From positions 394,315 through 458,314 of the forward strand of contig BCKE01000023.1 of NCBI GenBank assembly GCA_001600495.1: a DNA stretch of 64,000 bases, written 5' to 3'. Source of the DNA: Pilasporangium apinafurcum (lineage: Eukaryota > Oomycota > Peronosporomycetes > Pythiales > Pythiaceae). Position numbers and translations under genes: made by a program. How positions within the stretch are numbered: the first letter of the stretch is position 1; each line of letters begins with the position of its first letter. This document shows, one piece after another, positions 1 through 64,000 of the stretch. The notes below the pieces were generated by a model, which saw nothing but the letters and a program-made list of their open reading frames with translations, did not search any database and was not told the origin of the DNA.

Positions 1-177
1 CGTTTTTTCGACCACGACGATTGTCGGTGTGGTAGATGATAGCTGGTTAGGTATGCATACATTTACGGATTCGCCCATGATGTTGTACATTAGTATGATA
101 ATTCAAGTACTTTGATTCAGAGATTTTTGTGTTTGTGTACATTTATTTTAAAAGACTCGGGGATAGGCAAAGTATGC

Positions 178-1295
178 TCAAGACGTTAACAGCAGTCGAT
201 ATTTTATCGCGGTTGAAAGTTCGTCACATTCCTGGTAATTGGATAGTATCTCCTTTATGTCATCTGCATTCCAACGGTACTCAAGCGGGGTATCTTTCTG
301 CCAAGACGCTGCTGCTGCTGACTTGACAGTATTTTCTGCTGGAGTAAAGATATCGTTCTCTTTCTTCTGCGTGCGTACTATAGCTGATGTATTGGTCTTT
401 GACTCTCTTACATGCACAGTGCACTGTGCTGGCTTTGTTTGCGGTTCAGGTTCTATCGTTTGAGATTCCACACTGACTGCCTCCTGTAATGGCTTAGCTT
501 GATGCATCTCCTCTTTCTCAGCACGCGCAACTTTTACGCTTTGTGTATCCGTTTCCACTTCTGCACGAGTAGCAATATTTTGATTGTGTTGGCCAGGTGG
601 ACGAATGTATGTATCGACTACTGCCGTCTTCAGTTTTAGCAATTCGGTCTGCAATGCCTCTAACTCGCGATTTTTCGTGACAGACATGCTACGAGTAGTC
701 AGCTCTTGTGCAGCGGCCGCTTTCTTTGCTGCTTCGAGCTTTTCCACGCGATCCCGAAGAAGCAACGCCGCCTACAGTAAGAGGAAAAGAGTATACCGGT
801 ATCAGAATCCTCATCTCATAACAACCTTCTAGAAGATGCACTCACCTGTTTGTACTGCTTCTGTTGGTCACTTATCAATGCTAACACTTCTTGCACCTTT
901 GTATTTTTTCTTCCTCTTCGCTTCATACGCTCTAACGCGCGTGCAAGCACTAACTGCTCAGTCATTTTCTGTCGGAAACGCAGGTACCCATAGCCGAAGA
1001 AGAGCGTGACCAATGTCACCATACCGTACTTCTTCATCAATGTTATTACACTCAGTGAAGTTGCAGCAGATGAACTACCAGCCACTGCGAGTTCTGATGA
1101 GTTTTTGAGAATCTGTGTCAGACCATTTTGGTGCTGAATGTTCTTCAAACAACTCGTAATTTCTTCGGGGGAAAGTCCTTTTCTCTCAAGAAAATCGACT
1201 CGCTGCGCCAACGAGAGCGCACGCACCGTTGGATGTAGTAAGAATTGCTCGCATTTCTCTAAAAACGCGCGATCATGGCCGTTCAACAGCGCCAT
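178..1295 (-). CDS. PEX14: Peroxin 14 (peroxisomal import docking protein)
   Basis: Two exons on the minus strand, 1295-846 and 771-178, joined over a 74-base GT-AG intron (772-845) in phase 0. The product is about 347 aa. The first 55 residues carry the PEX14 N-terminal helical domain: FLEKCEQFLLHPTVR followed by FLERKGLSPEEI, the KGL-x-x-EEI core that binds PEX5 WxxxF motifs in the family. A membrane segment follows at about residues 96-114 (MVTLVTLFFGYGYLRF). The rest is a long charged, coiled-coil-prone tail with heptad-like LxKLEAAKK and ELEALQTELLKLK. Domain order and length suit PEX14, which sits in the peroxisomal membrane and docks cargo-loaded receptors. Seen: both splice sites and the domain. 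Inferred: function, from the family. The ATG at 1295 is the first in frame. Confidence 0.9.
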
Positions 1296-1595
1296 TATCT
1301 CCGCTTCCGTTTGTCGTTCTTGAACTTATTGGGGAAATATTTGTTGAGCTATACAGACAAAAAGGGTACAATGTACCGATTCGAATGACCATACTGTGGT
1401 TATTTCCTATATAAGAGCAATCTCAACCATCGCATCCCTTTAATAGAAATGGCCAACACTCTCGACTGAATGGCTTGAGCATAGATACCGCGGATTTGAG
1501 ATTGGACTCCTTGACGCAGAATCGCGTGGTGCATTGCTGATTGATCTGTGTACTTGGTGTAAAAGGAATCGGTGTGGACGGACGTACATGTAATC
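1296..1595. other. Intergenic stretch between divergent genes
   Basis: About 300 bases between the PEX14 start (minus strand) and the coiled-coil gene (plus strand). It presumably holds both promoters. I recognise no RNA gene or repeat here. Confidence 0.5.
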
Positions 1596-2516
1596 ATGTC
1601 CAAACTAGAGCAGTCGAAATTGTCAAAAAAAAAAAAAACGGACAAGAGGAGTAATACTCCAAATGATCAAGTGAATGGAGATAATGCAAGTGGGAAGCGC
1701 AAGAAACGCCGATTGGTGATCAAAGAATCAGACGGAGAGAAAGAAGATAACCATGATGACAAGCGTGTACAGAGAAGTGAAAAAGATCAAGCTCCTAGTG
1801 AAGATGATAATGCTGGCGATGATGATGGGAGAAAAACGAGAAAGAAAGATGATAATACGACCAATTCAGCGGAAACTCCAAGTGCACCGACCGAATCTTC
1901 TCGAGGGAAGCAAACGCTGCAGCACAAGTCACATAAGAAAAGTCGAAAGCCGTTAAAGGATGATGCAGCAGAAGCAGAATTCATGTTTCAATTCACATGC
2001 CGATTGTTGCAATCGCAAACACTGGAGATGGAAGTACGCGCACGGGAACTAGACGAGAATCATGCGGCTCTTGTAGCAAAGCGAGAAAAAATGGAAAAGA
2101 AGATTCGTAGGCTGAAGCAACACATTAACCAGTATGAGCAGGAGGAAATCGAAGCGGTCCACGGTTCAATGGTCAGTATGAGCAATACAGGAGGCAGTGC
2201 GTATTTTGGTACATCAACCAATGAGTTGTATCGGTCGATCCAAACAAATCGCAGGTCAATGTCGACGCCGATGTCGACGCTTTACACTACTTCAACCTCT
2301 AGCACCAGTAGTACGAGTTTAATTTCAATGCGGGATGCCCAGGCTGTGACTAGTCGCTCAATCGAATCCGTGGACTCCTTGACTCCGTCCAATATCCACA
2401 TTATCGAAGAGCAAATCCAGGAGACCCTGCGCATGCGTCAGATGCAGATGAGCGAGACTCTACGCAGTCTCTACGGGATTGAATCTTTGGGAGACAAGGT
2501 CACACGCTTGCGGTAA
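1596..2516 (+). CDS. Hypothetical Lys-rich coiled-coil protein
   Basis: 306 aa from the ATG at 1596; the frame is open further upstream only through a GTG. I recognise no named domain. The first 125 residues are low-complexity and strongly charged: a KKKKT run encoded by 14 adenines near 1626-1639, then blocks of Lys/Glu/Asp/Ser. About residues 130-190 form a clear coiled coil (MEVRARELDENHAALVAKRE and KMEKKIRRLKQHINQYEQEE). A Ser/Thr-rich stretch follows with near-repeats (MSTPMSTLYTTSTSSTSSTS), then a short helical C-terminus (QIQETLRMRQMQMSETLRSL). The basic-acidic head suggests a nuclear or scaffold protein, but that is a guess. The A-run is a likely place for sequencing error or slippage. 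Divergent from PEX14. Confidence 0.65.
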   Translation: MSKLEQSKLSKKKKTDKRSNTPNDQVNGDNASGKRKKRRLVIKESDGEKEDNHDDKRVQRSEKDQAPSEDDNAGDDDGRKTRKKDDNTTNSAETPSAPTESSRGKQTLQHKSHKKSRKPLKDDAAEAEFMFQFTCRLLQSQTLEMEVRARELDENHAALVAKREKMEKKIRRLKQHINQYEQEEIEAVHGSMVSMSNTGGSAYFGTSTNELYRSIQTNRRSMSTPMSTLYTTSTSSTSSTSLISMRDAQAVTSRSIESVDSLTPSNIHIIEEQIQETLRMRQMQMSETLRSLYGIESLGDKVTRLR

Positions 2517-2877
2517 AATGAAGCAGTCAGTAAGGTAAGCGAAGGGTCACTATTATCAGTGTTAACATTTGCAGCACTAATGTGATCCATTGAAGATGAA
2601 CAGATCTCAGTTTATGGAAAACACACAGGCATCTGCGCGTATGTGCGATAAGACTGTATGTGGTCAGAAAGACTGGCGCCACTCTCTCTTCCGTTTCGTG
2701 ACGCACCTCAGCGTGGCGGAGAAACGGTATGGTCTACCGCATGGTACTTGTTCATAACGTCAGTGTATGCATTTATAGAGGTCGCCCATCGCCCCTCCAC
2801 TGTCCTGTCTTCGCATCAAATACCAGACCAACTGATTGTTGACTTTATAAGACAAAGCACAAGCCAACGAGTGTATC
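2517..2877. other. Intergenic stretch, no gene seen
   Basis: Short unrelated open frames only. Probably the 3' end of the coiled-coil gene and the promoter of the receptor gene. No repeat or RNA recognised. Confidence 0.45.
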
Positions 2878-5800
2878 ATGCTGTCCGAGGCAGACAAAGA
2901 GCGGTGGCAGACCATTGCGGCAGCCATCTCCTCGGGGTTGTCGCTGATAGGATCGATGTACATGCTTGGTCGTTATTGGTATGTGCGACGTATGGTGGCC
3001 AAGTCTCCGTCACTCTCGTCGCTACATAACTTGGAAATCACCAAGGAATTAGTTTGCGTGCTGGCTTGGCTGGTAAGACCGATATATAAAAAGCACAGAA
3101 AATGGGATGGATTAACCCAGTGTGTTGAGTAAGCATGAGGGCTGATCGGATGATTCGGGCTTGTTGTTTAGGATTTTATTAACGCTATTGCACGCATTTT
3201 GGGACCATTCCCAGCGAAAACATTTGATCAAAATAAAGGAGAGCCTGTAACTAATATATGCAAGGTTCAAGCGTTTGGTAAGTGGTAATTGCACGGGTTT
3301 AAGCTTGATGTGTAAATGCACTCACGATTCATGGAAGAATAGGTTATTTTTTTGGTGTGGTAACTAATGTCTATGAATTTGGGTCATTTCGCAGTGATTA
3401 CCTTTGGAGATGGCGCTTTGGTAGCGTGGAATCTTGCGTTGTCTTTCCATTTATTTCGTTGGGTATGCGTGGGGGAGGATCAGCGTACGCTGCATAAACG
3501 AATCAAGTGGTATATTTTTTACACTGGAGCGGCTGGATTTATTGTTCCAATTGTTGCACTTGCATGTGAGTGTACTTATATATACTGCTTGATGAAATCA
3601 CTTGTGAGCTCGCATCGTGCTTATTCATAAATTTCTTTGCTTGTAGATGGCAAGTTTGGAGACGCGGTGATCTGGTGCTGGATTGTAACTCCAAATAATC
3701 GGACAGTGGATCTTTGGTGGAAACTTGGTGCTCTCTATATTTGGGTTATTCTCGCAGCAATTGTCATGATCGTGCTTATGGTTCTCGTCACGATTGACCT
3801 CAAGAAACGATTACAAAGCTATGAAAATGAGGACGCGCGAGAAGCCTACAATGCAGTCGTGCGCAATATGACGCTATATATCGTGGGATATATTGTGTGC
3901 TGGATCCCAGCGATTGTCAATCGTGCTAATTCAGCTATCACGGGCCATGATTCATTTGTGTTAGCAATGTTTCACACATCGATAGTGACGCTACAGGGAT
4001 TTGTAAATGCTGTGATTTATGGCAAATTTCATATCTGGGTTGGTCGTCACATGCGTGCGGCTGATGGATCACGCATGAACGAAAAGCATAGCAGCAAGCC
4101 ATCGCGTGATCCTCAGCTCAAGAACTCGGTCAGTGAAGCAGAAGAACGACATCATAGGGGCACGGCTTCGATTTTTATCACAACCTTTGACATGAGCTGG
4201 AATACTTTTCCGTCTAATTTGGTACGAAAACTAAAATACGTTGATCGACATGGATTGTTCACTGAAAAATTTGGCTCGTGATAGGATGATTGGATTCCAC
4301 CGAAGAAAGATTTGTACGTTTTTTCGCTCCAACACTGTATTGATGTACAACAAGTTGAGCAGTCTATCCAGAAATATTTATTACGTGTCAACTACCCAAC
4401 TGCATATCGATCGATCATGTCTCTTGCTGGAAGCGCGTTTCGTGGTCAGACTCAAAATGTACGTCGTTACGTTGTCATCAATAGTTTGACTCCTTTGTTG
4501 CATTCATTCAGCTTTTTTATTCATCAACGTTGTCTAGGCTTCCGTGTGCCAAATACTGTTCGTGAACAACGCAGATGATGCGAGCGGTAATTTCCAATTT
4601 CACGCAGTCGATGGCCGCATGTGGGCTCAGCGCAAAACATTCAAGGAAGTGGCCGGTATACCAATTCGGTATTTCGACGCATCAATGGCATTTGTATCAT
4701 GTGATCTTGCCCCACGGCATCGAGCACATGAAACGAGAAATGATATAACTGCAAAACACTCGACCTCTACAAAATTGATCCATTCGTTTGGGATGGATGC
4801 TGACAATGCAATTGTTGACTTCCCAAACTTATATCATCATACATTCCTTTCGGGAAATCTGAACTACGATGTACGTATGTCCAAGCCGGCGCTGGCAGCT
4901 GCAATTGATCAGGCGTATAAAGCGGAGTGTCTGAAAAGGGCAACCGATTCGGCAATTGAATCAAAACTGAAAACAATACGTGAAACGCGACTTGAGAAAA
5001 ATAATTTAGATCAAAATGCACGCCCAAGATATCCGCGAGCTCTTCATCAAGACAATTTGAGCGTACCCGTCAACTGGAATCTTTTATACCTCAAAAGTCA
5101 AGATTCTCTTGGGAGAAGCAGCGAGTCAACTTCATCAACAGTTGATGATATAATATATAGAGAAGTCTATTCATCGTCGACTGACGATCTCCCATTTACG
5201 CTGTTGGAGTCTCCATCAGCATCCTTGTCAACCTACGATAATAATGAAATGGATTTCAAGGATTCAACTTTAGCAGATATCGAAAGTGTTAATGGCGAAT
5301 TCAGTCGAATTTTCGATGATCATTCAATTGCAATCAATGAATCTGATCATCAACGTGGCGAGAACGAGTCACCAAAAGGTAGACGATCGTGGACATCGTT
5401 TTTGAGCAATTTATTCCCACCGGAATTGGGAACCAAGCATGTTGCTCAACTTTCGATTAGTGGCCGTCGCTTTGGTGCGAATGAAAGAGCGAATTCGAAT
5501 GGTAACACTCGGGCTGGTAACAAAAGGATCAGTGATTTACTACTAAGGTCTCAGGTTGTGGCTGAGAATAGCGCTGCGAAGTGGAAAAACTTGCTACGAT
5601 TTGATGAGTTGCATGCAGCCATTGAAGCAAAAGAAGTGTTTTGTGGCTTTGAAGAACCGCCCATTCAGTTTCTACCGTCATATCCTCGTCGTGTTGGTGC
5701 AGGTGCTTCATTTGCTATTGTTACTGAGCGTTCATGCAAAGATTTATTCGTCGATATGAGCTTTGATCCATCAAAACCAAGTCAGTCTCCAGCCTACAAG

Positions 5801-6871
5801 GGTCGTATTTTGGCGCATTCACTACAAGATACGAGGCAACGCATACGGAACATTGGATACTGGCTTTGTGAAGAAATAGTGACGTCTTCCCACATGCCCG
5901 TCTGCAGTTTGTACGAATTGGAAATCGATCGCTTTTTTGCGTACAAGATGGCGCAAACTGCTGTCTTTGATACGAAAGATACGTTACGAGACAAAATCGG
6001 TGTGCGTGAGTTCAAAATTAAATTGGTGAATCTCGATGCAAACATCTGGACTTACGTTGCTGAACAACGTGGTATCTTCTCGTACCATTCCTCACGCACA
6101 GGAATGCGCCATGGTGTAGTAGAATACCCGGAGTCTATGGTAGCATATGGTAGAGAAGAATATCCGCGAAATTATGATTCAAGCTCAAGCAGTAGTGAAG
6201 AGTCCATGTCCAGTCGGCGCTCACTTGTAGCAAGCGGCAAACATCGATCCTTGTCCAAAGTTATGAGTCGAATATTCAGCAAAGATCGCTCCGAGCCAAT
6301 GGGCTCGAGCGTCTCAAGAACAACCACTCCAACTTTGTACTCTGATTTTACAACCGGCTCTGGAGATTCACGTGATTTGACTTTAACCGATGATCAGTTC
6401 TCCTCGCTTTCTCCGACTCATCTAGAGTTGGCACCAGTCAAGCCGCTGAATATCGCCACCGTGTTTCCTCTACCTTCTGAAGATGTGTATTCGCTTCAAC
6501 GGAAGATGTACGAAGTTGCCCACTTTGTGCAAAATGGGTTTCAGTCTAGTACGATAAACGAAGAAATCGAAGAATCCCAGCTCGCATATACCAACTTTCG
6601 AACGGTGCCGTGGAAAGAAGCAAGTCGAAGTGGGGTGGCGCATTCTGCAGTAACAATGCCTGTCAATGGTGGCGTTCATATCGCCATTACCATCGAAGCA
6701 GAGAATGGTCACGGTGGTCAAGGTGTGCTTTGTATTCGAGAGGAAGACATCGTAAGCCATGTAGCACAAGGGATCAATGACGTTCAACCCATTCCGTTTG
6801 ATGTGACGTTGACATGGGGAGGAAAGCATGTCGGATATTTGCATGGCGGTATTCTTGCTTGCGTCATTTAG
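2878..6871 (+). CDS. GPCR fused to inositol 5-phosphatase-like domain (GPCR-bigram), catalytically degenerate
   Basis: Six exons: 2878-3072, 3172-3277, 3395-3565, 3647-4221, 4285-4458, 4538-6871. All splice sites are GT-AG and the frame closes exactly (1184 aa). Seven hydrophobic helices lie at about residues 18-37, 58-76, 108-127, 139-158, 183-207, 230-255 and 266-286. An inositol polyphosphate 5-phosphatase fold then starts at ASIFITTFDM (about 331). Family landmarks follow in order: WIPPKKDLYVFSLQHC, RYFDASMAFVSCDLA, FLSGNLNYD, AYKGRIL, GYWLCEEIVTSSHMPVCSLY. The catalytic positions are changed: Asn to Asp339, Glu to His366, His to Asp463, Asp to Asn514 in GDLN, Asp to Gly829 in CDR, Asp to Ser858 in SDH. 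A Ser-rich linker and an unassigned C-terminal domain of about 140 aa complete the protein. The family would couple an extracellular signal to phosphoinositide turnover at a membrane; here the domain may only bind lipid or protein. Fusion and motif loss are read directly; the function is inference. Confidence 0.88.
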
Positions 6872-6963
6872 TTCTTTCACGGGTGGTTGGACTTTTGAAT
6901 TTTGGCATTATGAAGTTGTGCTTTATTAGGTTGATTTTTAGTGTAGGCGAGCAGTTGTGTTGT

Positions 6964-7239
6964 GGCAATCGATTATCATTATTTATTACAAAGGGGACCG
7001 AGAATGTCACCCCAAGCAATAATGCTGGAGCTCCTCAGTCATGAGAGGCGAAGATCCAGCTATCGTCTAGCCAATGCGAGTAAAATATACTTGCAGCACC
7101 AGACAACACATTTTTTTATGTTCTCTCTACAAAAGACATGCTTTTGACATGAGTGCGGCAACGGCATTGTCCTCATGGCTATACTATAGTAAAAAAAGAC
7201 GACATTCTCGATGCCCTTTGTAATAATCGACAGTTGCCG
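6964..7239. mobile_element. MITE-like element with inverted terminal repeats
   Basis: A 26-base motif at 6983-7008, beginning TTATTACAAAGGGG, recurs as its reverse complement at 7201-7226 with about three differences. Weaker inverted similarity continues outwards to 6964 and 7239. The interior of about 190 bases has no coding potential. The size, the inverted ends and a third copy of the end motif at 60545-60575 fit a non-autonomous DNA transposon. I could not identify a clean target-site duplication. Confidence 0.55.
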
Positions 7240-7511
7240 AGTTATGGAATTATAAGTGCAAAAACAGTGTTTCTTTCGAATCATTCGCCATCATAATGAT
7301 GATGGTGTGAATAAACAAGACTATTGATGAGGATGGAGTGAACATAAAGATGTCATTACCTCGCAGACGCTCTATCCCTCATTCGCTGCCATTTATTCCA
7401 ACCCTCCACTTCATCCAACAAATTCTACTACAGTGTACTCAGCAATGAGAACAAAACTGAATCGTTCCTGTTTAGAATGGGATTGGGTGCTTTTCACAAA
7501 GACCATTGAAG

Positions 7512-8048
7512 ATGCCCAACAAGACCATGGGTAGTTCCGATGTAAGCGAATTATTGGAGAGATATCTATCCATGCAGAAGGGAGAAAAGAAAACACTGAA
7601 TGGATTGAACGAAACTGGTCAATTTCCAAAGTCATATATCAGCAGATTCCACTCCCGTTGCAAAACGCAAGACGAAAAATCGAATTTGTTAGTTAAACTT
7701 GACGAAAATATCAGCTTGGACGTCCTACTCTATGGACATCCTATCGACCCATTGACTTCGGATTTTTTTGAAGAGTTGATTTTCCACTCAACGGCTTCAT
7801 TTTGGTACCTAATCATAAATACACATTACCTCTTATTGGCTTGCTTACAATGGTGGAACGAATGGATTGACCGAAGGAAAATCACGGTGAGGCGGATGGG
7901 CAGCCTTTCAGAAATGTATCATGATGGAGCCATACAGCATTGTTGTGCCTGTCTGATAAATCACTTTGTGGGACAAGCAAAATGTATCCCTCTATTCCTC
8001 TCTACCTTCATTCATAGTTATACATGTCATACGCAAAATCCACAATAG
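7512..8048 (+). CDS. Hypothetical protein, weak
   Basis: Open frame of 178 aa from the ATG at 7512. No recognised domain. The N-terminus is polar (SSDVSELLERYLSMQKGEKK). The middle is acidic (YGHPIDPLTSDFFEEL). An aromatic hydrophobic stretch near residues 97-120 (FWYLIINTHYLLLACLQWW) could be one membrane helix. The C-terminus is Cys/His-rich without a recognisable metal motif. It could be a real small gene, a first exon read through into an intron, or a chance frame. Confidence 0.35.
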   Translation: MPNKTMGSSDVSELLERYLSMQKGEKKTLNGLNETGQFPKSYISRFHSRCKTQDEKSNLLVKLDENISLDVLLYGHPIDPLTSDFFEELIFHSTASFWYLIINTHYLLLACLQWWNEWIDRRKITVRRMGSLSEMYHDGAIQHCCACLINHFVGQAKCIPLFLSTFIHSYTCHTQNPQ

Positions 8049-8100
8049 ACACATACACACTCATGACTCAAGGTCCGAAGAAACACAAGAAATGTAGGCT

Positions 8101-8122
8101 ACTATTCATTTCGTAATTCGCC
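8101..8122 (+). promoter_or_regulatory. Possible oomycete initiator (Inr)-like element
   Basis: ATTCATTTCGTAATTC lies about 75 bases before the flavoprotein ATG and matches about 12 of 16 positions of the oomycete start-site consensus GCTCATTYYNCAWTTT. The match is partial and could be chance. Confidence 0.3.
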
Positions 8123-8183
8123 AAATCCTTATCACCAACAACACAAACCAGTGAGCCGATCAAGACAAGAAACATCAGTAAGC

Positions 8184-11100
8184 ATGAAGACAAACAGCGT
8201 GGCTCAGCTTCAGGCTGCTTTCAATGGTCGCATTGTGAAGTTCACAGGCGAAGAATCTCCCTTCATGGAGATTAGATGCCCACACACGGTGCTCTACCCA
8301 ACCTCGGAGGCGGATTTGATCATCGCATTGCAGCTAGCACATACTATACAACAGCCCATGCGAATACAGAGCGGCAGCCACTTCACGTATCCGGTCACTG
8401 ACTTTCACGACGGTATTGTCATCAATCTCCAACAGTTTTTTGCGAATATCAAAATTAACGCAGATGCGGAGACAGTGGTAGTCGGAGCTGCAGTGACGAC
8501 AGCGCAATTGGCACAAATGCTAGCAAACCATAACCGCTTCTTGCCGCTCGACGAAAATCCTGTGCTGAGTGTGCTCGCAGATGTAGCCACGTCCAAGAAC
8601 CGTCGGAGTGCCGCATCACTCAAGCGCCACGTGCAGTCGATCCGTGTCATATCCTTCAAGAATTTTCAGCCCAGAACTCTCTTCCCGAATGACGAGTTAT
8701 TCCAAAAGTTATTGAAAGGGGAAACTACCATTTCCTCTTCAGCGATAGTTGTAGCCATGACTCTCTCGACTGCTTTGGCTGAAGGGCAAACACCATGGCT
8801 GAGTAAGTGGGAGTTACCTTACGCAGGTGACTCGCTGGATGAACTGCTTGACCTGCTATTCGCATACAACTGGTCGGCTGCTGTCGATTTGTCTGTCAAA
8901 GTGGCCATGAACAGTCATTTCACGCCCTATCTCTTCGTGAGATTAGCGGGCAGTAAGTACAACGAACAATTAATGGCGAAAAAAGTAGTAAACGCTGCAA
9001 TTGACCAAGTCATACTGCGTGGTCATGAACAACCACTTCTCAACCAACAAGACTTCAACACACCCGGTGCTGTTGTTGCTGCGTGGGTTTCTTCGGGCTT
9101 AGGCGGTGGTAACGAACACGAGGAGCCGTGTACCAAATTCGAGCAGTCTTTCATTCGCAAACAAGCCGAGAATACGCATCATGGTGGACTCATCGGCTTC
9201 TTGCAGTGGTTCACAGAAATCACGGCTATTTGTTACCCGAACCGACCGAGCGGGTCGGTGAGAACGATCAGTGCTGGGCCACCAAGCAAATCCAAACAGC
9301 CATCATTCGATCGGGAAATTACTAAGAAGTTTGCAGATGCTGTGACGTTTGCGTTGGGTCCTGATAGTGCCGCCTATGGTACACGTGGCTCAGCGGAGCT
9401 GACATTGACGTGTGACAACCTGGTCCAGACTACGGTGCATCTGTTCAAGTACTGGCAACAACATGAACACGACCGCCAGGCGTTTGACAAGATGAGTAGT
9501 GTTTTGCCGGAAATCGTCCCAAGAATGCCCAGCAAACTTAAGGATGGTGAAGTATCACCACCTCCATCTTCGACTTCCACATGGTGTTCAGATCTGTCGA
9601 TATCGCCTCCATCTTCATTATCTTCCTCCCCTGTGGATGTGACCAGCGACCGTGTATTTAATGTAAACGACTATAAAAGCCAGGCTGCGATACCAAATTT
9701 TCGAGGCGATATTATTGTCAAGGCAGCGATGATCAAGAACAACAATATGGCCGAATACCGTCGACATGCCGACCAGTACGCGACGTCTTCGTTGACCGAA
9801 CAAGAAATCCAGCAGCGCATGTCTCCTAACATGATTGCTTATCCAACGGATACACAAGATGTGAGTACTGCTATTCAATTCGCCAAGCAAATCGGCAAGA
9901 AGATTGTCGCACGTAGTGGAGGTCATCAATACTGCGGCTTATCTTCAGGTGGAGATGACACAATCCTGCTCAGTATGGACGCGTTCAACACCATCACGAT
10001 CGAGGGCGAACGCGCAACGGTTGGTGTTGGTTGTCTGCTCAAGGATGTCTCAGCCAAACTCAAGGCATGCGGCATGACAGTTCCGCATGGCGAATGCCCA
10101 CGCGTGGCGATCGGTGGGCATATCCAAACGGGCGGTTTTGGTCATTTGTTGACCACCTACGGCCTCCTGATGGATCGTGTGCATGCGCTGAAGATTGTGA
10201 CTGCCGATGGAATTGAGCGAACGCTCGTTCGACCTCGGGCTGACTGCAAGAAAGATGCTGATGGAGAGCTGTTCGCCGCAGTACTGGGTGGCGGGCCCGG
10301 TAGTTTTGGTGTACTCACTGAGATTGTACTTGATTGTATTCAAGATTTCCCTGCATATGGCTACCAGGCCCCGATCTTCTACCAAAAGAAAGTGTTCCTC
10401 GCGGCAATGAAGGAAATGCAGAGGTTTACGCGCATGGTTGCGAGCGACAACCCACCTGAGGGTATTGATTTCGGACTGACTGTAGGCTCCGGTCACACAC
10501 AAGCAACAATCGTCGACGGCGAGTGTGTTGTGCCCAACGTCGTGGTGCTTGAATTCCTCGATATCAAAGCCGCTGATGCTGATGGTAATCGCAATCTGAA
10601 TGGCCCAAACCAGCAATTTATCCAGAGTGTAATCAAGAATGTCATGGAAGAGAAGTCATTCTGGAATATTAGCAAACCGGTATACGATGCCATGCTGCCG
10701 CTTTCAACGATTACGGCCTCAATCATAAGACGTGAGGGTGTCATGACCACCTTAAATGGACGCGAGTTTGCATTCCCATACAAGAAACGGCTCAACTGTT
10801 CCAAAAAGCCACTCAGCGACGCTTTTGTGACAAAGTTTGTTGACCTTGTCGATGAAACTATGGGCATGGGGCTGAATGTGATTTTTCAGTGTGGCACGGG
10901 TGGTGGACCATTCGCGAAGCCAAAGAACCCGACAAGCACAATGCAACAGCACCGTGATACCTTGGTCTACATTATGTTTGATATTTTTTACCCACCAGGA
11001 TACGAAGAGATGGCGCTCGCGCAGCAAGTCAAGATGCGCAAGTTGCTCAAGTATTTCAGCGATGGTGAGGATATTCGTCTGTTCTGGGGGACATATGCCG

Positions 11101-11255
11101 AGAACAGTGATCCCAGTGAACTACATATTGAAAATGTAGTGGAAAAGTACTACAATGATCGTGAGACTTATCGTCGCATCCAGCAAATCAAGCAGCGGGT
11201 TGATCCAGGCAACGTATTCAGCACCTCCTTTACAGTGCAATTACCTCGTTCATAA
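8184..11255 (+). CDS. Berberine-bridge-type FAD-linked oxidoreductase with duplicated FAD module
   Basis: 1023 aa, single exon, ATG at 8184 (upstream frame only via GTG). The second half is a complete FAD-PCMH/BBE protein. ARSGGHQYCGLSSG holds the expected flavin-linking His (about residue 581). GECPRVAIGGH holds the matching Cys (about 638), so bicovalent FAD is plausible. The BBE C-terminus is present as YYNDRETYRRIQQIKQ then DPGNVFS. The first 440 residues repeat the same fold weakly: VLYPTSEADLIIALQLA, MRIQSGSHFTY and IVINLQQF align to the FAD-binding start, but no Cys-containing GGH/GGG motif follows. A Ser/Pro-rich linker joins the halves. The family oxidises alcohols, sugars or alkaloids with O2; the substrate is unknown here. 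No signal peptide is apparent, so it is probably intracellular. Confidence 0.85.
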   Translation: MKTNSVAQLQAAFNGRIVKFTGEESPFMEIRCPHTVLYPTSEADLIIALQLAHTIQQPMRIQSGSHFTYPVTDFHDGIVINLQQFFANIKINADAETVVVGAAVTTAQLAQMLANHNRFLPLDENPVLSVLADVATSKNRRSAASLKRHVQSIRVISFKNFQPRTLFPNDELFQKLLKGETTISSSAIVVAMTLSTALAEGQTPWLSKWELPYAGDSLDELLDLLFAYNWSAAVDLSVKVAMNSHFTPYLFVRLAGSKYNEQLMAKKVVNAAIDQVILRGHEQPLLNQQDFNTPGAVVAAWVSSGLGGGNEHEEPCTKFEQSFIRKQAENTHHGGLIGFLQWFTEITAICYPNRPSGSVRTISAGPPSKSKQPSFDREITKKFADAVTFALGPDSAAYGTRGSAELTLTCDNLVQTTVHLFKYWQQHEHDRQAFDKMSSVLPEIVPRMPSKLKDGEVSPPPSSTSTWCSDLSISPPSSLSSSPVDVTSDRVFNVNDYKSQAAIPNFRGDIIVKAAMIKNNNMAEYRRHADQYATSSLTEQEIQQRMSPNMIAYPTDTQDVSTAIQFAKQIGKKIVARSGGHQYCGLSSGGDDTILLSMDAFNTITIEGERATVGVGCLLKDVSAKLKACGMTVPHGECPRVAIGGHIQTGGFGHLLTTYGLLMDRVHALKIVTADGIERTLVRPRADCKKDADGELFAAVLGGGPGSFGVLTEIVLDCIQDFPAYGYQAPIFYQKKVFLAAMKEMQRFTRMVASDNPPEGIDFGLTVGSGHTQATIVDGECVVPNVVVLEFLDIKAADADGNRNLNGPNQQFIQSVIKNVMEEKSFWNISKPVYDAMLPLSTITASIIRREGVMTTLNGREFAFPYKKRLNCSKKPLSDAFVTKFVDLVDETMGMGLNVIFQCGTGGGPFAKPKNPTSTMQQHRDTLVYIMFDIFYPPGYEEMALAQQVKMRKLLKYFSDGEDIRLFWGTYAENSDPSELHIENVVEKYYNDRETYRRIQQIKQRVDPGNVFSTSFTVQLPRS

Positions 11256-12079
11256 AGTACAGACCACGATTATCTTCATATAACGATGTGAATTTTGATG
11301 TTTTTCCGCTATCTATGTAAACAAATAACAGCAACAAAAATATGATCTGCATTAGAACCATATTTATTCAGGATATTTGGTGCCTTTTACGATAACGTGT
11401 ATATTTCAAAGTATCTATCCCTCGTTTGAAAAGCAAGTGTTCCAAACAACGATTTATTATAGAATTCTCTCTGGATCAAACCTGGAGTCAATTTCAGAGC
11501 CTGTAAAGTAACAACAGTTCCAACAGGTAATCAGTAGATAATCTTCAAGTCCTTTCCCCTTTCGTGCTTTTGCTGTCTCTCTGTTAATACACGGTCAATA
11601 TCGCTACTACAGGTATTGATCTTGTCAAACAGTATTGCTCGCGTGACCACGGTTCTGCGAAAGTTCGTGAAGGTGCAGCTGATTTACCAATGTCATGACA
11701 AACATTAATACCATACACTATACCGCTGAATATCGTGTACGACTATTCCAGCTCTCATTCACAACGTTCCAGTCTCCACAGCATTCAACCAGTCCAGTAT
11801 ATTATACACACTACATGAACAAGTCGTTTCAAGGACTTTCATCGTATCAAATGGAGATGACCAAGCGGGACAGATGTATGGAGCAATGACATGATATACC
11901 GCATTATGATGCTGCACAAATGTCATTATGGTGTCCCTGATTTTATGAGTTCCATTTCCCTAATTTAAAACCGTTTGTACCCAAAATTTGCTGGCATCGA
12001 ACAGACAACATTCGGCAGAGTGACTTGCTGCACAGCGTTAGCTGTTGAGGATAAACAGCAACGCCAGTGCATCAATAGA
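11256..12079. other. Intergenic stretch, nothing recognised
   Basis: About 820 bases of AT-leaning DNA. Short open frames (for example 11695-11889) have no recognisable features. No repeat family seen elsewhere in the window matches here. Confidence 0.45.
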
Positions 12080-13789
12080 ATGAGCGATTCTTCCTCCGTG
12101 TTCACGCGTGTCTGCGTCGTGTGTCGACAGCGAACGGCGGTGGCAGCGTTGCCTCATGTCTCCCGCAACATCGATGGATTTCTCGATCGATCCATCCACA
12201 TGACTATCCTTCAAGCCGCAAAATACGATTCCATGGACCTTTTGTATCGCATTGCTGCAAGAGAAAGCATGCAGTGGCCGCCCCGTCTCTTGCGATGCTA
12301 CCGTTCCAAGGATGTAGATTATGCTATGTGGGTGATGGTACGTCGAGGCTTTTTAGCAGGTGCACGATGGCTCCATGACAGCTACTGCCCGGACAGCGAA
12401 CTCTACTATCTTCTGCTAAGTGTGGCTACCAAATATGGTCATGCTGATATCGTAGCATGGTTTCTTGGTATATTATCGATCAGTGCGGAAGGTGTATTTA
12501 CCATTGTCACGACAGCCATCAAGTATGGGTTTCCAGAGGTGTTACAAGTGATGTGGGACCAAAACAAACATGAGATGCTCACAAAGAACCAGATCGATTA
12601 TATTAATGAAGCTGTTGCATGTAAATACTTATCGGTCGCTCAATTTCTACATGCTCGCTTCCCACAATTTGTGTGGCGGCATTCGATGGAAGTTGTGGGA
12701 ATTGAGGGAAATTTGGAATTGATACGTTGGCTTCATACCCACTCGTTGGCGCCAATCCCCAGCAACATGTTTACTATCGGTGCATCCAGAGGTCATTTGC
12801 ATCTTCTCAATTACTTGTACGAAAACCACAGGGAACTTGCTCCAGCCACGAATATGTTGATGAACAATGCAATGTCAAATGGATACCGTGACGTACTCGA
12901 ATGGCTTTATTCCAATCGACAAAATGAGGAGGAGACGTACAAACCACTGTGGGGATGGCATGTCCGATCCGAGCGAAGTATCGAGATTTCTAATGAGTTC
13001 TGGGAGGTCTGCAAATGGCTACACATCCATCAGTATAACTGTCCCTCAAATTTCATCATGATTGCGGCTGAATGTGAGAACGTTGCGATGCTCCAATGGA
13101 TCTATGATCGGTATCCTTGGTTGTTTGAATCTGATTTGAGATTGCGATTCTCCTCGTACGATCGGCTAGATGTGATTCAGTGGCTTCACGAGAAAGGACT
13201 TTCCATTGGCAGCAATGCCGTGCAATACGCTTCAGCGATGGGACATGTGCCTATCGTCAAGTGGTTCATGGAAAATAAACCTCAGGACTGCAGTGAACGA
13301 TGTGTACGAGCGGCAGTGGAGGAAGGGCGATTGGCGGTTGTCAAGTTGTTTTTTGAGTGGCGTCCTGAGCTTTGCGGCGGATATGCGATTGGACGGGCGG
13401 TAGTGAGGGGTTATTTGGATATTGTCAAGTTTCTCCATGAGAAGAACGTCGAAGGATGGACTGTCGACATAATGGACTGTGCTGCTGTTTTCAGCGGAAG
13501 TCTTGCGATAGTACAATTTTTACATGAACACAGAACCGAAGGCTGTACAACAGACGCCATGGACTCTACATTAAGTGTCGAAATTCTTGAATTTCTGCAT
13601 CGTAATCGGACAGAAGGGTGTACACAGAAAGCGTTTATCAATGCTGCTAGAGAGGGCCACCTGAAGGTGTTGGAGTGGCTTTATCAGCATAAGCGTGAAT
13701 TATTTGATATAGAGCTTGTTCGAGCAACCGGTCGGGAGCATCAACATATTTTGTATTGGTTGGATGCTGTTGAAGCTGGTGAAGTTTGA
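12080..13789 (+). CDS. Ankyrin-repeat-like protein, family copy 1
   Basis: 569 aa from the ATG at 12080, single exon. It starts with the family's N-terminal module: FTRVCVVCRQRTAVAALPHV, then a helix pair, then a 'Y-R-x-x-x-F/Y-x-x-A-M-x-V-M' segment (CYRSKDVDYAMWVMVRRGFL). The rest is a run of about twelve 30-35-residue helical units of ankyrin type, such as SRGHLHLLNYLYENHRELAP, MGHVPIVKWFMENKPQ and REGHLKVLEWLYQHKRELFD. Many units end in 'FLH' or 'WLY' rather than the canonical TPLH, so standard profiles may score poorly. Related copies lie at 24.0, 27.2-29.0, 29.2, 56.8-58.4 and 61.4 kb. The function is presumably protein binding; no catalytic domain, signal peptide or membrane helix is visible. 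Confidence 0.8.
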   Translation: MSDSSSVFTRVCVVCRQRTAVAALPHVSRNIDGFLDRSIHMTILQAAKYDSMDLLYRIAARESMQWPPRLLRCYRSKDVDYAMWVMVRRGFLAGARWLHDSYCPDSELYYLLLSVATKYGHADIVAWFLGILSISAEGVFTIVTTAIKYGFPEVLQVMWDQNKHEMLTKNQIDYINEAVACKYLSVAQFLHARFPQFVWRHSMEVVGIEGNLELIRWLHTHSLAPIPSNMFTIGASRGHLHLLNYLYENHRELAPATNMLMNNAMSNGYRDVLEWLYSNRQNEEETYKPLWGWHVRSERSIEISNEFWEVCKWLHIHQYNCPSNFIMIAAECENVAMLQWIYDRYPWLFESDLRLRFSSYDRLDVIQWLHEKGLSIGSNAVQYASAMGHVPIVKWFMENKPQDCSERCVRAAVEEGRLAVVKLFFEWRPELCGGYAIGRAVVRGYLDIVKFLHEKNVEGWTVDIMDCAAVFSGSLAIVQFLHEHRTEGCTTDAMDSTLSVEILEFLHRNRTEGCTQKAFINAAREGHLKVLEWLYQHKRELFDIELVRATGREHQHILYWLDAVEAGEV

Positions 13790-14339
13790 TGGTAAATAGT
13801 TACAAAAATAAAAATCATTCTGAAAATTGGCGTGTACATTTTGTCGCACCTGTACTTTTCAAAGTTATCAATCACTAATTTGATGTTTCCTGATACGTAC
13901 AGATATCCACAGGACGAAACTGAGGCTACATTGAAGAATGTAATCACAATCTCACAAAGAGATTTGCTTCCAGTTCTATCTGGAATGGTACCACAAGCCT
14001 TTGGGTGTCGTCTATTCTGAATGCAATGATGTGGATCCATTTATTGTGTAATGAGGCATAAAACGTGAGTGATGGTCTATTGAAACCATAAACGAATGCT
14101 TTAAATGATAAGATACACTAGTATACAAATTTCAAGTAAATTTTTTAGCTCCCATGTTTTTTACTGAATAAAACAAATGCGGCCGGAGGCCACCGCACTT
14201 TGGGTCAAGCGTCAGGGTCAATTACATTTGCTCCGCGAGTTGACTTTCAGTGCATCTGCCACATTCTTCAAGCTGCACCCACGCGCGCAATTCCTTCTAC
14301 TCTTCCGCTTCTTTTCACTTAGATCGGCCGCTGTGCGTG
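13790..14339. other. Intergenic stretch, no gene seen
   Basis: About 550 bases between two plus-strand genes. The 14177-14339 part is open in the frame of the downstream gene only from non-ATG codons and is probably its 5' leader and promoter. Confidence 0.45.
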
Positions 14340-17300
14340 ATGACACGGCGCGCACCATCACGCTCCAGTAGTTCAGAAAATGCGATAGTGGAGCAGTCAA
14401 CATCTGCGTCTTCTCAAATGCCATATCGTAAGCAGAGTAGCTTTCGTGGTGGTGGAGGAGCCAAGCATACGAAGCAGAGTGGTAGTTCTCGCCGTCATCG
14501 TGGTCATTCAGCCCCGGGAACACTGTCAGAAAAGGAAATCCAAAATAAGATTCATAGTAGTAACCTGCAGTTGACACTATCGCTACAGTTGGATCTTGAA
14601 AATACTCAATTATCTAAGCTCGTGCAACAGTTCGTGGTGACTTTTAATGGTGATGAAAATGGCGAAAGAAAACGACCAGAGGCGAAGAAAAGTGCTAAGA
14701 AAGCTGTAGTGACAACACAAGTGCTGGAAACGCGGTTACCGTTACTGGTGTGTGGATTGGAGAACTGGGAGGAGCTCATCGAGTTTCAACGTGTTGTCGC
14801 GAGTCTGAAGCGACCAGTCTGTATATCCAACGATATTAATGTGGAAGATAAATTAAAGTGCAAGACAACGGTACAGACACTTTCCAATGGGAAAGAACAT
14901 AACTATCTCTTGGGCTTTACGCACGAGACGGAGGATTTGATGTGGACGTTCACGAATAATGTCATTTTGCGGCTGCGAAGCATCGGAATATATGCTCGAT
15001 CGCTCTTACACGATCGACAGCTCGTTACACCATTAGCATCGGTATACACAAAGAACGCCAATGGAGTTAAAAATGTCGATTCTTCAATGTTTCGCTGGGA
15101 TGGCGAGTTGTCTTTGAGCCACATTACCGTCCTACGAGATATCCAAGAGTCATCGATGACTATCCAAACGATGTATTTACCATCTTTTTCATCTCCGGCC
15201 GTTGATCGGATGTATAATTCGAAATTGTTTCCTCTCGTTGAAGAAATGATTCAAGCTTTGTCGGCATCAAACAAACACCAAGTCGTGATTTTGCGCGGTA
15301 TTCCGGGCAGTGGGAAGAGTTCGTTAGGACGTGCGATTCAAGCGATCTCTCGTGCTCGAAATGTGACTTGCACAATTTGTTCGGCTGATTTGTACTTTGA
15401 AACACCTCGAGGGTACCAATTTGTTGTGGAGAAGCTCAGACACGCGCACGAGTTCTGTAAGCGCACATTTGCAAATGCTTTGGCTTGCGATCGACCACAG
15501 ATCGTAGTTGTCGATAATACACATACGCAAAAGTGGGAATGGGAACAATACGAAAATTTGGCCCAGCAAAGCGATTGCCCCGTAAAGGTCCTGGAAATGA
15601 CATGTCCAGATGTAATGACCGCCATCCAGATGGCCAAGCGCAATTCACACGGGGTGGCTGTTGAAAAAGTAGTCCAAATGTTTCTACGATGGGAGGCTGA
15701 TGCTCATGCGATATCTTTCACGCCCCAGTTTGAGTATCCACTAGTTAACAAGAACCCCATAAGCCACAAGGCGATGAGTGCTGTGTCATATGTCGGACTT
15801 TTTTTGGATCAGGCAGAAAGGAAGAAGCTGCTCGATGTGATCAGTCCCATTCATTCAAATGTGCTTGCAGAACACGTGACGCTCTACTACAAACCGCCAA
15901 AGCAATTTCTTCGGTATGTGCAGATTGGCGGTGAATATACTGTGAAATTACTGGAGGTAGTACAAAACCAACGAGGGCAAACCATTCATGTAGCCCTAGA
16001 TGATCGACTCGACTTAGCAGTCGGCAATCGAATTCCACACATTACACTATCAATGGCTCACAACGTGAGTGCATACTATTCCAATGAACTGCTTCAAGAT
16101 AAATCCGCCAGCCGCACTCCGATCGAGCTACTCACCAATAGCAAACGCGAAATTAATGTGAACCTTCGTTTAGGAGTATCTCTTGTCATCCAGAACCAGC
16201 GTTCAGAAACGGTTACGTCTCCATTCACATCCTCAGATACTTGCTGCTCGCGACTTGACACTGCACGGAAAGAAAAAAATGAACCAGCTCCAGATGGAGT
16301 CCTTCCTACAATCACCAATCTGTTCGTGTTGTATTTGGATATGAGCGATTTGGAAGAAGTAATGCTTCAAAGGTCTGAAGGTGATCAACCTAAGCGATAC
16401 GTAGAATCGGTTGTACATTTCCAGGAGCAAATTGAACACCACGCCGGGTCTTCATGCCGAACTCGCCGTATTTTGTTTGTACAATCCAATACCAGCTCGC
16501 AACGATTGTCCACTACAGAGATATTAAACTATTTGCACCAGTTATGCCTGCCTTCTCCTGTACAACGTTTTACCTTCGACCAAGTGCTTATTGTCCCTGA
16601 AGTTCATGCTCGCGAAAGCTTTGATGAGATGCTGAAAATGGAAGCACAGGCGAGTGATTCTGCAAGAGGTGTGACCAGAATTAAACAGGTCACTTTGTTA
16701 ACGGGATCAAGTAGTCCAATGGGATGGCGACTGCTTGATGGCGAAAGTCTCCACCATATTACCTTGAACGTGATCCGCTTGGACTTTCCTCACCAGAGAG
16801 AGCCACTTTCAGAAGTACTGGGAGTGGACACTTCGAATCTTAGCCTGTTGTTCGATCACCTCGGCATTAGTATCAATGAGCATCCGCGGCATCTAATTAT
16901 TCGCGGTATAGATGTTGTTCGAAACGCCTGCAGGCGTATTTTCGGAGTTGATCGATGTAATGTTTCGACTGTCCAACGCATAGATACCACCATTACAGGG
17001 CTAGAGTCGGACATAGTCGATCTTTGTGTTTTGCTGCCAGCGAACTTATCTGAGAATACCCGGGAAGAGTTGAAGCACAATCTGGTTACCGCTATGAGAG
17101 ATGACGGTGTCTGCCATGTCGCCTCTAAGGGCTGTGATGGCTTCTACTTCACTGTTTGTTCGCTCACAAGCTACTCACCGATTTTCCGAGTCGAATTGGT
17201 CGAATCATCGACAAATGGCACACTGGATTCATTATCGCGATCAAGCGTAACTATGAAACGTTTAGAGTTTATCATGACCCAGCGACAAAATGTACGGAAG

Positions 17301-18107
17301 CTCTGCGATGATGATACATACGCAATACTTTCGGCATGGCTTCGATCAGTCCTTCGTGCGCGACTACTGCCTGTTGCAAACGCATCATATCTATCCGTGT
17401 TTGCGAATTTGATGAGTGAACGCCTCGTACTGCTCTTTCTGCAATCCAGAGCGTCTGCCGGAAGTTCCTTCGATACCTCTGAACGCAAAGGGTTACCGAC
17501 ATCGCACGAGCTGATGTTTAATATTGTTACACTACTTGAATACCTTCGCGATCGGTCAAGCGAGGAATGGCATCAAGAGTTCGATTATGTACAGCGGGTA
17601 CTACGGATTGATGCATATAATCCGTCTGAACTTGAGCGATTACCCACACTTATCCGTGCAGTATTCAATCAAGTACATTCATTGCAGTCGCGATATAATG
17701 TTGATGACGTACCGGATCTTGCACGTGTGATGCTGGATCTTATACAGCCTAGCAAAGTTGCGTGGCGAGACGAGTACAGTGTTAATGACAAGACCCACAA
17801 ATTTCAGATGATGTACGTGGAAATCAGCGAAAGCATTGACCGGTTTGGTTGTCACCAGTTGTGCGATATGCTGTATGACGCAGCGCAGAGAGTGATTGTG
17901 AATCCTGAGACTGAAATGTTCTTTTGTGCACCCAGTCGAATAAGTAACCGCGTTGAGATTGCCGTTGAGTCGAGTCAGCTTCTTGCGAAGATTTTAAACG
18001 AGTTGAAGGCATCCAGAACCATATCATATCGTCATAGTCTGTGTGAAATCGATTGCAATCGACTGATGATTCGACACTGCCATGACGATGCAAGAGTACA
18101 GTTATAG
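14340..18107 (+). CDS. Polynucleotide kinase / 2H-phosphoesterase protein (N4BP2/tRNA-ligase-like)
   Basis: 1255 aa, single exon, ATG at 14340. After a basic Ser-rich head lies an unassigned domain (about 75-290), then a P-loop kinase. Its Walker A is RGIPGSGKSS (about 320), followed by CSADLYFE, LRHAHEFCKRTFANAL, IVVVDNTHTQKWEWEQY and MAKRNSHGV, as in the PNK-like kinases of N4BP2 and the kinase part of tRNA ligases. A 2H-phosphoesterase-like domain follows with both HxTx motifs: EHVTLYYKPP (His512) and PHITLSMAHN (His567). Together these could phosphorylate 5'-OH ends and open 2',3'-cyclic phosphates in RNA repair. No nucleotidyl-transferase ligase motif (KxDG) is seen. The remaining 600 residues are unassigned, including a helical C-terminus. 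It ends convergent with the INPP4-like gene. Domain calls come from motifs; the reaction is inferred. Confidence 0.75.
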   Translation: MTRRAPSRSSSSENAIVEQSTSASSQMPYRKQSSFRGGGGAKHTKQSGSSRRHRGHSAPGTLSEKEIQNKIHSSNLQLTLSLQLDLENTQLSKLVQQFVVTFNGDENGERKRPEAKKSAKKAVVTTQVLETRLPLLVCGLENWEELIEFQRVVASLKRPVCISNDINVEDKLKCKTTVQTLSNGKEHNYLLGFTHETEDLMWTFTNNVILRLRSIGIYARSLLHDRQLVTPLASVYTKNANGVKNVDSSMFRWDGELSLSHITVLRDIQESSMTIQTMYLPSFSSPAVDRMYNSKLFPLVEEMIQALSASNKHQVVILRGIPGSGKSSLGRAIQAISRARNVTCTICSADLYFETPRGYQFVVEKLRHAHEFCKRTFANALACDRPQIVVVDNTHTQKWEWEQYENLAQQSDCPVKVLEMTCPDVMTAIQMAKRNSHGVAVEKVVQMFLRWEADAHAISFTPQFEYPLVNKNPISHKAMSAVSYVGLFLDQAERKKLLDVISPIHSNVLAEHVTLYYKPPKQFLRYVQIGGEYTVKLLEVVQNQRGQTIHVALDDRLDLAVGNRIPHITLSMAHNVSAYYSNELLQDKSASRTPIELLTNSKREINVNLRLGVSLVIQNQRSETVTSPFTSSDTCCSRLDTARKEKNEPAPDGVLPTITNLFVLYLDMSDLEEVMLQRSEGDQPKRYVESVVHFQEQIEHHAGSSCRTRRILFVQSNTSSQRLSTTEILNYLHQLCLPSPVQRFTFDQVLIVPEVHARESFDEMLKMEAQASDSARGVTRIKQVTLLTGSSSPMGWRLLDGESLHHITLNVIRLDFPHQREPLSEVLGVDTSNLSLLFDHLGISINEHPRHLIIRGIDVVRNACRRIFGVDRCNVSTVQRIDTTITGLESDIVDLCVLLPANLSENTREELKHNLVTAMRDDGVCHVASKGCDGFYFTVCSLTSYSPIFRVELVESSTNGTLDSLSRSSVTMKRLEFIMTQRQNVRKLCDDDTYAILSAWLRSVLRARLLPVANASYLSVFANLMSERLVLLFLQSRASAGSSFDTSERKGLPTSHELMFNIVTLLEYLRDRSSEEWHQEFDYVQRVLRIDAYNPSELERLPTLIRAVFNQVHSLQSRYNVDDVPDLARVMLDLIQPSKVAWRDEYSVNDKTHKFQMMYVEISESIDRFGCHQLCDMLYDAAQRVIVNPETEMFFCAPSRISNRVEIAVESSQLLAKILNELKASRTISYRHSLCEIDCNRLMIRHCHDDARVQL

Positions 18108-18460
18108 ATTTCCGCAAATAAGCGTAAGCGACATATTATATTCGGCCTCTGATCTTCGCATGAGTAATCTCACATTATCGGACACGATTATGAACAGCAT
18201 CACTTATATGTGCAATGCTCCTTCAACACGCTCCTTGTCCGCTTTTAGAGGCGCATCCGTGATAATTTGTTCAGTTGCACCATGATATTGCTTCGTGGAT
18301 TGTAATAATATGATAAGACGACGCAAAGGCAACGAAAAATGGTATGATATTTTCATTGCAATTTCAATCAATATATTCTTCTACGAATACAATCTCATGC
18401 ATAATTGGTACATCCTTCCTTCTCCTCTAGGGTTTCCGTTCGACCCAGAAATTCAAGCGG
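18108..18460. other. Convergent intergenic region
   Basis: 350 bases between the stop codons of two convergent genes, presumably both 3' UTRs and polyadenylation regions. No terminator-like hairpin or gene recognised. Confidence 0.5.
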
Positions 18461-21400
18461 TTAGGAGTCTCGTGCTGTGACGGACGTCACCATATCCTGG
18501 ATGGTACTCATCGGCGGGCGATAAATCTCGGGCAAGAGCTTCCTTTGGATAGAGTTGAACGAATACTTGTAGCGACCAACGTTCTTCTTGGCGATTTCCA
18601 TGCGCACACCGAATTCACGCATGATATTCGCAACTTCTTTGACCTCCTCCAGTGGTCCATACTCGCTCGCACCCCCCAATTCGATTTCCTGTAACACATG
18701 GCGCTTACGCTGAACCAACAGCCGCGCTTGTTCTAACGTCGCGCTCATGGCCGTGCGATCTTTGCCAGATTTACAAAACGTCACACGCCCGCCATTTAAA
18801 CTTCGAACGGCGTCCGCAGCATGGAGCAGGATGCAGGTGTTCTTCGAGGCTGAATTCTCGCCTTCTACTGTAACGCGTAGGTTGCGTAGGATCTCGTCTG
18901 GGTGGGAGCCGACACTTGTTTCAGACATCCCCACACCACAAGTGGTAAACTTGTTGTAGTACTCCACAATCGACCGGAAGCTCGTGCTATTGATCTTCGA
19001 CTGTATAGAAACCCCGGAATGACCGACAATGTTGGCGAGGCTCTGCATCTCATTAATGCCTTGTGTGAAAAGCACCGACGTGATGGAAATCAAGCCGCCG
19101 TGTTGAAGCGTCTCAGGAAGAATAGCAAACTGGGCAGGTGGAACTGGTACTTTGATCGTATATCCCACATGCTCCCGCTTTTCCAGGATCACTTCAGAGG
19201 ATGATGCACTTTCGTGTAGCTGAAAGGCGAACGTTTCCAAGCATTTGATAGCAACCCATGCATCGGAAAGCATGCGAAGCTCCTTGCCATGAGAAGAAAT
19301 CAGGCTTTCCCAACCAATCAAGAAGCCGATTTGCGCCATCTGATCCAATACTTTCAGATTGTGCTCTTGCAGACACAAGTCCAGTTCCGCAACGAAGCAA
19401 GTGACAAGACTACTCACAGACTGCGATACTGCGACACTCTTTCGCAAGTAGTAGTCGGTGCGTAGCATTTCGAGTCGACTCAGGATTCGAACAGCGTAGT
19501 TGATAGAAGTCAGGGGATCCACGCCTTCGTCTGGCTCAGTCTTAAGCGGTGGATACTTAGTTTCGACGACCATAGCATTGTCATCACTCTCTTGGCTGGA
19601 CAGATGTTTAGATAGTTTCTTGGCAGGCAAGCGTTTTTTTGCAGTAGCTCTAGCCCCAGCAACTGCCCGCGCAGCAATCTTCGAGTATTTCTTATTCAGC
19701 GTTTTCTTGGGGGCCGGTTTCGCACCGTCACTCTTAGGGCTGAGCGAAGTGTCGGGTGCTGATACTTCTGAAGTTGATACAACTTCTTCAGAGTTAGATT
19801 CTTCTTCAAAATCAACCAGCTCATCTTCCAAAGAACCAAATGAATGTTCCATTGAATCTTCCGATACAAACTTTGCATTATCTCCAACAGTACTAGTTAC
19901 CATGTGTGGAGTGCATTTGTCCAATATTCCCTGCAGCCGATGAATCTCCAACTCCATTTCTCGAAGTCCGTTCTCCGAAAGTCCCATTGCATGCGCAGTC
20001 GGTGCTCCACAAGTTATTGTGCAATGCGTTTCTGGCAGCATCGCACGCTGCTGCAAGGACTGATACGTCGCAGATATTGATGAAGGTAGTGTTGCATGAG
20101 CATTAGAGTACCCCAATCCCAGCAAATCCTCTGTTGATGCCCCCTGGTTCAGCGGTGGTGGAGCATCGCTGAGTCGTAACGGTTGTGACCCAAAATTTCG
20201 ATAAATACGAAAGTAGGAGACGTGCAAATTGGTTGGGATACCCTGAATATCGGCGCGTTTCTTGTGCTGGCTTGACTTGAAGGTTTTGTTCTGAAGAATC
20301 AAATTTTCTGTCAATCGGATCATATCGGTCACTTGTGCAATCTGTTTCTGAAGATTGAGTGCATGCGGGTAGAGGAAATTTAGTGGCATTTCATTTTCCA
20401 AGTGGCTTCCAGTGGAAGGAGCTGCACAATCTGCCTCAAGACGAAAACGGCGTGGCTCGTCTGCCGCTTTTTGTATATTTGCTGAACCGTCGGATGGTGG
20501 GAGTGGATTTGCCAGTAAAATATTCAATCGAAGCTGAATTTGGCCAAAGGTTTCATCGCTGGTTGGTGATCGAACGTCGAACCAATCCACAAGTGTCAGC
20601 GATGTCACGCACTGGGACGTTCGAACGGAATATTCATCGTCCTCATCATCATACACAATTTTTTCTTCCACAGTCATGGCATCTCGTACGCTTTGCAACG
20701 GGATCATTACTTCACCAACCAGATCATTTTCAAGTCCAGTCATGTACCCATAGCTCTCGTTGAATAATTCGAACCGTAGCCACCCCGTCAGCTCACGACT
20801 GGGACTTTGCAAAATGCTAGGTCGATAGAACACGAATTGCTTCAAATTATTCACCGGTGAAATTTCGATGCGACTGGGCAACGCAGGTGACACATGTAAC
20901 TTCGTACTGGGTTTCGCATGGGGGCATTTTGTGGTAGCAAACTCGTTTGTAGACCAAACTGGATTCGGTGTGTCATACTCTGTGTTTGTTTTCCCCACAA
21001 GATGTTCATGCGGTCCATTCAAATTGTCGGAATATCTCACTACGACAAACGGATTAATGCCTCCTCCACTGCTAGTATTACCATTACTGCTACTGGATCC
21101 AGCACTACTGGTTTGGGTATTCCATTTTCCAGCCTGCGACTTAAGTCGATTCATAATTCCTCCACGTCCACCGACTGAAAAAGAAGATGGTCGTACGGAA
21201 CCAGGCAACATACTATCAAAAGCAGTCCCACTACTGCTTGAGCTCGTGACCAAATTCCGTCCACAGATCACTTGCACGCGATACACGTCATGTCCAAAGT
21301 TGAGCGCTTCAGTGTCATCTTCAAAGTGGCGATTCTTCTTTCGATTGTAATTGTACCGCAATTTCCACTCGTCGTACATCTGTTGCAATTCATACTGACA

Positions 21401-22405
21401 GACCCGCAATAGCTGCAGAGGTATCTTCACACTGAAATCAACTTCAGTCGCTTCTTCAATTGCAAGCTTCGCACCAGTTGCTTGTACTCTCTCCTGGTCT
21501 TCCGGCATCAAAGGCAAAAACAGGAAACTCCGAAAAATGCTGTGGTGTTCGTGGAACAACGGATGTGGTTGCGGGTGGATGTTGGCAAATCGGATGACGA
21601 CAGTCGCACCATCCATGACCGATGAGTGCACAGGTAGTGTCATCTTTTGCTGAAAATTACCACTGGTAGCAATCGTGTACATCTCCTGAAATGATGTCTG
21701 TGCGTATCCAAATACTTGACTATTCTTATTGGAATGCGAATTTTCATCCGGGATCATAATTAAAATCTGAATATGCCGGTCATAAGCAGCAGGCGATCGA
21801 CAATGCACATTAAATCCCATAGCAAATTGCGGATTTCGGCTGCGTCGACGTTCACTCCAGTAACTTTCACGATCGAGAATGCCTGGGTCTGGCAATTGAG
21901 CCTTGTCGGGAAAAATAGCGCCATTGAGTGTTGTACCTAAAGGTGCTGGTGGAGGTTGCAGCATGTCCGCATTCACAAGAGTATTACTATTTGCATCATC
22001 ATTCTCAAACGCTGGTAGTTCTCTCGACACTCGTACTTCTACATTCACATCCGTGGCAGCTTTGGTTCTCGGTGATTTGCTGCTCGAGTTGGCCTGCGTC
22101 AACATACTCAGCGCACCCCGCACAAATGTCTGTGCTGATCGCGACGCTGGCGCCACAAGGCTGCCGTCGATTCCCGTACAGGACACGAAGAAGTGAAGCA
22201 TATGACGCTCGACCACTTGCCCCTTAGTCGTGGATGATTGCACCGATGGGACAGATGATGATGATGATGATGGAGGGGAAGTGGTCGAATTCGGGGTCGT
22301 TTCTGTATAGAAATCTGGGAAAACACCACTCTCCATGGGCACAACAGGCATGGAGGCCACTGGAGAGTCCCCGAAATCAATCAGATCACCCATAGCAGCC
22401 GACAT
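18461..22405 (-). CDS. Inositol polyphosphate 4-phosphatase (INPP4-like)
   Basis: 1314 aa, single exon; ATG at 22405, with a second possible start four codons on (MGDLIDFG). The catalytic CX5R loop is VTFCKSGKDRTAMSATLEQ, with Cys about 1211. INPP4 enzymes have CKSAKDRT, so only one small Ala-to-Gly change is seen and activity is likely. Upstream is a helical region typical of INPP4 (INYAVRILSRLEMLRTDYYL; LHAADAVRSLNGGRVTF). A C2-like domain lies at about 375-580 (YRVQVICGRNLV, NPFVVVRYSDN, NTEYDTPNPVWSTNEF). The first 350 residues have further beta-rich, possibly C2-like sequence. The linker at about 885-975 is acidic then Lys/Ala-rich (KKTLNKKYSKIAARAVAGAR). The family removes the 4-phosphate of PI(3,4)P2 on endomembranes. 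Length exceeds the animal enzymes (about 900-980 aa). Confidence 0.88.
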   Translation of the reverse strand: MSAAMGDLIDFGDSPVASMPVVPMESGVFPDFYTETTPNSTTSPPSSSSSSVPSVQSSTTKGQVVERHMLHFFVSCTGIDGSLVAPASRSAQTFVRGALSMLTQANSSSKSPRTKAATDVNVEVRVSRELPAFENDDANSNTLVNADMLQPPPAPLGTTLNGAIFPDKAQLPDPGILDRESYWSERRRSRNPQFAMGFNVHCRSPAAYDRHIQILIMIPDENSHSNKNSQVFGYAQTSFQEMYTIATSGNFQQKMTLPVHSSVMDGATVVIRFANIHPQPHPLFHEHHSIFRSFLFLPLMPEDQERVQATGAKLAIEEATEVDFSVKIPLQLLRVCQYELQQMYDEWKLRYNYNRKKNRHFEDDTEALNFGHDVYRVQVICGRNLVTSSSSSGTAFDSMLPGSVRPSSFSVGGRGGIMNRLKSQAGKWNTQTSSAGSSSSNGNTSSGGGINPFVVVRYSDNLNGPHEHLVGKTNTEYDTPNPVWSTNEFATTKCPHAKPSTKLHVSPALPSRIEISPVNNLKQFVFYRPSILQSPSRELTGWLRFELFNESYGYMTGLENDLVGEVMIPLQSVRDAMTVEEKIVYDDEDDEYSVRTSQCVTSLTLVDWFDVRSPTSDETFGQIQLRLNILLANPLPPSDGSANIQKAADEPRRFRLEADCAAPSTGSHLENEMPLNFLYPHALNLQKQIAQVTDMIRLTENLILQNKTFKSSQHKKRADIQGIPTNLHVSYFRIYRNFGSQPLRLSDAPPPLNQGASTEDLLGLGYSNAHATLPSSISATYQSLQQRAMLPETHCTITCGAPTAHAMGLSENGLREMELEIHRLQGILDKCTPHMVTSTVGDNAKFVSEDSMEHSFGSLEDELVDFEEESNSEEVVSTSEVSAPDTSLSPKSDGAKPAPKKTLNKKYSKIAARAVAGARATAKKRLPAKKLSKHLSSQESDDNAMVVETKYPPLKTEPDEGVDPLTSINYAVRILSRLEMLRTDYYLRKSVAVSQSVSSLVTCFVAELDLCLQEHNLKVLDQMAQIGFLIGWESLISSHGKELRMLSDAWVAIKCLETFAFQLHESASSSEVILEKREHVGYTIKVPVPPAQFAILPETLQHGGLISITSVLFTQGINEMQSLANIVGHSGVSIQSKINSTSFRSIVEYYNKFTTCGVGMSETSVGSHPDEILRNLRVTVEGENSASKNTCILLHAADAVRSLNGGRVTFCKSGKDRTAMSATLEQARLLVQRKRHVLQEIELGGASEYGPLEEVKEVANIMREFGVRMEIAKKNVGRYKYSFNSIQRKLLPEIYRPPMSTIQDMVTSVTARDS

Positions 22406-24047
22406 GTCCTGTATAGAAGAGAGAGGGAAGGAAGAGCGAATGCGATGATCTGCTTCTCCGGCTGCTTCCCGTGATGGAGAAGATGAAGCGATAAGGATAG
22501 TCGGTCGATATCATTAGCACAAAAAAAGGAATGATAACAGAAACTGAAGTGGCCCACACGAACTAAAACCTCAAGAAAACCATTAAACTAGGGACAAGGG
22601 ATTGTGCTACTTTCGTGCAACATGATCGTTGGTGTTGTGTACCCATTTTGAATCATGTGGTGACAGAATGGCTTCGTCAATGTGCTTCAAGTGGTGTGAG
22701 AGAAGAATCAATAGCATCACTTCAAGTTCAAAGGCATTCACATTGCGGCCGTAAGTGATCATCTACCAATCCTTGAGTTCTCCAACAAACGTCTTTAGTG
22801 AGTTGAAGAGTAGACATGCTTTGAGCAAAGTAGCCTATTTTTGCAACCAAGATACACTTTTGCGGCTGCATGAGCATTACAGTGAACCAGTCACCGAATA
22901 CATGCTCTTTTATGTAGTGATAGGGAACAATTTATCGATTGTCTAGTATCTATACGAAAATCTAAAGAGAAAGAGCAATTGGGATTAGGCGATAACATAG
23001 CCCATTAACCATAATAAAAAGTCTCTAGAGTCAAACCCGAGGATTAACTAAAAAAAGCGATCATGCGTCTATAGTAACGAATCACTTGCCGACGCTCACT
23101 TCACTCTACTATGTGGTCGATGTGATCAGCGCTTACCTGGATGTTGCGTCTACGTCCAGTCTGGTCGATGTAACCAAGATTGGGTCCTTTTACTGGATGA
23201 ATCATGGATGGGATTTCAAAACAATTGATGGGACGGTTTGCCACGAGTGATGGCCCAGATTTATCCCCATGAATAACTTGCGGCTGTAATTTGTGTCCTT
23301 GTTAAACGAGACTGATTACCAGATGGAAAATGAATGTATGAGTGCCATTTCAGTGCTGGAAAGGTTCAGCTTAGTTTGTTTTGACTTTGTCATGGAAAGC
23401 GGCTGCACGGAGTTCTCATGTGATTATGGGAGACATTTGCAAAAGACTTAGACAGATACATGCCCAGCATAATACGCTCACATCATGTCCGACACAAAAG
23501 TGGCATCACGATTGCAGTACATGGATTTTTAATGTTGTGGTGGGTAGGTGCCAATGATCAACAACATTTATTTTTACAAAGTGGGTGTGGTACTTAACAA
23601 CCAGCAAAGTGTATGGATACATCAGCATGTTCTTTGATTTTGCTGCGAGTTTATATATCCTCTTGTGTGCTGTGCAAATCAGAAATGATTTTCAACCCGG
23701 CTTCACTTCTTTTCTGTCGTTCTCAATAAACAAATCATATCTTTTTTCGATGAGATGGACTGTACTATGCTTTTCATATGAGACATGAGATGCATACTAG
23801 AAAATGTAGCTAACGATAACATGGTGGTAGTCATCATTTTAAGAACACTTTCGACATTTTATTGAATATCTACGTTTGTGCAGGAGAACGATCAAATTGT
23901 TTGTGGCCTTTCCAAGTAGTCACCACAAAGGAAAAACGATCCGTAGCTGGCATGGGTATTGTTTATCACACAGTTGCTAATTTCGGCATATTCGATCAAG
24001 CCACCTAAGTGCTAGAGCCTTCACATACTTTCCATTCAAAGCATACA
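22406..24047. other. Long intergenic region, no gene recognised
   Basis: About 1.6 kb. It holds the promoter of the INPP4-like gene at its left end and of the truncated ankyrin copy at its right end. Short frames such as 22755-22946 and 23585-23788 show no recognisable homology. I see no long repeats, terminal repeats or RNA genes. Confidence 0.45.
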
Positions 24048-24602
24048 ATGGTTATGGACATGCTAAGCGGACGAACTCATTTGCAGGACGATCAGCCGCT
24101 ATTGACGCGTGTAGCGGTGGTTTGCAGGGATCGACCGGTTCTGTCAGAGCTCACTCACGTTTTGTATAGTATTAATTCCTATATCGACGTGACGGAGGGC
24201 CAAAAACTTGCCGATATCGCCGAATGCGGGTCGATTGCGTTATTGAATCGAGTAGCAGCACGACAAGCCAAAAAATGGTCGTCACTGCCGCTGTTAATCG
24301 CGCAATGCTATCGCCAAGAAGAGTTTGTCGCAGCTATGCATGTGATGGCCAAGCGTGGGTTCTTAGCTGGAGCAAAGTGGCTCCGAGAGGTGTATTTTCC
24401 AAGGGGAAAAATTTTTGATGCGGCAAAGATTGCGGCTGTGAATGGACATGCGGAGCTCCTGGAGTGGATTTACGCCAATTTTCCAGAGGATCAAAGCACA
24501 ACGCTGGGTGAATTGTATGAAGCGGCGCGCCATGGGTTGATGGACGTTGTCCGTGTAATTTATGCGAACAACGGCAATACAAGATTGACTGTGCTTCTCT
24601 AA
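24048..24602 (+). pseudogene. Truncated ankyrin-family copy 2
   Basis: 184 codons from the ATG at 24048. The N-terminal module is intact and very close to the other copies: LLTRVAVVCRDRPVLSELTH, LLNRVAARQAKKWSSLPLL, CYRQEEFVAAMHVMAKRGFL, AGAKWLREVYFP. Two repeat units follow (NGHAELLEWIYANFPED; RHGLMDVVRVIYANNGN), then a stop at 24600. Full copies in this window run to 546-585 aa, so about two thirds is missing. I see no continuation in any frame downstream. Either a 3'-truncated pseudogene or a short protein that keeps only the conserved head. Confidence 0.65.
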
Positions 24603-25234
24603 TGAGATAGAGTTTGGATTGTGTTGCGCTTTTTAAGGGCTACATTAGGTGTAAAGACCGCACAGTATGTACCCATAATGGGTTAACTTACAAAAACGAA
24701 CAAAACAGAATAGTAGTAGCAGCGAGTCGATGTCCGGAAAAGGTGAAGTTCGTGAGAGAGAGTGATCGGAGACAAGAACACATACAGACAAGTGTAAATT
24801 TGCCTTTCAGCAATAACAGCACCAATTTATGATTTGGTACCAACATTCTGGTGATAGAGAGAAAATAAGACGGAATGCAGGTCGGCCGTTACTTTTACCT
24901 AATAATTTATAACCTGTTTAAAATAATTTTGATATAATATTTTTGTAAAATAGGTAATACATACTTATTTATCTCTTATATTAAATACCCTGTCTAATTC
25001 GTAAGGTTATTACTGAGTGATGACGCATTGTGGATCAGCACGCCACCGGACCAAACACTAGTCAGCAGCCAAAGGTACACACACCAGCTGACACAAAAAC
25101 AGTTGAAAAAATATGTGGCATCGCCAGTGATGAGACTACACACCCAGACAAACCAGTTGGCCATTTATCAACAGCGCTAGCCATCGATTCACACACACAT
25201 ACAGTGAGAATAGCCAAGTGGAAACTAGCTCCAG
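24603..25234. other. Intergenic region with an AT-rich island
   Basis: No gene seen. 24890-25000 is markedly AT-rich (runs such as TATAATATTTTTGTAAAATA). The last 200 bases form the 5' leader of the downstream gene; the open frame there (25030-25251) has no recognised feature. Confidence 0.45.
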
Positions 25235-27175
25235 ATGGGCAAGACGCGTGACAATGAACGCACTGCGCTACTGCAGTCGCCACCTGAACAAGGCAGTGCT
25301 GCTGCTTCACACTTCAGTGGTCTCTCACGTCTGTGGAAATCGCTCCAACAAAGCAGTCGATGTTCGTGGGGAGTTATCGCTATGCTGCTTTGGATTCTGC
25401 TGGTGGGGGCAATTGCAGCGCATTGGTTTCAGCTTTCACGGTCGCTTCTAACGTGGGAACAAGATGATATGTCTGCGCATTTCCGCTTTAAATTCACGTC
25501 GGATGTGCACACAGGCCCTGTGACCGGCCGCTTGTTGATCTGTATAGCCAAGAAGCACGCTGTGAAAGACCCACAGGGCGAAGATCAACCGCGTTTCTTA
25601 ATCGGCGATTCTGCTCAGACACAGCAGCTCTTTGCAGTCGATGTCTTTGACTTCTACCCAGACACAGAGACACGTCAGCTCAATGCCACCGAATCGTATG
25701 GCTACCCTGTACTTTCATTGAACGATATCCCAGCCGACGAGTACTGGATCCAGGGCGTTTTGCATCCGTATGTCCATTATAACCGATCGGATGGTCAACA
25801 GCTTTGGCTGCCCGGCATGAACACGTTTGAAAGCTATGGCGGTGTGTTGACTGCCCCCGGAACGCTCTTCAGCCGCGCAGAACTTGTGCAATTCGATCCA
25901 TCGCCGTCGTTTACGTTTGATATCATGATCGACCAAGTTGTTCCGCCGCTACCACCTCTAGAAGAGAAAGAAGAATTGCTCAAGCATGTGCAATTCCGCA
26001 GTCCTTCACTGTCCAAGTTTTGGGGCACGGACGTGTTCTTGAAAGCGTGGGTGTTGCTGCCGCATAAGTTTTACGATAATGCCACTGCGCACATCCACTA
26101 CCCGCTGTTTGTGTACCATACCCATTACAACCCCGAGTTCGAATTCAATTATCGATCGACTCCACCAGTTGATGACAATGACACAGCCTCACATGAGTGG
26201 TATGGCTACTATCTCTACAAGAACTGGACGTCAGAAGATCCTGACGCAGCGTTCATAAACAAACGCGGCATTATTGTGCAATTACAGCATGCCAACCCGT
26301 ACTACGACGATTCCTATGCGGTGAATTCCGCCAATATTGGACCTTATGGGGACGCCATCACGTATGAGTTCCTGCCTTACCTGGAATCCCAATTTCGAGG
26401 TATCGGTGAAGCCTGGGCACGTACAATGTATGGTGGATCAACTGGTGGCTGGGAATCGTTTGCAGTCCAAGTCTTTTACCCAGAAGAGTACAACGGTTGC
26501 TGGTCGTTCTGTCCAGATGCATTTGATTTCCACAATTTTCAGATTGTTGATCTGTTGGACGATCCCAATGCGTACTACGTGCAAGGAGACTGGACATCCA
26601 AAACGCGTGGTGCGAAAAGAAATTATTTAGGACGGATCTTGGAGACCATGGACGAAGAAAATCATCATGAAATGGTTTTAGGCTCTCGCGGTCGATCAGG
26701 TGGGCAATGGGACGCCTGGCAGGCTGTTTATTCACCAGTAAATGCTACCGATGGCTTCCCCGCTGCAATTTGGGATAAATTGACTGGTGAAATTAACCCC
26801 GAAGTGGTCGAGTACTGGGAGGCGAACTACGACATTCGCGTGAAGCTTCAACGCGAGTGGAATGCTCAACAACTTGGTACGAAACTAGTTAACAAATTAC
26901 ATGTGTTTGTGGGCGTGACCGATAGTTACTACTTGAACGATGCTGTCTACGATCTCGCTGATTTTCTGGAGCAAACGCAGGAGCCATACTACAATGGCTC
27001 AATTGAGTATGGTTTGAAAGATGGCAAAGGATTTGAGCATTGCTGGACAGGAAGCTACGATGAAACTCTCGTAATAGGTCGGAACACAGTGAACCAACGG
27101 ATCGTGCCCAGAATGATCGACCATATCGCGCGATCCGCTCCAGCTGGCACAAGTTTAGACTTTCTATCGTACTAG
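25235..27175 (+). CDS. Type II membrane-anchored esterase-like alpha/beta hydrolase
   Basis: 646 aa, single exon, ATG at 25235. A short cytosolic head with a possible acidic-dileucine-like sorting signal (NERTALLQ) precedes one membrane helix at about 45-65 (WGVIAMLLWILLVGAIAAHW). The rest would be lumenal or extracellular and has several N-glycosylation sequons (NATES, NRSDG, NATAH, NDTAS, NWTSE). The hydrolase part has PLFVYHTHYNPEF, a nucleophile elbow YGGSTGGWESF (Ser about 402) and a late His in GFEHCWTG, in the order of esterase-D/S9-type folds. It resembles putative esterases but I cannot name the substrate. The 5' leader is open without an in-frame ATG. Confidence 0.75.
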   Translation: MGKTRDNERTALLQSPPEQGSAAASHFSGLSRLWKSLQQSSRCSWGVIAMLLWILLVGAIAAHWFQLSRSLLTWEQDDMSAHFRFKFTSDVHTGPVTGRLLICIAKKHAVKDPQGEDQPRFLIGDSAQTQQLFAVDVFDFYPDTETRQLNATESYGYPVLSLNDIPADEYWIQGVLHPYVHYNRSDGQQLWLPGMNTFESYGGVLTAPGTLFSRAELVQFDPSPSFTFDIMIDQVVPPLPPLEEKEELLKHVQFRSPSLSKFWGTDVFLKAWVLLPHKFYDNATAHIHYPLFVYHTHYNPEFEFNYRSTPPVDDNDTASHEWYGYYLYKNWTSEDPDAAFINKRGIIVQLQHANPYYDDSYAVNSANIGPYGDAITYEFLPYLESQFRGIGEAWARTMYGGSTGGWESFAVQVFYPEEYNGCWSFCPDAFDFHNFQIVDLLDDPNAYYVQGDWTSKTRGAKRNYLGRILETMDEENHHEMVLGSRGRSGGQWDAWQAVYSPVNATDGFPAAIWDKLTGEINPEVVEYWEANYDIRVKLQREWNAQQLGTKLVNKLHVFVGVTDSYYLNDAVYDLADFLEQTQEPYYNGSIEYGLKDGKGFEHCWTGSYDETLVIGRNTVNQRIVPRMIDHIARSAPAGTSLDFLSY

Positions 27176-27237
27176 CTGTCTAGTGTGCTTTTGGGATAAC
27201 TGTGGTTCAACACGCACAGAAGGCGTTCAAATAGAAT

Positions 27238-28995
27238 TCATCGACTCATTTTTTGCATGTTGGTAAATCCTGCTACCGAATTGTTGATGACCGCGTCTAT
27301 CCAATGCTCAATATGGTGTTGATGGGCGTGCACAGCAATCGTGCGAATCCGTTCCAAGTCCACAAGCTCACGTTTATTTTCGTATAGCCACTCAAGTTTC
27401 TTCAATTGACCCCAGGCAGCAGCGTTATCGAAAGCCTGGGATGTACATACCTCACTTCGCTTTTGATGAAGAAACTGGAGAATGTCGATATCAGTTGTTT
27501 CATTCATCGCAGCAGCGCTACAGCCTTCCATTCGATGCTTGTGGAGAAACTGGACAATCAGAAGATGACCATGGGATGCTGCCATGTCCATTATCTTTGT
27601 ACTCCATCCTCGCGATTGGTGCTTATGAAGAAACTTTAACACATCCAATTGACCGTTCCGCACAGCTTTGAGAATTGTCGATGCACTGAAAAGTTTCGGC
27701 CGCTGCTCGTACAGGAACTTGACAACGTCCAATTGACCAGCTTCAGCTGCGTTGCAAACTGTTTGATCCATAATAAGATCGGGGAGGTTTGCATGAAACC
27801 ATTGCAGGATAGTCAAACCTGTTGGTGATTTGATCGGATAGCATAAAAGCGTTAGCGAAAATTGGAACCCCTTCTCGTGAAGCCATACAACGACATCGAG
27901 CGGCACCTTTTCACCAACAACGAGATCCATTTTCATATTCAGATTCTCTATCACCACGTGTGGATACTTGTCGAACAACCATTCGAGCATGCCCAAATGG
28001 CCGCGTTCAGCAGCGATGCGAAAAAACATTGGAATGCACGCATATCTATTTTCGTATAGCCACTTGCAGACTTCCCAGTAGTGTGTTGTTGGCGTGGTGG
28101 TTTTCCGCGCGATCGGTTTGTTCCAATGCTGCCCACTCCACCACGGTTCATACAGCTCAGTTCGATGTCCATGCAGCCAATCCAGTAATTTAACATGTCC
28201 ATGTGACGCTGCTCGATTTAAAATGGAATTGGTGATGACTGCGATCTTGCTGTGATTACTGTGAAGGTACTGCGCCACATGGAGATGACCATGTGACACA
28301 GCAGTGTAAAACATGTCTGGTGTAAAATCCTTTGCGTAATGCATATGCAACCATAGCATTGTGTCCAAATTTCCATCGATCACAGCATTCCTCATCGCAC
28401 GCAAACTGTCAAAGTCGGAGAATTTTACATGCAAGAACTGGATGAGAGGTAGATCTGAAGATTTGAGACAAAGGTTGCGTTGTCTCGGACAGAGTAGTTG
28501 ATGAAGGTTCTTTTCCCATATGACCTTTATCATGTTTAAATTACCGCGCTGCAATGCTTCCGATATAATGTCTTTAGATATTGGGTCTTCAAAAGTATCC
28601 AAAATCCACCTCAACATATCTGCATGACTGTTTTGAACTGCCAACATTGCCAGATTGAAGCATTTGCCGTCTGGGAAATACACTTCCTTAAGCCATTTTG
28701 CAGCTGGAAGAAAGCCTCGTTTCACCATCACTGGCATCGCTTCTACAAATTGCTCCTGGCGATAACTTTTGATGAGCAGTGATGATAATAAACAGGACCA
28801 GCGCTCGGCTTGTCGTGCGGCCACACGCTGTAGTAAATCCATTGAGTCAAACGTGGCTGCTCGCGCGAGCGTCATGATTTGTGCCGCATCTACAAACGCC
28901 TCGATGATCTTCAGAACGTCCGTTAGATCTGCTACAGGGATGGAGCTCGCTTTGCAGACCACATTGACACTCGTTAGTACAGGTATGGTCTCCAT
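27238..28995 (-). CDS. Ankyrin-repeat-like protein, family copy 3 (intact)
   Basis: 585 aa from the ATG at 28995; the ten codons upstream lack an ATG. The head module is TSVNVVCKASSIPVADLTDV, LLQRVAARQAERWSCLLSSL, SYRQEQFVEAMPVMVKRGFL, PAAKWLKEVYFPDGK. About twelve helical units follow, with strong ankyrin character in GHLHVAQYLHSNHSK, ASHGHVKLLDWLHGHRTEL, ERGHLGMLEWLFDKYP, AGQLDVVKFLYEQRP, NGQLDVLKFLHKHQSRG and SHGHLLIVQFLHKHRMEGC. An insertion between units 6 and 7 (SGQHWNKPIARKTTTPT) also occurs in the 56.8 kb copy with a different sequence. Probably a cytosolic protein-binding protein. It is convergent with the esterase-like gene, with only 62 bases between the stops. Confidence 0.8.
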   Translation of the reverse strand: METIPVLTSVNVVCKASSIPVADLTDVLKIIEAFVDAAQIMTLARAATFDSMDLLQRVAARQAERWSCLLSSLLIKSYRQEQFVEAMPVMVKRGFLPAAKWLKEVYFPDGKCFNLAMLAVQNSHADMLRWILDTFEDPISKDIISEALQRGNLNMIKVIWEKNLHQLLCPRQRNLCLKSSDLPLIQFLHVKFSDFDSLRAMRNAVIDGNLDTMLWLHMHYAKDFTPDMFYTAVSHGHLHVAQYLHSNHSKIAVITNSILNRAASHGHVKLLDWLHGHRTELYEPWWSGQHWNKPIARKTTTPTTHYWEVCKWLYENRYACIPMFFRIAAERGHLGMLEWLFDKYPHVVIENLNMKMDLVVGEKVPLDVVVWLHEKGFQFSLTLLCYPIKSPTGLTILQWFHANLPDLIMDQTVCNAAEAGQLDVVKFLYEQRPKLFSASTILKAVRNGQLDVLKFLHKHQSRGWSTKIMDMAASHGHLLIVQFLHKHRMEGCSAAAMNETTDIDILQFLHQKRSEVCTSQAFDNAAAWGQLKKLEWLYENKRELVDLERIRTIAVHAHQHHIEHWIDAVINNSVAGFTNMQKMSR

Positions 28996-29198
28996 TTTTG
29001 ATGTGCTATGTGGATTCGAAATCAAATAATGAGCTATTGAATATTTTGAGATGAAAGCAAGTGAGTGATGGTCATCGAATCTATGTGGCTACATTTTGGA
29101 AAGTGATGTGATGGATATTCCATTGTTACACTTTGGATATCCAGATCTCATGGTTTGTAGTTGTGAAACAAAAGCCAAGAAGAACGATACAGAGAGCA

Positions 29199-29865
29199 AT
29201 GCCATTGCTGACGTGTGTGCGAGTGATCATGCGAGTTATACCCATCCTGTCTGCATTGGATGAGATCCTCAGAGACATAGAGATGTTCTTGGACGCCTCT
29301 TGTAATTGAGGTCTTGAAAAAGCAGTGGAATAGAAGTTCTTGTATTGTTGTGTCTTGTAGTCGCACAGCATGAGGTCCAGTGGGGCAAGATCAACTGTGC
29401 ACTTTCGAAACGTTATCGTGAGGAGCAATTCGCGATAGTAGTATCGACCATGATAAAGCATGGTTACTTGGCTGGCGCGAAATGCCTGAAGGACGTCTAT
29501 CTCCCTGGTGCAATGTTCAAAAATGTTTTCGACACGTCGACCACTAGTGGACACACCGTTCTCCTTGCATGGGTGTATGAGACTTTTCCTGAGGCTCTTC
29601 CTTAATGCATCAATCTCTTAGTGCACATCATATAATAAGACTCTGTCGATATCACCTGTCTTTGGTGTGCACAGAAGCATTATGACTATTCTGGAGCTGA
29701 AGAAAACAATGAGTACTGTGCATCGGCCATTTACCGATCACCCAGTTCCTTTATGAGAACTATCCAGAATACAATACTGAGTGTGCCGTGAAAGAAGCTA
29801 CTGTTAGGCAACATCTGCTTCATTTTTATAGGCTCAGCCAGGCGATACATCGTGTGATAATGCTC
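29199..29865 (+). pseudogene. Decayed ankyrin-family copy 4
   Basis: Pieces of the family head module appear in order but in different frames. MPLLTCVRVIMRVIPILSA begins at 29199 and breaks at a stop after about 37 codons. At about 29352-29605 another frame gives CALSKRYREEQFAIVVSTMI, KHGYLAGAKCLKDVYLPG and GHTVLLAWVYETFPEA, then a stop. Near 29735-29860 a third fragment reads ITQFLYENYPEYNTECAVKE. Frameshifts and stops show it is not functional. It lies divergent from intact copy 3, 200 bases away, which suggests a local inverted duplication followed by decay. Confidence 0.7.
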
Positions 29866-30361
29866 TAGCGCATCATGAAATGTGTGGATGGGTTATTGGC
29901 CACTATATCATGCAAAAAGAGAGGTACCAGATTCGTCGGAATCGCTCGTTGACATGTTACAACCAGCCAAATCGGATTGTTGGTGCATTGATGCGATCGA
30001 ATTGAGAGTTTGATCTTGTATTTATACGTAGACAACGATTGGGGCTTTTCTTCGCGTTCTGATGAAGAGGAGAACATACCAAGCGTTTCCTTCATGGAAC
30101 CCTAATGTTGTACATGCAAGTGGGAACTTGGCAACAATTCAATTTTCTTCATGATCATTTTATTGGACCCGAAAACGGGAAAATACTGAACAAAATGGTG
30201 GTTCGATTAGCAATGCTCGATGCTTGTTCGCATGTGAACAGTAAATTCTATCCATATCGAGCCGTACATTTGCTTTCAACTTTCAAAATATCTTTGGGCA
30301 GCTACAGCTGCAGACAAGAAGTCACTTTCAAGTTGAATGACAGAACGCCGAGATCCATGTT
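29866..30361. other. Intergenic, possibly more ankyrin relic
   Basis: No intact gene. The fragment QQFNFLHDHFIG near 30120 vaguely resembles one family repeat, but this is too short to call. Confidence 0.35.
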
Positions 30362-33300
30362 TCAGTCTGTTGCAGCAGTTAGCAAAACATGAATACTCAC
30401 GACCGTCTGCGTCACTGTATCCAATACTGGGGTAATTTCATAGGCAAACTGCTGCACCACTTTTATCTGTGGTGCCAAAGCATGAAAAAGCATGTTGACA
30501 TTTACCAAATCTGTCTGTGGGTCGGCGAATTGTGCATGTAGCAAATCCCACTCCATTTGGTCTAAAGTCACCCGTCGACCACGTGCTGTAAGCTGTTTCT
30601 CAAATTGCATTCGCGTTAGTAGCCGCTGCTGTCCTGATTCAATAGTATCAAATATCTGACACGCGCGCTTCACGTCAACTTTCCATGTATTTCCATCAAT
30701 AAATTCCCACAACAGTTTTCGTATCTCCAGAGCAATGGTCTTCGGTAAACCCGCTAATTGCCTCGACACTCCACTCTTTGCTACTTCAGCTACCGCTTGT
30801 GGTCGACAATCGACTATACCTGTCACCACTTCTTTTCGAATATATACGCTTTGCATATCTGTGCGTAATCGATCAAACGCAGTCGTTGGGGCATCAATGA
30901 CGTCTTTTCCGATCCATTTTACGTAGTGCTCGCTCGTCATTTCGTATAAGGGAGCAGCAGTCAACTGGAATCCCCAGCGATGGCCTTCGTCGTCCATTGG
31001 TAGCGAAGACACATGCAGATTCAATCCCGTTGTGGCATGAACACAAGCAGATAGCGAGGGAATGTTGAGAGCATTGGTACCGATATTCAGTGGCTGTGAA
31101 AAGGTCATCAAATGCCCTCGCGCACTGAATGTCATGGAAAGCCCATGTATGGGTTTCTTTTTCGACATTTCCAGCATCCCTTGGAGCTGCCTGCTTCGGG
31201 TAATGACACGACTGAGGTCGCTGCAGACATTCAAAGCACCGGAGATCTGTCGACTGAGGATAGGCAAGTTTGTCAGTTCACTTTGTTGTGGAGCACAACC
31301 TTTTGCGAACAGTAACACTAGTACACCAACAACCTCCAATCCATAGATATCCCATACCGGGCACGAAATAACTGAATGATTTGTAAAGCCCATCTTGATA
31401 TCTGAAGGTGACGCGCGAAGGAAGAACTTCGTACTCCCGTATTTTGAATACATACGAGATTGGTCTCGGTCCGTCTCACTTGAGGAGTCTTCGAGCCATT
31501 GCTTGGCGATAACGACTGTTCCCTTGGTAAGCACATGTTCGAGCAACCCTTCCGTGGTAGGGACGACCAGTTTCTGATCCATCAATACCGAGATTCTTCG
31601 TGATTGAGCTCCACGCGAAGGAATAAAATTCATCTCAGCCGATGTACTGTTGCTATTTCCACTTCTAGTACTAGGAGACCCGGAAACTGATAATCGCGAG
31701 GCACTCATGGATTTCCCGCCACTTTCTGCATGCGGGCAGATCTTGGACGTCCACATATGCCGTCGATCAGGTTCCCAAAGGAACAAGTGTGCCTTCTCGG
31801 CATTAAAAATGCTGGTGCAAGCGTTGTAGACAGCATTAATGACCCCAATGGGACTCATTTCTTTAAAGAACGACATGGATGTATCCAGCAGAACATTTGT
31901 TTGGTCTTTCTGATGCAACATCGTTTGCTTCTCGATAATACTGGCGACAACACTGCAGCATTGGCTTTGGACAATTGAGAGAAATAGGTCATGCCTGTCG
32001 AACCGAAGCTTCCGGCCTTTCGTATTGACAAGATGCACCATCCCAATCAGCTTGGTGGGTGGACCGTCAGTTTCACCAATATCGAGAATCGTCTCTTGAT
32101 CCTCCACAAGCAATGGTGCAAACAGCATATTCCGCGCAACAATACCCCCAATACTGTCTACATAGGCGTTGTAGTTGGCTACGGCACTGGCATCGTTGAC
32201 GATCAGCAATTTCTTGGTCTTCATTGCTTCTTCAAGCAACGACCCACGGTACATTTGATCGTTTAGCACGATCCGATGTCGCCGTTTGTGATGAAATGTG
32301 ATCATCTCAAGCGTTTGCGCGTCGTAGACATAAATCGCTGCCGCTTCTACACCGATGATCGCTTCCGCGGACCCGCCTAGACTAATAATCGCATCAACAA
32401 GATCGCCCTGCGCGATGAGTTTACCGACATTTGTGCAAAGCTGTTGATTTTTCTGAAACAACTGGGAGTTCTCAATCGCCAATGCGATTAATTTTGTGAT
32501 AGTTTTGAGCAGAAACTCGTCTTTTGAACGAAATGGTGCACCGCCGGATTTGTTGATAACCTGCACAACACCTAGCAGCGTCTGCTCTGTTTGTTGGTGC
32601 TCTTGCTGTACTGGTTTTTGCTGGGATCGAGACGCGTCACTGCTATTCGTCCGGTAGACATTTTCACTGGTGATGCGCACTGGCGGCTTCTTGACTGCAT
32701 TTGTTAAAATGGGCACTGTCAGCATGCTCTTGGTGCGATAATTTGTTTTCTTGTCCCAGGACGAATTGAACCGCGGATCTTCGTAGGCATCCACAATGTT
32801 GATTGCCTGCCATGTTTCAGCTACAAGCCCAACAATACCATGGCCGAAGGGAATCGTCATGCCAGACTTTGTCAAGTCCTCAAACACCTCCACACCCGCG
32901 CCACTGATATCACTGTGCCAGTTGTGCAGCGTACGTGCCACATTGTCGGCAACAAACAACGAGCAGCGGTCGGCATCCAAGATTTCTTTCGCGTTCTGGA
33001 TCACCACTTTGCCCAGCTCTTCGAATCGCAAGCACGTGAAAATCTCCGGCGCCAATTGGATCAGCGTCTCCTCGTTTACTTTGTTACTCTCGACCTCAGT
33101 GAAATACGACACTTTCGGGAATAATCCACTGACAAAATGACAAACAAGTGTCAGCAACGACTGGTCCTCTTTAGAAAATGCTTCACAGTTCTCCAGAGCT
33201 AGAGACAAACCCAGCGCCTCCACTTTCGTCGTCTTGCCACACACCTGCACCACCGCGAGTGTGTGACCATTATAAACAATTGGCACCAAGAGCGTCGAGG

Positions 33301-35296
33301 CGCTTGGATGTAGTATTAAACGGTCTGTATTGTCGGTGGACGTAGAGAAACACGTGTGCTTTGTTGCTTGTCCAGCATGTAAAAGAAGCGGGGTTTTCGT
33401 GTGGTATACCATCGATGCAAGACCACAGGGTGTTCCAGTACCCATAAATATCGAGTCGTGTCCAGACGAAGCCGATGAAGCAAACGGCATCAATGTTGAA
33501 CGCAACGTTGTCATGCTTTTGTCTTTTCCATCCTGTGCACGCGGCACTCGGCACCAGAATTCCTGCTCAGCCGTATCTGCGACAAACACAATCGCCTGTT
33601 CAGCCCCAACCAGCTCTGCACATTCTGCTGTTAACACGTCCGTCAATTCGTACAGATGGCAGCTCTCCGCCAGCCTCCTCAACGTCCACACCAATTTTTG
33701 AAAAGAACGATGCAACTGCAGCATCTGTGCACCGCACGTGCGAACTTCATGCAACCAGTTACGAGTGCTGGCGTCGAGTGTCTGATCGTGGAATGACACG
33801 AGTCGATGACCCAGAAGTTGTTGAAACGCTTGACCTACATGAGACGTGAGCGATGATCCTGTCGTTGACTCAACCCCATTTCCTTCTTCATCACAATCAG
33901 TCTGAGGTTTAGCCGGATACAGATCCTTCCAAAATTCATCCGAAAGCAAATTTCCTGTTCTATGGTAGCCGGATACGGACGCACCATTGGTTGCCAGTGA
34001 CAAATGATATAACTGTCGCGTCTTTTGCAGGCGTAGCTCATTCTCTCTCTCTCGTGCCACTCTGTGCACGTGTTCCAGCTGCCGCTCTAATCGCGAAAGT
34101 TCGTGAGAATAATTCGCGAGTTGATGCGCGTGACGGTTCTGAAGCTCTTTTTTCTCTTGTTCCGTTTTCTCCAGCTTGGCGATGTACTTGTCAAGCAGTT
34201 GCTGATCATTGTTGATGCACCATGTGGAAGAAGACATCAAAGGTTGCTGATAGTGAGGAGCATTTACATTTCGTGGTGATCCAACAAAGGAGGTGGGGCG
34301 TCGAGAGCACCGAGACGCGGGACTGGGCGGCATCTTAGGCGAGCAAACCTTCATAATTCCACCTGTTGTGGTTGGTCTCTCATTTTGTTCGCCAGATTCA
34401 TTCACACAGGATCCCACAAGCGGTAACGATGGGCTTACTGCTCTCATTTGATTCCTTGACACTTCTTCTCGAGGATTTGAGCGGCGCGATCCGTTCGCTT
34501 GCAACGCCTTGATGGTTTGCTTGAGTATCTGGGCATCTGCTCGAAGCGCAGTAATCAACTGGAAGTCCTGCTTTCTTTCCGCACTAAGATGTTCCACCAA
34601 TTTTCGCTGCTGCTCTAGTTGCTTGGTGAGCCGCATGTTGAGAGTACGCAGCCGTGAGATGATGGCGTAGGTGTTTTTATCATAGCAGTACTCCTGATCG
34701 TACCCCATCCCAGACTGGTCAGTAAACATGTCTCGATTCATCTGGCTGTGTGAACCACTGAAATAGTCACGTTTGTCCTCTTCGACATCGTTCTCCTTGC
34801 CTTCTACGACTTCGGAATCTCTGCGAGCAACTTCCTCTTTGCTGTCACCTTGGCTATCAAGACTATTGCGTGAAAGACAATCATTACTCTTGCTCTCCTC
34901 AAAAGCACTATTTGCACGAGTTGTCTCCTCAGGGCTGTGTTCAAGCTCTGTGCTCCATTTTATGGTGCCTTCGTCCTCGACATCGTCTTCATAGGACTCA
35001 AACATACTATCATTAAGTGAGTACGAGCCATTATCGCCATCATTCTCATTTTTGCCTTGGCTCTTCACACAGTCATTATCAATGCAACGATCGACACGAA
35101 CAGAGCCGTCAAGCGCACTCACAGGCAGAATCAACGCTTCGTCATATGTCGGTGGCTGCTCTCCTCCATACGGAAGTGTAGATTTTATTACTTTCTTGAA
35201 ATTTTTCGAACCAATTTGCTCCTGCACAGTCATGGAGATGGCCAGGAATTTCTCTGTACGTGTTGCTTTCCATTGACAAGCGACCGAAAGCGGCAT
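30362..35296 (-). CDS. GAF-repeat signalling protein without an enzyme domain
   Basis: 1644 aa from the ATG at 35296 (an alternative start lies at 35233). The N-terminus has a PPxY motif (QPPTYDEAL) and an acidic Ser-rich stretch. Two coiled coils follow (about 210-265 and 350-415). Four GAF-type domains follow, at about 510-720, 745-945, 950-1120 and 1130-1340. The second is canonical: LDADRCSLFVAD, IPFGHGIVGLVAETWQ, YRTKSMLTVPIL, GVVQVINKSGG, ending in the NKxnF...DE signature (Asn about 915; NKSGGAPFRSKDE), which is linked to cyclic-nucleotide binding in phosphodiesterases. No phosphodiesterase, cyclase or kinase domain follows; the C-terminus has only an EF-hand-like helical stretch. It may sense cyclic nucleotides or other small ligands. 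Ligand and partner are unknown. Confidence 0.8.
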   Translation of the reverse strand: MPLSVACQWKATRTEKFLAISMTVQEQIGSKNFKKVIKSTLPYGGEQPPTYDEALILPVSALDGSVRVDRCIDNDCVKSQGKNENDGDNGSYSLNDSMFESYEDDVEDEGTIKWSTELEHSPEETTRANSAFEESKSNDCLSRNSLDSQGDSKEEVARRDSEVVEGKENDVEEDKRDYFSGSHSQMNRDMFTDQSGMGYDQEYCYDKNTYAIISRLRTLNMRLTKQLEQQRKLVEHLSAERKQDFQLITALRADAQILKQTIKALQANGSRRSNPREEVSRNQMRAVSPSLPLVGSCVNESGEQNERPTTTGGIMKVCSPKMPPSPASRCSRRPTSFVGSPRNVNAPHYQQPLMSSSTWCINNDQQLLDKYIAKLEKTEQEKKELQNRHAHQLANYSHELSRLERQLEHVHRVARERENELRLQKTRQLYHLSLATNGASVSGYHRTGNLLSDEFWKDLYPAKPQTDCDEEGNGVESTTGSSLTSHVGQAFQQLLGHRLVSFHDQTLDASTRNWLHEVRTCGAQMLQLHRSFQKLVWTLRRLAESCHLYELTDVLTAECAELVGAEQAIVFVADTAEQEFWCRVPRAQDGKDKSMTTLRSTLMPFASSASSGHDSIFMGTGTPCGLASMVYHTKTPLLLHAGQATKHTCFSTSTDNTDRLILHPSASTLLVPIVYNGHTLAVVQVCGKTTKVEALGLSLALENCEAFSKEDQSLLTLVCHFVSGLFPKVSYFTEVESNKVNEETLIQLAPEIFTCLRFEELGKVVIQNAKEILDADRCSLFVADNVARTLHNWHSDISGAGVEVFEDLTKSGMTIPFGHGIVGLVAETWQAINIVDAYEDPRFNSSWDKKTNYRTKSMLTVPILTNAVKKPPVRITSENVYRTNSSDASRSQQKPVQQEHQQTEQTLLGVVQVINKSGGAPFRSKDEFLLKTITKLIALAIENSQLFQKNQQLCTNVGKLIAQGDLVDAIISLGGSAEAIIGVEAAAIYVYDAQTLEMITFHHKRRHRIVLNDQMYRGSLLEEAMKTKKLLIVNDASAVANYNAYVDSIGGIVARNMLFAPLLVEDQETILDIGETDGPPTKLIGMVHLVNTKGRKLRFDRHDLFLSIVQSQCCSVVASIIEKQTMLHQKDQTNVLLDTSMSFFKEMSPIGVINAVYNACTSIFNAEKAHLFLWEPDRRHMWTSKICPHAESGGKSMSASRLSVSGSPSTRSGNSNSTSAEMNFIPSRGAQSRRISVLMDQKLVVPTTEGLLEHVLTKGTVVIAKQWLEDSSSETDRDQSRMYSKYGSTKFFLRASPSDIKMGFTNHSVISCPVWDIYGLEVVGVLVLLFAKGCAPQQSELTNLPILSRQISGALNVCSDLSRVITRSRQLQGMLEMSKKKPIHGLSMTFSARGHLMTFSQPLNIGTNALNIPSLSACVHATTGLNLHVSSLPMDDEGHRWGFQLTAAPLYEMTSEHYVKWIGKDVIDAPTTAFDRLRTDMQSVYIRKEVVTGIVDCRPQAVAEVAKSGVSRQLAGLPKTIALEIRKLLWEFIDGNTWKVDVKRACQIFDTIESGQQRLLTRMQFEKQLTARGRRVTLDQMEWDLLHAQFADPQTDLVNVNMLFHALAPQIKVVQQFAYEITPVLDTVTQTVVSIHVLLTAATD

Positions 35297-35384
35297 GTGA
35301 TGAACTGAAACCGTTACGAAATTCCTTTTTTTGGATCGTATCGTCGATCCGACAGCCACCGAAACTAGCAATGCCAGCGCGGCG
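35297..35384. promoter_or_regulatory. Short bidirectional promoter region
   Basis: Only 88 bases separate the ATG of the GAF protein (minus) from the ATG of the centrin-binding-like protein (plus), or 151 bases if the GAF protein starts at 35233. Both promoters must lie within this interval or inside the neighbouring coding sequences. No clear TATA or initiator motif seen. Confidence 0.5.
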
Positions 35385-36821
35385 ATGCAAAGCCTCTGCT
35401 CCGCCGCTATCTCGCCTTCTCGACCAAATCGCCCCGCTGCCGCTACGCCAATAACGATTGTCAGTGTCGGGAAATCACTTCGTCATGTCTCGCCACGTAA
35501 ATTTCAGCAAATTCAGCAACAACAACGTGCTGTTGCGTTACGGAACATGCCGTTGTCACCACTCAGCAATCGAGAGAAGGATCAGCAATCGACACATGCG
35601 CGCCAGGATGAGCAACACAACGATCATTTGATCAAAACGAGAGAGTCTGTGCCCTGGGATCCAGTATGGCAGCATCTATCATCATTTTCCTGTAGCGAAA
35701 CGTTTCATTCCAAATCCAAACGTGAGCTGAGACAGATATTGGCAACAATGAGTGACGGAGCCTCGTTAGCAGCCAGCACAACACTTGGCTCTTTGACACT
35801 GGAGTCGTGGCTTCAAGCGTACGAACAGGACTTGCACACCTTTGAGTCGCTGGAGAAATTCATTCAAGTGAAATTACCCGAGGCACTCAAGTTCTACCGC
35901 AAACTAAAGGAGCAGCAGCGCGCGTTGTCGTCATCATCAACTGTATCTTCACGTTTCCACATCCGATTTCGTATCGCAATTTTTGCGCATCTCATGGAGC
36001 AAACTATCACAGCGCTGAGTGAATCTCCGTCGCTTGCACATGTCAAACCGATGCTGCTTCAAGCACGCCAGGAACTCTTTCGAGCCATTTTTGCTGATTA
36101 TGATCAGGGGATCAGCAGAGCTCATGATCAAAATGAGCGGCACGAAGACACTACATCCAATCCGAACAGCAGAACGTCGAAAGCAAAACATCCACCAAGC
36201 GATAACGACTCTGACAGCGAGAAATCAGACGATGATGACAGTGAGTCCGAGCTGGGACCGACTACATTCACAACTTCACGAAGCTTTCGATATGGTCCTG
36301 TTGATGCGCGCCCACTACACTTCTTTCTCTCAAAGGTTCCATACACACTTAAGCTTGAAGAGGACTCCGCAATACGCGCAATACGCTTCAAGTGTCATCA
36401 AGCAGTGATGAGGCGGATTGTGCAATCCATGTATCGCTCTCTTGGTAGTGTTTTCCATGCCTGGAGACTACTGGTTCGCCAGCGAAAGGAAGAGCGCCTG
36501 AATCACAAAGGTGCGCAACTCACTGCAATGGTCGTCCTACAGCGTGGACTTATCCGATCTGTCTTTGTCGAATGGAGTAAAGCGACATTGCGAGCCAAAA
36601 TTCGGCAACTCAAGAGTAAGGAAATCAACGAAAAGAAACAGTACGAGAAGGTATTGGCGGATCTACACCGCGAAATTTTCCTATTAAAGGAGAAGAACCA
36701 CGAGTTAGAAAAACGAAGACAACTTCCTATTATGAGAACAGCACTTGACGAAGGTGAACAGCTCAAACCCTTGACCGAAGAAGACGAAGATGACGATTTG
36801 GCTGATACTGATGCTTCATGA
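35385..36821 (+). CDS. Sfi1-like/coiled-coil protein, possibly centrosomal
   Basis: 478 aa from the ATG at 35385; the frame is open further upstream but only from TTG. The N-terminal half is polar and Gln/Arg-rich with a helical middle (SWLQAYEQDLHTFESLEKFI). An acidic stretch (NDSDSEKSDDDDSESELGP) precedes two units with the spacing of Sfi1/centrin-binding repeats: LGSVFHAWRLLVRQRKEE and IRSVFVEWSKATLRAKIR. A coiled coil follows (KKQYEKVLADLHREIFLLKE) and the C-terminus is acidic. The 'A/V-F-x-x-W-x-x-x-x-R' pattern is known from basal-body and centriole proteins. With only two visible repeats this is a suggestion, not an identification. Confidence 0.6.
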   Translation: MQSLCSAAISPSRPNRPAAATPITIVSVGKSLRHVSPRKFQQIQQQQRAVALRNMPLSPLSNREKDQQSTHARQDEQHNDHLIKTRESVPWDPVWQHLSSFSCSETFHSKSKRELRQILATMSDGASLAASTTLGSLTLESWLQAYEQDLHTFESLEKFIQVKLPEALKFYRKLKEQQRALSSSSTVSSRFHIRFRIAIFAHLMEQTITALSESPSLAHVKPMLLQARQELFRAIFADYDQGISRAHDQNERHEDTTSNPNSRTSKAKHPPSDNDSDSEKSDDDDSESELGPTTFTTSRSFRYGPVDARPLHFFLSKVPYTLKLEEDSAIRAIRFKCHQAVMRRIVQSMYRSLGSVFHAWRLLVRQRKEERLNHKGAQLTAMVVLQRGLIRSVFVEWSKATLRAKIRQLKSKEINEKKQYEKVLADLHREIFLLKEKNHELEKRRQLPIMRTALDEGEQLKPLTEEDEDDDLADTDAS

Positions 36822-36967
36822 TAAGATGATACGCTCGCAACAGGATAGCAAAAATTGTAATATTTGTAATAAACAGGGAGGAAGAGAAGATGGAACACAT
36901 AAGAAGGAGCAACAGCAATTACATTCTATACCTATGACTGCAAACTTACCACATGACCATTGGCAAT

Positions 36968-39837
36968 TTAATCAAGCTCATCAAGATCTTCTTCAATACT
37001 GCTGCGATTGCCATCGCTCGGAGTATTTTCACTATTATCATTGTGATCAAACCGTGAAGAACTGGAAGACGACGAAGGGGATGAGAATCCCGTCGACGCC
37101 TGGACAATTGTTGTCTGATTAGTGCTCTCATCATTGCTGTTGTTACTGCTGGAAAAGCCGAAATTACGTACACCACTTAATGTTCGTCGCATCACTTCGA
37201 GGAACGTTGGATATCCTGAAAAAGAAGCTGACGATGAGGACGCAGAGGACGCAGAGGACGATGAGGAGGCGGCACGAGATCGCTCATCACTTGTTCCACT
37301 CCCACTAGCACTGGCTGCTCCACGTGCGCGTTCTCGTTCTTCGGCTTCTGCAATTTCAGGGATAACTCCAATACTACTTCGACTTGGACTGGATTCTGGT
37401 GATAATCTACTGGGAGATGGAATAGATTGATATGGACGGGCCATTCGTTCTCGACTATTTGCTGGTGCTGCTCCATCGTGATCATCATCGCTGTCGATGC
37501 TGTCACGTCCACCAAACGACGGGCCAAAGAAATCATCTGCTAACATGGCATCTACGTTGTCTTCAATGCTTCGACGGCGACGACTATTATCTGTAGAATA
37601 TGATCGTGGCTGATGACGATGGGACGGACGGTAAGAGCTCAGTAGTGGTGTACGACTTTGGTCCACGTCCACTTCGCCATCATCGTGATCATTTATAATT
37701 GAGCGACCATCACGATTGCCGCCCTGAGAAGGTCTTAACGATGGTATGCCAAATGCTTCATCAAAAGCTGGTCCAACTGGAGGAGTTGTTGGAGTTCGGA
37801 TATTTCGTCGAGACCCTGTATTGCTAGATGATCCTAAATTAGTCAACGCTGCAAACGATGACAGAGACGATGGAGAAACAATTGCATGAATATGAACGTC
37901 AATACTCCGTCGTGGTTGGACGGTTTCCCCTGGAGCACGGGAAGATGTAGCGATCAAATCACGAATAGACAGTGATGTATCTTCTTGCTCCGCGCGTATA
38001 GACGCATTTTCTGCTTGCTGGCGTCGCGCCATTGATCCGGCACTTCTTTCTCCGCCTCTTCGAAGGCCAGTCATACGAGTTTGCTGTCGCATAGATGAGC
38101 TTCGCAATTCTGGACGTAGTAACGAGTCAAAGCAACGCGCAGAATCGGTTAACAATCGTCCAAAACGATCGAAAAGCGGAGCCATCAAATGCGCAGTTTC
38201 AGAAATATCAGCTTCAAGTCTGGCAACTGCAATCCGCTCCGCTTCTTCAGATTCGTGCTCAACGTCGCTATCGCGTTCTTCGTTATCCCTTCGACTTGGA
38301 CCACTCGAACTAATCATTTCATCCTGTGCTTGTTGCTCTTCACATAGATCTGCGAACCTATCAACATGTGGCATGATCTCTCGCATTAACTCGCGTATCT
38401 GTGGCACCACACGACGGATATCGCTCTCTCCAATATTGGGTGAGTTGGGGAGTCTTGTAGTGGGGACCGGTGAGACATGGTTGGCGTTCAAAGTATGCAA
38501 TGTGCGTGTGCGAAATGCAGCAATTCGATCTGAATCAAAATCCAGCCACTCATCCCATCGAGATGGCCAACCATGGTAATGAATAAGAATTTTGTCTTCC
38601 GTCATATCCATCACTGTGCACTCCAACCACTGGTTCACTGTGTCCTTAACATCCAACCACTGGCCCACATAGAAACGTCGTCGCCCACGTCGTATGTGTT
38701 GAGCAGAAGGTGACACCGGTGGAGTCTGGGGCCGACTAGTTGCTTGTTCCGCTTCTCCTTCTTCTTCTTCTTGGTTCTGCAGCGATTGTTCCTCCTGCTC
38801 ATCCGTGCGCTGCGCAACGGTTGAGAGAACCGTCCGAATTGTCATCATTGCCTGTATGAGATGCTCCATGTTCCCGCTCCCTACTTCATCACGGTTGCTA
38901 CTATTGTTCAGGTCCATAGACGTTGGCTGAGGTCCTAAACCCATCTCTGCAGCCATCATCCGTGGTGACGCCTCAAACTCTTCCACACCACGTCGACGAG
39001 CCACTGTAGATCTTCTTGTAGTGTTATTGTCTGGTCCGTCCCCTGTACTCGAAAGAGCTTCTCGTAGAACCGCCAGATTCCATGCATCGCCTGTTGGGTC
39101 GCCAACGCCTGGAACACGCCGCCGAGAGGTCATGGTTGCATTTCGACCCACAATTGATGTTCGCATTGTTCGATTACCATACTGTTCTGCCTCATCACGA
39201 CCCTGTGCATTCGTCGAATACTGCAACCGCCGTAATCCTTCCGCATCATTGTCATCTGTCGCAAAATTAGATTCATCCGACTGAACAGACGCAGAAGTCG
39301 CCGGTTTTGCGACCAAATGTACCGTGTGGCCATCCTGAACATCATATGTCGCCAACATCGCCCCATCCTTCATCAATTTACCTATTTTGTATAACAAATC
39401 AGTCACCAGTACACCACCGAATGTCAACGTCCCGTCCATTCTTTTTTATCAGTGAAGGATAATTAGAGAAGCCACCACATAGACTGACCTCGATAGATGA
39501 GCCGCTGCAAGTGTGCTGGCACCTGTGTGACCTCGGTGACCTTGGCGCGGAACTCCACAATACCCATCGATGGGGCTGCAATGACGTCAAACACGCGCTC
39601 GTCCAGCATTTTCAACCGAACGCGGAATTCGGACGAACTCGTCGTAGCAGAAGTTGAAGCTGACGCATGAACAATCTCGTCCACTGCTCGTTCTGTCTGT
39701 GTATTGTCTTCTTCATCCGCAACCGAACTGTTCATAGGCTGAGACACAAGTGATTCAATCGCTGTGGGCTCTGTAATCTCTTCAAATGCATCAGCAGCGC
39801 CGTCAACGTCACCATGCGCCGTCTCCTCGAGCGTCAT
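36968..39837 (-). CDS. Ubiquitin-like domain protein with Tudor/MBT-like domain
   Basis: Two exons, 39837-39489 and 39381-36968, with a 107-base GT-AG intron (39382-39488) in phase 1; 920 aa. The intron was placed by protein logic: exon 1 ends in AHLQRLIYRG and exon 2 resumes with KLMKDGAMLATYDVQDGHTV and HLV. Together these form one ubiquitin-like domain (about residues 65-142) split at its conserved 'Y-x-G-(K/R)-x-L-x-D' turn. A Tudor/chromo-barrel-like segment lies at about 352-407 (YVGQWLDVKDTVNQWLECTV and WPSRWDEWLDF). The remaining sequence is largely Ser/Arg/Asp-rich and low-complexity, ending in an acidic tail. The architecture recalls BAG6/ubiquilin-type shuttle proteins only in the first domain. 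Role unknown. Confidence 0.75.
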
Positions 39838-40208
39838 CGTCGCTTTGAGTTTCGCTTGTTGCGGTTCTCTCTCTAATAAAAAGAAGGAAAAGAAGCAAAG
39901 CGAGAAGAATCGGAAGGAAAAACCTCAATTTATCCTGATATACTTTATAAAACCTTAAAATAGTACTTGATAAAGTTTATATTTTCAATTTATGATATCA
40001 TGATTAATGACTAAAATATACTTAATAAAGTCATTACAGTGATGCTCGATGAGATTACGAAGATAATATTACGAGTAGTCCTGATTGCATCAACACTTGA
40101 ATGCAGTGAAATGGATCAACAAATGACACGTGAGTTTTTTTGTTGTCTCAATGGATCAAGAGCAATTTATTATTCTCCACAAACAGGAATACAAACCAAT
40201 AGTGTCGA
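39838..40208. other. Intergenic region with AT-rich island
   Basis: About 370 bases; 39930-40040 is strongly AT-rich (TTTATAAAACCTTAAAATAG). No gene or named repeat seen. It includes the promoter of the ubiquitin-like protein at its left end. Confidence 0.45.
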
Positions 40209-41030
40209 TCATTCAGTTGGTTTCATGCAATAAGGACACCACGGCATCATTGCTGCTGTGCCTGGCACTGGAACAGTGACAAAATCAGCGTTATTGGATG
40301 AGCCACTGGCCATCATATTACTTGTTGATTGACTTGAAACATTTTGATCACTTGTCCAATCTTTTGAACTTGCCGCAGTAGAACTACTGGTACATACATC
40401 ACTCATGGAATGGGAATTATAGCGTCCACATCGAGTTAGTAGAGCTTGAATAATTTCTTCTTTGCTCGGTGGCTCATCACGTCGCTTTAGATCGTACATA
40501 AGCGCCCTGCAGTTGGAGTTAGTGGTCACAGAATGCACAAGAAAAATAGATTGAAGCGGTTCCGGAATAACCAGTCCCATTGATGCCAACGACTGCACCA
40601 ATTCTTCCATACGGCCAATGTGCTTCCACATGGACGCGCCCTGATGACAGTCGTACTTACATTCCATATACTCAAATGCCTTGTTGAGCACCAAACCGTA
40701 TTCGCCCTGGCGGTAGCGAGAATCCAACGCTTGCCAGAGACTCCAGGACGACGCACCCATCACCAGCTCTCGCAACACTGGAAGCTCCAATGAGTTCACG
40801 ATGATGGCATTGGCGCGATCAATTTGTTTCCGTCGAAAGCGTCGCTCGCTTGCAGATGAATGTGGTAGCAGCTGGCCGGGATCAATCTGTACGATGTCCC
40901 AGACATGATTGTTCTGCAACTCGCGGCGAATATGGTTTTCCCAGGTCGCATAGTTGGCACCATTCAGGTGCAGCTTCACCGAGTGCTTTTGGTCCTTGAT
41001 ATCGCTGCTCTCAATGGATTTGTCCTCCAT
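40209..41030 (-). CDS. Solo copia-type Gag-like (UBN2) protein
   Basis: 273 aa, ATG at 41030, no intron. It matches the Gag-polypeptide fold of Ty1/copia elements: LHLNGANYATWENHIRREL, DRANAIIVNSLELPVLREL, SSWSLWQALDSRYRQGEYG, a helical middle, and EIIQALLTRCGRY near the end. The Ser-rich tail stops at PWCPYCMKPTE. This has a CxxC pair but lacks the rest of a CCHC knuckle, so the frame ends where a nucleocapsid region would begin. No protease, integrase or reverse transcriptase follows, and no long terminal repeats flank it. Either a remnant of an element or a host gene derived from one; the intact 273-codon frame favours selection or youth. Confidence 0.7.
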   Translation of the reverse strand: MEDKSIESSDIKDQKHSVKLHLNGANYATWENHIRRELQNNHVWDIVQIDPGQLLPHSSASERRFRRKQIDRANAIIVNSLELPVLRELVMGASSWSLWQALDSRYRQGEYGLVLNKAFEYMECKYDCHQGASMWKHIGRMEELVQSLASMGLVIPEPLQSIFLVHSVTTNSNCRALMYDLKRRDEPPSKEEIIQALLTRCGRYNSHSMSDVCTSSSTAASSKDWTSDQNVSSQSTSNMMASGSSNNADFVTVPVPGTAAMMPWCPYCMKPTE

Positions 41031-41244
41031 GGTCGAGTGATCTTTATTCTCCAGAGAGAGAGAGTGGATGGAATTTGATCAAATGCACTAACTGGTGTAT
41101 CTGGATCCTGAAAGGTGCTAATGATTGTGATAAGCATAGACAATCACTTGTCGCTCCAAGTGACACTAATTTAAGTAATGATAGACTTATTATGACCAGC
41201 ATCATCAGATCTGATTTGACACGATACATTACCACAGAACGGCA
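41031..41244. other. Divergent promoter region
   Basis: 214 bases between the Gag-like gene (minus) and the first cytochrome b561 gene (plus). No named motif recognised. Confidence 0.4.
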
Positions 41245-42192
41245 ATGGAGCTGTTGGTCACTGGCGCGCTCTTTCTGGCGCCCTGCACGGTTATTCTCGT
41301 GCATTCTCTACTGGATGGGACGCTGTTGGCGCTCCATGCGGCAATGAATGCGCTGGCATTGTTAGTATGCACGCCTAGGTACAGTAATTGGACAATGTCA
41401 TACACTCGCATTTTTCGTTTGGCTCATATTCGATTCAATTAACGTCGTTGTTTGTGTGTGTCAGTGCACTCTATCTGATGCTCAAACGCAAGAGTGTTAC
41501 CAACTATGCCACACGGTAATGAGTGGATTAATTGATCTTGAGCAAATTACTGTGCATTATCGTATGCTTTTGGCTCTTTGTAGAGTCCAGCTGACCAAAT
41601 GGCATTTCTACTTAAACTTGCTGGCTGGTGCCTTGATCACACTAGCTGGTATGGTAGCTTTCATTGCGAAACGTAATGTAGGGGAGCGACATTTTGCGTC
41701 TAAACACTCATGGAGCGCGATGGCTACAACTCTGTTCTTCGCCCTCAATATCTTTCAGGTAGGAAAATAAGTGAGCAGCAGGATATCAACGTCTCCCTTG
41801 CTTTGATGGTGGTCCTTGCCTTTGAATGTAGGGATTACTGCTAACGTATGAAGGCAAGAAACCCAATTGGCAATGGAAAGACGAGACTCATATCATGACG
41901 GGAGCTGTCATTTATATTGGAGGCGGTATGTACTCATTCACAACCGCGCTGGAACTGTGTACTTGTAAATTGACTAGGTGATAATTCCATCAAATTTGCT
42001 TGGATACTGTGCTTTGCAATAGCCGTAACCATGTACTTCGGTGTTCAGACGACTGAATGGGGCCTCCAGCGGTTTGGAAAAGATCAACAATACTACCTCT
42101 CAACACTCATTATCATGGCGCATGTCGCGTTGGTGCTCCGCACCTTCATCTTTCCACGCAAACAACCAATTAGCCTACAAAAACATGATTAG
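41245..42192 (+). CDS. Cytochrome b561 domain protein, tandem copy A
   Basis: Five exons: 41245-41378, 41465-41515, 41584-41758, 41832-41925, 41978-42192. All are GT-AG with consistent phases, giving 222 aa. Six hydrophobic helices are predicted. The four axial-ligand-type histidines of the b561 core are visible: LLALHAAMNALAL, QLTKWHFYLNLL, ASKHSWSAMATTLF and DETHIMTGAV. GKKPNWQWKDETH precedes the last His and matches copy B (GGKKANWQWKNPGH). The family moves electrons across membranes, often from ascorbate, binding two haems. The frame ends in a short polar tail (KQPISLQKHD). The exon chain was built by alignment with copy B; transcript data would confirm the two small exons. Confidence 0.78.
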
Positions 42193-42579
42193 TTGGGAAC
42201 GTAATCAACAAAGAGAAACCAAAGCACTAACGAAAGAAAAAGGAAAACGTGAGTGCATCTCTTTTTTTGTGCATCTGACGTGCAATGCAGTCCAGATGTG
42301 GTAACCATTGAACCTGTGATGTCATCACTCGATGATGCCAGGTTGACCCTAACATAATCACCAGAACCTTTAATAAATATTATTTCATTATATTTAATTA
42401 ACTAATATAAAACAATTTTAATAAATTATATTGTAATGAAACTCCAATAATAAATAACTCAATGAAATGGAGATTCTTTCTGTCTTCCCGCTCTGAGTCA
42501 ATGGTCGAAATGTGCAAGCTGGTCATTTGCCAATCTGACCCATCAATCAATCGCATCCGCGGAATTTTCTCCATCCAAA
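42193..42579. other. Intergenic with AT-rich island
   Basis: About 390 bases between the tandem b561 genes; 42370-42450 is very AT-rich (TATTATTTCATTATATTTAA). No gene seen. Confidence 0.45.
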
Positions 42580-43378
42580 ATGGTCAACAAAGCGGAACTC
42601 GTGCTGCTGGCGGTGCCGTTTCTCACACCAACTTTCACCATCATCAGCGAATGTATCAACGCGCCGTCGCTCTTCGCGCTTCACCCAGCTGCCAATGCCA
42701 TCGCCTTCCTCATCTGTTTCCCTGCGTGCGTGGCTGCTCAATCTCTTTATATCTATCTATCGTTTAGTCGTCATCATCATTGAACTTGTATTCTCGTTTG
42801 TCTCTTTTTGTGAACGTAGGGCGGTGATTGTGATGCTTGAACGGAAATCTGTAATGGACCACAGCACGCGTGTGTTGCTGGTGAAGGTCCACATGGCATT
42901 TCAGGTACTGGCGGTGGTGCTCATGACTGTCGCAGGCGTAGTGGCATACCTCATAAAAGAAGCAAATAGCAAACCGCATTTTACGACGACTCACTCATGG
43001 ATTAGTGGTGTGAGTGCAACATTGTTTGTTCTGGGGATGCTGGGGGTAAGATGCTCAACTGCAGCAGTGAATGTTTGTCGAAAATTTTTAGCTGATGTTG
43101 CTTCTTTGCAGGGTCTCACTAGTACATTTGGTGGAAAGAAGGCGAATTGGCAATGGAAGAACCCTGGTCATCGTATTAGTGGGATTGTGGCGTTTGTCGG
43201 TGCAGGAGTTAGTGTGGTTTATGGAATCTACAGTGGACAGTGGGGGAAAACACTGCTGGGTCCAGAGAAGCAGTATAATCTGGCACTGCTCGTTACAGCC
43301 GCGTATTCATTACTGTTCTTCAAGATCATCGCATCCTCATCCAAGTCACCACGAGCTGCTGCGAAGAAAACTCAGTAA
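42580..43378 (+). CDS. Cytochrome b561 domain protein, tandem copy B
   Basis: Three exons: 42580-42725, 42820-43045, 43112-43378; 212 aa. The four core histidines sit at SLFALHPAANAIAF, VKVHMAFQVLAV, TTTHSWISGVSATLF and NPGHRISGIVAFVG, a textbook b561 pattern, with six predicted helices. The C-terminus is basic (SSKSPRAAAKKTQ). Compared with copy A, this copy lacks the intron before VQLTKWH and the one after the last His. It therefore has two fewer introns, while the other two introns are at matching sites and phases. It follows copy A by 387 bases in the same direction, indicating a tandem duplication with intron loss or gain. The role is presumably transmembrane electron transfer. Confidence 0.85.
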
Positions 43379-43950
43379 AACTGGGGTTTGCACCGAAAAC
43401 GTGCCATATACAGAAGTACTCATAGTAGGTCATCACGTCTCCTCATGCTCCTGTATTTGGCTACGACAAGACACCAATTGTGCGTTTCAACGAATCAAAT
43501 ACAGAATGACTTCATAGTCTCAAGAAAATTTGTCACTCTACATTCATAAATGAAAACATATCAATTCTAATGCAGTCTAGAAAAAACATCACCACTCACG
43601 ATAACAAATACTACTTTCATGGTCTTTCGTAACTCACACTACCTCGTCTGCTTTCGCTACTTCTATCGAATAGACCAGCCATTCCAATACCTTTACATCT
43701 CTCCCCTCAGCAGTGTTCACACATGTAGCTATCTTACACTTTTCAATGCAGAAGCTTGGCAGAGTTAGCATCAGACGCTGTATATATTGCTCTTGTTGTA
43801 CAGCCGTCCGTTCGGTTACCATGGTGGAATTGAACAGCCTCTAAATAGTCGTTCATAGCGGCGTTATCCATGACTACCAAGAAAATGCTTTCTCAAAAAA
43901 ATGAAGATCCACATGCATTGTTTAAGTGAGAGATGGAAATTTGGTTTAAG
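43379..43950. other. Intergenic, no intact gene
   Basis: About 570 bases. A minus-strand frame at 43634-43822 has no recognised domain. May include more of the degenerate kinase gene's 5' part. Confidence 0.4.
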
Positions 43951-44555
43951 CTCTTTCATTTGCGCATCGTGTAACTATATGGTGCATGTTATGTCGGTGA
44001 CCAGCCTTTCTTCGTGTGCGAATACGCCAGCAACGGATAGCTGGATGAGTATTTGAAGAAGCACCCAGGCGACGTATGGTCCAAGTTGTATGAAGCAGCA
44101 CTGAGACTGTAGCACTTGCATTACCATGGTATTGTGTATGGCAACCTCAAGTACAACAATATTTTGATTGGGAGCGATAGTCTGGCGAAACTAACAGACT
44201 TTGGGTTAAGCTTGGATAGTAAAAGCATGACACCCATGGTCCAATTGATGCAGTACGATGAGAAGTCCCAGAGTGCTTGATAGGTAAGGAACTAACATTT
44301 GCATCAGCCGCTTATTCGTTTGCTATGTGTGCCGTGGAAACTGTCAGTGGAGTTTCCATGGGTGAAATGCACTTGCTGATCCTATTGTGAGGTTTCAGAT
44401 CAAGAAAGGGAAACCGCCTAAGTAGTCTGTAGGTTTTGAGGATGATCAGTGGCAGTTGATGGTACAGATGTGTAAGTTTGATCCGAATGAGCAACCACAG
44501 ATTGACAATGTGGTCCAGGAGCTTAGAAGATTCACCAAAGTTGGCGCTTAACCAA
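43951..44555 (+). pseudogene. Protein kinase pseudogene
   Basis: Kinase subdomains are readable in order but broken by in-frame stops. GACYVGDQPFFVCEYASNG is the hinge region and is followed by a stop. LDEYLKKHPGDVWSKLYEAA ends at another stop. HYHGIVYGNLKYNNILIGSD is the catalytic loop, with HRDLK changed to YGNLK. LAKLTDFGLSLDSKS holds an intact DFG. Further on come SAAYSFAMCAVE and, near 44433-44540, DDQWQLMVQMCKFDPNEQPQ and VQELRRFT, the family's C-lobe end. At least five stops and one frame change interrupt it. It resembles tyrosine-kinase-like kinases that often carry ankyrin or leucine-rich heads in oomycetes. Confidence 0.8.
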
Positions 44556-45783
44556 ACGCGAACTTTCTTAGAATCAGTCGAGTTCAGCGATAATGTTTCG
44601 ATTGGATAGTCAAGCGATAGGTAGACGATCGACAAGAAAAAGCATCTCAAAGATAACTTCAAGAATAATGCATGCCATTGATTAGCAGAGGAATAAGAAG
44701 AGAGAATCAAAAGGATTGCGTTCGCATTTAGTTATGCATCACATTACCGGGCAACAAGTCGCAGATGTATTCATGCTGGCGGCTCTTTATGGTGTACATT
44801 CATACGAGCTTACAACCAAAAAGTGAGCTCAATGATTCGGAATTGGTAACACTCATTGTAGCCTAATAGGGAGCCATGACTTCCAGCGACGTCGCCATCA
44901 CGGATAAATGAGCGCGGATCGTTTGTTCCATTGCGATTGTGGTCGATAATTTGGTCGGGCAAGCATCGACACACGTGTATGTACAATCAAGGGAAAAGAA
45001 AAAAATCGTGCCAAAGCTGACTGCTAAGCTAGTGGGAGCTAGACATGTCAGGATTGGATGCATAAGTTCCTCCTGCACACGGTTGCGCCAGTGCTGGACT
45101 AGATGATCATTGCTTCTTTTAGAGCATGGTGTTAGGCATTGAACGGAGGTGACGACCGTGGATAACACTATTTCCGACGGTTGCTATCAGCATGGCACCA
45201 ATAGCTAGCGACAAAACACTGCACATTCTTGATAGTTAGTGAATGGATGGATGTTGGTAGTGCTTGGAAAATCGGAAATGATAAACATCGAAATCAAGAA
45301 TGTACAATGTTCGAGTACCCAAAACGACGCCATCAAGTGTTTGGCAAACCACCAAGCGAATTGAGTGAGGCTGCTTCACTTCCATCCTGTAACGCTGAGC
45401 GTCGTTCAATATGTCGCGTTGATCGGACCTTTGTAAAAAATCCTCACTGGTTTTTGCAACTTTTTGATTCTGAACTACATAGCGCGTATAGAATGGAGCT
45501 CATCCAGTCAACCGGTACTATCGCCTCGTGTCTGGATTTTCACACTACCGCCGACATAATACAGTATGCGTGTGTTGGACCAATGAAAGAATTATAAAAT
45601 GCGGAGGAAATCAAATGATAATGAAATGAGTGCATCAGAGTTATTAACGCTCTTCTTCCCACTGGACATGGCGATAACTACCTGGGCCGTTCAACATAAA
45701 CAACCACTGACGGACTAAATGAAATACTTTTTTATTGCTTGCAACTGGATGTCGGCCATCTTCATGCTGGATAGCAAAGGTGA
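44556..45783. other. Intergenic region, one doubtful frame
   Basis: About 1.2 kb. The frame 45247-45597 (plus) encodes about 116 aa from an ATG with no recognised domain (PHWFLQLFDSELHSAYRM inside). It could be a small gene or chance. No repeats or RNA genes seen. Confidence 0.4.
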
Positions 45784-46098
45784 TCATATGTCTGCGTCGC
45801 TCACTGGGGTAGTATCGGGACCGGATGCCGATGTCGATGCCTCTGTATCGGTATCAGACCCCGATGTCGATTTATCCGATGATTTATCCGATGATTCATC
45901 CGATGGTTTCTGTGTGCTTGGTGTCGGCGTTGGCGTTGGCGTCGGCGTCGGCGTTGGCGTTGGCGTCGGCGTCGGCGTTGGCGTCGGCGTCGGCGTCGGT
46001 GTCTTCGTTGTAGTTTTAGGTGTTGGCGTCGGCGTAGTTGGCCCTTCTTCCGTTGGTGTGGGTGTTGGCGTCGGTGTCTTCGTTGTAGTTTTAGGTGT
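45784..46098 (-). CDS. Thr/Pro-repeat C-terminus of a probable surface protein (partial)
   Basis: Read on the minus strand, this is the 3' end of a frame ending in TGA at 45784-45786. Before it lies a long (Thr-Pro)n run with two KTTTKTPTPTPTPT-type blocks, then STQKPSDESSDKSSDKSTSG and a Ser/Thr/Asp tail. Thr/Pro-rich, probably O-glycosylated spacers of this kind are typical of oomycete wall or secreted proteins. The 5' part lies in the assembly gap. On the plus strand the same DNA reads as a Gly-Val repeat, which I consider the shadow. The N-terminal domain is unknown, and no GPI-like hydrophobic end is visible. Confidence 0.55.
   Translation of the reverse strand, partial: TPKTTTKTPTPTPTPTEEGPTTPTPTPKTTTKTPTPTPTPTPTPTPTPTPTPTPTPTPTPSTQKPSDESSDKSSDKSTSGSDTDTEASTSASGPDTTPVSDADI
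45918..46098. repeat. GGCGTY hexamer tandem repeat
   Basis: About 20 copies of GGCGTT/GGCGTC run from about 45923 to 46000, and shorter runs continue into the gap near 46020-46075. A unit containing GTCTTCGTTGTAGTTTTAGG appears twice (about 46000 and 46078). The repeat probably caused the assembly break. Confidence 0.85.
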
Positions 46099-46929
46099 NN
46101 NNNNNNNNNNNNNNNNNNNNNNNNNNNNNNNNNNNNNNNNNNNNNNNNNNNNNNNNNNNNNNNNNNNNNNNNNNNNNNNNNNNNNNNNNNNNNNNNNNNN
46201 NNNNNNNNNNNNNNNNNNNNNNNNNNNNNNNNNNNNNNNNNNNNNNNNNNNNNNNNNNNNNNNNNNNNNNNNNNNNNNNNNNNNNNNNNNNNNNNNNNNN
46301 NNNNNNNNNNNNNNNNNNNNNNNNNNNNNNNNNNNNNNNNNNNNNNNNNNNNNNNNNNNNNNNNNNNNNNNNNNNNNNNNNNNNNNNNNNNNNNNNNNNN
46401 NNNNNNNNNNNNNNNNNNNNNNNNNNNNNNNNNNNNNNNNNNNNNNNNNNNNNNNNNNNNNNNNNNNNNNNNNNNNNNNNNNNNNNNNNNNNNNNNNNNN
46501 NNNNNNNNNNNNNNNNNNNNNNNNNNNNNNNNNNNNNNNNNNNNNNNNNNNNNNNNNNNNNNNNNNNNNNNNNNNNNNNNNNNNNNNNNNNNNNNNNNNN
46601 NNNNNNNNNNNNNNNNNNNNNNNNNNNNNNNNNNNNNNNNNNNNNNNNNNNNNNNNNNNNNNNNNNNNNNNNNNNNNNNNNNNNNNNNNNNNNNNNNNNN
46701 NNNNNNNNNNNNNNNNNNNNNNNNNNNNNNNNNNNNNNNNNNNNNNNNNNNNNNNNNNNNNNNNNNNNNNNNNNNNNNNNNNNNNNNNNNNNNNNNNNNN
46801 NNNNNNNNNNNNNNNNNNNNNNNNNNNNNNNNNNNNNNNNNNNNNNNNNNNNNNNNNNNNNNNNNNNNNNNNNNNNNNNNNNNNNNNNNNNNNNNNNNNN
46901 NNNNNNNNNNNNNNNNNNNNNNNNNNNNN
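46099..46929. other. Assembly gap (831 N)
   Basis: Unsequenced bases. The gap starts inside the hexamer repeat. No coding claim can be made across it, and the gap length may be an estimate. Confidence 0.99.
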
Positions 46930-47516
46930 ACTTTTGAATCGAACCTGGGGTAGTTTCCGCGTAACAGATGCTCGAGAGAGTCGCGGATAATGGAGTTGAT
47001 CCCATCATTCTTTAGGTTTCATGGCATTTGCATGCCAACCGTTGCACTTGCCACGTCACAAAGGATAGAAATGTGAATTTGATTCTTTTGATTGGTTATA
47101 AATTACTGTAACGGTTGTGATTGACTAAAGTCTGTCTTTGTTAATTATGTCTATAATTATTTTCAAATAATTCTTGATGGCAGCAAAAATAAATTCATTT
47201 GGATCCATTAGAAAGAAGGTTATCTCGGCGTGCAAGGACGTTTCTGGATGAAAAAACACGCAGTTATCATCAAGTTATCGACCTATAAAAAGCTTGCCTA
47301 ATTTTCCTGCTCATCAAACGGAATATCGTCAGCAGCAGCAAAGTATTCCTCTTCAACTGATGCTGTGCTGTACGTATTTCGACCATTGCTCACTGTCAAT
47401 TTGAATAATGCGCTCTTACGTGAGTCTTTCAATCTCACTTAATGATAATGTTTTGTTCTTCTTCGCAACATGCATCTTTACATCCGCTCAAATCATCTCT
47501 ATCAGGTTCAGCTCGG
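46930..47516. other. Intergenic, no gene seen
   Basis: The first 80 bases may belong to the gene interrupted by the gap: on the minus strand they are open from 47008. The rest is AT-rich with no recognised gene. Confidence 0.4.
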
Positions 47517-47955
47517 GATGGGATGTAAAAAGGGTAATCCTTTTACTGGTTTACACTGTTGTGCAGTGAAGAAGCGCAATTGATTGGCGACAGACGTCGT
47601 CAATCAAGAGGAAAGAGAAAAATTAGGAACTGAATTATTGTTTTAATAAATCTACCTAGAAAGTGAAATGAATGACTGATGTTCGAGTGTCCAATTCGAA
47701 GACAGCCAACTTTACAAGATCGTATATGAAAGGATTGTTTCTCTTTGATAAGATGGGAATAGTATTGTTTACTATTTCTTCCATGTCTTGTAAAACATGA
47801 TTTATTTACGTACTAACCGTAAACAATAAACAACCGCACCTAGCAGAAGTTCATGTTTCCCACACACTGTAGAAAACCGTACTTTATCATACCCGTTCGG
47901 GTTTATCTCGTTTTCATACCCGATGGGTTTATCATGTGATAGAAACCCATTACAT
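47517..47955 (-). repeat. Dispersed repeat copy 1 (possible solo LTR)
   Basis: The reverse complement of this interval is nearly identical to 60649-61084. The shared sequence starts TGTAATGGGT and ends close to TTTTTACATCCC, and differs by scattered substitutions and small indels. A length near 430 bases and TG...CA-type ends suit a solo long terminal repeat, but I find no convincing target-site duplication or internal retroelement genes. Confidence 0.75.
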
Positions 47956-48333
47956 TCGCCACCAACTTTGTTACGCGCCAGCATTTACATGTTCGCGTAG
48001 GGTTTTTATTTTTCGCCACCATGTCACTCATCTCTGCTACTCTGTATCTCGAGTGGAGTTGAGCAGATCAACGCGCGATTTTCTCCGCTGCAATCCTCGC
48101 TTTATGCTCAACTTCCGCTCGTTGTTTTTGTGTATTTCGCTTTTGCTAGAAATAAATCCAAAAAAACATTCCTATTTTTTTAAATTTTTAGGGACAATAT
48201 TGACTGGGACAAATTTTAGTTCTAGATACCTCTCAATTCCAAAGGACAATACATCCACGTCACAGTTTTTTTTATGTTTTTGCTCTTCTCTTTCCTTCGT
48301 CTAAAATGAATAAAACGACCTATTTGCTGCTCT
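47956..48333. other. 3' flank of the CocE-like gene
   Basis: About 380 bases with no recognised gene; T-rich runs near 48165-48190 and 48265-48275. Probably the 3' UTR of the minus-strand gene plus non-coding DNA. Confidence 0.4.
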
Positions 48334-50541
48334 CTACAATTCATCCTTCTTGTCATCGGTACTAGCAAACTCATCTTCCTCCGCATCACCTGCGGGAACT
48401 CCGGCAGTTTCCGAAGTGGCGATGCTCTCAACGCCTTCTTCTTCTTCTTCCTTTGGCACGATATTGGCCTTGTACACACCTTCATAGGTTGGCAATTTCA
48501 GTGATGAAGGATGCTCACCACCGAAATGGATTGTCAATTTCGTGGCTTCTTCCGGACCAGCAGGTGCAAAATCGGCCCGCGTGGCGACTCCAACAGTCAA
48601 ACGCAATTGATGGTTGCGCTTGACAATATACGAGACTGGCTGGAACTTGAGCACGGCTTCATAGACGACATTCGGCACGATCTCACGAGAGTCCTTCTTC
48701 AAATATGAATACACTGACGAATCCTTGCTGACAGGCTGGTGTACTGGGTTCAATAGTGCCTCGGTAATGTAGGTCACACCGGCACGTTTATTTTCATTCG
48801 GGAACAGCGGCTGGTAATCAACGTCTTCCAAGTACGCAACAAGATTCACCGCGGGTTTATCGACCGAGAAGAATAAACGCAATTCGACTTCGCCCGTGAG
48901 TTCCAAAAGCGTCAGCTCTGGCGTGAGGAACGCTACATACGTGTCGACCATCGGTGCACGGTCGTGGTAGTAGAATGGACGAAGACCAAACAAATGATCA
49001 ATCATATCCCAGCGAGAGACGACGTCGTAGGCCGAATTATGCGCAACATCCAATGTTACTTCGCCCGCCGCCGTGTAAACCGACTCCATCGATTGGTCTG
49101 GTCCCAAGTAAAACGTTTCTTCGCCAATATGTGCCGGTGGCCATGTTACTGCCGACTTCCATGCGCTCTGCACGACCGTATAGTAATGGATCGGCTCGTC
49201 TTCGTTGAGCTTGGTGATCACATGACGATTCGAGTACAGGTGGTGATCAAAGAACCGACTGATCTCCTCAAGATGCCAAAAGCATTTCTTCTTTGATTGC
49301 GCGAACGGATCGGTATTATCAGTACCAGCGTGGCTCCATGGGCCAAGCGTCAGACGGTGACGGTATGGATCTGTGTCAACACCCTCAGGGAGCTTAGGCA
49401 GCAACTTTGCGACTTCCTTGTCAAGTGTGCCAGTCAAGTACTGAAACAGCAAAATGGACGATTTCGCGACGCCCATGTCGTAGTAACCAGCAAACGAGTG
49501 GATCGCCACACCTGAAGATGCAATTTCACCCAAATGACGGATGATATCCAACTCATGGAAGGTCACACCGACATTCTTGAGCGTATCATCACGGAAACGC
49601 ACGGCTTCCAACTCTTCCGTCAGATTCGGATTATTGGCATGTTGCGCAATGTAATTCGAAAACTGCGCTTGGTTGTCATCCACTGGATAGACGTTCCCAC
49701 CAAAGTATTTCATCATCAAACGGGGTCGCAAAGCTGGAATGTTGCGCCAGCGGATTTGTCGATCAGTATCATAGGTGAACGAGGCATAGTCATTCAATCC
49801 CTTGAAGTTCTTCACACCACCGGGGTAAAAAGCACTCTGGTAGATGTCTACAGGTGCACCATTCAATGTCACTGCCTTAAGTGCAGGGTGTTTACTCGCG
49901 GCCATCAATAGCGCACCCACACCTTCCATGCCATGGCCAAAAGCGCCTACTTGTCCGTTCGACCAGGGTTGCTTGGTGATCCACTCAATGATCTCATAGC
50001 CATCGGTTATTTCTTGGTCATTAAAATCATGTTTCTTGCTACCAGCAGATGCGCCCGTGCCGCGGACATCCACGGCCACCCACACGTAACCATTCGAGAC
50101 AAACCGTTGCACATACAAGTTCGTGCGAGGGTTGGTGAATTTCTCCTCATACTGCGTGAACATGTTGAAGGGAAAATCCACCGTGTACCCACGTCCGTGA
50201 CGTGTGTAGTGCACAATCGCAGGCGCTGTCTGGTTACTTTCGTGGATAAATTCCGCCAGATATGTGTCGACCGCGAGCTCGATCCCGTCCGACATGGCGA
50301 CGTACTGAGTCTCGTGGTGCGTTTTCTTCGGGTCGAAGAACCGCAGTGACTCGTACCGCTTGCCAAACCATGTGTAATCGTTCACGCCCGGTTCGCAGAC
50401 GATGTTGGGCTCTTTACCCGTGAGCCAGTCGACTGCTTTAGTCGCGATGGTGAGTGATACCATGGAAAAGATCGCACTCTTCATGTAGTAATTGGCATTG
50501 CTGGCTGGTCGTGGCGCAGCAGCAGCTTCTTCCCCTGCCAT
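48334..50541 (-). CDS. ER-retained CocE/S15-family hydrolase, nucleophile serine missing
   Basis: 735 aa, single exon, ATG at 50541. An N-terminal hydrophobic segment (AIFSMVSLTIATKAV, about 23-40) acts as signal or anchor, and the chain ends in KKDEL, the ER retrieval signal. The middle is a CocE/X-Pro-dipeptidyl-peptidase (S15) alpha/beta hydrolase: MSDGIELAVDTYL, VAVDVRGTGASAGS, ITDGYEIIEWITKQPWSNGQ. The nucleophile elbow, normally G-x-S-Y-G-G, reads FGHGMEG, so Gly204 replaces Ser. Partners are present: GYYDMGVAKSS (Asp region) and LTLGPWSHAG (His). The C-terminal jelly-roll domain is recognisable (ELRLFFSVDKPAVNLVAYLE). It could be a non-catalytic binding protein or use another residue. 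The acidic tail before KDEL resembles ER chaperone tails. Confidence 0.85.
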   Translation of the reverse strand: MAGEEAAAAPRPASNANYYMKSAIFSMVSLTIATKAVDWLTGKEPNIVCEPGVNDYTWFGKRYESLRFFDPKKTHHETQYVAMSDGIELAVDTYLAEFIHESNQTAPAIVHYTRHGRGYTVDFPFNMFTQYEEKFTNPRTNLYVQRFVSNGYVWVAVDVRGTGASAGSKKHDFNDQEITDGYEIIEWITKQPWSNGQVGAFGHGMEGVGALLMAASKHPALKAVTLNGAPVDIYQSAFYPGGVKNFKGLNDYASFTYDTDRQIRWRNIPALRPRLMMKYFGGNVYPVDDNQAQFSNYIAQHANNPNLTEELEAVRFRDDTLKNVGVTFHELDIIRHLGEIASSGVAIHSFAGYYDMGVAKSSILLFQYLTGTLDKEVAKLLPKLPEGVDTDPYRHRLTLGPWSHAGTDNTDPFAQSKKKCFWHLEEISRFFDHHLYSNRHVITKLNEDEPIHYYTVVQSAWKSAVTWPPAHIGEETFYLGPDQSMESVYTAAGEVTLDVAHNSAYDVVSRWDMIDHLFGLRPFYYHDRAPMVDTYVAFLTPELTLLELTGEVELRLFFSVDKPAVNLVAYLEDVDYQPLFPNENKRAGVTYITEALLNPVHQPVSKDSSVYSYLKKDSREIVPNVVYEAVLKFQPVSYIVKRNHQLRLTVGVATRADFAPAGPEEATKLTIHFGGEHPSSLKLPTYEGVYKANIVPKEEEEEGVESIATSETAGVPAGDAEEDEFASTDDKKDEL

Positions 50542-51982
50542 GTTGTGATGATGTACAGTGCAAAATAGAGGTGGAGGGGGGGATCTTGTTGCTTATTTCT
50601 TCTTCTTCTTCTTCTTGGTAGCTCCTGCAGGCAGGCAGCTTGTTGGAGAATGATCAATGCGCATAGCTGCTAGTCAAAAAGTGTAATGCTGGCTAATCGA
50701 AACTACACTTAATTACAAATTTTGATCTTATTACAAAGGAGATTAAATGATAAGATATATTTTACAGTTTTTACATAATAATTTTACATGTTCAATCATC
50801 ATTATAAAGAGGATATTATTTCTAATGTAGAGCAGTATAACCGTATGTAATCGATAAAGTTGTCAAATGTCCACAATGTACCTAACCAATTATCTATAGT
50901 ATGCTGTTGCTGACCTGCACTGATGTCGACGAGGTTTGAGTCGTGATGTCAAAAACAGAAGGAAGATGAGCAACGTGGGACGCGTGTACGCAGCTCTCAC
51001 AGGCCAATCATGTTCTTCTACAGAGCCATGTCAAACCGTCTGATTTGGTGAGGTTCGTACCGCTGTCTCCAGAATTGGAGGTTCCGATGAACAATCCACT
51101 CGGCCAAACTTGTTGTCTTTGAGAAATTCCGTGAGCAATTCACATCGAAGACACATAGGATATATTTAATAATCATTGAGGATCCCAAGATATCTGAATG
51201 TATGGATTTCCGAGATAGATGTGAGCGAGCAGCAAGAGGAAAGAGCGGGTGCTGATCTCTTTTGTTTTGGCTTCAGCGGGATGGAATTGTCGCCTAACCT
51301 CCTGGTTTGCTTTCGCATCATACACCTTGTATATGGCTACCTTGCCAAAAGAAGGTGTACATTGAATTCGAATAGATTAAATGTTGGCAATCATTATACC
51401 TTGGTTTGGCAATTTGGTGTGAGGATGCGTTCAGGTGTGCAGAAATGAAACGTAAGATTGTGCATGCAACTCAGAACCCAGAAAAAAGACATCCCACAGT
51501 TCCTGCACTTCATCCATCCGGACCACCGACGACTCGCCCACAATACAAAAGGTAATACAATCTCTATTGCTTCCATTGCTTCTGTTGGTTGTTTGTATCG
51601 CCTAAGCTCTATTTTGTGTGCATCATTGCAACTTGGTACCTCTTAACATGTCACCCACAGAAAGTGTGGGAAAAAAACAGGATAAGTAAGTAGAAACCTT
51701 TTGAAAATAATAACCTTTAAAATACGATTTCAAAGAAACCCATGGGTCATGTACATGGCTATAGCTGAGCCTAAACCCATGGGTTGTGAATAGGCTATAA
51801 TATACACTAGGTTACATTGTAACCCCGGTCTCATTTTTTGGCGCCTGTGTAACCAACCATTTTGTTCTGACGTTCGTTTGCTCCCCTTCTCTCCCATCCG
51901 AGAAGCTACGTTCTCCCCATTTGCCACCACCAAGAAGAAGGAAGCAACCAACAACATCAATACACACCTTTAACATACAAAC
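50542..51982. other. Long intergenic region
   Basis: About 1.4 kb. It holds a TTC/CTT microsatellite (50596-50618) near the CocE-like start, an AT-rich island (50690-50830), and a pair of AACCCATGGGT palindromes described separately. No recognised gene; small frames such as 51176-51448 show nothing. Confidence 0.45.
51737..51785. promoter_or_regulatory. Paired palindromes upstream of the translation-factor gene
   Basis: AACCCATGGGT at 51737-51747 and AACCCATGGGTT at 51774-51785 are the same perfect palindrome, 37 bases apart. The second copy lies about 200 bases before the ATG of the downstream gene. GGCTATA also occurs twice nearby. Could be a regulator binding pair or part of a repeat. Confidence 0.35.
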
Positions 51983-53464
51983 ATGGCTCGACGCGGAAAG
52001 AAAATGGGACTCGGTGAGTTTCTTGGTGACCAAACGGCAACCTATATCCCCGAGGCTGCACTCCCCTCTGGCCCTCGAGTTCGGTGAGTTCGACAGTTTC
52101 CATTTCTTTTGTGATGAGAAGTATGAACTGACATAAGTAAATTGACAATATGAATGATTAGCGATGAAGAAGACCGTGGTTATGGCGGTCGTGGTGGCTA
52201 TGGTGATCGTCGTAGCGGATATGACCGCGAACCATCGCGCAGTGAGCAGTCGGAACAGTGGCGTGGTGATCGCGGCGATCGATTTGGTGACCGCGATCGT
52301 GGTAGTGACCGTTTCGGTCGCTTTGGTGACCGTGACCGTGGTAGTGACCGTGGTAGTGACCGTTTTGGTGATTCCGACAGTAACTGGCGTGGCGCTGGAA
52401 TGCGTGATGGCCCATCACGTTATGACCGCCCGCGTAATGATTTCCGTGACCGTGAACCCGAAGAACGACCAGCGCATATGCGACTGAATCTCCAGCGACG
52501 CACGGGAGAATCTGGTAATTCTCAGCTCTCGCCTCGACGATCAGACCGTGATGCAGCTTCTGCATCGGGTGATAAATGGTCGAACGTCTTTGGATCTCGT
52601 GGTGGAGGCGGCGGTGGCTTGCGCCGTGGTGGTGACGATGACCGTTTCGGTCGCTCTGGAGGTGATCGCTTTGGCGGAGATAGATACGATGACCGTAGTC
52701 GAGGCGGATACTCGTCCCGTTTTGATGATCGTGGCCGTGATGAGCGTCCCATTTCATCGGGATTCAGCAATTTGCGTGTGAGCGACGATAGCAACAGCAG
52801 ATCAGCACCTGATACACAAGACGAAGATGCGGAATCAGCGCCGTTGGATAAGAAGGCGCGCGCCCAGCAATTACGTGAAGAGCGCAAGAAGAAGGCTGAG
52901 GAAGAACGCAAGGCTGCTGAAGAAGAAAAACGAAAGGCTGCCGAAGAAAAGAAATTGAAGGAAGAGGCCGCTGCCAAGAAGGCAGAGGAAGATCGTCTCA
53001 CTATGAAGAAGATTTTGGACAGCGGCAAAAAGGGTGAAGAGCTTGCTGCTGTTGCTAAGGACGTGTACAAGACGTCAGATCGCGTGTCGGGCGCTGTTCT
53101 CTTTGAAACTGTGCTTGCTGCTGCTAAAGATGTTGCAAAGGCGAGCGCCAATTGGATTCAAATGTCCTCGTATGGTTCACTGTTGAAGTTTAGCATGGAA
53201 GACACTGACAAGATTGACCAGTTGAAGGCACTGTATGCTCTGCAGGTGTTCTTGAATGAGCATGATTTTCCCAAGGGCTTGTTGGAGAAGTGTTTCATGG
53301 CACTCTACAGTCTAGATATCATTGAAGACGCGGCGTTCTTTGAGTACAAATACGATGTCGAAAGCGACGTGCCAGGTCGCATGAAGGCAATCATTCAGAC
53401 ATCGACTTGGCTCACGTGGTTGGAGACCCCTGAAGAAGAAGAGGACGAAGAGGATGACGAATAG
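51983..53464 (+). CDS. eIF4B-like/W2-domain translation factor
   Basis: Two exons, 51983-52083 and 52162-53464, with a 78-base GT-AG intron (phase 2); 467 aa. The start MARRGKKMGLGEFLGDQ and SGPRVRDEEDRG fits the N-terminal motif of eIF4B-like proteins, including plant forms. A long Asp/Arg/Gly-rich region follows (GDRDRGSDRFG repeats), then a charged Lys/Glu/Ala helix (about 270-320). The C-terminal 150 residues look like a W2/eIF5C HEAT-type domain: LKALYALQVFLNEHDFPKGL, CFMALYSLDIIEDAAFFEYK, ending STWLTWLETPEEEEDEE, with the family's acidic AA-box tail. W2 domains bind eIF2/eIF3-type partners. The combination is unusual, so the role in scanning or eIF2 recycling is inferred. Confidence 0.8.
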
Positions 53465-54134
53465 ACGCATTTGATTGATGACATACATAAAAAACGAAGA
53501 AGCATAATTTGATTTTTTTTCTTTCTTGTGTTCTTACTCCACAGACAACATGCTTTCACATATGTTAAGCGGTCATTTGTTTAGCGTTTGGTGGAGGTGG
53601 CGTCATTAGAAATCGTACGTGGTGGAATGGATTTCCATGTATTCAGCACCATCTGCTTCACAAGAATAGGAAGATGCGTTTTCTCCGTTCGATCCTGTAC
53701 CCAATATTATTACCCTATTTCTACCCGATTTTTACAAATTTAACCCATTTCATATATTAATGAAGTTATTTATGTTTAAATGGGATCCGAAAGGTACTAC
53801 TTGAACCCGAATTTAACCCAAAGGGACGTTTCGGGTTAGGTGGTTACAAATCTCAAACGAAGAGAGCCAAGCCAGTCAACGTTGAATTGCGAAGCCAGCA
53901 CGGGTACTATGGCTTTTCTCTGCCTACCAGCCTAAGATGCAGAGAGTTCTGCGGAAGAAATTTTAATCATTGGGACATACACACCCGTCCAACACGTCTC
54001 CACCATTGCCGAGTTACTGGGTCATATGGAGGGTTACTTTACAATTTCCAGACACAGAGCATTAGTCGCTCTCCTTCCCATCTACCGACTGCTTAACTTG
54101 TAGTACTTCTCCCTCCTCTCGTTTGGACTCAAAG
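53465..54134. other. Intergenic region with ACCC-rich AT stretch
   Basis: About 670 bases, no gene. 53695-53840 has several spaced ACCC(G/A)ATTT-type motifs (CTACCCGATTTT, TTTAACCCATTT, GAACCCGAATTTAACCC). These are reminiscent of the TACCCGATGGG/AACCCGAATGGG parts of the dispersed repeat but not clearly homologous. Confidence 0.4.
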
Positions 54135-55274
54135 ATGCACACAAGAACTGTCACAACGTTGGCGACCATCGCAGTGGCTACAATGACGGCCATCGCATCC
54201 GCTGCCAACATGGAGAAGATCAAGATCATTAACGCGCGTGTGCAAGGAGATGAGCCACAGTGGAGCGATGAGTACGACACTTTCGTGTCTATCTATGGTG
54301 ACACGATGGAGCAGCGGTACCAGGGCGTCTTCGATACGGTCAACACTGCCAGCGTTGAAGGCGCGCTCATGTACGTCCAAGCCGAGGGTATCAACATCGA
54401 TTTCAATTCAAACTGTCAACGCAAGAACGATATGAAGTACATTGTCTTTTACGAACTGCAGATCGTACAGCCCGATTTGGCGATGGATGCATACGGATAT
54501 GATAGTACCAATCTCCCTGAATACTCACCGTTCATCGCCATGGACAGCGGCGCATGTACGAAATCGGGTGACGACATCCCTAAGGAATGCAAGGACGTTT
54601 ATGGCGGTGGAGAACGTGGAATAGTGTTGGGACCTTCAGTTGGCGCGAGTATGCGTGACACCGACGCACGTGCCCCATACCCAGACACGATTTGGTATTC
54701 GTACCCAAATAGCTGTATCATGGATGCGTGGTCTGACAAGACCGACGAATGCCGGACATCATACCCAGGCGGACTGTGTACTGCTGGCGTTGAACCTGAT
54801 GGCGAAACGTGCACATTCAGCTACAACACACTCGGGTACCTGAAAATTGACGACCTCGTAGGCATCACTAATATGACCAGCTCCGTGACGGGCCAGCCTT
54901 ACACGAACTACACTGAGTTCTGTGAAGACAAGAACGGTCATTGGGGTGGTGTTGAGTTTAGCTCCCTGGACTGGACGCCCGAGTCCGTCACGGCCATTCC
55001 ATTCTGGAACTTGCCATTCAATGAAGAAGCGTGTAGTAACCGCACAGCCGCCATGGTAGCCATGTATAACAGTTTGGTGACGGCTGAAAACCACATGACC
55101 GCGATCCCGTCGGTCGCTGCGTTGACCGAAGAGAACCCACCATGCTACAAGAACTCGGTGCGCTGTGCAAATGCGGAATTTGGCTGCCGCAGAGACTTGT
55201 ACTCACAACTGTGCATAGTTTGTGAAGCAGAAGTGGATGGTTGTGTCAAGGCTAGCTATGATTTCACTGCTTAG
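54135..55274 (+). CDS. Secreted cysteine-rich protein
   Basis: 379 aa from the ATG at 54135, single exon. A signal peptide is clear: RTVTTLATIAVATMTAIASA, likely cut near residue 24. The mature part has about 15 cysteines in a spread pattern (NCQRK, ACTKSG, PKECKD, SCIMDAW, DECRTSYPGGLCTAG, ETCTFSYN, PPCYKNSVRCANAEFGC, LCIVCEAEVDGCVK) and three N-glycosylation sequons (NMTSS, NYTEF, NRTAA). No RXLR, LFLAK or known enzyme motif is visible. It resembles a conserved secreted family of oomycetes that I cannot name with certainty. Presumably apoplastic or wall-associated, with multiple disulfides. Its closeness to the secretory cyclophilin may be coincidence. Confidence 0.75.
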   Translation: MHTRTVTTLATIAVATMTAIASAANMEKIKIINARVQGDEPQWSDEYDTFVSIYGDTMEQRYQGVFDTVNTASVEGALMYVQAEGINIDFNSNCQRKNDMKYIVFYELQIVQPDLAMDAYGYDSTNLPEYSPFIAMDSGACTKSGDDIPKECKDVYGGGERGIVLGPSVGASMRDTDARAPYPDTIWYSYPNSCIMDAWSDKTDECRTSYPGGLCTAGVEPDGETCTFSYNTLGYLKIDDLVGITNMTSSVTGQPYTNYTEFCEDKNGHWGGVEFSSLDWTPESVTAIPFWNLPFNEEACSNRTAAMVAMYNSLVTAENHMTAIPSVAALTEENPPCYKNSVRCANAEFGCRRDLYSQLCIVCEAEVDGCVKASYDFTA

Positions 55275-55580
55275 AGATCCTGTTTTGACTGCATATATGT
55301 GAAAGACTATGGACGTCAAAGGGTTGCATTCTGATCATGTGAGGAGCTGTTTAATATAGTGCTGATGCTGAAAATATTAAAATAGCGCATTGTACTAAAT
55401 AATCGTACCACTATTGTCTGATAATTCAGCACCATCTGGCATCGAATCCCGTAAAAATGTTCCATCTAGCGCGTAATTATAGGACATGACATACTTTTTA
55501 CGACCCTAAGTGTATCTTTTCGCCTCAATCGTAGCTCCTCCCTCATTTCCCATCCAGACAAGGAGGAGAACCACCAAGAT
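55275..55580. other. Intergenic, cyclophilin promoter
   Basis: About 306 bases. CTCATTTCCCATCC at about 55547-55560 resembles the oomycete initiator (about 12 of 16 positions) roughly 25-35 bases before the cyclophilin ATG. No gene. Confidence 0.4.
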
Positions 55581-56375
55581 ATGGCCAAGTGGAACATTGT
55601 GACGGCGCTGCTATTGGCAGTATGCGCCTCGCTGCTGATGATAGCGGATGCCGCGAAGGGGCCGAAGATCACCAATCAGGTGTACTTTGATGTCAACATC
55701 GGCGGCGAGTCTGCTGGTCGTATTGTGATGGGCTTGTATGGCAAGACTGTTCCCAAGACCGTGGAGAACTTTCGCGCTTTGTGTACGGGCGAAAAGGGTG
55801 TTGGCGGGAAGGGGAAGCCATTGCACTACAAGGACAGCATCTTTCACCGTATCATTCCCAACTTTATGGTCCAAGGCGTAAGTTCTATTTCGCGGATCTT
55901 GTAAGCATGCTCGTAAATGGGGGAAAGCGGATAACTGAATTTTTTATTTGTGTGTGTGTGTGAACGTCGATAGGGTGATTTTACGGATTTCAACGGCATG
56001 GGCGGTGAAAGCATCTATGGTGCCAAGTTCCCTGATGAAAACTTCAAGCTGTACGTGGATATTTTATGTATTGATTGCTGAAAATATACCATTGATGATT
56101 TATTATTGTGTACATTTTGTAGTAAGCACACTGGCCCTGGTATCCTCAGCATGGCCAACTCTGGTGCCAACACGAATGGCAGCCAATTCTTTATCTGCAC
56201 GGTGAAGACCTCATGGTTGGACGGCCGTCACGTTGTCTTTGGCCGTGTGGTCGATGGCATGGATGTGCTCTCTGCCATTGAAGCTGTGGGTTCGCCCAGT
56301 GGCACGCCAAGCAAGAAGGTCACCATCACGATGAGCGGCGAGTTGGACGAAAGCGAATGGGTTGATGCGGAGTAA
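55581..56375 (+). CDS. Secretory-pathway cyclophilin (peptidyl-prolyl isomerase)
   Basis: Three exons, 55581-55877, 55974-56050, 56123-56375; 208 aa. The signal peptide is [20 protein letters not shown]. The catalytic core is complete: [16 protein letters not shown] (Arg and Phe of the active site), [10 protein letters not shown] (Gln, Phe) and [11 protein letters not shown] (Trp of cyclosporin binding, His). It groups with cyclophilin B-type ER proteins by length and signal peptide, but has no KDEL (ends SEWVDAE), so it may be secreted. It would catalyse proline isomerisation in folding proteins. Introns are 96 and 72 bases and both are GT-AG. Confidence 0.93.
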
Positions 56376-56792
56376 GTGTAGGATACAATTGGTGCACATG
56401 CCTTTATGGTGAAACGTCAATATATCTACGACATGTTTTCATTCAAGTACATTTATAAGCATTCTTTCGTCTTGCTTTCATACTTCTTGTTCTTTCTGCA
56501 ACGCCATGCCTACAACTGGATCTTTTTACACCCCTATATTCACAGCACATGATATAATCGACAGCTATAGAAGAGCAGCGACTGGTATATCGACATATTC
56601 GAATACTATATCAGTCCCAACAGTTGGGATAAACAAGCAAGCAACGAGTTCCCAGAACCCATGTCACTCCATTTCCTCGCAAGAGTCAATCAACGCTGTT
56701 AATGTCAACGAATCTTCTCGGGTGTCTTCAACGTCCCACAATTCTCAATCATTCCGAATTGTTCAGCTGTTAATAGCAGCAATGTAGTCGTC
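56376..56792. other. Convergent intergenic region
   Basis: About 417 bases between converging genes. The frame at 56506-56787 is Ser/Thr-rich with no recognisable domain and I do not call it. Confidence 0.45.
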
Positions 56793-58433
56793 TCAGGAGC
56801 CAAGTCCAGCATCAACAGCATCGACCCAGTACACGATAGGAAAATCCCTAGCACTTAACGCTATTCGCCGAACGTGTGCGAGATCCACAACCTCTCGCTT
56901 GTGTCGATAGAGCCACTGTAACACCTTTAGATTCCCACGATGCGCCGCGATGATGCATGCACGTAACGTGCACATATCATTTGGTCGATGCCTGTGTAAA
57001 AAGTCGAGGATGTCGATTCGTTCGATGTTGTCCATGTCAATTGCTCGGCATCCTTGACTGCCGTTATAATGGAGAAACTTGACAACCTCTAAATGTCCAT
57101 TAATCGCAGCCAGCCCCATTCCCAACGGACTGCGAAAGCCATTCCCATAAAGCAGCTCCACAATCTCCAGATATCCACCTGCAGCAGCAGCATCCAAGAT
57201 TTGACGCTCCCTAAATTGTGGATATGTGTCGCAGAACCACGTGACAGTCGATTCGTGACCGTTCTCAGCAGCGGCACACATCGCCCAACAGTCAAATTGG
57301 AATCCGTGAGCGTATAGCCACTTGAGTATGGGCAAGTGATTTTTTAGAGCGACATGCGTCATGGTCAACCTTGTGTTTTGCTGGACAAAAAGCTTGTCTT
57401 TATCGAACATCCACTCTAGCATCGATAAGTTCCCACTGATGGCTGCAATTTGAATAAATTGCGGAATGCTGGCGAGGTTATGATCATACAGCCACCGACA
57501 AACAGCCCAGTAGCCATCCGAACTTTTCCCATCTGTCCAGTCTATGATCATCTGGTAATCTCCGTGCCAGTATGGCTTGTATTCTTCTTCAATTCGATGC
57601 TCGTACAACCACTGCAGCATCTCCAAGTCCCCATTCGACGCCGCACGATTTATAATCCCATTCGTCACACTTACGATGTCAGTATGATTGGCATGTAAGT
57701 AACGTGCGAGCTCCAACTGGCCGAGTGACACGGCTAGTTGAAATAACTCCGGTGTAAGTGGTTCACCGATATGCTTGTGAATCCATAGGATCGTCTCTAT
57801 ACTCCCCTCACGTGCCGCTTGACACATCGCGCCGTAGTAGCTCACTGTCGGAAAATGCTGATGCAGAAACTGGACCATTCCAAGATGACCGCACACATTA
57901 AGAGCATCAATAATCTGAGCAGAAGTGAACCATGCGAATTTATTGCGCTCCCACATCACGTGAATCACATCGACGTATCCGTAACTGATCACACTTTTCA
58001 GTGCATCTTCATCCATGACTTGTTTTTCGTCTACGAACATGTCAATCATCCATGCCAACAATTTCGCATGTCCATACTCGGCCGCAACGTTCGCAAGAAC
58101 GCCGACTCTACCTGCAGGAAAGTACACATCATGTAGCCACATGGCTCCATCAAAGAATCCTTGCTCGGCCATGACGAACATCGCGTCTGCAAACTGTTCC
58201 TGGCGGTAACATTTGACAAACAGTGGTGATAAAGAAGCCCACTCCTTCGCTTGTCGCGCAGCTACACGAACTAGTAGAGGCAATGAACCAAATTTGGCTG
58301 CATGTGCGAGACTCCAGCTGGTCGAGACGTCCAAGAAATCATCGATCGCTGTTAAAACGTGTGTCAACGCAGTCAGAATTGGTCTCTGTCTCAACACCAC
58401 AGTTACACGAGTGAAGAGCAGCGCTTGATCCAT
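56793..58433 (-). CDS. Ankyrin-repeat-like protein, family copy 5 (intact)
   Basis: 546 aa, ATG at 58433, single exon. Head module: LFTRVTVVLRQRPILTALTH, LLVRVAARQAKEWASLSPLF, CYRQEQFADAMFVMAEQGFF, then GAMWLHDVYFPAGR. Repeat units include CGHLGMVQFLHQHFPTVS, LGQLELARYLHANHTDIV, NGDLEMLQWLYEHRIEEE, GNLSMLEWMFDKDK, NHLPILKWLYAHGFQF, NGHLEVVKFLHYNGSQGC and RGNLKVLQWLYRHKREVVDL. The final unit (DFPIVYWVDAVDAG) matches the ends of copies 1 and 3. Best seen as a scaffold or adaptor; no catalytic motif. Confidence 0.8.
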   Translation of the reverse strand: MDQALLFTRVTVVLRQRPILTALTHVLTAIDDFLDVSTSWSLAHAAKFGSLPLLVRVAARQAKEWASLSPLFVKCYRQEQFADAMFVMAEQGFFDGAMWLHDVYFPAGRVGVLANVAAEYGHAKLLAWMIDMFVDEKQVMDEDALKSVISYGYVDVIHVMWERNKFAWFTSAQIIDALNVCGHLGMVQFLHQHFPTVSYYGAMCQAAREGSIETILWIHKHIGEPLTPELFQLAVSLGQLELARYLHANHTDIVSVTNGIINRAASNGDLEMLQWLYEHRIEEEYKPYWHGDYQMIIDWTDGKSSDGYWAVCRWLYDHNLASIPQFIQIAAISGNLSMLEWMFDKDKLFVQQNTRLTMTHVALKNHLPILKWLYAHGFQFDCWAMCAAAENGHESTVTWFCDTYPQFRERQILDAAAAGGYLEIVELLYGNGFRSPLGMGLAAINGHLEVVKFLHYNGSQGCRAIDMDNIERIDILDFLHRHRPNDMCTLRACIIAAHRGNLKVLQWLYRHKREVVDLAHVRRIALSARDFPIVYWVDAVDAGLGS

Positions 58434-58927
58434 GAAAAGTGGGGTGACTTTGGCTCGACCAGTTTACTGGGAAATGGCTGGAGTTGTTTGTTGTGGTCGC
58501 TTGCGCTTTTTTTTTTCGTCTGCGTCTGTCATGGATACGCATGGTCTGGTTGGTCATTTTAGAGATCTCCTGATACATGAAGGTTGTACGAATGTACCGG
58601 AACGTTTTCGGAATTGGGACCTTCACTCTTACAATTTGATGTTGGAGGAATGTATGGACTATTGGAGATGTGCAGATAAGCATTTGTCACAATCAAGATG
58701 ATGCGCTGGGTCATGTGGAATCAACATGATGTCGCGATCGCTTCAACACTCAAATATCTTGCGCAGTGACGTTAACTAAGCTACATGCATTCTCTTCCCC
58801 ACTACCAACAAGGGCTTGTCTCAAACGACAGTCTTAGTTGACAAGAGCGGGCTTGAAGACTCACAATTGAAATTTCCATCACGTGCACAATTCCAACCTT
58901 CCAGCCACTCCAACAGCTTTAAACTCC
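58434..58927. other. Divergent promoter region
   Basis: About 490 bases between the ankyrin copy (minus) and the NmrA-like gene (plus). The frame 58432-58701 has no recognisable domain. No repeats seen. Confidence 0.4.
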
Positions 58928-60097
58928 ATGAGTGCTTACAAAAACTTTGCGGTCATTGGTGTCGGATCTCTCGGAACCTTTGTGGTTGACGAGCTTTTGA
59001 AGAAAGATGCCATCGTCACGATCCTCACCCGCGATGCTAATAAGGTTCGTGTCTACATTCGCAAGTGACTCCATTCGCTCATATATTCACTTGTTTTTCT
59101 GTCATTACCAGCCTGAGTTTCAACCATTCAAGGAACGCGGTGTAAAAGTCATTGCAGTCGATTACAGTAATACCGAGGCTCTCCAAGATGCGCTTGTGGG
59201 TATTGAAGTTGTGTAAGTTGGTTCTTCATCGATTGCTTTTGATCTATAGCGTCCGTCATAATACTCACATCATGCTCATGCACCACTATGGGTTCTTTCA
59301 ATAATATAATAATCTGTAGCATCTCCACACTCGCGAACTCCCAAGTATCTTTGCAGATTAAGACCATCAAAGCAGCCAAGGCTGCTGGTGTGCAGCTATT
59401 TATTCCATCAGAGGTGAGATCTATCGACTTTCACAAACTTGTGATCATTGAACATGATCATCTAATATGCTTCCCTACTTAGTATGGCATTGACGCGGAT
59501 ACTTCAGACGAAATGAGTAGCGGTCCAAAGACTGCCAAGCATTTGATGCGGACGACTCTGAGACAACTCGATTTACCGTTTACATTGTTCATGACGGGCT
59601 TCTTCGCGGATGTGATGCCCTGGTAAGTCATGGTAGAAAATCGATAGTACAAACAAATGTGGCACTCACATCTTGTGTTGCGCAGGTATGTTGACTACAG
59701 ATACGCCGAAGGCTATGTATGTGCTGTTGGGACGGGCAAAGTCCCATTCAGTACCACCTCTCGTCTTGATATTGCTCGCTTCATGGCTCATGTGCTCATG
59801 ACGGCACCAAAAGAATCGCTCGAATGGGCAGTAATGAGAATTGAAGGGGACCGTAAGTCACCTGTGGAGCTTGCAGCGTTGGCGTCGAAGAAATTCGGCA
59901 AGAAAGTCGAAGTGCGCTACATTGATCCCGCGGTAAATGCCAAGGCAATCAATACCGACTTCAAGGCGTTCCTATATGCTCATGTCGAAAATGGGACAGC
60001 TGTCGTGGGGACCGAAGAGGAAGTCAAGGAAACGATTGCCAAATTCTATCCGGATTGGAATCCAGCTCCTCTGGAAGACTGCCTTGTATTGATGTAG
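58928..60097 (+). CDS. NmrA-like NAD(P)-binding family protein
   Basis: Five exons: 58928-59044, 59112-59212, 59320-59413, 59483-59622, 59686-60097. All introns are GT-AG (63-107 bases) and phases fit, giving 287 aa. The Rossmann start is FAVIGVGSLGTFVVDELL with a GxGxxG loop. TRDANK follows the second strand, GVKVIAVDYSN and DALVGIEVVISTLAN mark strands 3-4, and KAAKAAGVQLFIPSEYG is the family's 'F-I/V-P-S-E-(Y/F)-G' signature. Isoflavone-reductase-like and NmrA proteins share this. Either a reductase or a redox-sensing regulator; substrate unknown. The ATG at 58928 follows a non-ATG open stretch. Confidence 0.85.
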
Positions 60098-60544
60098 GTA
60101 AGAATCCGAAGCAGAGATGGAGAATGACAAGATATCTATAATTCTGCAAGTTTAGTGTCCATCATGAAACTTCAAGACGAACGACAAGAGGTTCAGATAT
60201 GTTAGCATACATATCGTTTTCTTTTCCTGCATTTGACACCATCAGCTTGAGTAAAAAAACAAGATATTCCAATGATACTCATATCTGTTCTGTACTTACT
60301 TTATGTACTGCCAAAGAATCGCAGTTGTTCTGTTTATCAGTGGTATTACATGTATATCTTGGAGCGAATAGAAGTTGTGAGACAAATAAAAACGTTAGAC
60401 TGTAGCTACCACTCGCTCCATCTTCTGCCTTTTATTGTTGTATGACGAAGCAATCAGACACACTAGCATGAGTACGTAAAGTGTGCAGGATAATTACATC
60501 CACATAGTATTGAAGGTGGTAACGTTCAAGCAGATGCGTTGCGG
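60098..60544. other. Intergenic, no gene seen
   Basis: AT-rich DNA after the NmrA-like gene. Short frames such as 60199-60405 show no feature. Confidence 0.4.
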
Positions 60545-60575
60545 TTATTACAAAGGGCACCGAAAATGTCACCCC
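60545..60575 (+). repeat. Third copy of the MITE end motif
   Basis: TTATTACAAAGGGCACCGAA and the following AATGTCACCCC match the 6983-7012 end, including the CACCCC extension beyond the core. No inverted partner is seen within the next few hundred bases, so this is a lone end or a fragment. Confidence 0.6.
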
Positions 60576-60648
60576 TCCTTTAGACTGTGCTCAATCCTAC
60601 GTTTGAAGAACACGTCAACTCCAACATACTAGGGCACACCATGTGTGC

Positions 60649-61084
60649 TGTAATGGGTCTGCATTACATATCAGACTCATCGGGTCTGATAACGAGATAA
60701 ACCCGAATGGGTATGATAAAGTACGGTTTTCTACAGTGTGTGGGAAACATGAACTTCTGCTAGGTGCGGTTGTTCATTGTTTACGGTTAGTCCGTAAATA
60801 AATCATGTTTTACAAGACATGGAAGAAATAGTAAACAATACTATTCCCATCTTATCAAAGAGAAACAATCCTTTCATATACGATCTTGTAAAGTTGGCTG
60901 TCTTCGAATTGGACACTCGAACATCAGTCATTCATTTCACTTTCTAGGTAGATTTATTAAAACAATAATTCAGTTCCTAATTTTTCTCTTTCCTCTTGAT
61001 TGACGACGTCTGTCGCCAATCAATTGCGCTTCTTCACTGCACAACAGTGTAAACCAGTAAAAGGATTACCTTTTTACATCCCTT
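60649..61084 (+). repeat. Dispersed repeat copy 2 (possible solo LTR)
   Basis: Nearly identical, in opposite orientation, to 47517-47955. It begins TGTAATGGGTCTG and ends near CTTTTTACATCCC. Copies differ mostly in the first 60 bases, where substitutions and indels cluster. No open frame of note inside. Confidence 0.75.
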
Positions 61085-61389
61085 AATGGATAGATGGTGT
61101 AGCTGTATAGATATCAAATCCCAACCAATCGAATGGCCGCTGACCGGTATATAAATGGATCCACACCTACCAGTTTGAATAGAGCCCTCACTTTATACAA
61201 ATCGCCGCCACAAGCGGCAACTTGTCGTTTTTTGGGTGACTACTTGATAAATATCGTCATTTGTTTGACCACATAATGGAGTTTGGTCGAGATATCATAG
61301 CAATCGGCTGCATGGATGTGATGTATATGAGTATCAACCACAAGTGTCCATGTATGAGCTCATGGATACGGTGACTATACAAAGCGATT
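61085..61389. other. Intergenic, no gene seen
   Basis: About 305 bases between the repeat and the ankyrin relic. Possibly the eroded upstream part of the relic, but I cannot align it. Confidence 0.35.
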
Positions 61390-61735
61390 TGAAAATGGTC
61401 AAGTTCCTGCATGAGGAACAGAGAGAAGGGTGTACAACTGAGGTGATGGACATGGCTGCGGTACATAACTAGTTGGATAGCGTGCATTTTCTTCACGAAA
61501 ATTGCTCAGAAGGGCGTACTATCGATACAATGGACGAAACGACCAAAGTTAAGATGCTGGAGCATCTCTATCAAAATCGAATCGAAAGATGCATAGCCAC
61601 GGCATGTGTGAACGTGACGAAGTCTGAAAACTTGCCCAAGTTGAAATGACTGTACAGAGATCATCCTGCAAAGATAGCCTTGAGTAGCGATCGTGTAGGT
61701 GCGACAAAAGACAATCAATACCACGTTCTAAACTA
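61390..61735 (+). pseudogene. Decayed ankyrin-family copy 6 (C-terminal part)
   Basis: The frame reads KMVKFLHEEQREGCTTEVMD, MAAVHN then a stop, VHFLHENCSEGRTIDTMDE, MLEHLYQNRIERCIATACVN and a second stop before LYRDHPAKIALSSDRVGATK. This matches the last units of copies 1, 3 and 5 (for example KFLHEKNVEGWTVDIMD and FLHEHRTEGCTTDAMD). At least two in-frame stops and a missing N-terminal module show it is dead. Confidence 0.75.
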
Positions 61736-62796
61736 GGTTAACGCTGCTGGCGCTGGAGTAGTACACAGTCATCCCTACTCAGTGACTCATCGAATGAAAC
61801 CTTGGGATTAGTAGATATGCAAGCGATCTATCGTCAGATCGAAGCTGAACGGAAATTCGCATTGGCGAGACTATCGTACTGCTTATCATTACTCACATGT
61901 GAAGCACACCAGAATGTCTATGACTACCTCAATTTGGTTCTGGACAGACTATGAAACATGAATTTGTGTCTAAGATGGAGAACTTGATGAAGGTGCTGAC
62001 TGCGGTCAAGATTACATTAAATGACGTGTAGCAGAGAACTTAGATGTCTGGGTGTATTAATGAGTGCAAATACAAAAAGAAACAAGTGGATTGAGCTTAT
62101 TCGGAAGCGTTCACGAGAGAGGAAGAATCTCCACTAAAGTAAAAGAACATGTCATTGAGGCTCGAATAGACTTGGTACGATATGGTGACACACCAATGAT
62201 GACTGAAACGCTTTTATACCTGTTGAACCCTCCATTTCTAAGAAAATGTTTACATTCGCACTTTCTACTCAGGAATACAAAAAAGAGAGAGTGAAAAGTC
62301 AGATCACCCTGACGCCACTTTGATGATCTAGCCACCGCAGATCAGATTTTGACTCTTCGTGCAGGGTCGTGAATGAAAACAATAATAGTTGTATACATGG
62401 TCGATTATATAAAGTACGATTCTCCATTAGTATTGGCACTAACCACATTTACTTGCCACATTTTTCTTTACCTGTGACGCTCAAGTGCCCATCTCCATTA
62501 ACTTCAACAACGTGGTGCTGAATTTGTTGAGTCACTAGGCAATTACTCTTTTTGCAAATCCGATAAGATCGTGAAGCCTCAGATTTGATCCACACGCCAT
62601 TGACCATCTGCTAGTTGCAACACACAGAAAGCCCTATTGACTTTTCATCAATCAGCATAGAGTGAACATCCAAAGCGTATTAAGGCAGGATCCTGGTATG
62701 TGGGTACATCAATGACGAATGTCAGCGTTTTCGTCACTTTCCAATTTGCAACTATTCTCAGTAGTTCGTGCAACCTCACTGGCTAATTACGCAGAA
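61736..62796. other. Repeat-poor intergenic region with a possible relic
   Basis: About 1 kb. 61950-62030 reads FVSKMENLMKVLTAVKITLN before stops, a helical sequence that may be a relic of a larger gene. Otherwise no gene. The promoter of the transporter lies at the right end. Confidence 0.4.
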
Positions 62797-64000
62797 TGGG
62801 TGCCGAAATGACTCCCAAGCAACCAGGGAATCCCACATTCAACGTGTTCGCTTCTCCTCGTGTTGATGACCTGGAAGGTGCTCTCCTCCAAGATGGTGAT
62901 AAACACGGCGTGTCCATCTTGTTATTGTTATTGATCTCGATGCCACGCATGGCAATCAATATGGCCTGGGCCGCACAATGGGCCGCATTGGGACCGTACT
63001 TGGGCACAATGCTCTCACCCACTGCTGTTCAAATCACGCAGTTCATTGGACCTATCACCGGTATCATCGTCGCCCCAGCTGTCGGTGTTTTCAGTGATCG
63101 CAGTACGAACCCGTGGGGTCGTCGACGTCCTTTCCTGTTATGGGCAGCGATCGCCAGTGTGATATGCTGGACGCTCATGGGATATACTAGTCAAATCGGT
63201 GAGATCCTAGGGGATGTCGGCACTGGTGCATCTGGAGAAGTCACTGATCGCAAGTGGACAGCAGTGCTGACGATCATCTTTTATGCATGGATGGATATCA
63301 CAGTTAATATCGTCCAAACACCCATGTTTCTGCTTGTGGCCGACTTCGCTGGAGATCGACAGACTTTGGGAGCAGCGCTTGGTGCAGGGTGGTCCACATT
63401 GGGAGCTATCATGGTTGCTGGGTACATTTATTGCTTTGGTGCTGCTCATTTGACACTGCGGTGGTTTCTGTTCATGTTGTCAGCTACGATGATTACAACA
63501 GTGTCTGTTGCTTGTATGGTTGTCAAGGAAGTCCCACTAGACAAGAACTCAGTTGAGCGCGTGCCAGCTCTGAAACAAGTGAAGAATGCCTTTGGTGGGA
63601 TCATTACTGGGATCATGACCTTACCATGGCCACTGATTGTCTATGGTATTATATTCTTCTGCGCGACGTACGGCTATGGCGCCTATAACGGCAACAAAGG
63701 GCAATTTTTCGGCATCGAGGTGTACGGAGGTGAAGCAGCGAACGCCGATTCTTGTGATGACAAGTGCTCGGACGAACAAGATGCCTACAACGCAGGCGTG
63801 AGAATCGTTGGTGGTAGAGGTGACTTACTTTATAACATCATTGGGTATCTATTTTCATGGGCACTTCCATTCCTCGTGCTCAACTTTGGTGCCAAGTGGG
63901 TTGTCACATTAGCGCTCGTGCCGCAATGTCTACTGATGGTCATGGCATTCTGCAAGATTGTTGCTGTTGATCTCATTATCGTCGCCTCGACGTCCATCTC
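62797..64000 (+). CDS. Sucrose-type MFS transporter (SUT/SLC45-like), partial
   Basis: Open from the ATG at 62797 to the window edge (401 codons, incomplete at the 3' end). The polar N-terminus is followed by MFS helices. PRMAINMAWAAQWAALGPYL is helix 1. GPITGIIVAPAVGVFSDRST and NPWGRRRPFLLWAA form the loop-2 signature 'SDR-x-x-x-x-x-GRRRPF' of sucrose transporters and SLC45 proteins. DRQTLGAALGAGWSTLGAI lies in the middle. A long polar loop with four Cys-type residues (ADSCDDKCSDEQDAYNAGV) is extracellular or lumenal by topology. The family symports sucrose or other sugars with protons. The substrate here is inferred only from the signature. Confidence 0.88.

Follow-up and report, generated by a model that had tools for sequence, protein, structure and literature searches.

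A GPCR-INPP subfamily of Pilasporangium apinafurcum with an altered catalytic site in a conserved 5-phosphatase domain

We describe a subfamily of five GPCR-INPP genes in the oomycete Pilasporangium apinafurcum whose 5-phosphatase domain has probably been disabled and retained as a non-enzymatic domain. One member lies in the window, that is, the whole stretch of 64,000 nucleotides analysed here (contig BCKE01000023.1, positions 394,315 to 458,314); coordinates below refer to this stretch. Judged by their residues, the five genes very likely lack 5-phosphatase activity. GPCR-INPP bigrams are a published oomycete class, with seven genes reported for P. infestans (van den Hoogen et al, 2018, PMC5784254), and a review from within the field treats the activity of bigram tails as unsettled (PMC6033456).

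Gene model and domain layout

The original prediction, made from the sequence of the window, placed a gene with an open frame of 1184 codons at positions 2878-6871, and we reproduced this model exactly. Its six exons (2878-3072, 3172-3277, 3395-3565, 3647-4221, 4285-4458 and 4538-6871) contain no internal stop, and all five introns follow the GT..AG rule. A spliced alignment gave identical exon boundaries with a profile that had the window protein in it, and the five introns occur at matching phases in the window gene and four paralogues. The gene is organized as follows:

2878..6871, + strand: complete GPCR-INPP gene, 1184 aa encoded by six exons; intron phases 0,1,1,0,0
2878..4074, + strand: receptor half, cAMP-receptor-like 7TM region (aa 1-300, with introns); Dicty_CAR match, hydropathy, omega 0.137
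4159..4921, + strand: 5-phosphatase domain, N-terminal half (aa 329-535, with introns); replaced at 339, 363, 366, 444, 463, 514 and 518; omega 0.093
4922..5521, + strand: long variable insert within the phosphatase domain (aa 536-735); 30/146 gap-free columns invariant among the five genes; omega 0.277
5522..5941, + strand: 5-phosphatase domain, C-terminal half (aa 736-875); PF22669 and PDB matches; omega 0.092
6437..6865, + strand: C-terminal conserved module (aa 1041-1183), common to at least seven GPCR-INPP genes; omega 0.070

The N-terminal 7TM receptor domain expected of a GPCR-INPP is present: the Pfam family Dicty_CAR matches aa 92-282 with 42.3 bits (cut-off 21), and the hydropathy segments fall in aa 12-281, where the helix count is not cleanly separable. 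So is a C-terminal homologue of the inositol polyphosphate 5-phosphatase domain, recognized by Pfam family PF22669 (56.6 bits against a cut-off of 27, best stretch aa 735-863) and by PDB entry 2xsw. Searches with aa 865-1184 gave nothing in the PDB at E values up to 10, and every Pfam family stayed below its cut-off; the single Pfam match of the C-terminal module (E 0.068, in 1/5 members) was taken as chance.

The C-terminal phosphatase half aligns well to PDB chains 2xsw and SHIP2, and the profile of the five genes matches 2xsw at E 2.4e-07. The N-terminal half aligns to PDB chains in the same register with very low scores (2.9, 1.7 and 4.2 bits), and the register at 339-518 was therefore taken from profile-profile alignments of the group, both with its two canonical GPCR-INPP relatives C4 and C22 (E 5.7e-37) and with five other enzymes of the same genome (E 5.3e-16). 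The spliced alignment, whose profile included the window protein, together with the PDB and profile register, leads us to reject chance similarity or a misread frame. Single-sequence AlphaFold2 predictions were uninformative for both exon 6 (777 aa, mean pLDDT 34.4) and the C-terminal module (145 aa, mean pLDDT 40.9), so that the fold is assigned from sequence alone. The protein resembles the 5-phosphatases SHIP2, INPP5B, INPP5E, OCRL and Synj1 in its PF22669 domain, motif order and matches to solved structures, whereas it differs from them in altered WN, QE, CH, GDLNYR and SDH motifs and in the long insert that splits the domain.

Catalytic residues in the window gene and its relatives

A genome search identified at least seven GPCR-INPP genes. 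C4 and C22 share the layout of the window gene and keep the canonical 5-phosphatase residues, with PF22669 scores of 140.6 and 126.4 bits, compared with 56.6 for the window protein. Five others, comprising the window gene plus four arranged in tandem on contig C31, are without the canonical residues; a tree separates them from the rest with 100/100 support, with bootstrap values of 20-40 for the branching inside the group. The C22 model was trimmed at its unreliable 3' end, the C19 model comprises the domain only, and the PF22669 loci C42 and C50, by eye other members of the endonuclease/exonuclease/phosphatase superfamily, were left out of the canonical set. Searching prokaryote and virus collections with the five-gene alignment gave 29 and 198 pattern matches and no relative by tblastn, an absence that says little because these collections consist of prokaryotes and viruses.

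Codons at which the window gene departs from the canonical enzymes include the following:

4189..4191, + strand: codon 339, Asp in 5/5 group genes, Asn in 7/7 canonical; by motif the counterpart of Mg ligand N543 in Synj1
4333..4335, + strand: codon 366, His in 5/5, Glu in 7/7 canonical; by motif the counterpart of Mg ligand E591 in Synj1
4703..4705, + strand: codon 463, Asp in the window gene, Asn in the four sisters; the canonical His is H689 of Synj1 by motif
4856..4870, + strand: codons 514-518, NLNYD for DLNYR; N514 and D518 in 5/5, Asp and Arg in 7/7 canonical
5783..5785, + strand: codon 823, Gln in the window gene (group Q, L, S, A, S); canonical Arg, taken as the 4-phosphate ligand R800 of Synj1
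5801..5803, + strand: codon 829, Gly in the window gene alone; Asp in the four sisters and 7/7 canonical
5888..5893, + strand: codons 858-859, Ser-His for Asp-His; Asp lost in 5/5, His kept in 5/5

All six residues named in the original prediction (Asp339, His366, Asp463, Asn514, Gly829 and Ser858) are exactly as it claimed, and two further losses can be added, R518D, which with the change at 514 turns GDLNYR into GNLNYD, and R823. Its statement that every catalytic residue is replaced was too strong: the six sites are changed, but N516, K443, R830 and H859 remain, and these four are kept throughout the group together with G513, Y517 and S857. It asked whether the six replacements are conserved; among the four sister paralogues, those at 339, 366, 514 and 858 are identical, and the sisters have Asn at 463 and Asp at 829.

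In terms of enzyme motifs, the window gene carries D339 and H366 in place of the Mg-binding Asn of WN/FN and Glu of QE; GNLNYD, with Asn516 kept, in place of GDLNYR, which supplies the base Asp, the Asn and the Arg; PAYKGR in place of P-x-[WY]-x-D-R (the four sisters read P[AS]YKDR); and SSH, with His859 kept, in place of SDH. By motif, codon 514 corresponds to the catalytic base D730 of Synj1 (Asp to Asn) and codon 518 to the phosphate-binding R734 (Arg to Asp). Among the shared losses, with counterparts equated by motif, are the two Mg ligands known from the literature, the catalytic base and residues that bind phosphate. Without Mg, the kcat/KM of Synj1 falls by four orders of magnitude, and its residues H689, R734 and R800 hold the 5- and 4-phosphates (PMC7781601). 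In SHIP2, the D607A mutant at the equivalent base was termed catalytically inactive, and K541, with which we equate K443 by motif, contacts the 1-phosphate in a model (PMC5550278).

Among the 26 columns that are invariant in seven canonical 5-phosphatases of the same genome (columns gapped in any canonical sequence are not counted), 10 are changed and 15 kept in all five group genes; the remaining column is the Asp of the "DR" motif, lost in the window copy only. The ten are not all catalytic, T788S being a conservative change. Catalytic residues are thus missing consistently in the relatives, as expected of a pseudoenzyme (10/26 columns in 5/5 genes of a single genome). In the simplest account, the metal site, the catalytic base and several phosphate-binding residues would have been lost in a single event predating the divergence of the five genes. 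The window copy stands one step beyond its sisters through the loss of the DR-motif Asp.

Selection on the phosphatase domain

A dN/dS below 1 in the domain had been proposed as a check of the original prediction. The phosphatase core has an omega of 0.093 across the five paralogues (2dlnL 788 against omega 1) and of 0.091 on the window branch, equal to its sisters, and the window branch is not relaxed there. The codon model was fitted on a star tree because of the low bootstrap values inside the group, and since synonymous divergence is also near saturation, these and the following omega values are approximate: 0.093 and 0.092 for the N- and C-terminal phosphatase halves, 0.070 for the C-terminal module, 0.137 for the receptor and 0.277 for the insert. 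Invariant gap-free columns number 130/207 and 85/140 in the two phosphatase halves, compared with 128/298 in the receptor. Of the eight replacements that are shared and invariant, seven have a constant residue whose codon varies synonymously. The columns that are invariant in canonical enzymes are conserved above the rest of the core within the group (23/26 against 192/321, P 0.003); for the ten replaced columns by themselves (8/10 invariant against 192/321), the difference is not significant (P 0.33).

Could the window gene instead be a decaying duplicate? Asp829 is lost in this copy alone, and its omega point estimates outside the core exceed those of its sisters in the receptor (0.208 against 0.124, 2dlnL 3.87), where it is marginally faster, the insert (0.482 against 0.244, 2dlnL 2.42), the linker (0.233 against 0.163, 2dlnL 0.32) and the C-terminal module (0.103 against 0.063, 2dlnL 1.04). 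However, 1184 codons and five introns are intact and core omega equals that of the sisters, and on these grounds we reject decay, which we consider extremely improbable. The original prediction was to be abandoned if intact-motif orthologues existed alongside evidence for a pseudogene here; C4 and C22 are indeed paralogues whose motifs are intact, but the window copy is not a pseudogene. We likewise reject a set of alternative exons restoring the motifs for 463, 514, 829 and 858, which all lie inside one exon of 2334 bases. In a motif scan of the three + strand frames, only short, chance-like QEC and SSHIP strings appeared outside the coding frame, and most of the changes recur in four sisters, each of which has its own sequence, counter to the alternative-exon reading.

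The frame is thus intact and selectively maintained, as in a pseudoenzyme, and the strong purifying selection, together with better conservation of the domain than of the receptor, points to a retained pseudo-phosphatase subfamily. The earlier view that the protein is maintained while its chemistry is probably gone can be sharpened: the core omega and the synonymous codon changes support maintenance of the protein, and canonical chemistry has very probably been lost. Since the sisters share most replacements and the domain is strongly conserved, a non-enzymatic task is the probable reason for its retention.

Possible roles of the tail domain

The original prediction suggested that the tail could bind phosphoinositides or phosphoinositide kinases as a sensor. 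In the lipid version of this reading, the domain would still hold the head group of a phosphoinositide or inositol phosphate without metal. K443, N516, R830 and H859 are retained in all five genes, and the elevated conservation of canonical-invariant columns agrees with such a pocket. Nevertheless, the idea is weakened by the loss of R518 and R823, and of the His at 463, the presumed counterparts of the Synj1 residues that hold the 5- and 4-phosphate; position 518 is now acidic, and the ten changed columns by themselves are not significantly more conserved. We consider a sensor unlikely. Somewhat less probable still is an ordinary G-protein-coupled receptor whose inactive tail matters only for where the protein is located, its stability or its folding, a reading comparable to model E of van den Hoogen and Govers. 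G-protein signalling has been suggested for bigrams with inactive domains (PMC6033456), and the receptor half is itself under purifying selection, but a passive tail should not be conserved above the receptor, as this one is. It would be more surprising to find a rewired active site, in which a new site for metal or acid-base catalysis, built from Asp339, His366 and Asp518, serves a different chemistry. The change of the Mg pair from Asn and Glu to Asp and His in 5/5 genes still leaves a carboxylate paired with a neutral ligand, the group has gained an invariant Asp518, and N516 and H859 are retained; yet all five have lost the catalytic base along with the Asp of SDH, and the window copy lacks the DR Asp as well, leaving this a slim prospect.

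We infer instead that an interaction or allosteric role of the pseudo-phosphatase fits better than a phosphoinositide sensor, and a role involving a protein partner is plausible. The receptor would bind a ligand and relay its conformation to the cytosolic pseudo-phosphatase, which may act as an interaction or allosteric module. Possible targets are the two active-looking GPCR-INPPs or phosphoinositide kinases in the same cell, in the way that inactive myotubularins act on active ones. Myotubularins are unrelated to 5-phosphatases in fold and chemistry and are not known to be fused to a receptor. Another comparison is with receptor tyrosine phosphatases whose second domain is inactive; these are transmembrane receptors bearing a pseudo-phosphatase domain, of unrelated fold, with a single-pass receptor and an active domain in the same chain. 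The myotubularin analogy lies in inactive phosphoinositide phosphatases existing beside active relatives: MTMR5 and MTMR13 interact with active MTMR2 (PMC6737944), partner binding that is putative in our case. In the literature searched, we found no precedent for a receptor-bound pseudo-5-phosphatase. A bolder proposal, conceivable but doubtful, is that this receptor subfamily, which outnumbers its catalytic sisters (5 of at least 7), signals via the pseudo-5-phosphatase, its Mg site, catalytic base and phosphate clamps having been replaced once by the fixed set Asp339, His366, Asn514, Asp518 and Ser858 to yield a new metal or ligand pocket or an allosteric docking face that controls active GPCR-INPPs and PIP kinases.

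GPCR-bigrams are thought to link a receptor directly to an enzyme. The present genes agree with the oomycete GPCR-INPPs in their N-terminal receptor, C-terminal inositol polyphosphate phosphatase domain and number (at least seven here, seven in P. infestans), but the class is described by predicted catalytic activity (PMC5784254), whereas five of the seven genes found here are without the canonical residues; an accessory domain with predicted catalysis is found in C4 and C22 but not in the window gene. The main text of that paper contains no words starting with "pseudo" or "inactive". A single genome provides a built-in comparison between two active-looking tails and five others, strongly selected although the residues on which the known chemistry depends are missing. 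If our reading is true, many GPCR-INPPs would be no phosphatases, the subfamily would represent a receptor-bound pseudo-enzyme of the 5-phosphatase family, and the proposed phosphorylation cycle of GPCR-PIPKs and GPCR-INPPs (PMC5784254) would need revising for the five-gene group.

The window gene and its relatives

The gene at 2878-6871 (+) comprises six exons and 1184 codons, and its joined-exon translation is free of internal stops, which bears out the original prediction of an intact reading frame. Its five introns (99, 117, 81, 63 and 79 bases) are all of the GT..AG type, and the exon boundaries were reproduced by a spliced profile alignment whose profile contained the window protein. The protein matches two Pfam families: PF22669, that of the 5-phosphatases, at 56.6 bits (cut-off 27), and, over aa 92-282, the cAMP-receptor-like 7TM domain Dicty_CAR at 42.3 bits (cut-off 21). 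A long variable insert interrupts the phosphatase domain, and a C-terminal region follows it, for which neither a Pfam family above its own cut-off nor a PDB chain up to E 10 was found. Searched against the PDB, a profile of this gene and four tandem relatives has INPP5E as its closest solved structure (2xsw, E 2.4e-07), then SHIP2 and INPP5B, the matches mainly covering the C-terminal half of the phosphatase domain.

Other features of the window are:

8151-11255 (+): one ORF of 1034 aa that matches FAD_binding_4 in two stretches and carries a berberine-bridge domain; it looks like a fusion of two oxidases
11975-13789 (+), 27238-29025 (-) and 56793-58433 (-): ORFs with similar WLHE/WLYEH-type repeats, which look like one ankyrin-like family
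14250-18107 (+): ORF combining an AAA_33 domain with a fungal tRNA-ligase phosphodiesterase domain
18464-22405 (-): ORF of 1314 aa that contains a weak C2 domain and, close to the end, the motif CKSGKDRT, which we take to resemble inositol polyphosphate 4-phosphatases; this may be a second phosphoinositide gene, some 12 kb away from the bigram
about 46095-46990: N in the sequence, read as X within ORFs, adjoined by a simple GV repeat

GPCR-INPP bigrams, receptors fused to an inositol polyphosphate 5-phosphatase domain, are already published: P. infestans has seven, and other oomycetes have between one and nine (PMC5784254). The present assembly (36.5 Mb, 136 contigs) contains at least seven GPCR-INPP loci, a lower bound from a genome search with the C-terminal module: the window gene, single genes on contigs C4 and C22, and a tandem array:

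G000:C31:174500-194300: four full-length GPCR-INPP genes, with an active site degenerate nearly as in the window gene

All four array genes could be modelled at full length, with five introns at the window-gene phases and no internal stops; their proteins are 59-64% identical to the window protein, and the C31d reading frame opens with an ATG. The C4 and C22 genes share this layout and retain the canonical 5-phosphatase residues (PF22669, 140.6 and 126.4 bits, respectively). The C4 receptor matches Dicty_CAR in Pfam (30.6 bits); the C22 receptor half, which has no Pfam receptor match at E 0.1, was assigned via alignment and hydropathy. Five more 5-phosphatase genes with canonical motifs lie on C64, C89, C1, C61 and C19; two of them score 271 and 258 bits, and none of these loci was matched in the search with the bigram C-terminal module. 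Given these five genes, the statement, in an earlier paper, that robust INPP5 homologues are absent from the oomycetes examined (PMC9694693) may not be general.

Catalytic residues of the five altered genes

The window gene and the four array genes ("the five") were aligned with seven 5-phosphatases from this genome that have the canonical motifs (C4, C22, C64, C89, C1, C61 and C19; "the canonical set"). Twenty-six gap-free columns are invariant across the canonical set; ten are altered in all five genes (339, 363, 366, 444, 463, 514, 518, 788, 823 and 858), 15 are retained in all five, and one, 829, is altered in the window copy only. A catalytic role does not apply to all ten, T788S being conservative. 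The original prediction held that every visible catalytic residue is replaced. The six residues it named read exactly as stated (339 D, 366 H, 463 D, 514 N, 829 G, 858 S), and the observation of a receptor-5-phosphatase fusion with altered catalytic residues stands; the extent of loss was overstated, as K443, N516, R830 and H859 are kept in all five genes. Compared at 15 chosen sites, the five have the pattern DSHKE[DN]NNDY-x-[GD]RSH, against NGEKGHDNR[YF]RDRDH in C4 and C22, the canonical bigrams. The residue register is backed by PDB alignments in the C-terminal half; in the N-terminal half these are concordant but score just 2.9, 1.7 and 4.2 bits, and the register was therefore taken from profile-profile alignment (the five against C4/C22, E 5.7e-37; against the other five canonical genes, E 5.3e-16). 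At 443-444 it rests on C4/C22, since the alignment to the other five places a gap there.

A study of Synj1 in complex with its substrate places the Mg ion next to N543 and E591, identifies D730 as the general base and has N732 orienting the water; the 5-phosphate is enclosed by H689, N732, R734, Y784 and H859, the 4-phosphate is bound by Y784, K798 and R800, and kcat/KM falls by four orders of magnitude without Mg (PMC7781601). Work on SHIP2 gives D607 as the base and describes the D607A mutant as catalytically inactive (PMC5550278). By motif position rather than by alignment of the Synj1 sequence, window residues 339, 366, 463, 514, 516, 518, 823 and 859 correspond to N543, E591, H689, D730, N732, R734, R800 and H859. 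On these equivalences, none of the five predicted proteins has either Mg ligand or the base; each also lacks two residues that contact the 5-phosphate and probably one that contacts the 4-phosphate. We strongly infer that 5-phosphatase activity has been lost in the five.

Selection and history

Selection on the five genes was estimated with a GY94-type codon model (F3x4, star tree, gap-free columns, purpose-written code), whose omega values are approximate because synonymous sites are near saturation. The phosphatase core, the two halves joined (347 codons), has an omega of 0.093 (2dlnL 788 vs omega 1); the window branch alone gives 0.091 and the others 0.094 (2dlnL 0.01). Outside the core, all point estimates are higher on the window branch: receptor, 0.137 overall (0.208 vs 0.124; 2dlnL 3.87); insert, 0.277 (0.482 vs 0.244; 2dlnL 2.42); linker, 0.174 (0.233 vs 0.163; 2dlnL 0.32); and C-terminal module, 0.070 (0.103 vs 0.063; 2dlnL 1.04). 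Invariant among gap-free columns of the five are 130/207 and 85/140 in the phosphatase halves, 90/143 in the C-terminal module, 128/298 in the receptor and 30/146 in the insert.

At 339, 363, 366, 514, 518, 788 and 858, the replaced residue is constant while its codons differ synonymously; the codon at 444 is invariant. The ten altered columns do not differ significantly in invariance from the remaining core (8/10 vs 192/321, P 0.33), which counts against the reading favoured here, of a domain kept for a non-enzymatic role; only all 26 canonical-invariant columns taken jointly are more conserved than the remaining core (23/26, P 0.003).

A tree separates the five from the seven canonical genes with support 100/100 and a long branch (1.49); it leaves the branching order within the five unsettled and pairs C4 with C22 weakly (29/63). 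The simplest account would be one ancestral loss of chemistry with duplications afterwards, site 463 passing from H through N to D, and Asp829 being lost in the window copy alone.

Possible roles of the stripped domain

A review poses the question whether bigram tails are active, and offers ordinary G-protein signalling as an option for an inactive one (PMC6033456). Loss of catalytic residues in GPCR-INPP proteins is undescribed in the titles and abstract openings of papers on oomycete GPCR-bigrams, GPCR-INPP and Phytophthora receptor-phosphatases, and in those of the matches listed for 5-phosphatase pseudophosphatases, inositol pseudoenzymes and oomycete pseudoenzymes; this covers mainly openly accessible work, so an earlier description may exist. 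The main text of a pseudophosphatase review contains neither "5-phosphatase" nor "synaptojanin" (PMC8269279).

Inside this one genome, the proposal that the tail is inactive has strong support. The further suggestion that the domain acts as a phosphoinositide sensor is weakened, as the loss of R518 and R823 speaks against plain retention of the phosphoinositide pocket; the retained K443, N516, R830 and H859 leave some scope for binding. The exchange of Asn and Glu for Asp and His at the metal site leaves room for a new metal at the former Mg position. PIP kinase matches are plentiful in the genome (25 exon-wise, 19 candidates scored), so candidate kinase partners are present. The stripped domain would serve as an interaction or allosteric module. 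The P. apinafurcum genome thus maintains, alongside intact sister genes, a receptor-bound 5-phosphatase domain that is under selection and stripped of catalytic residues.
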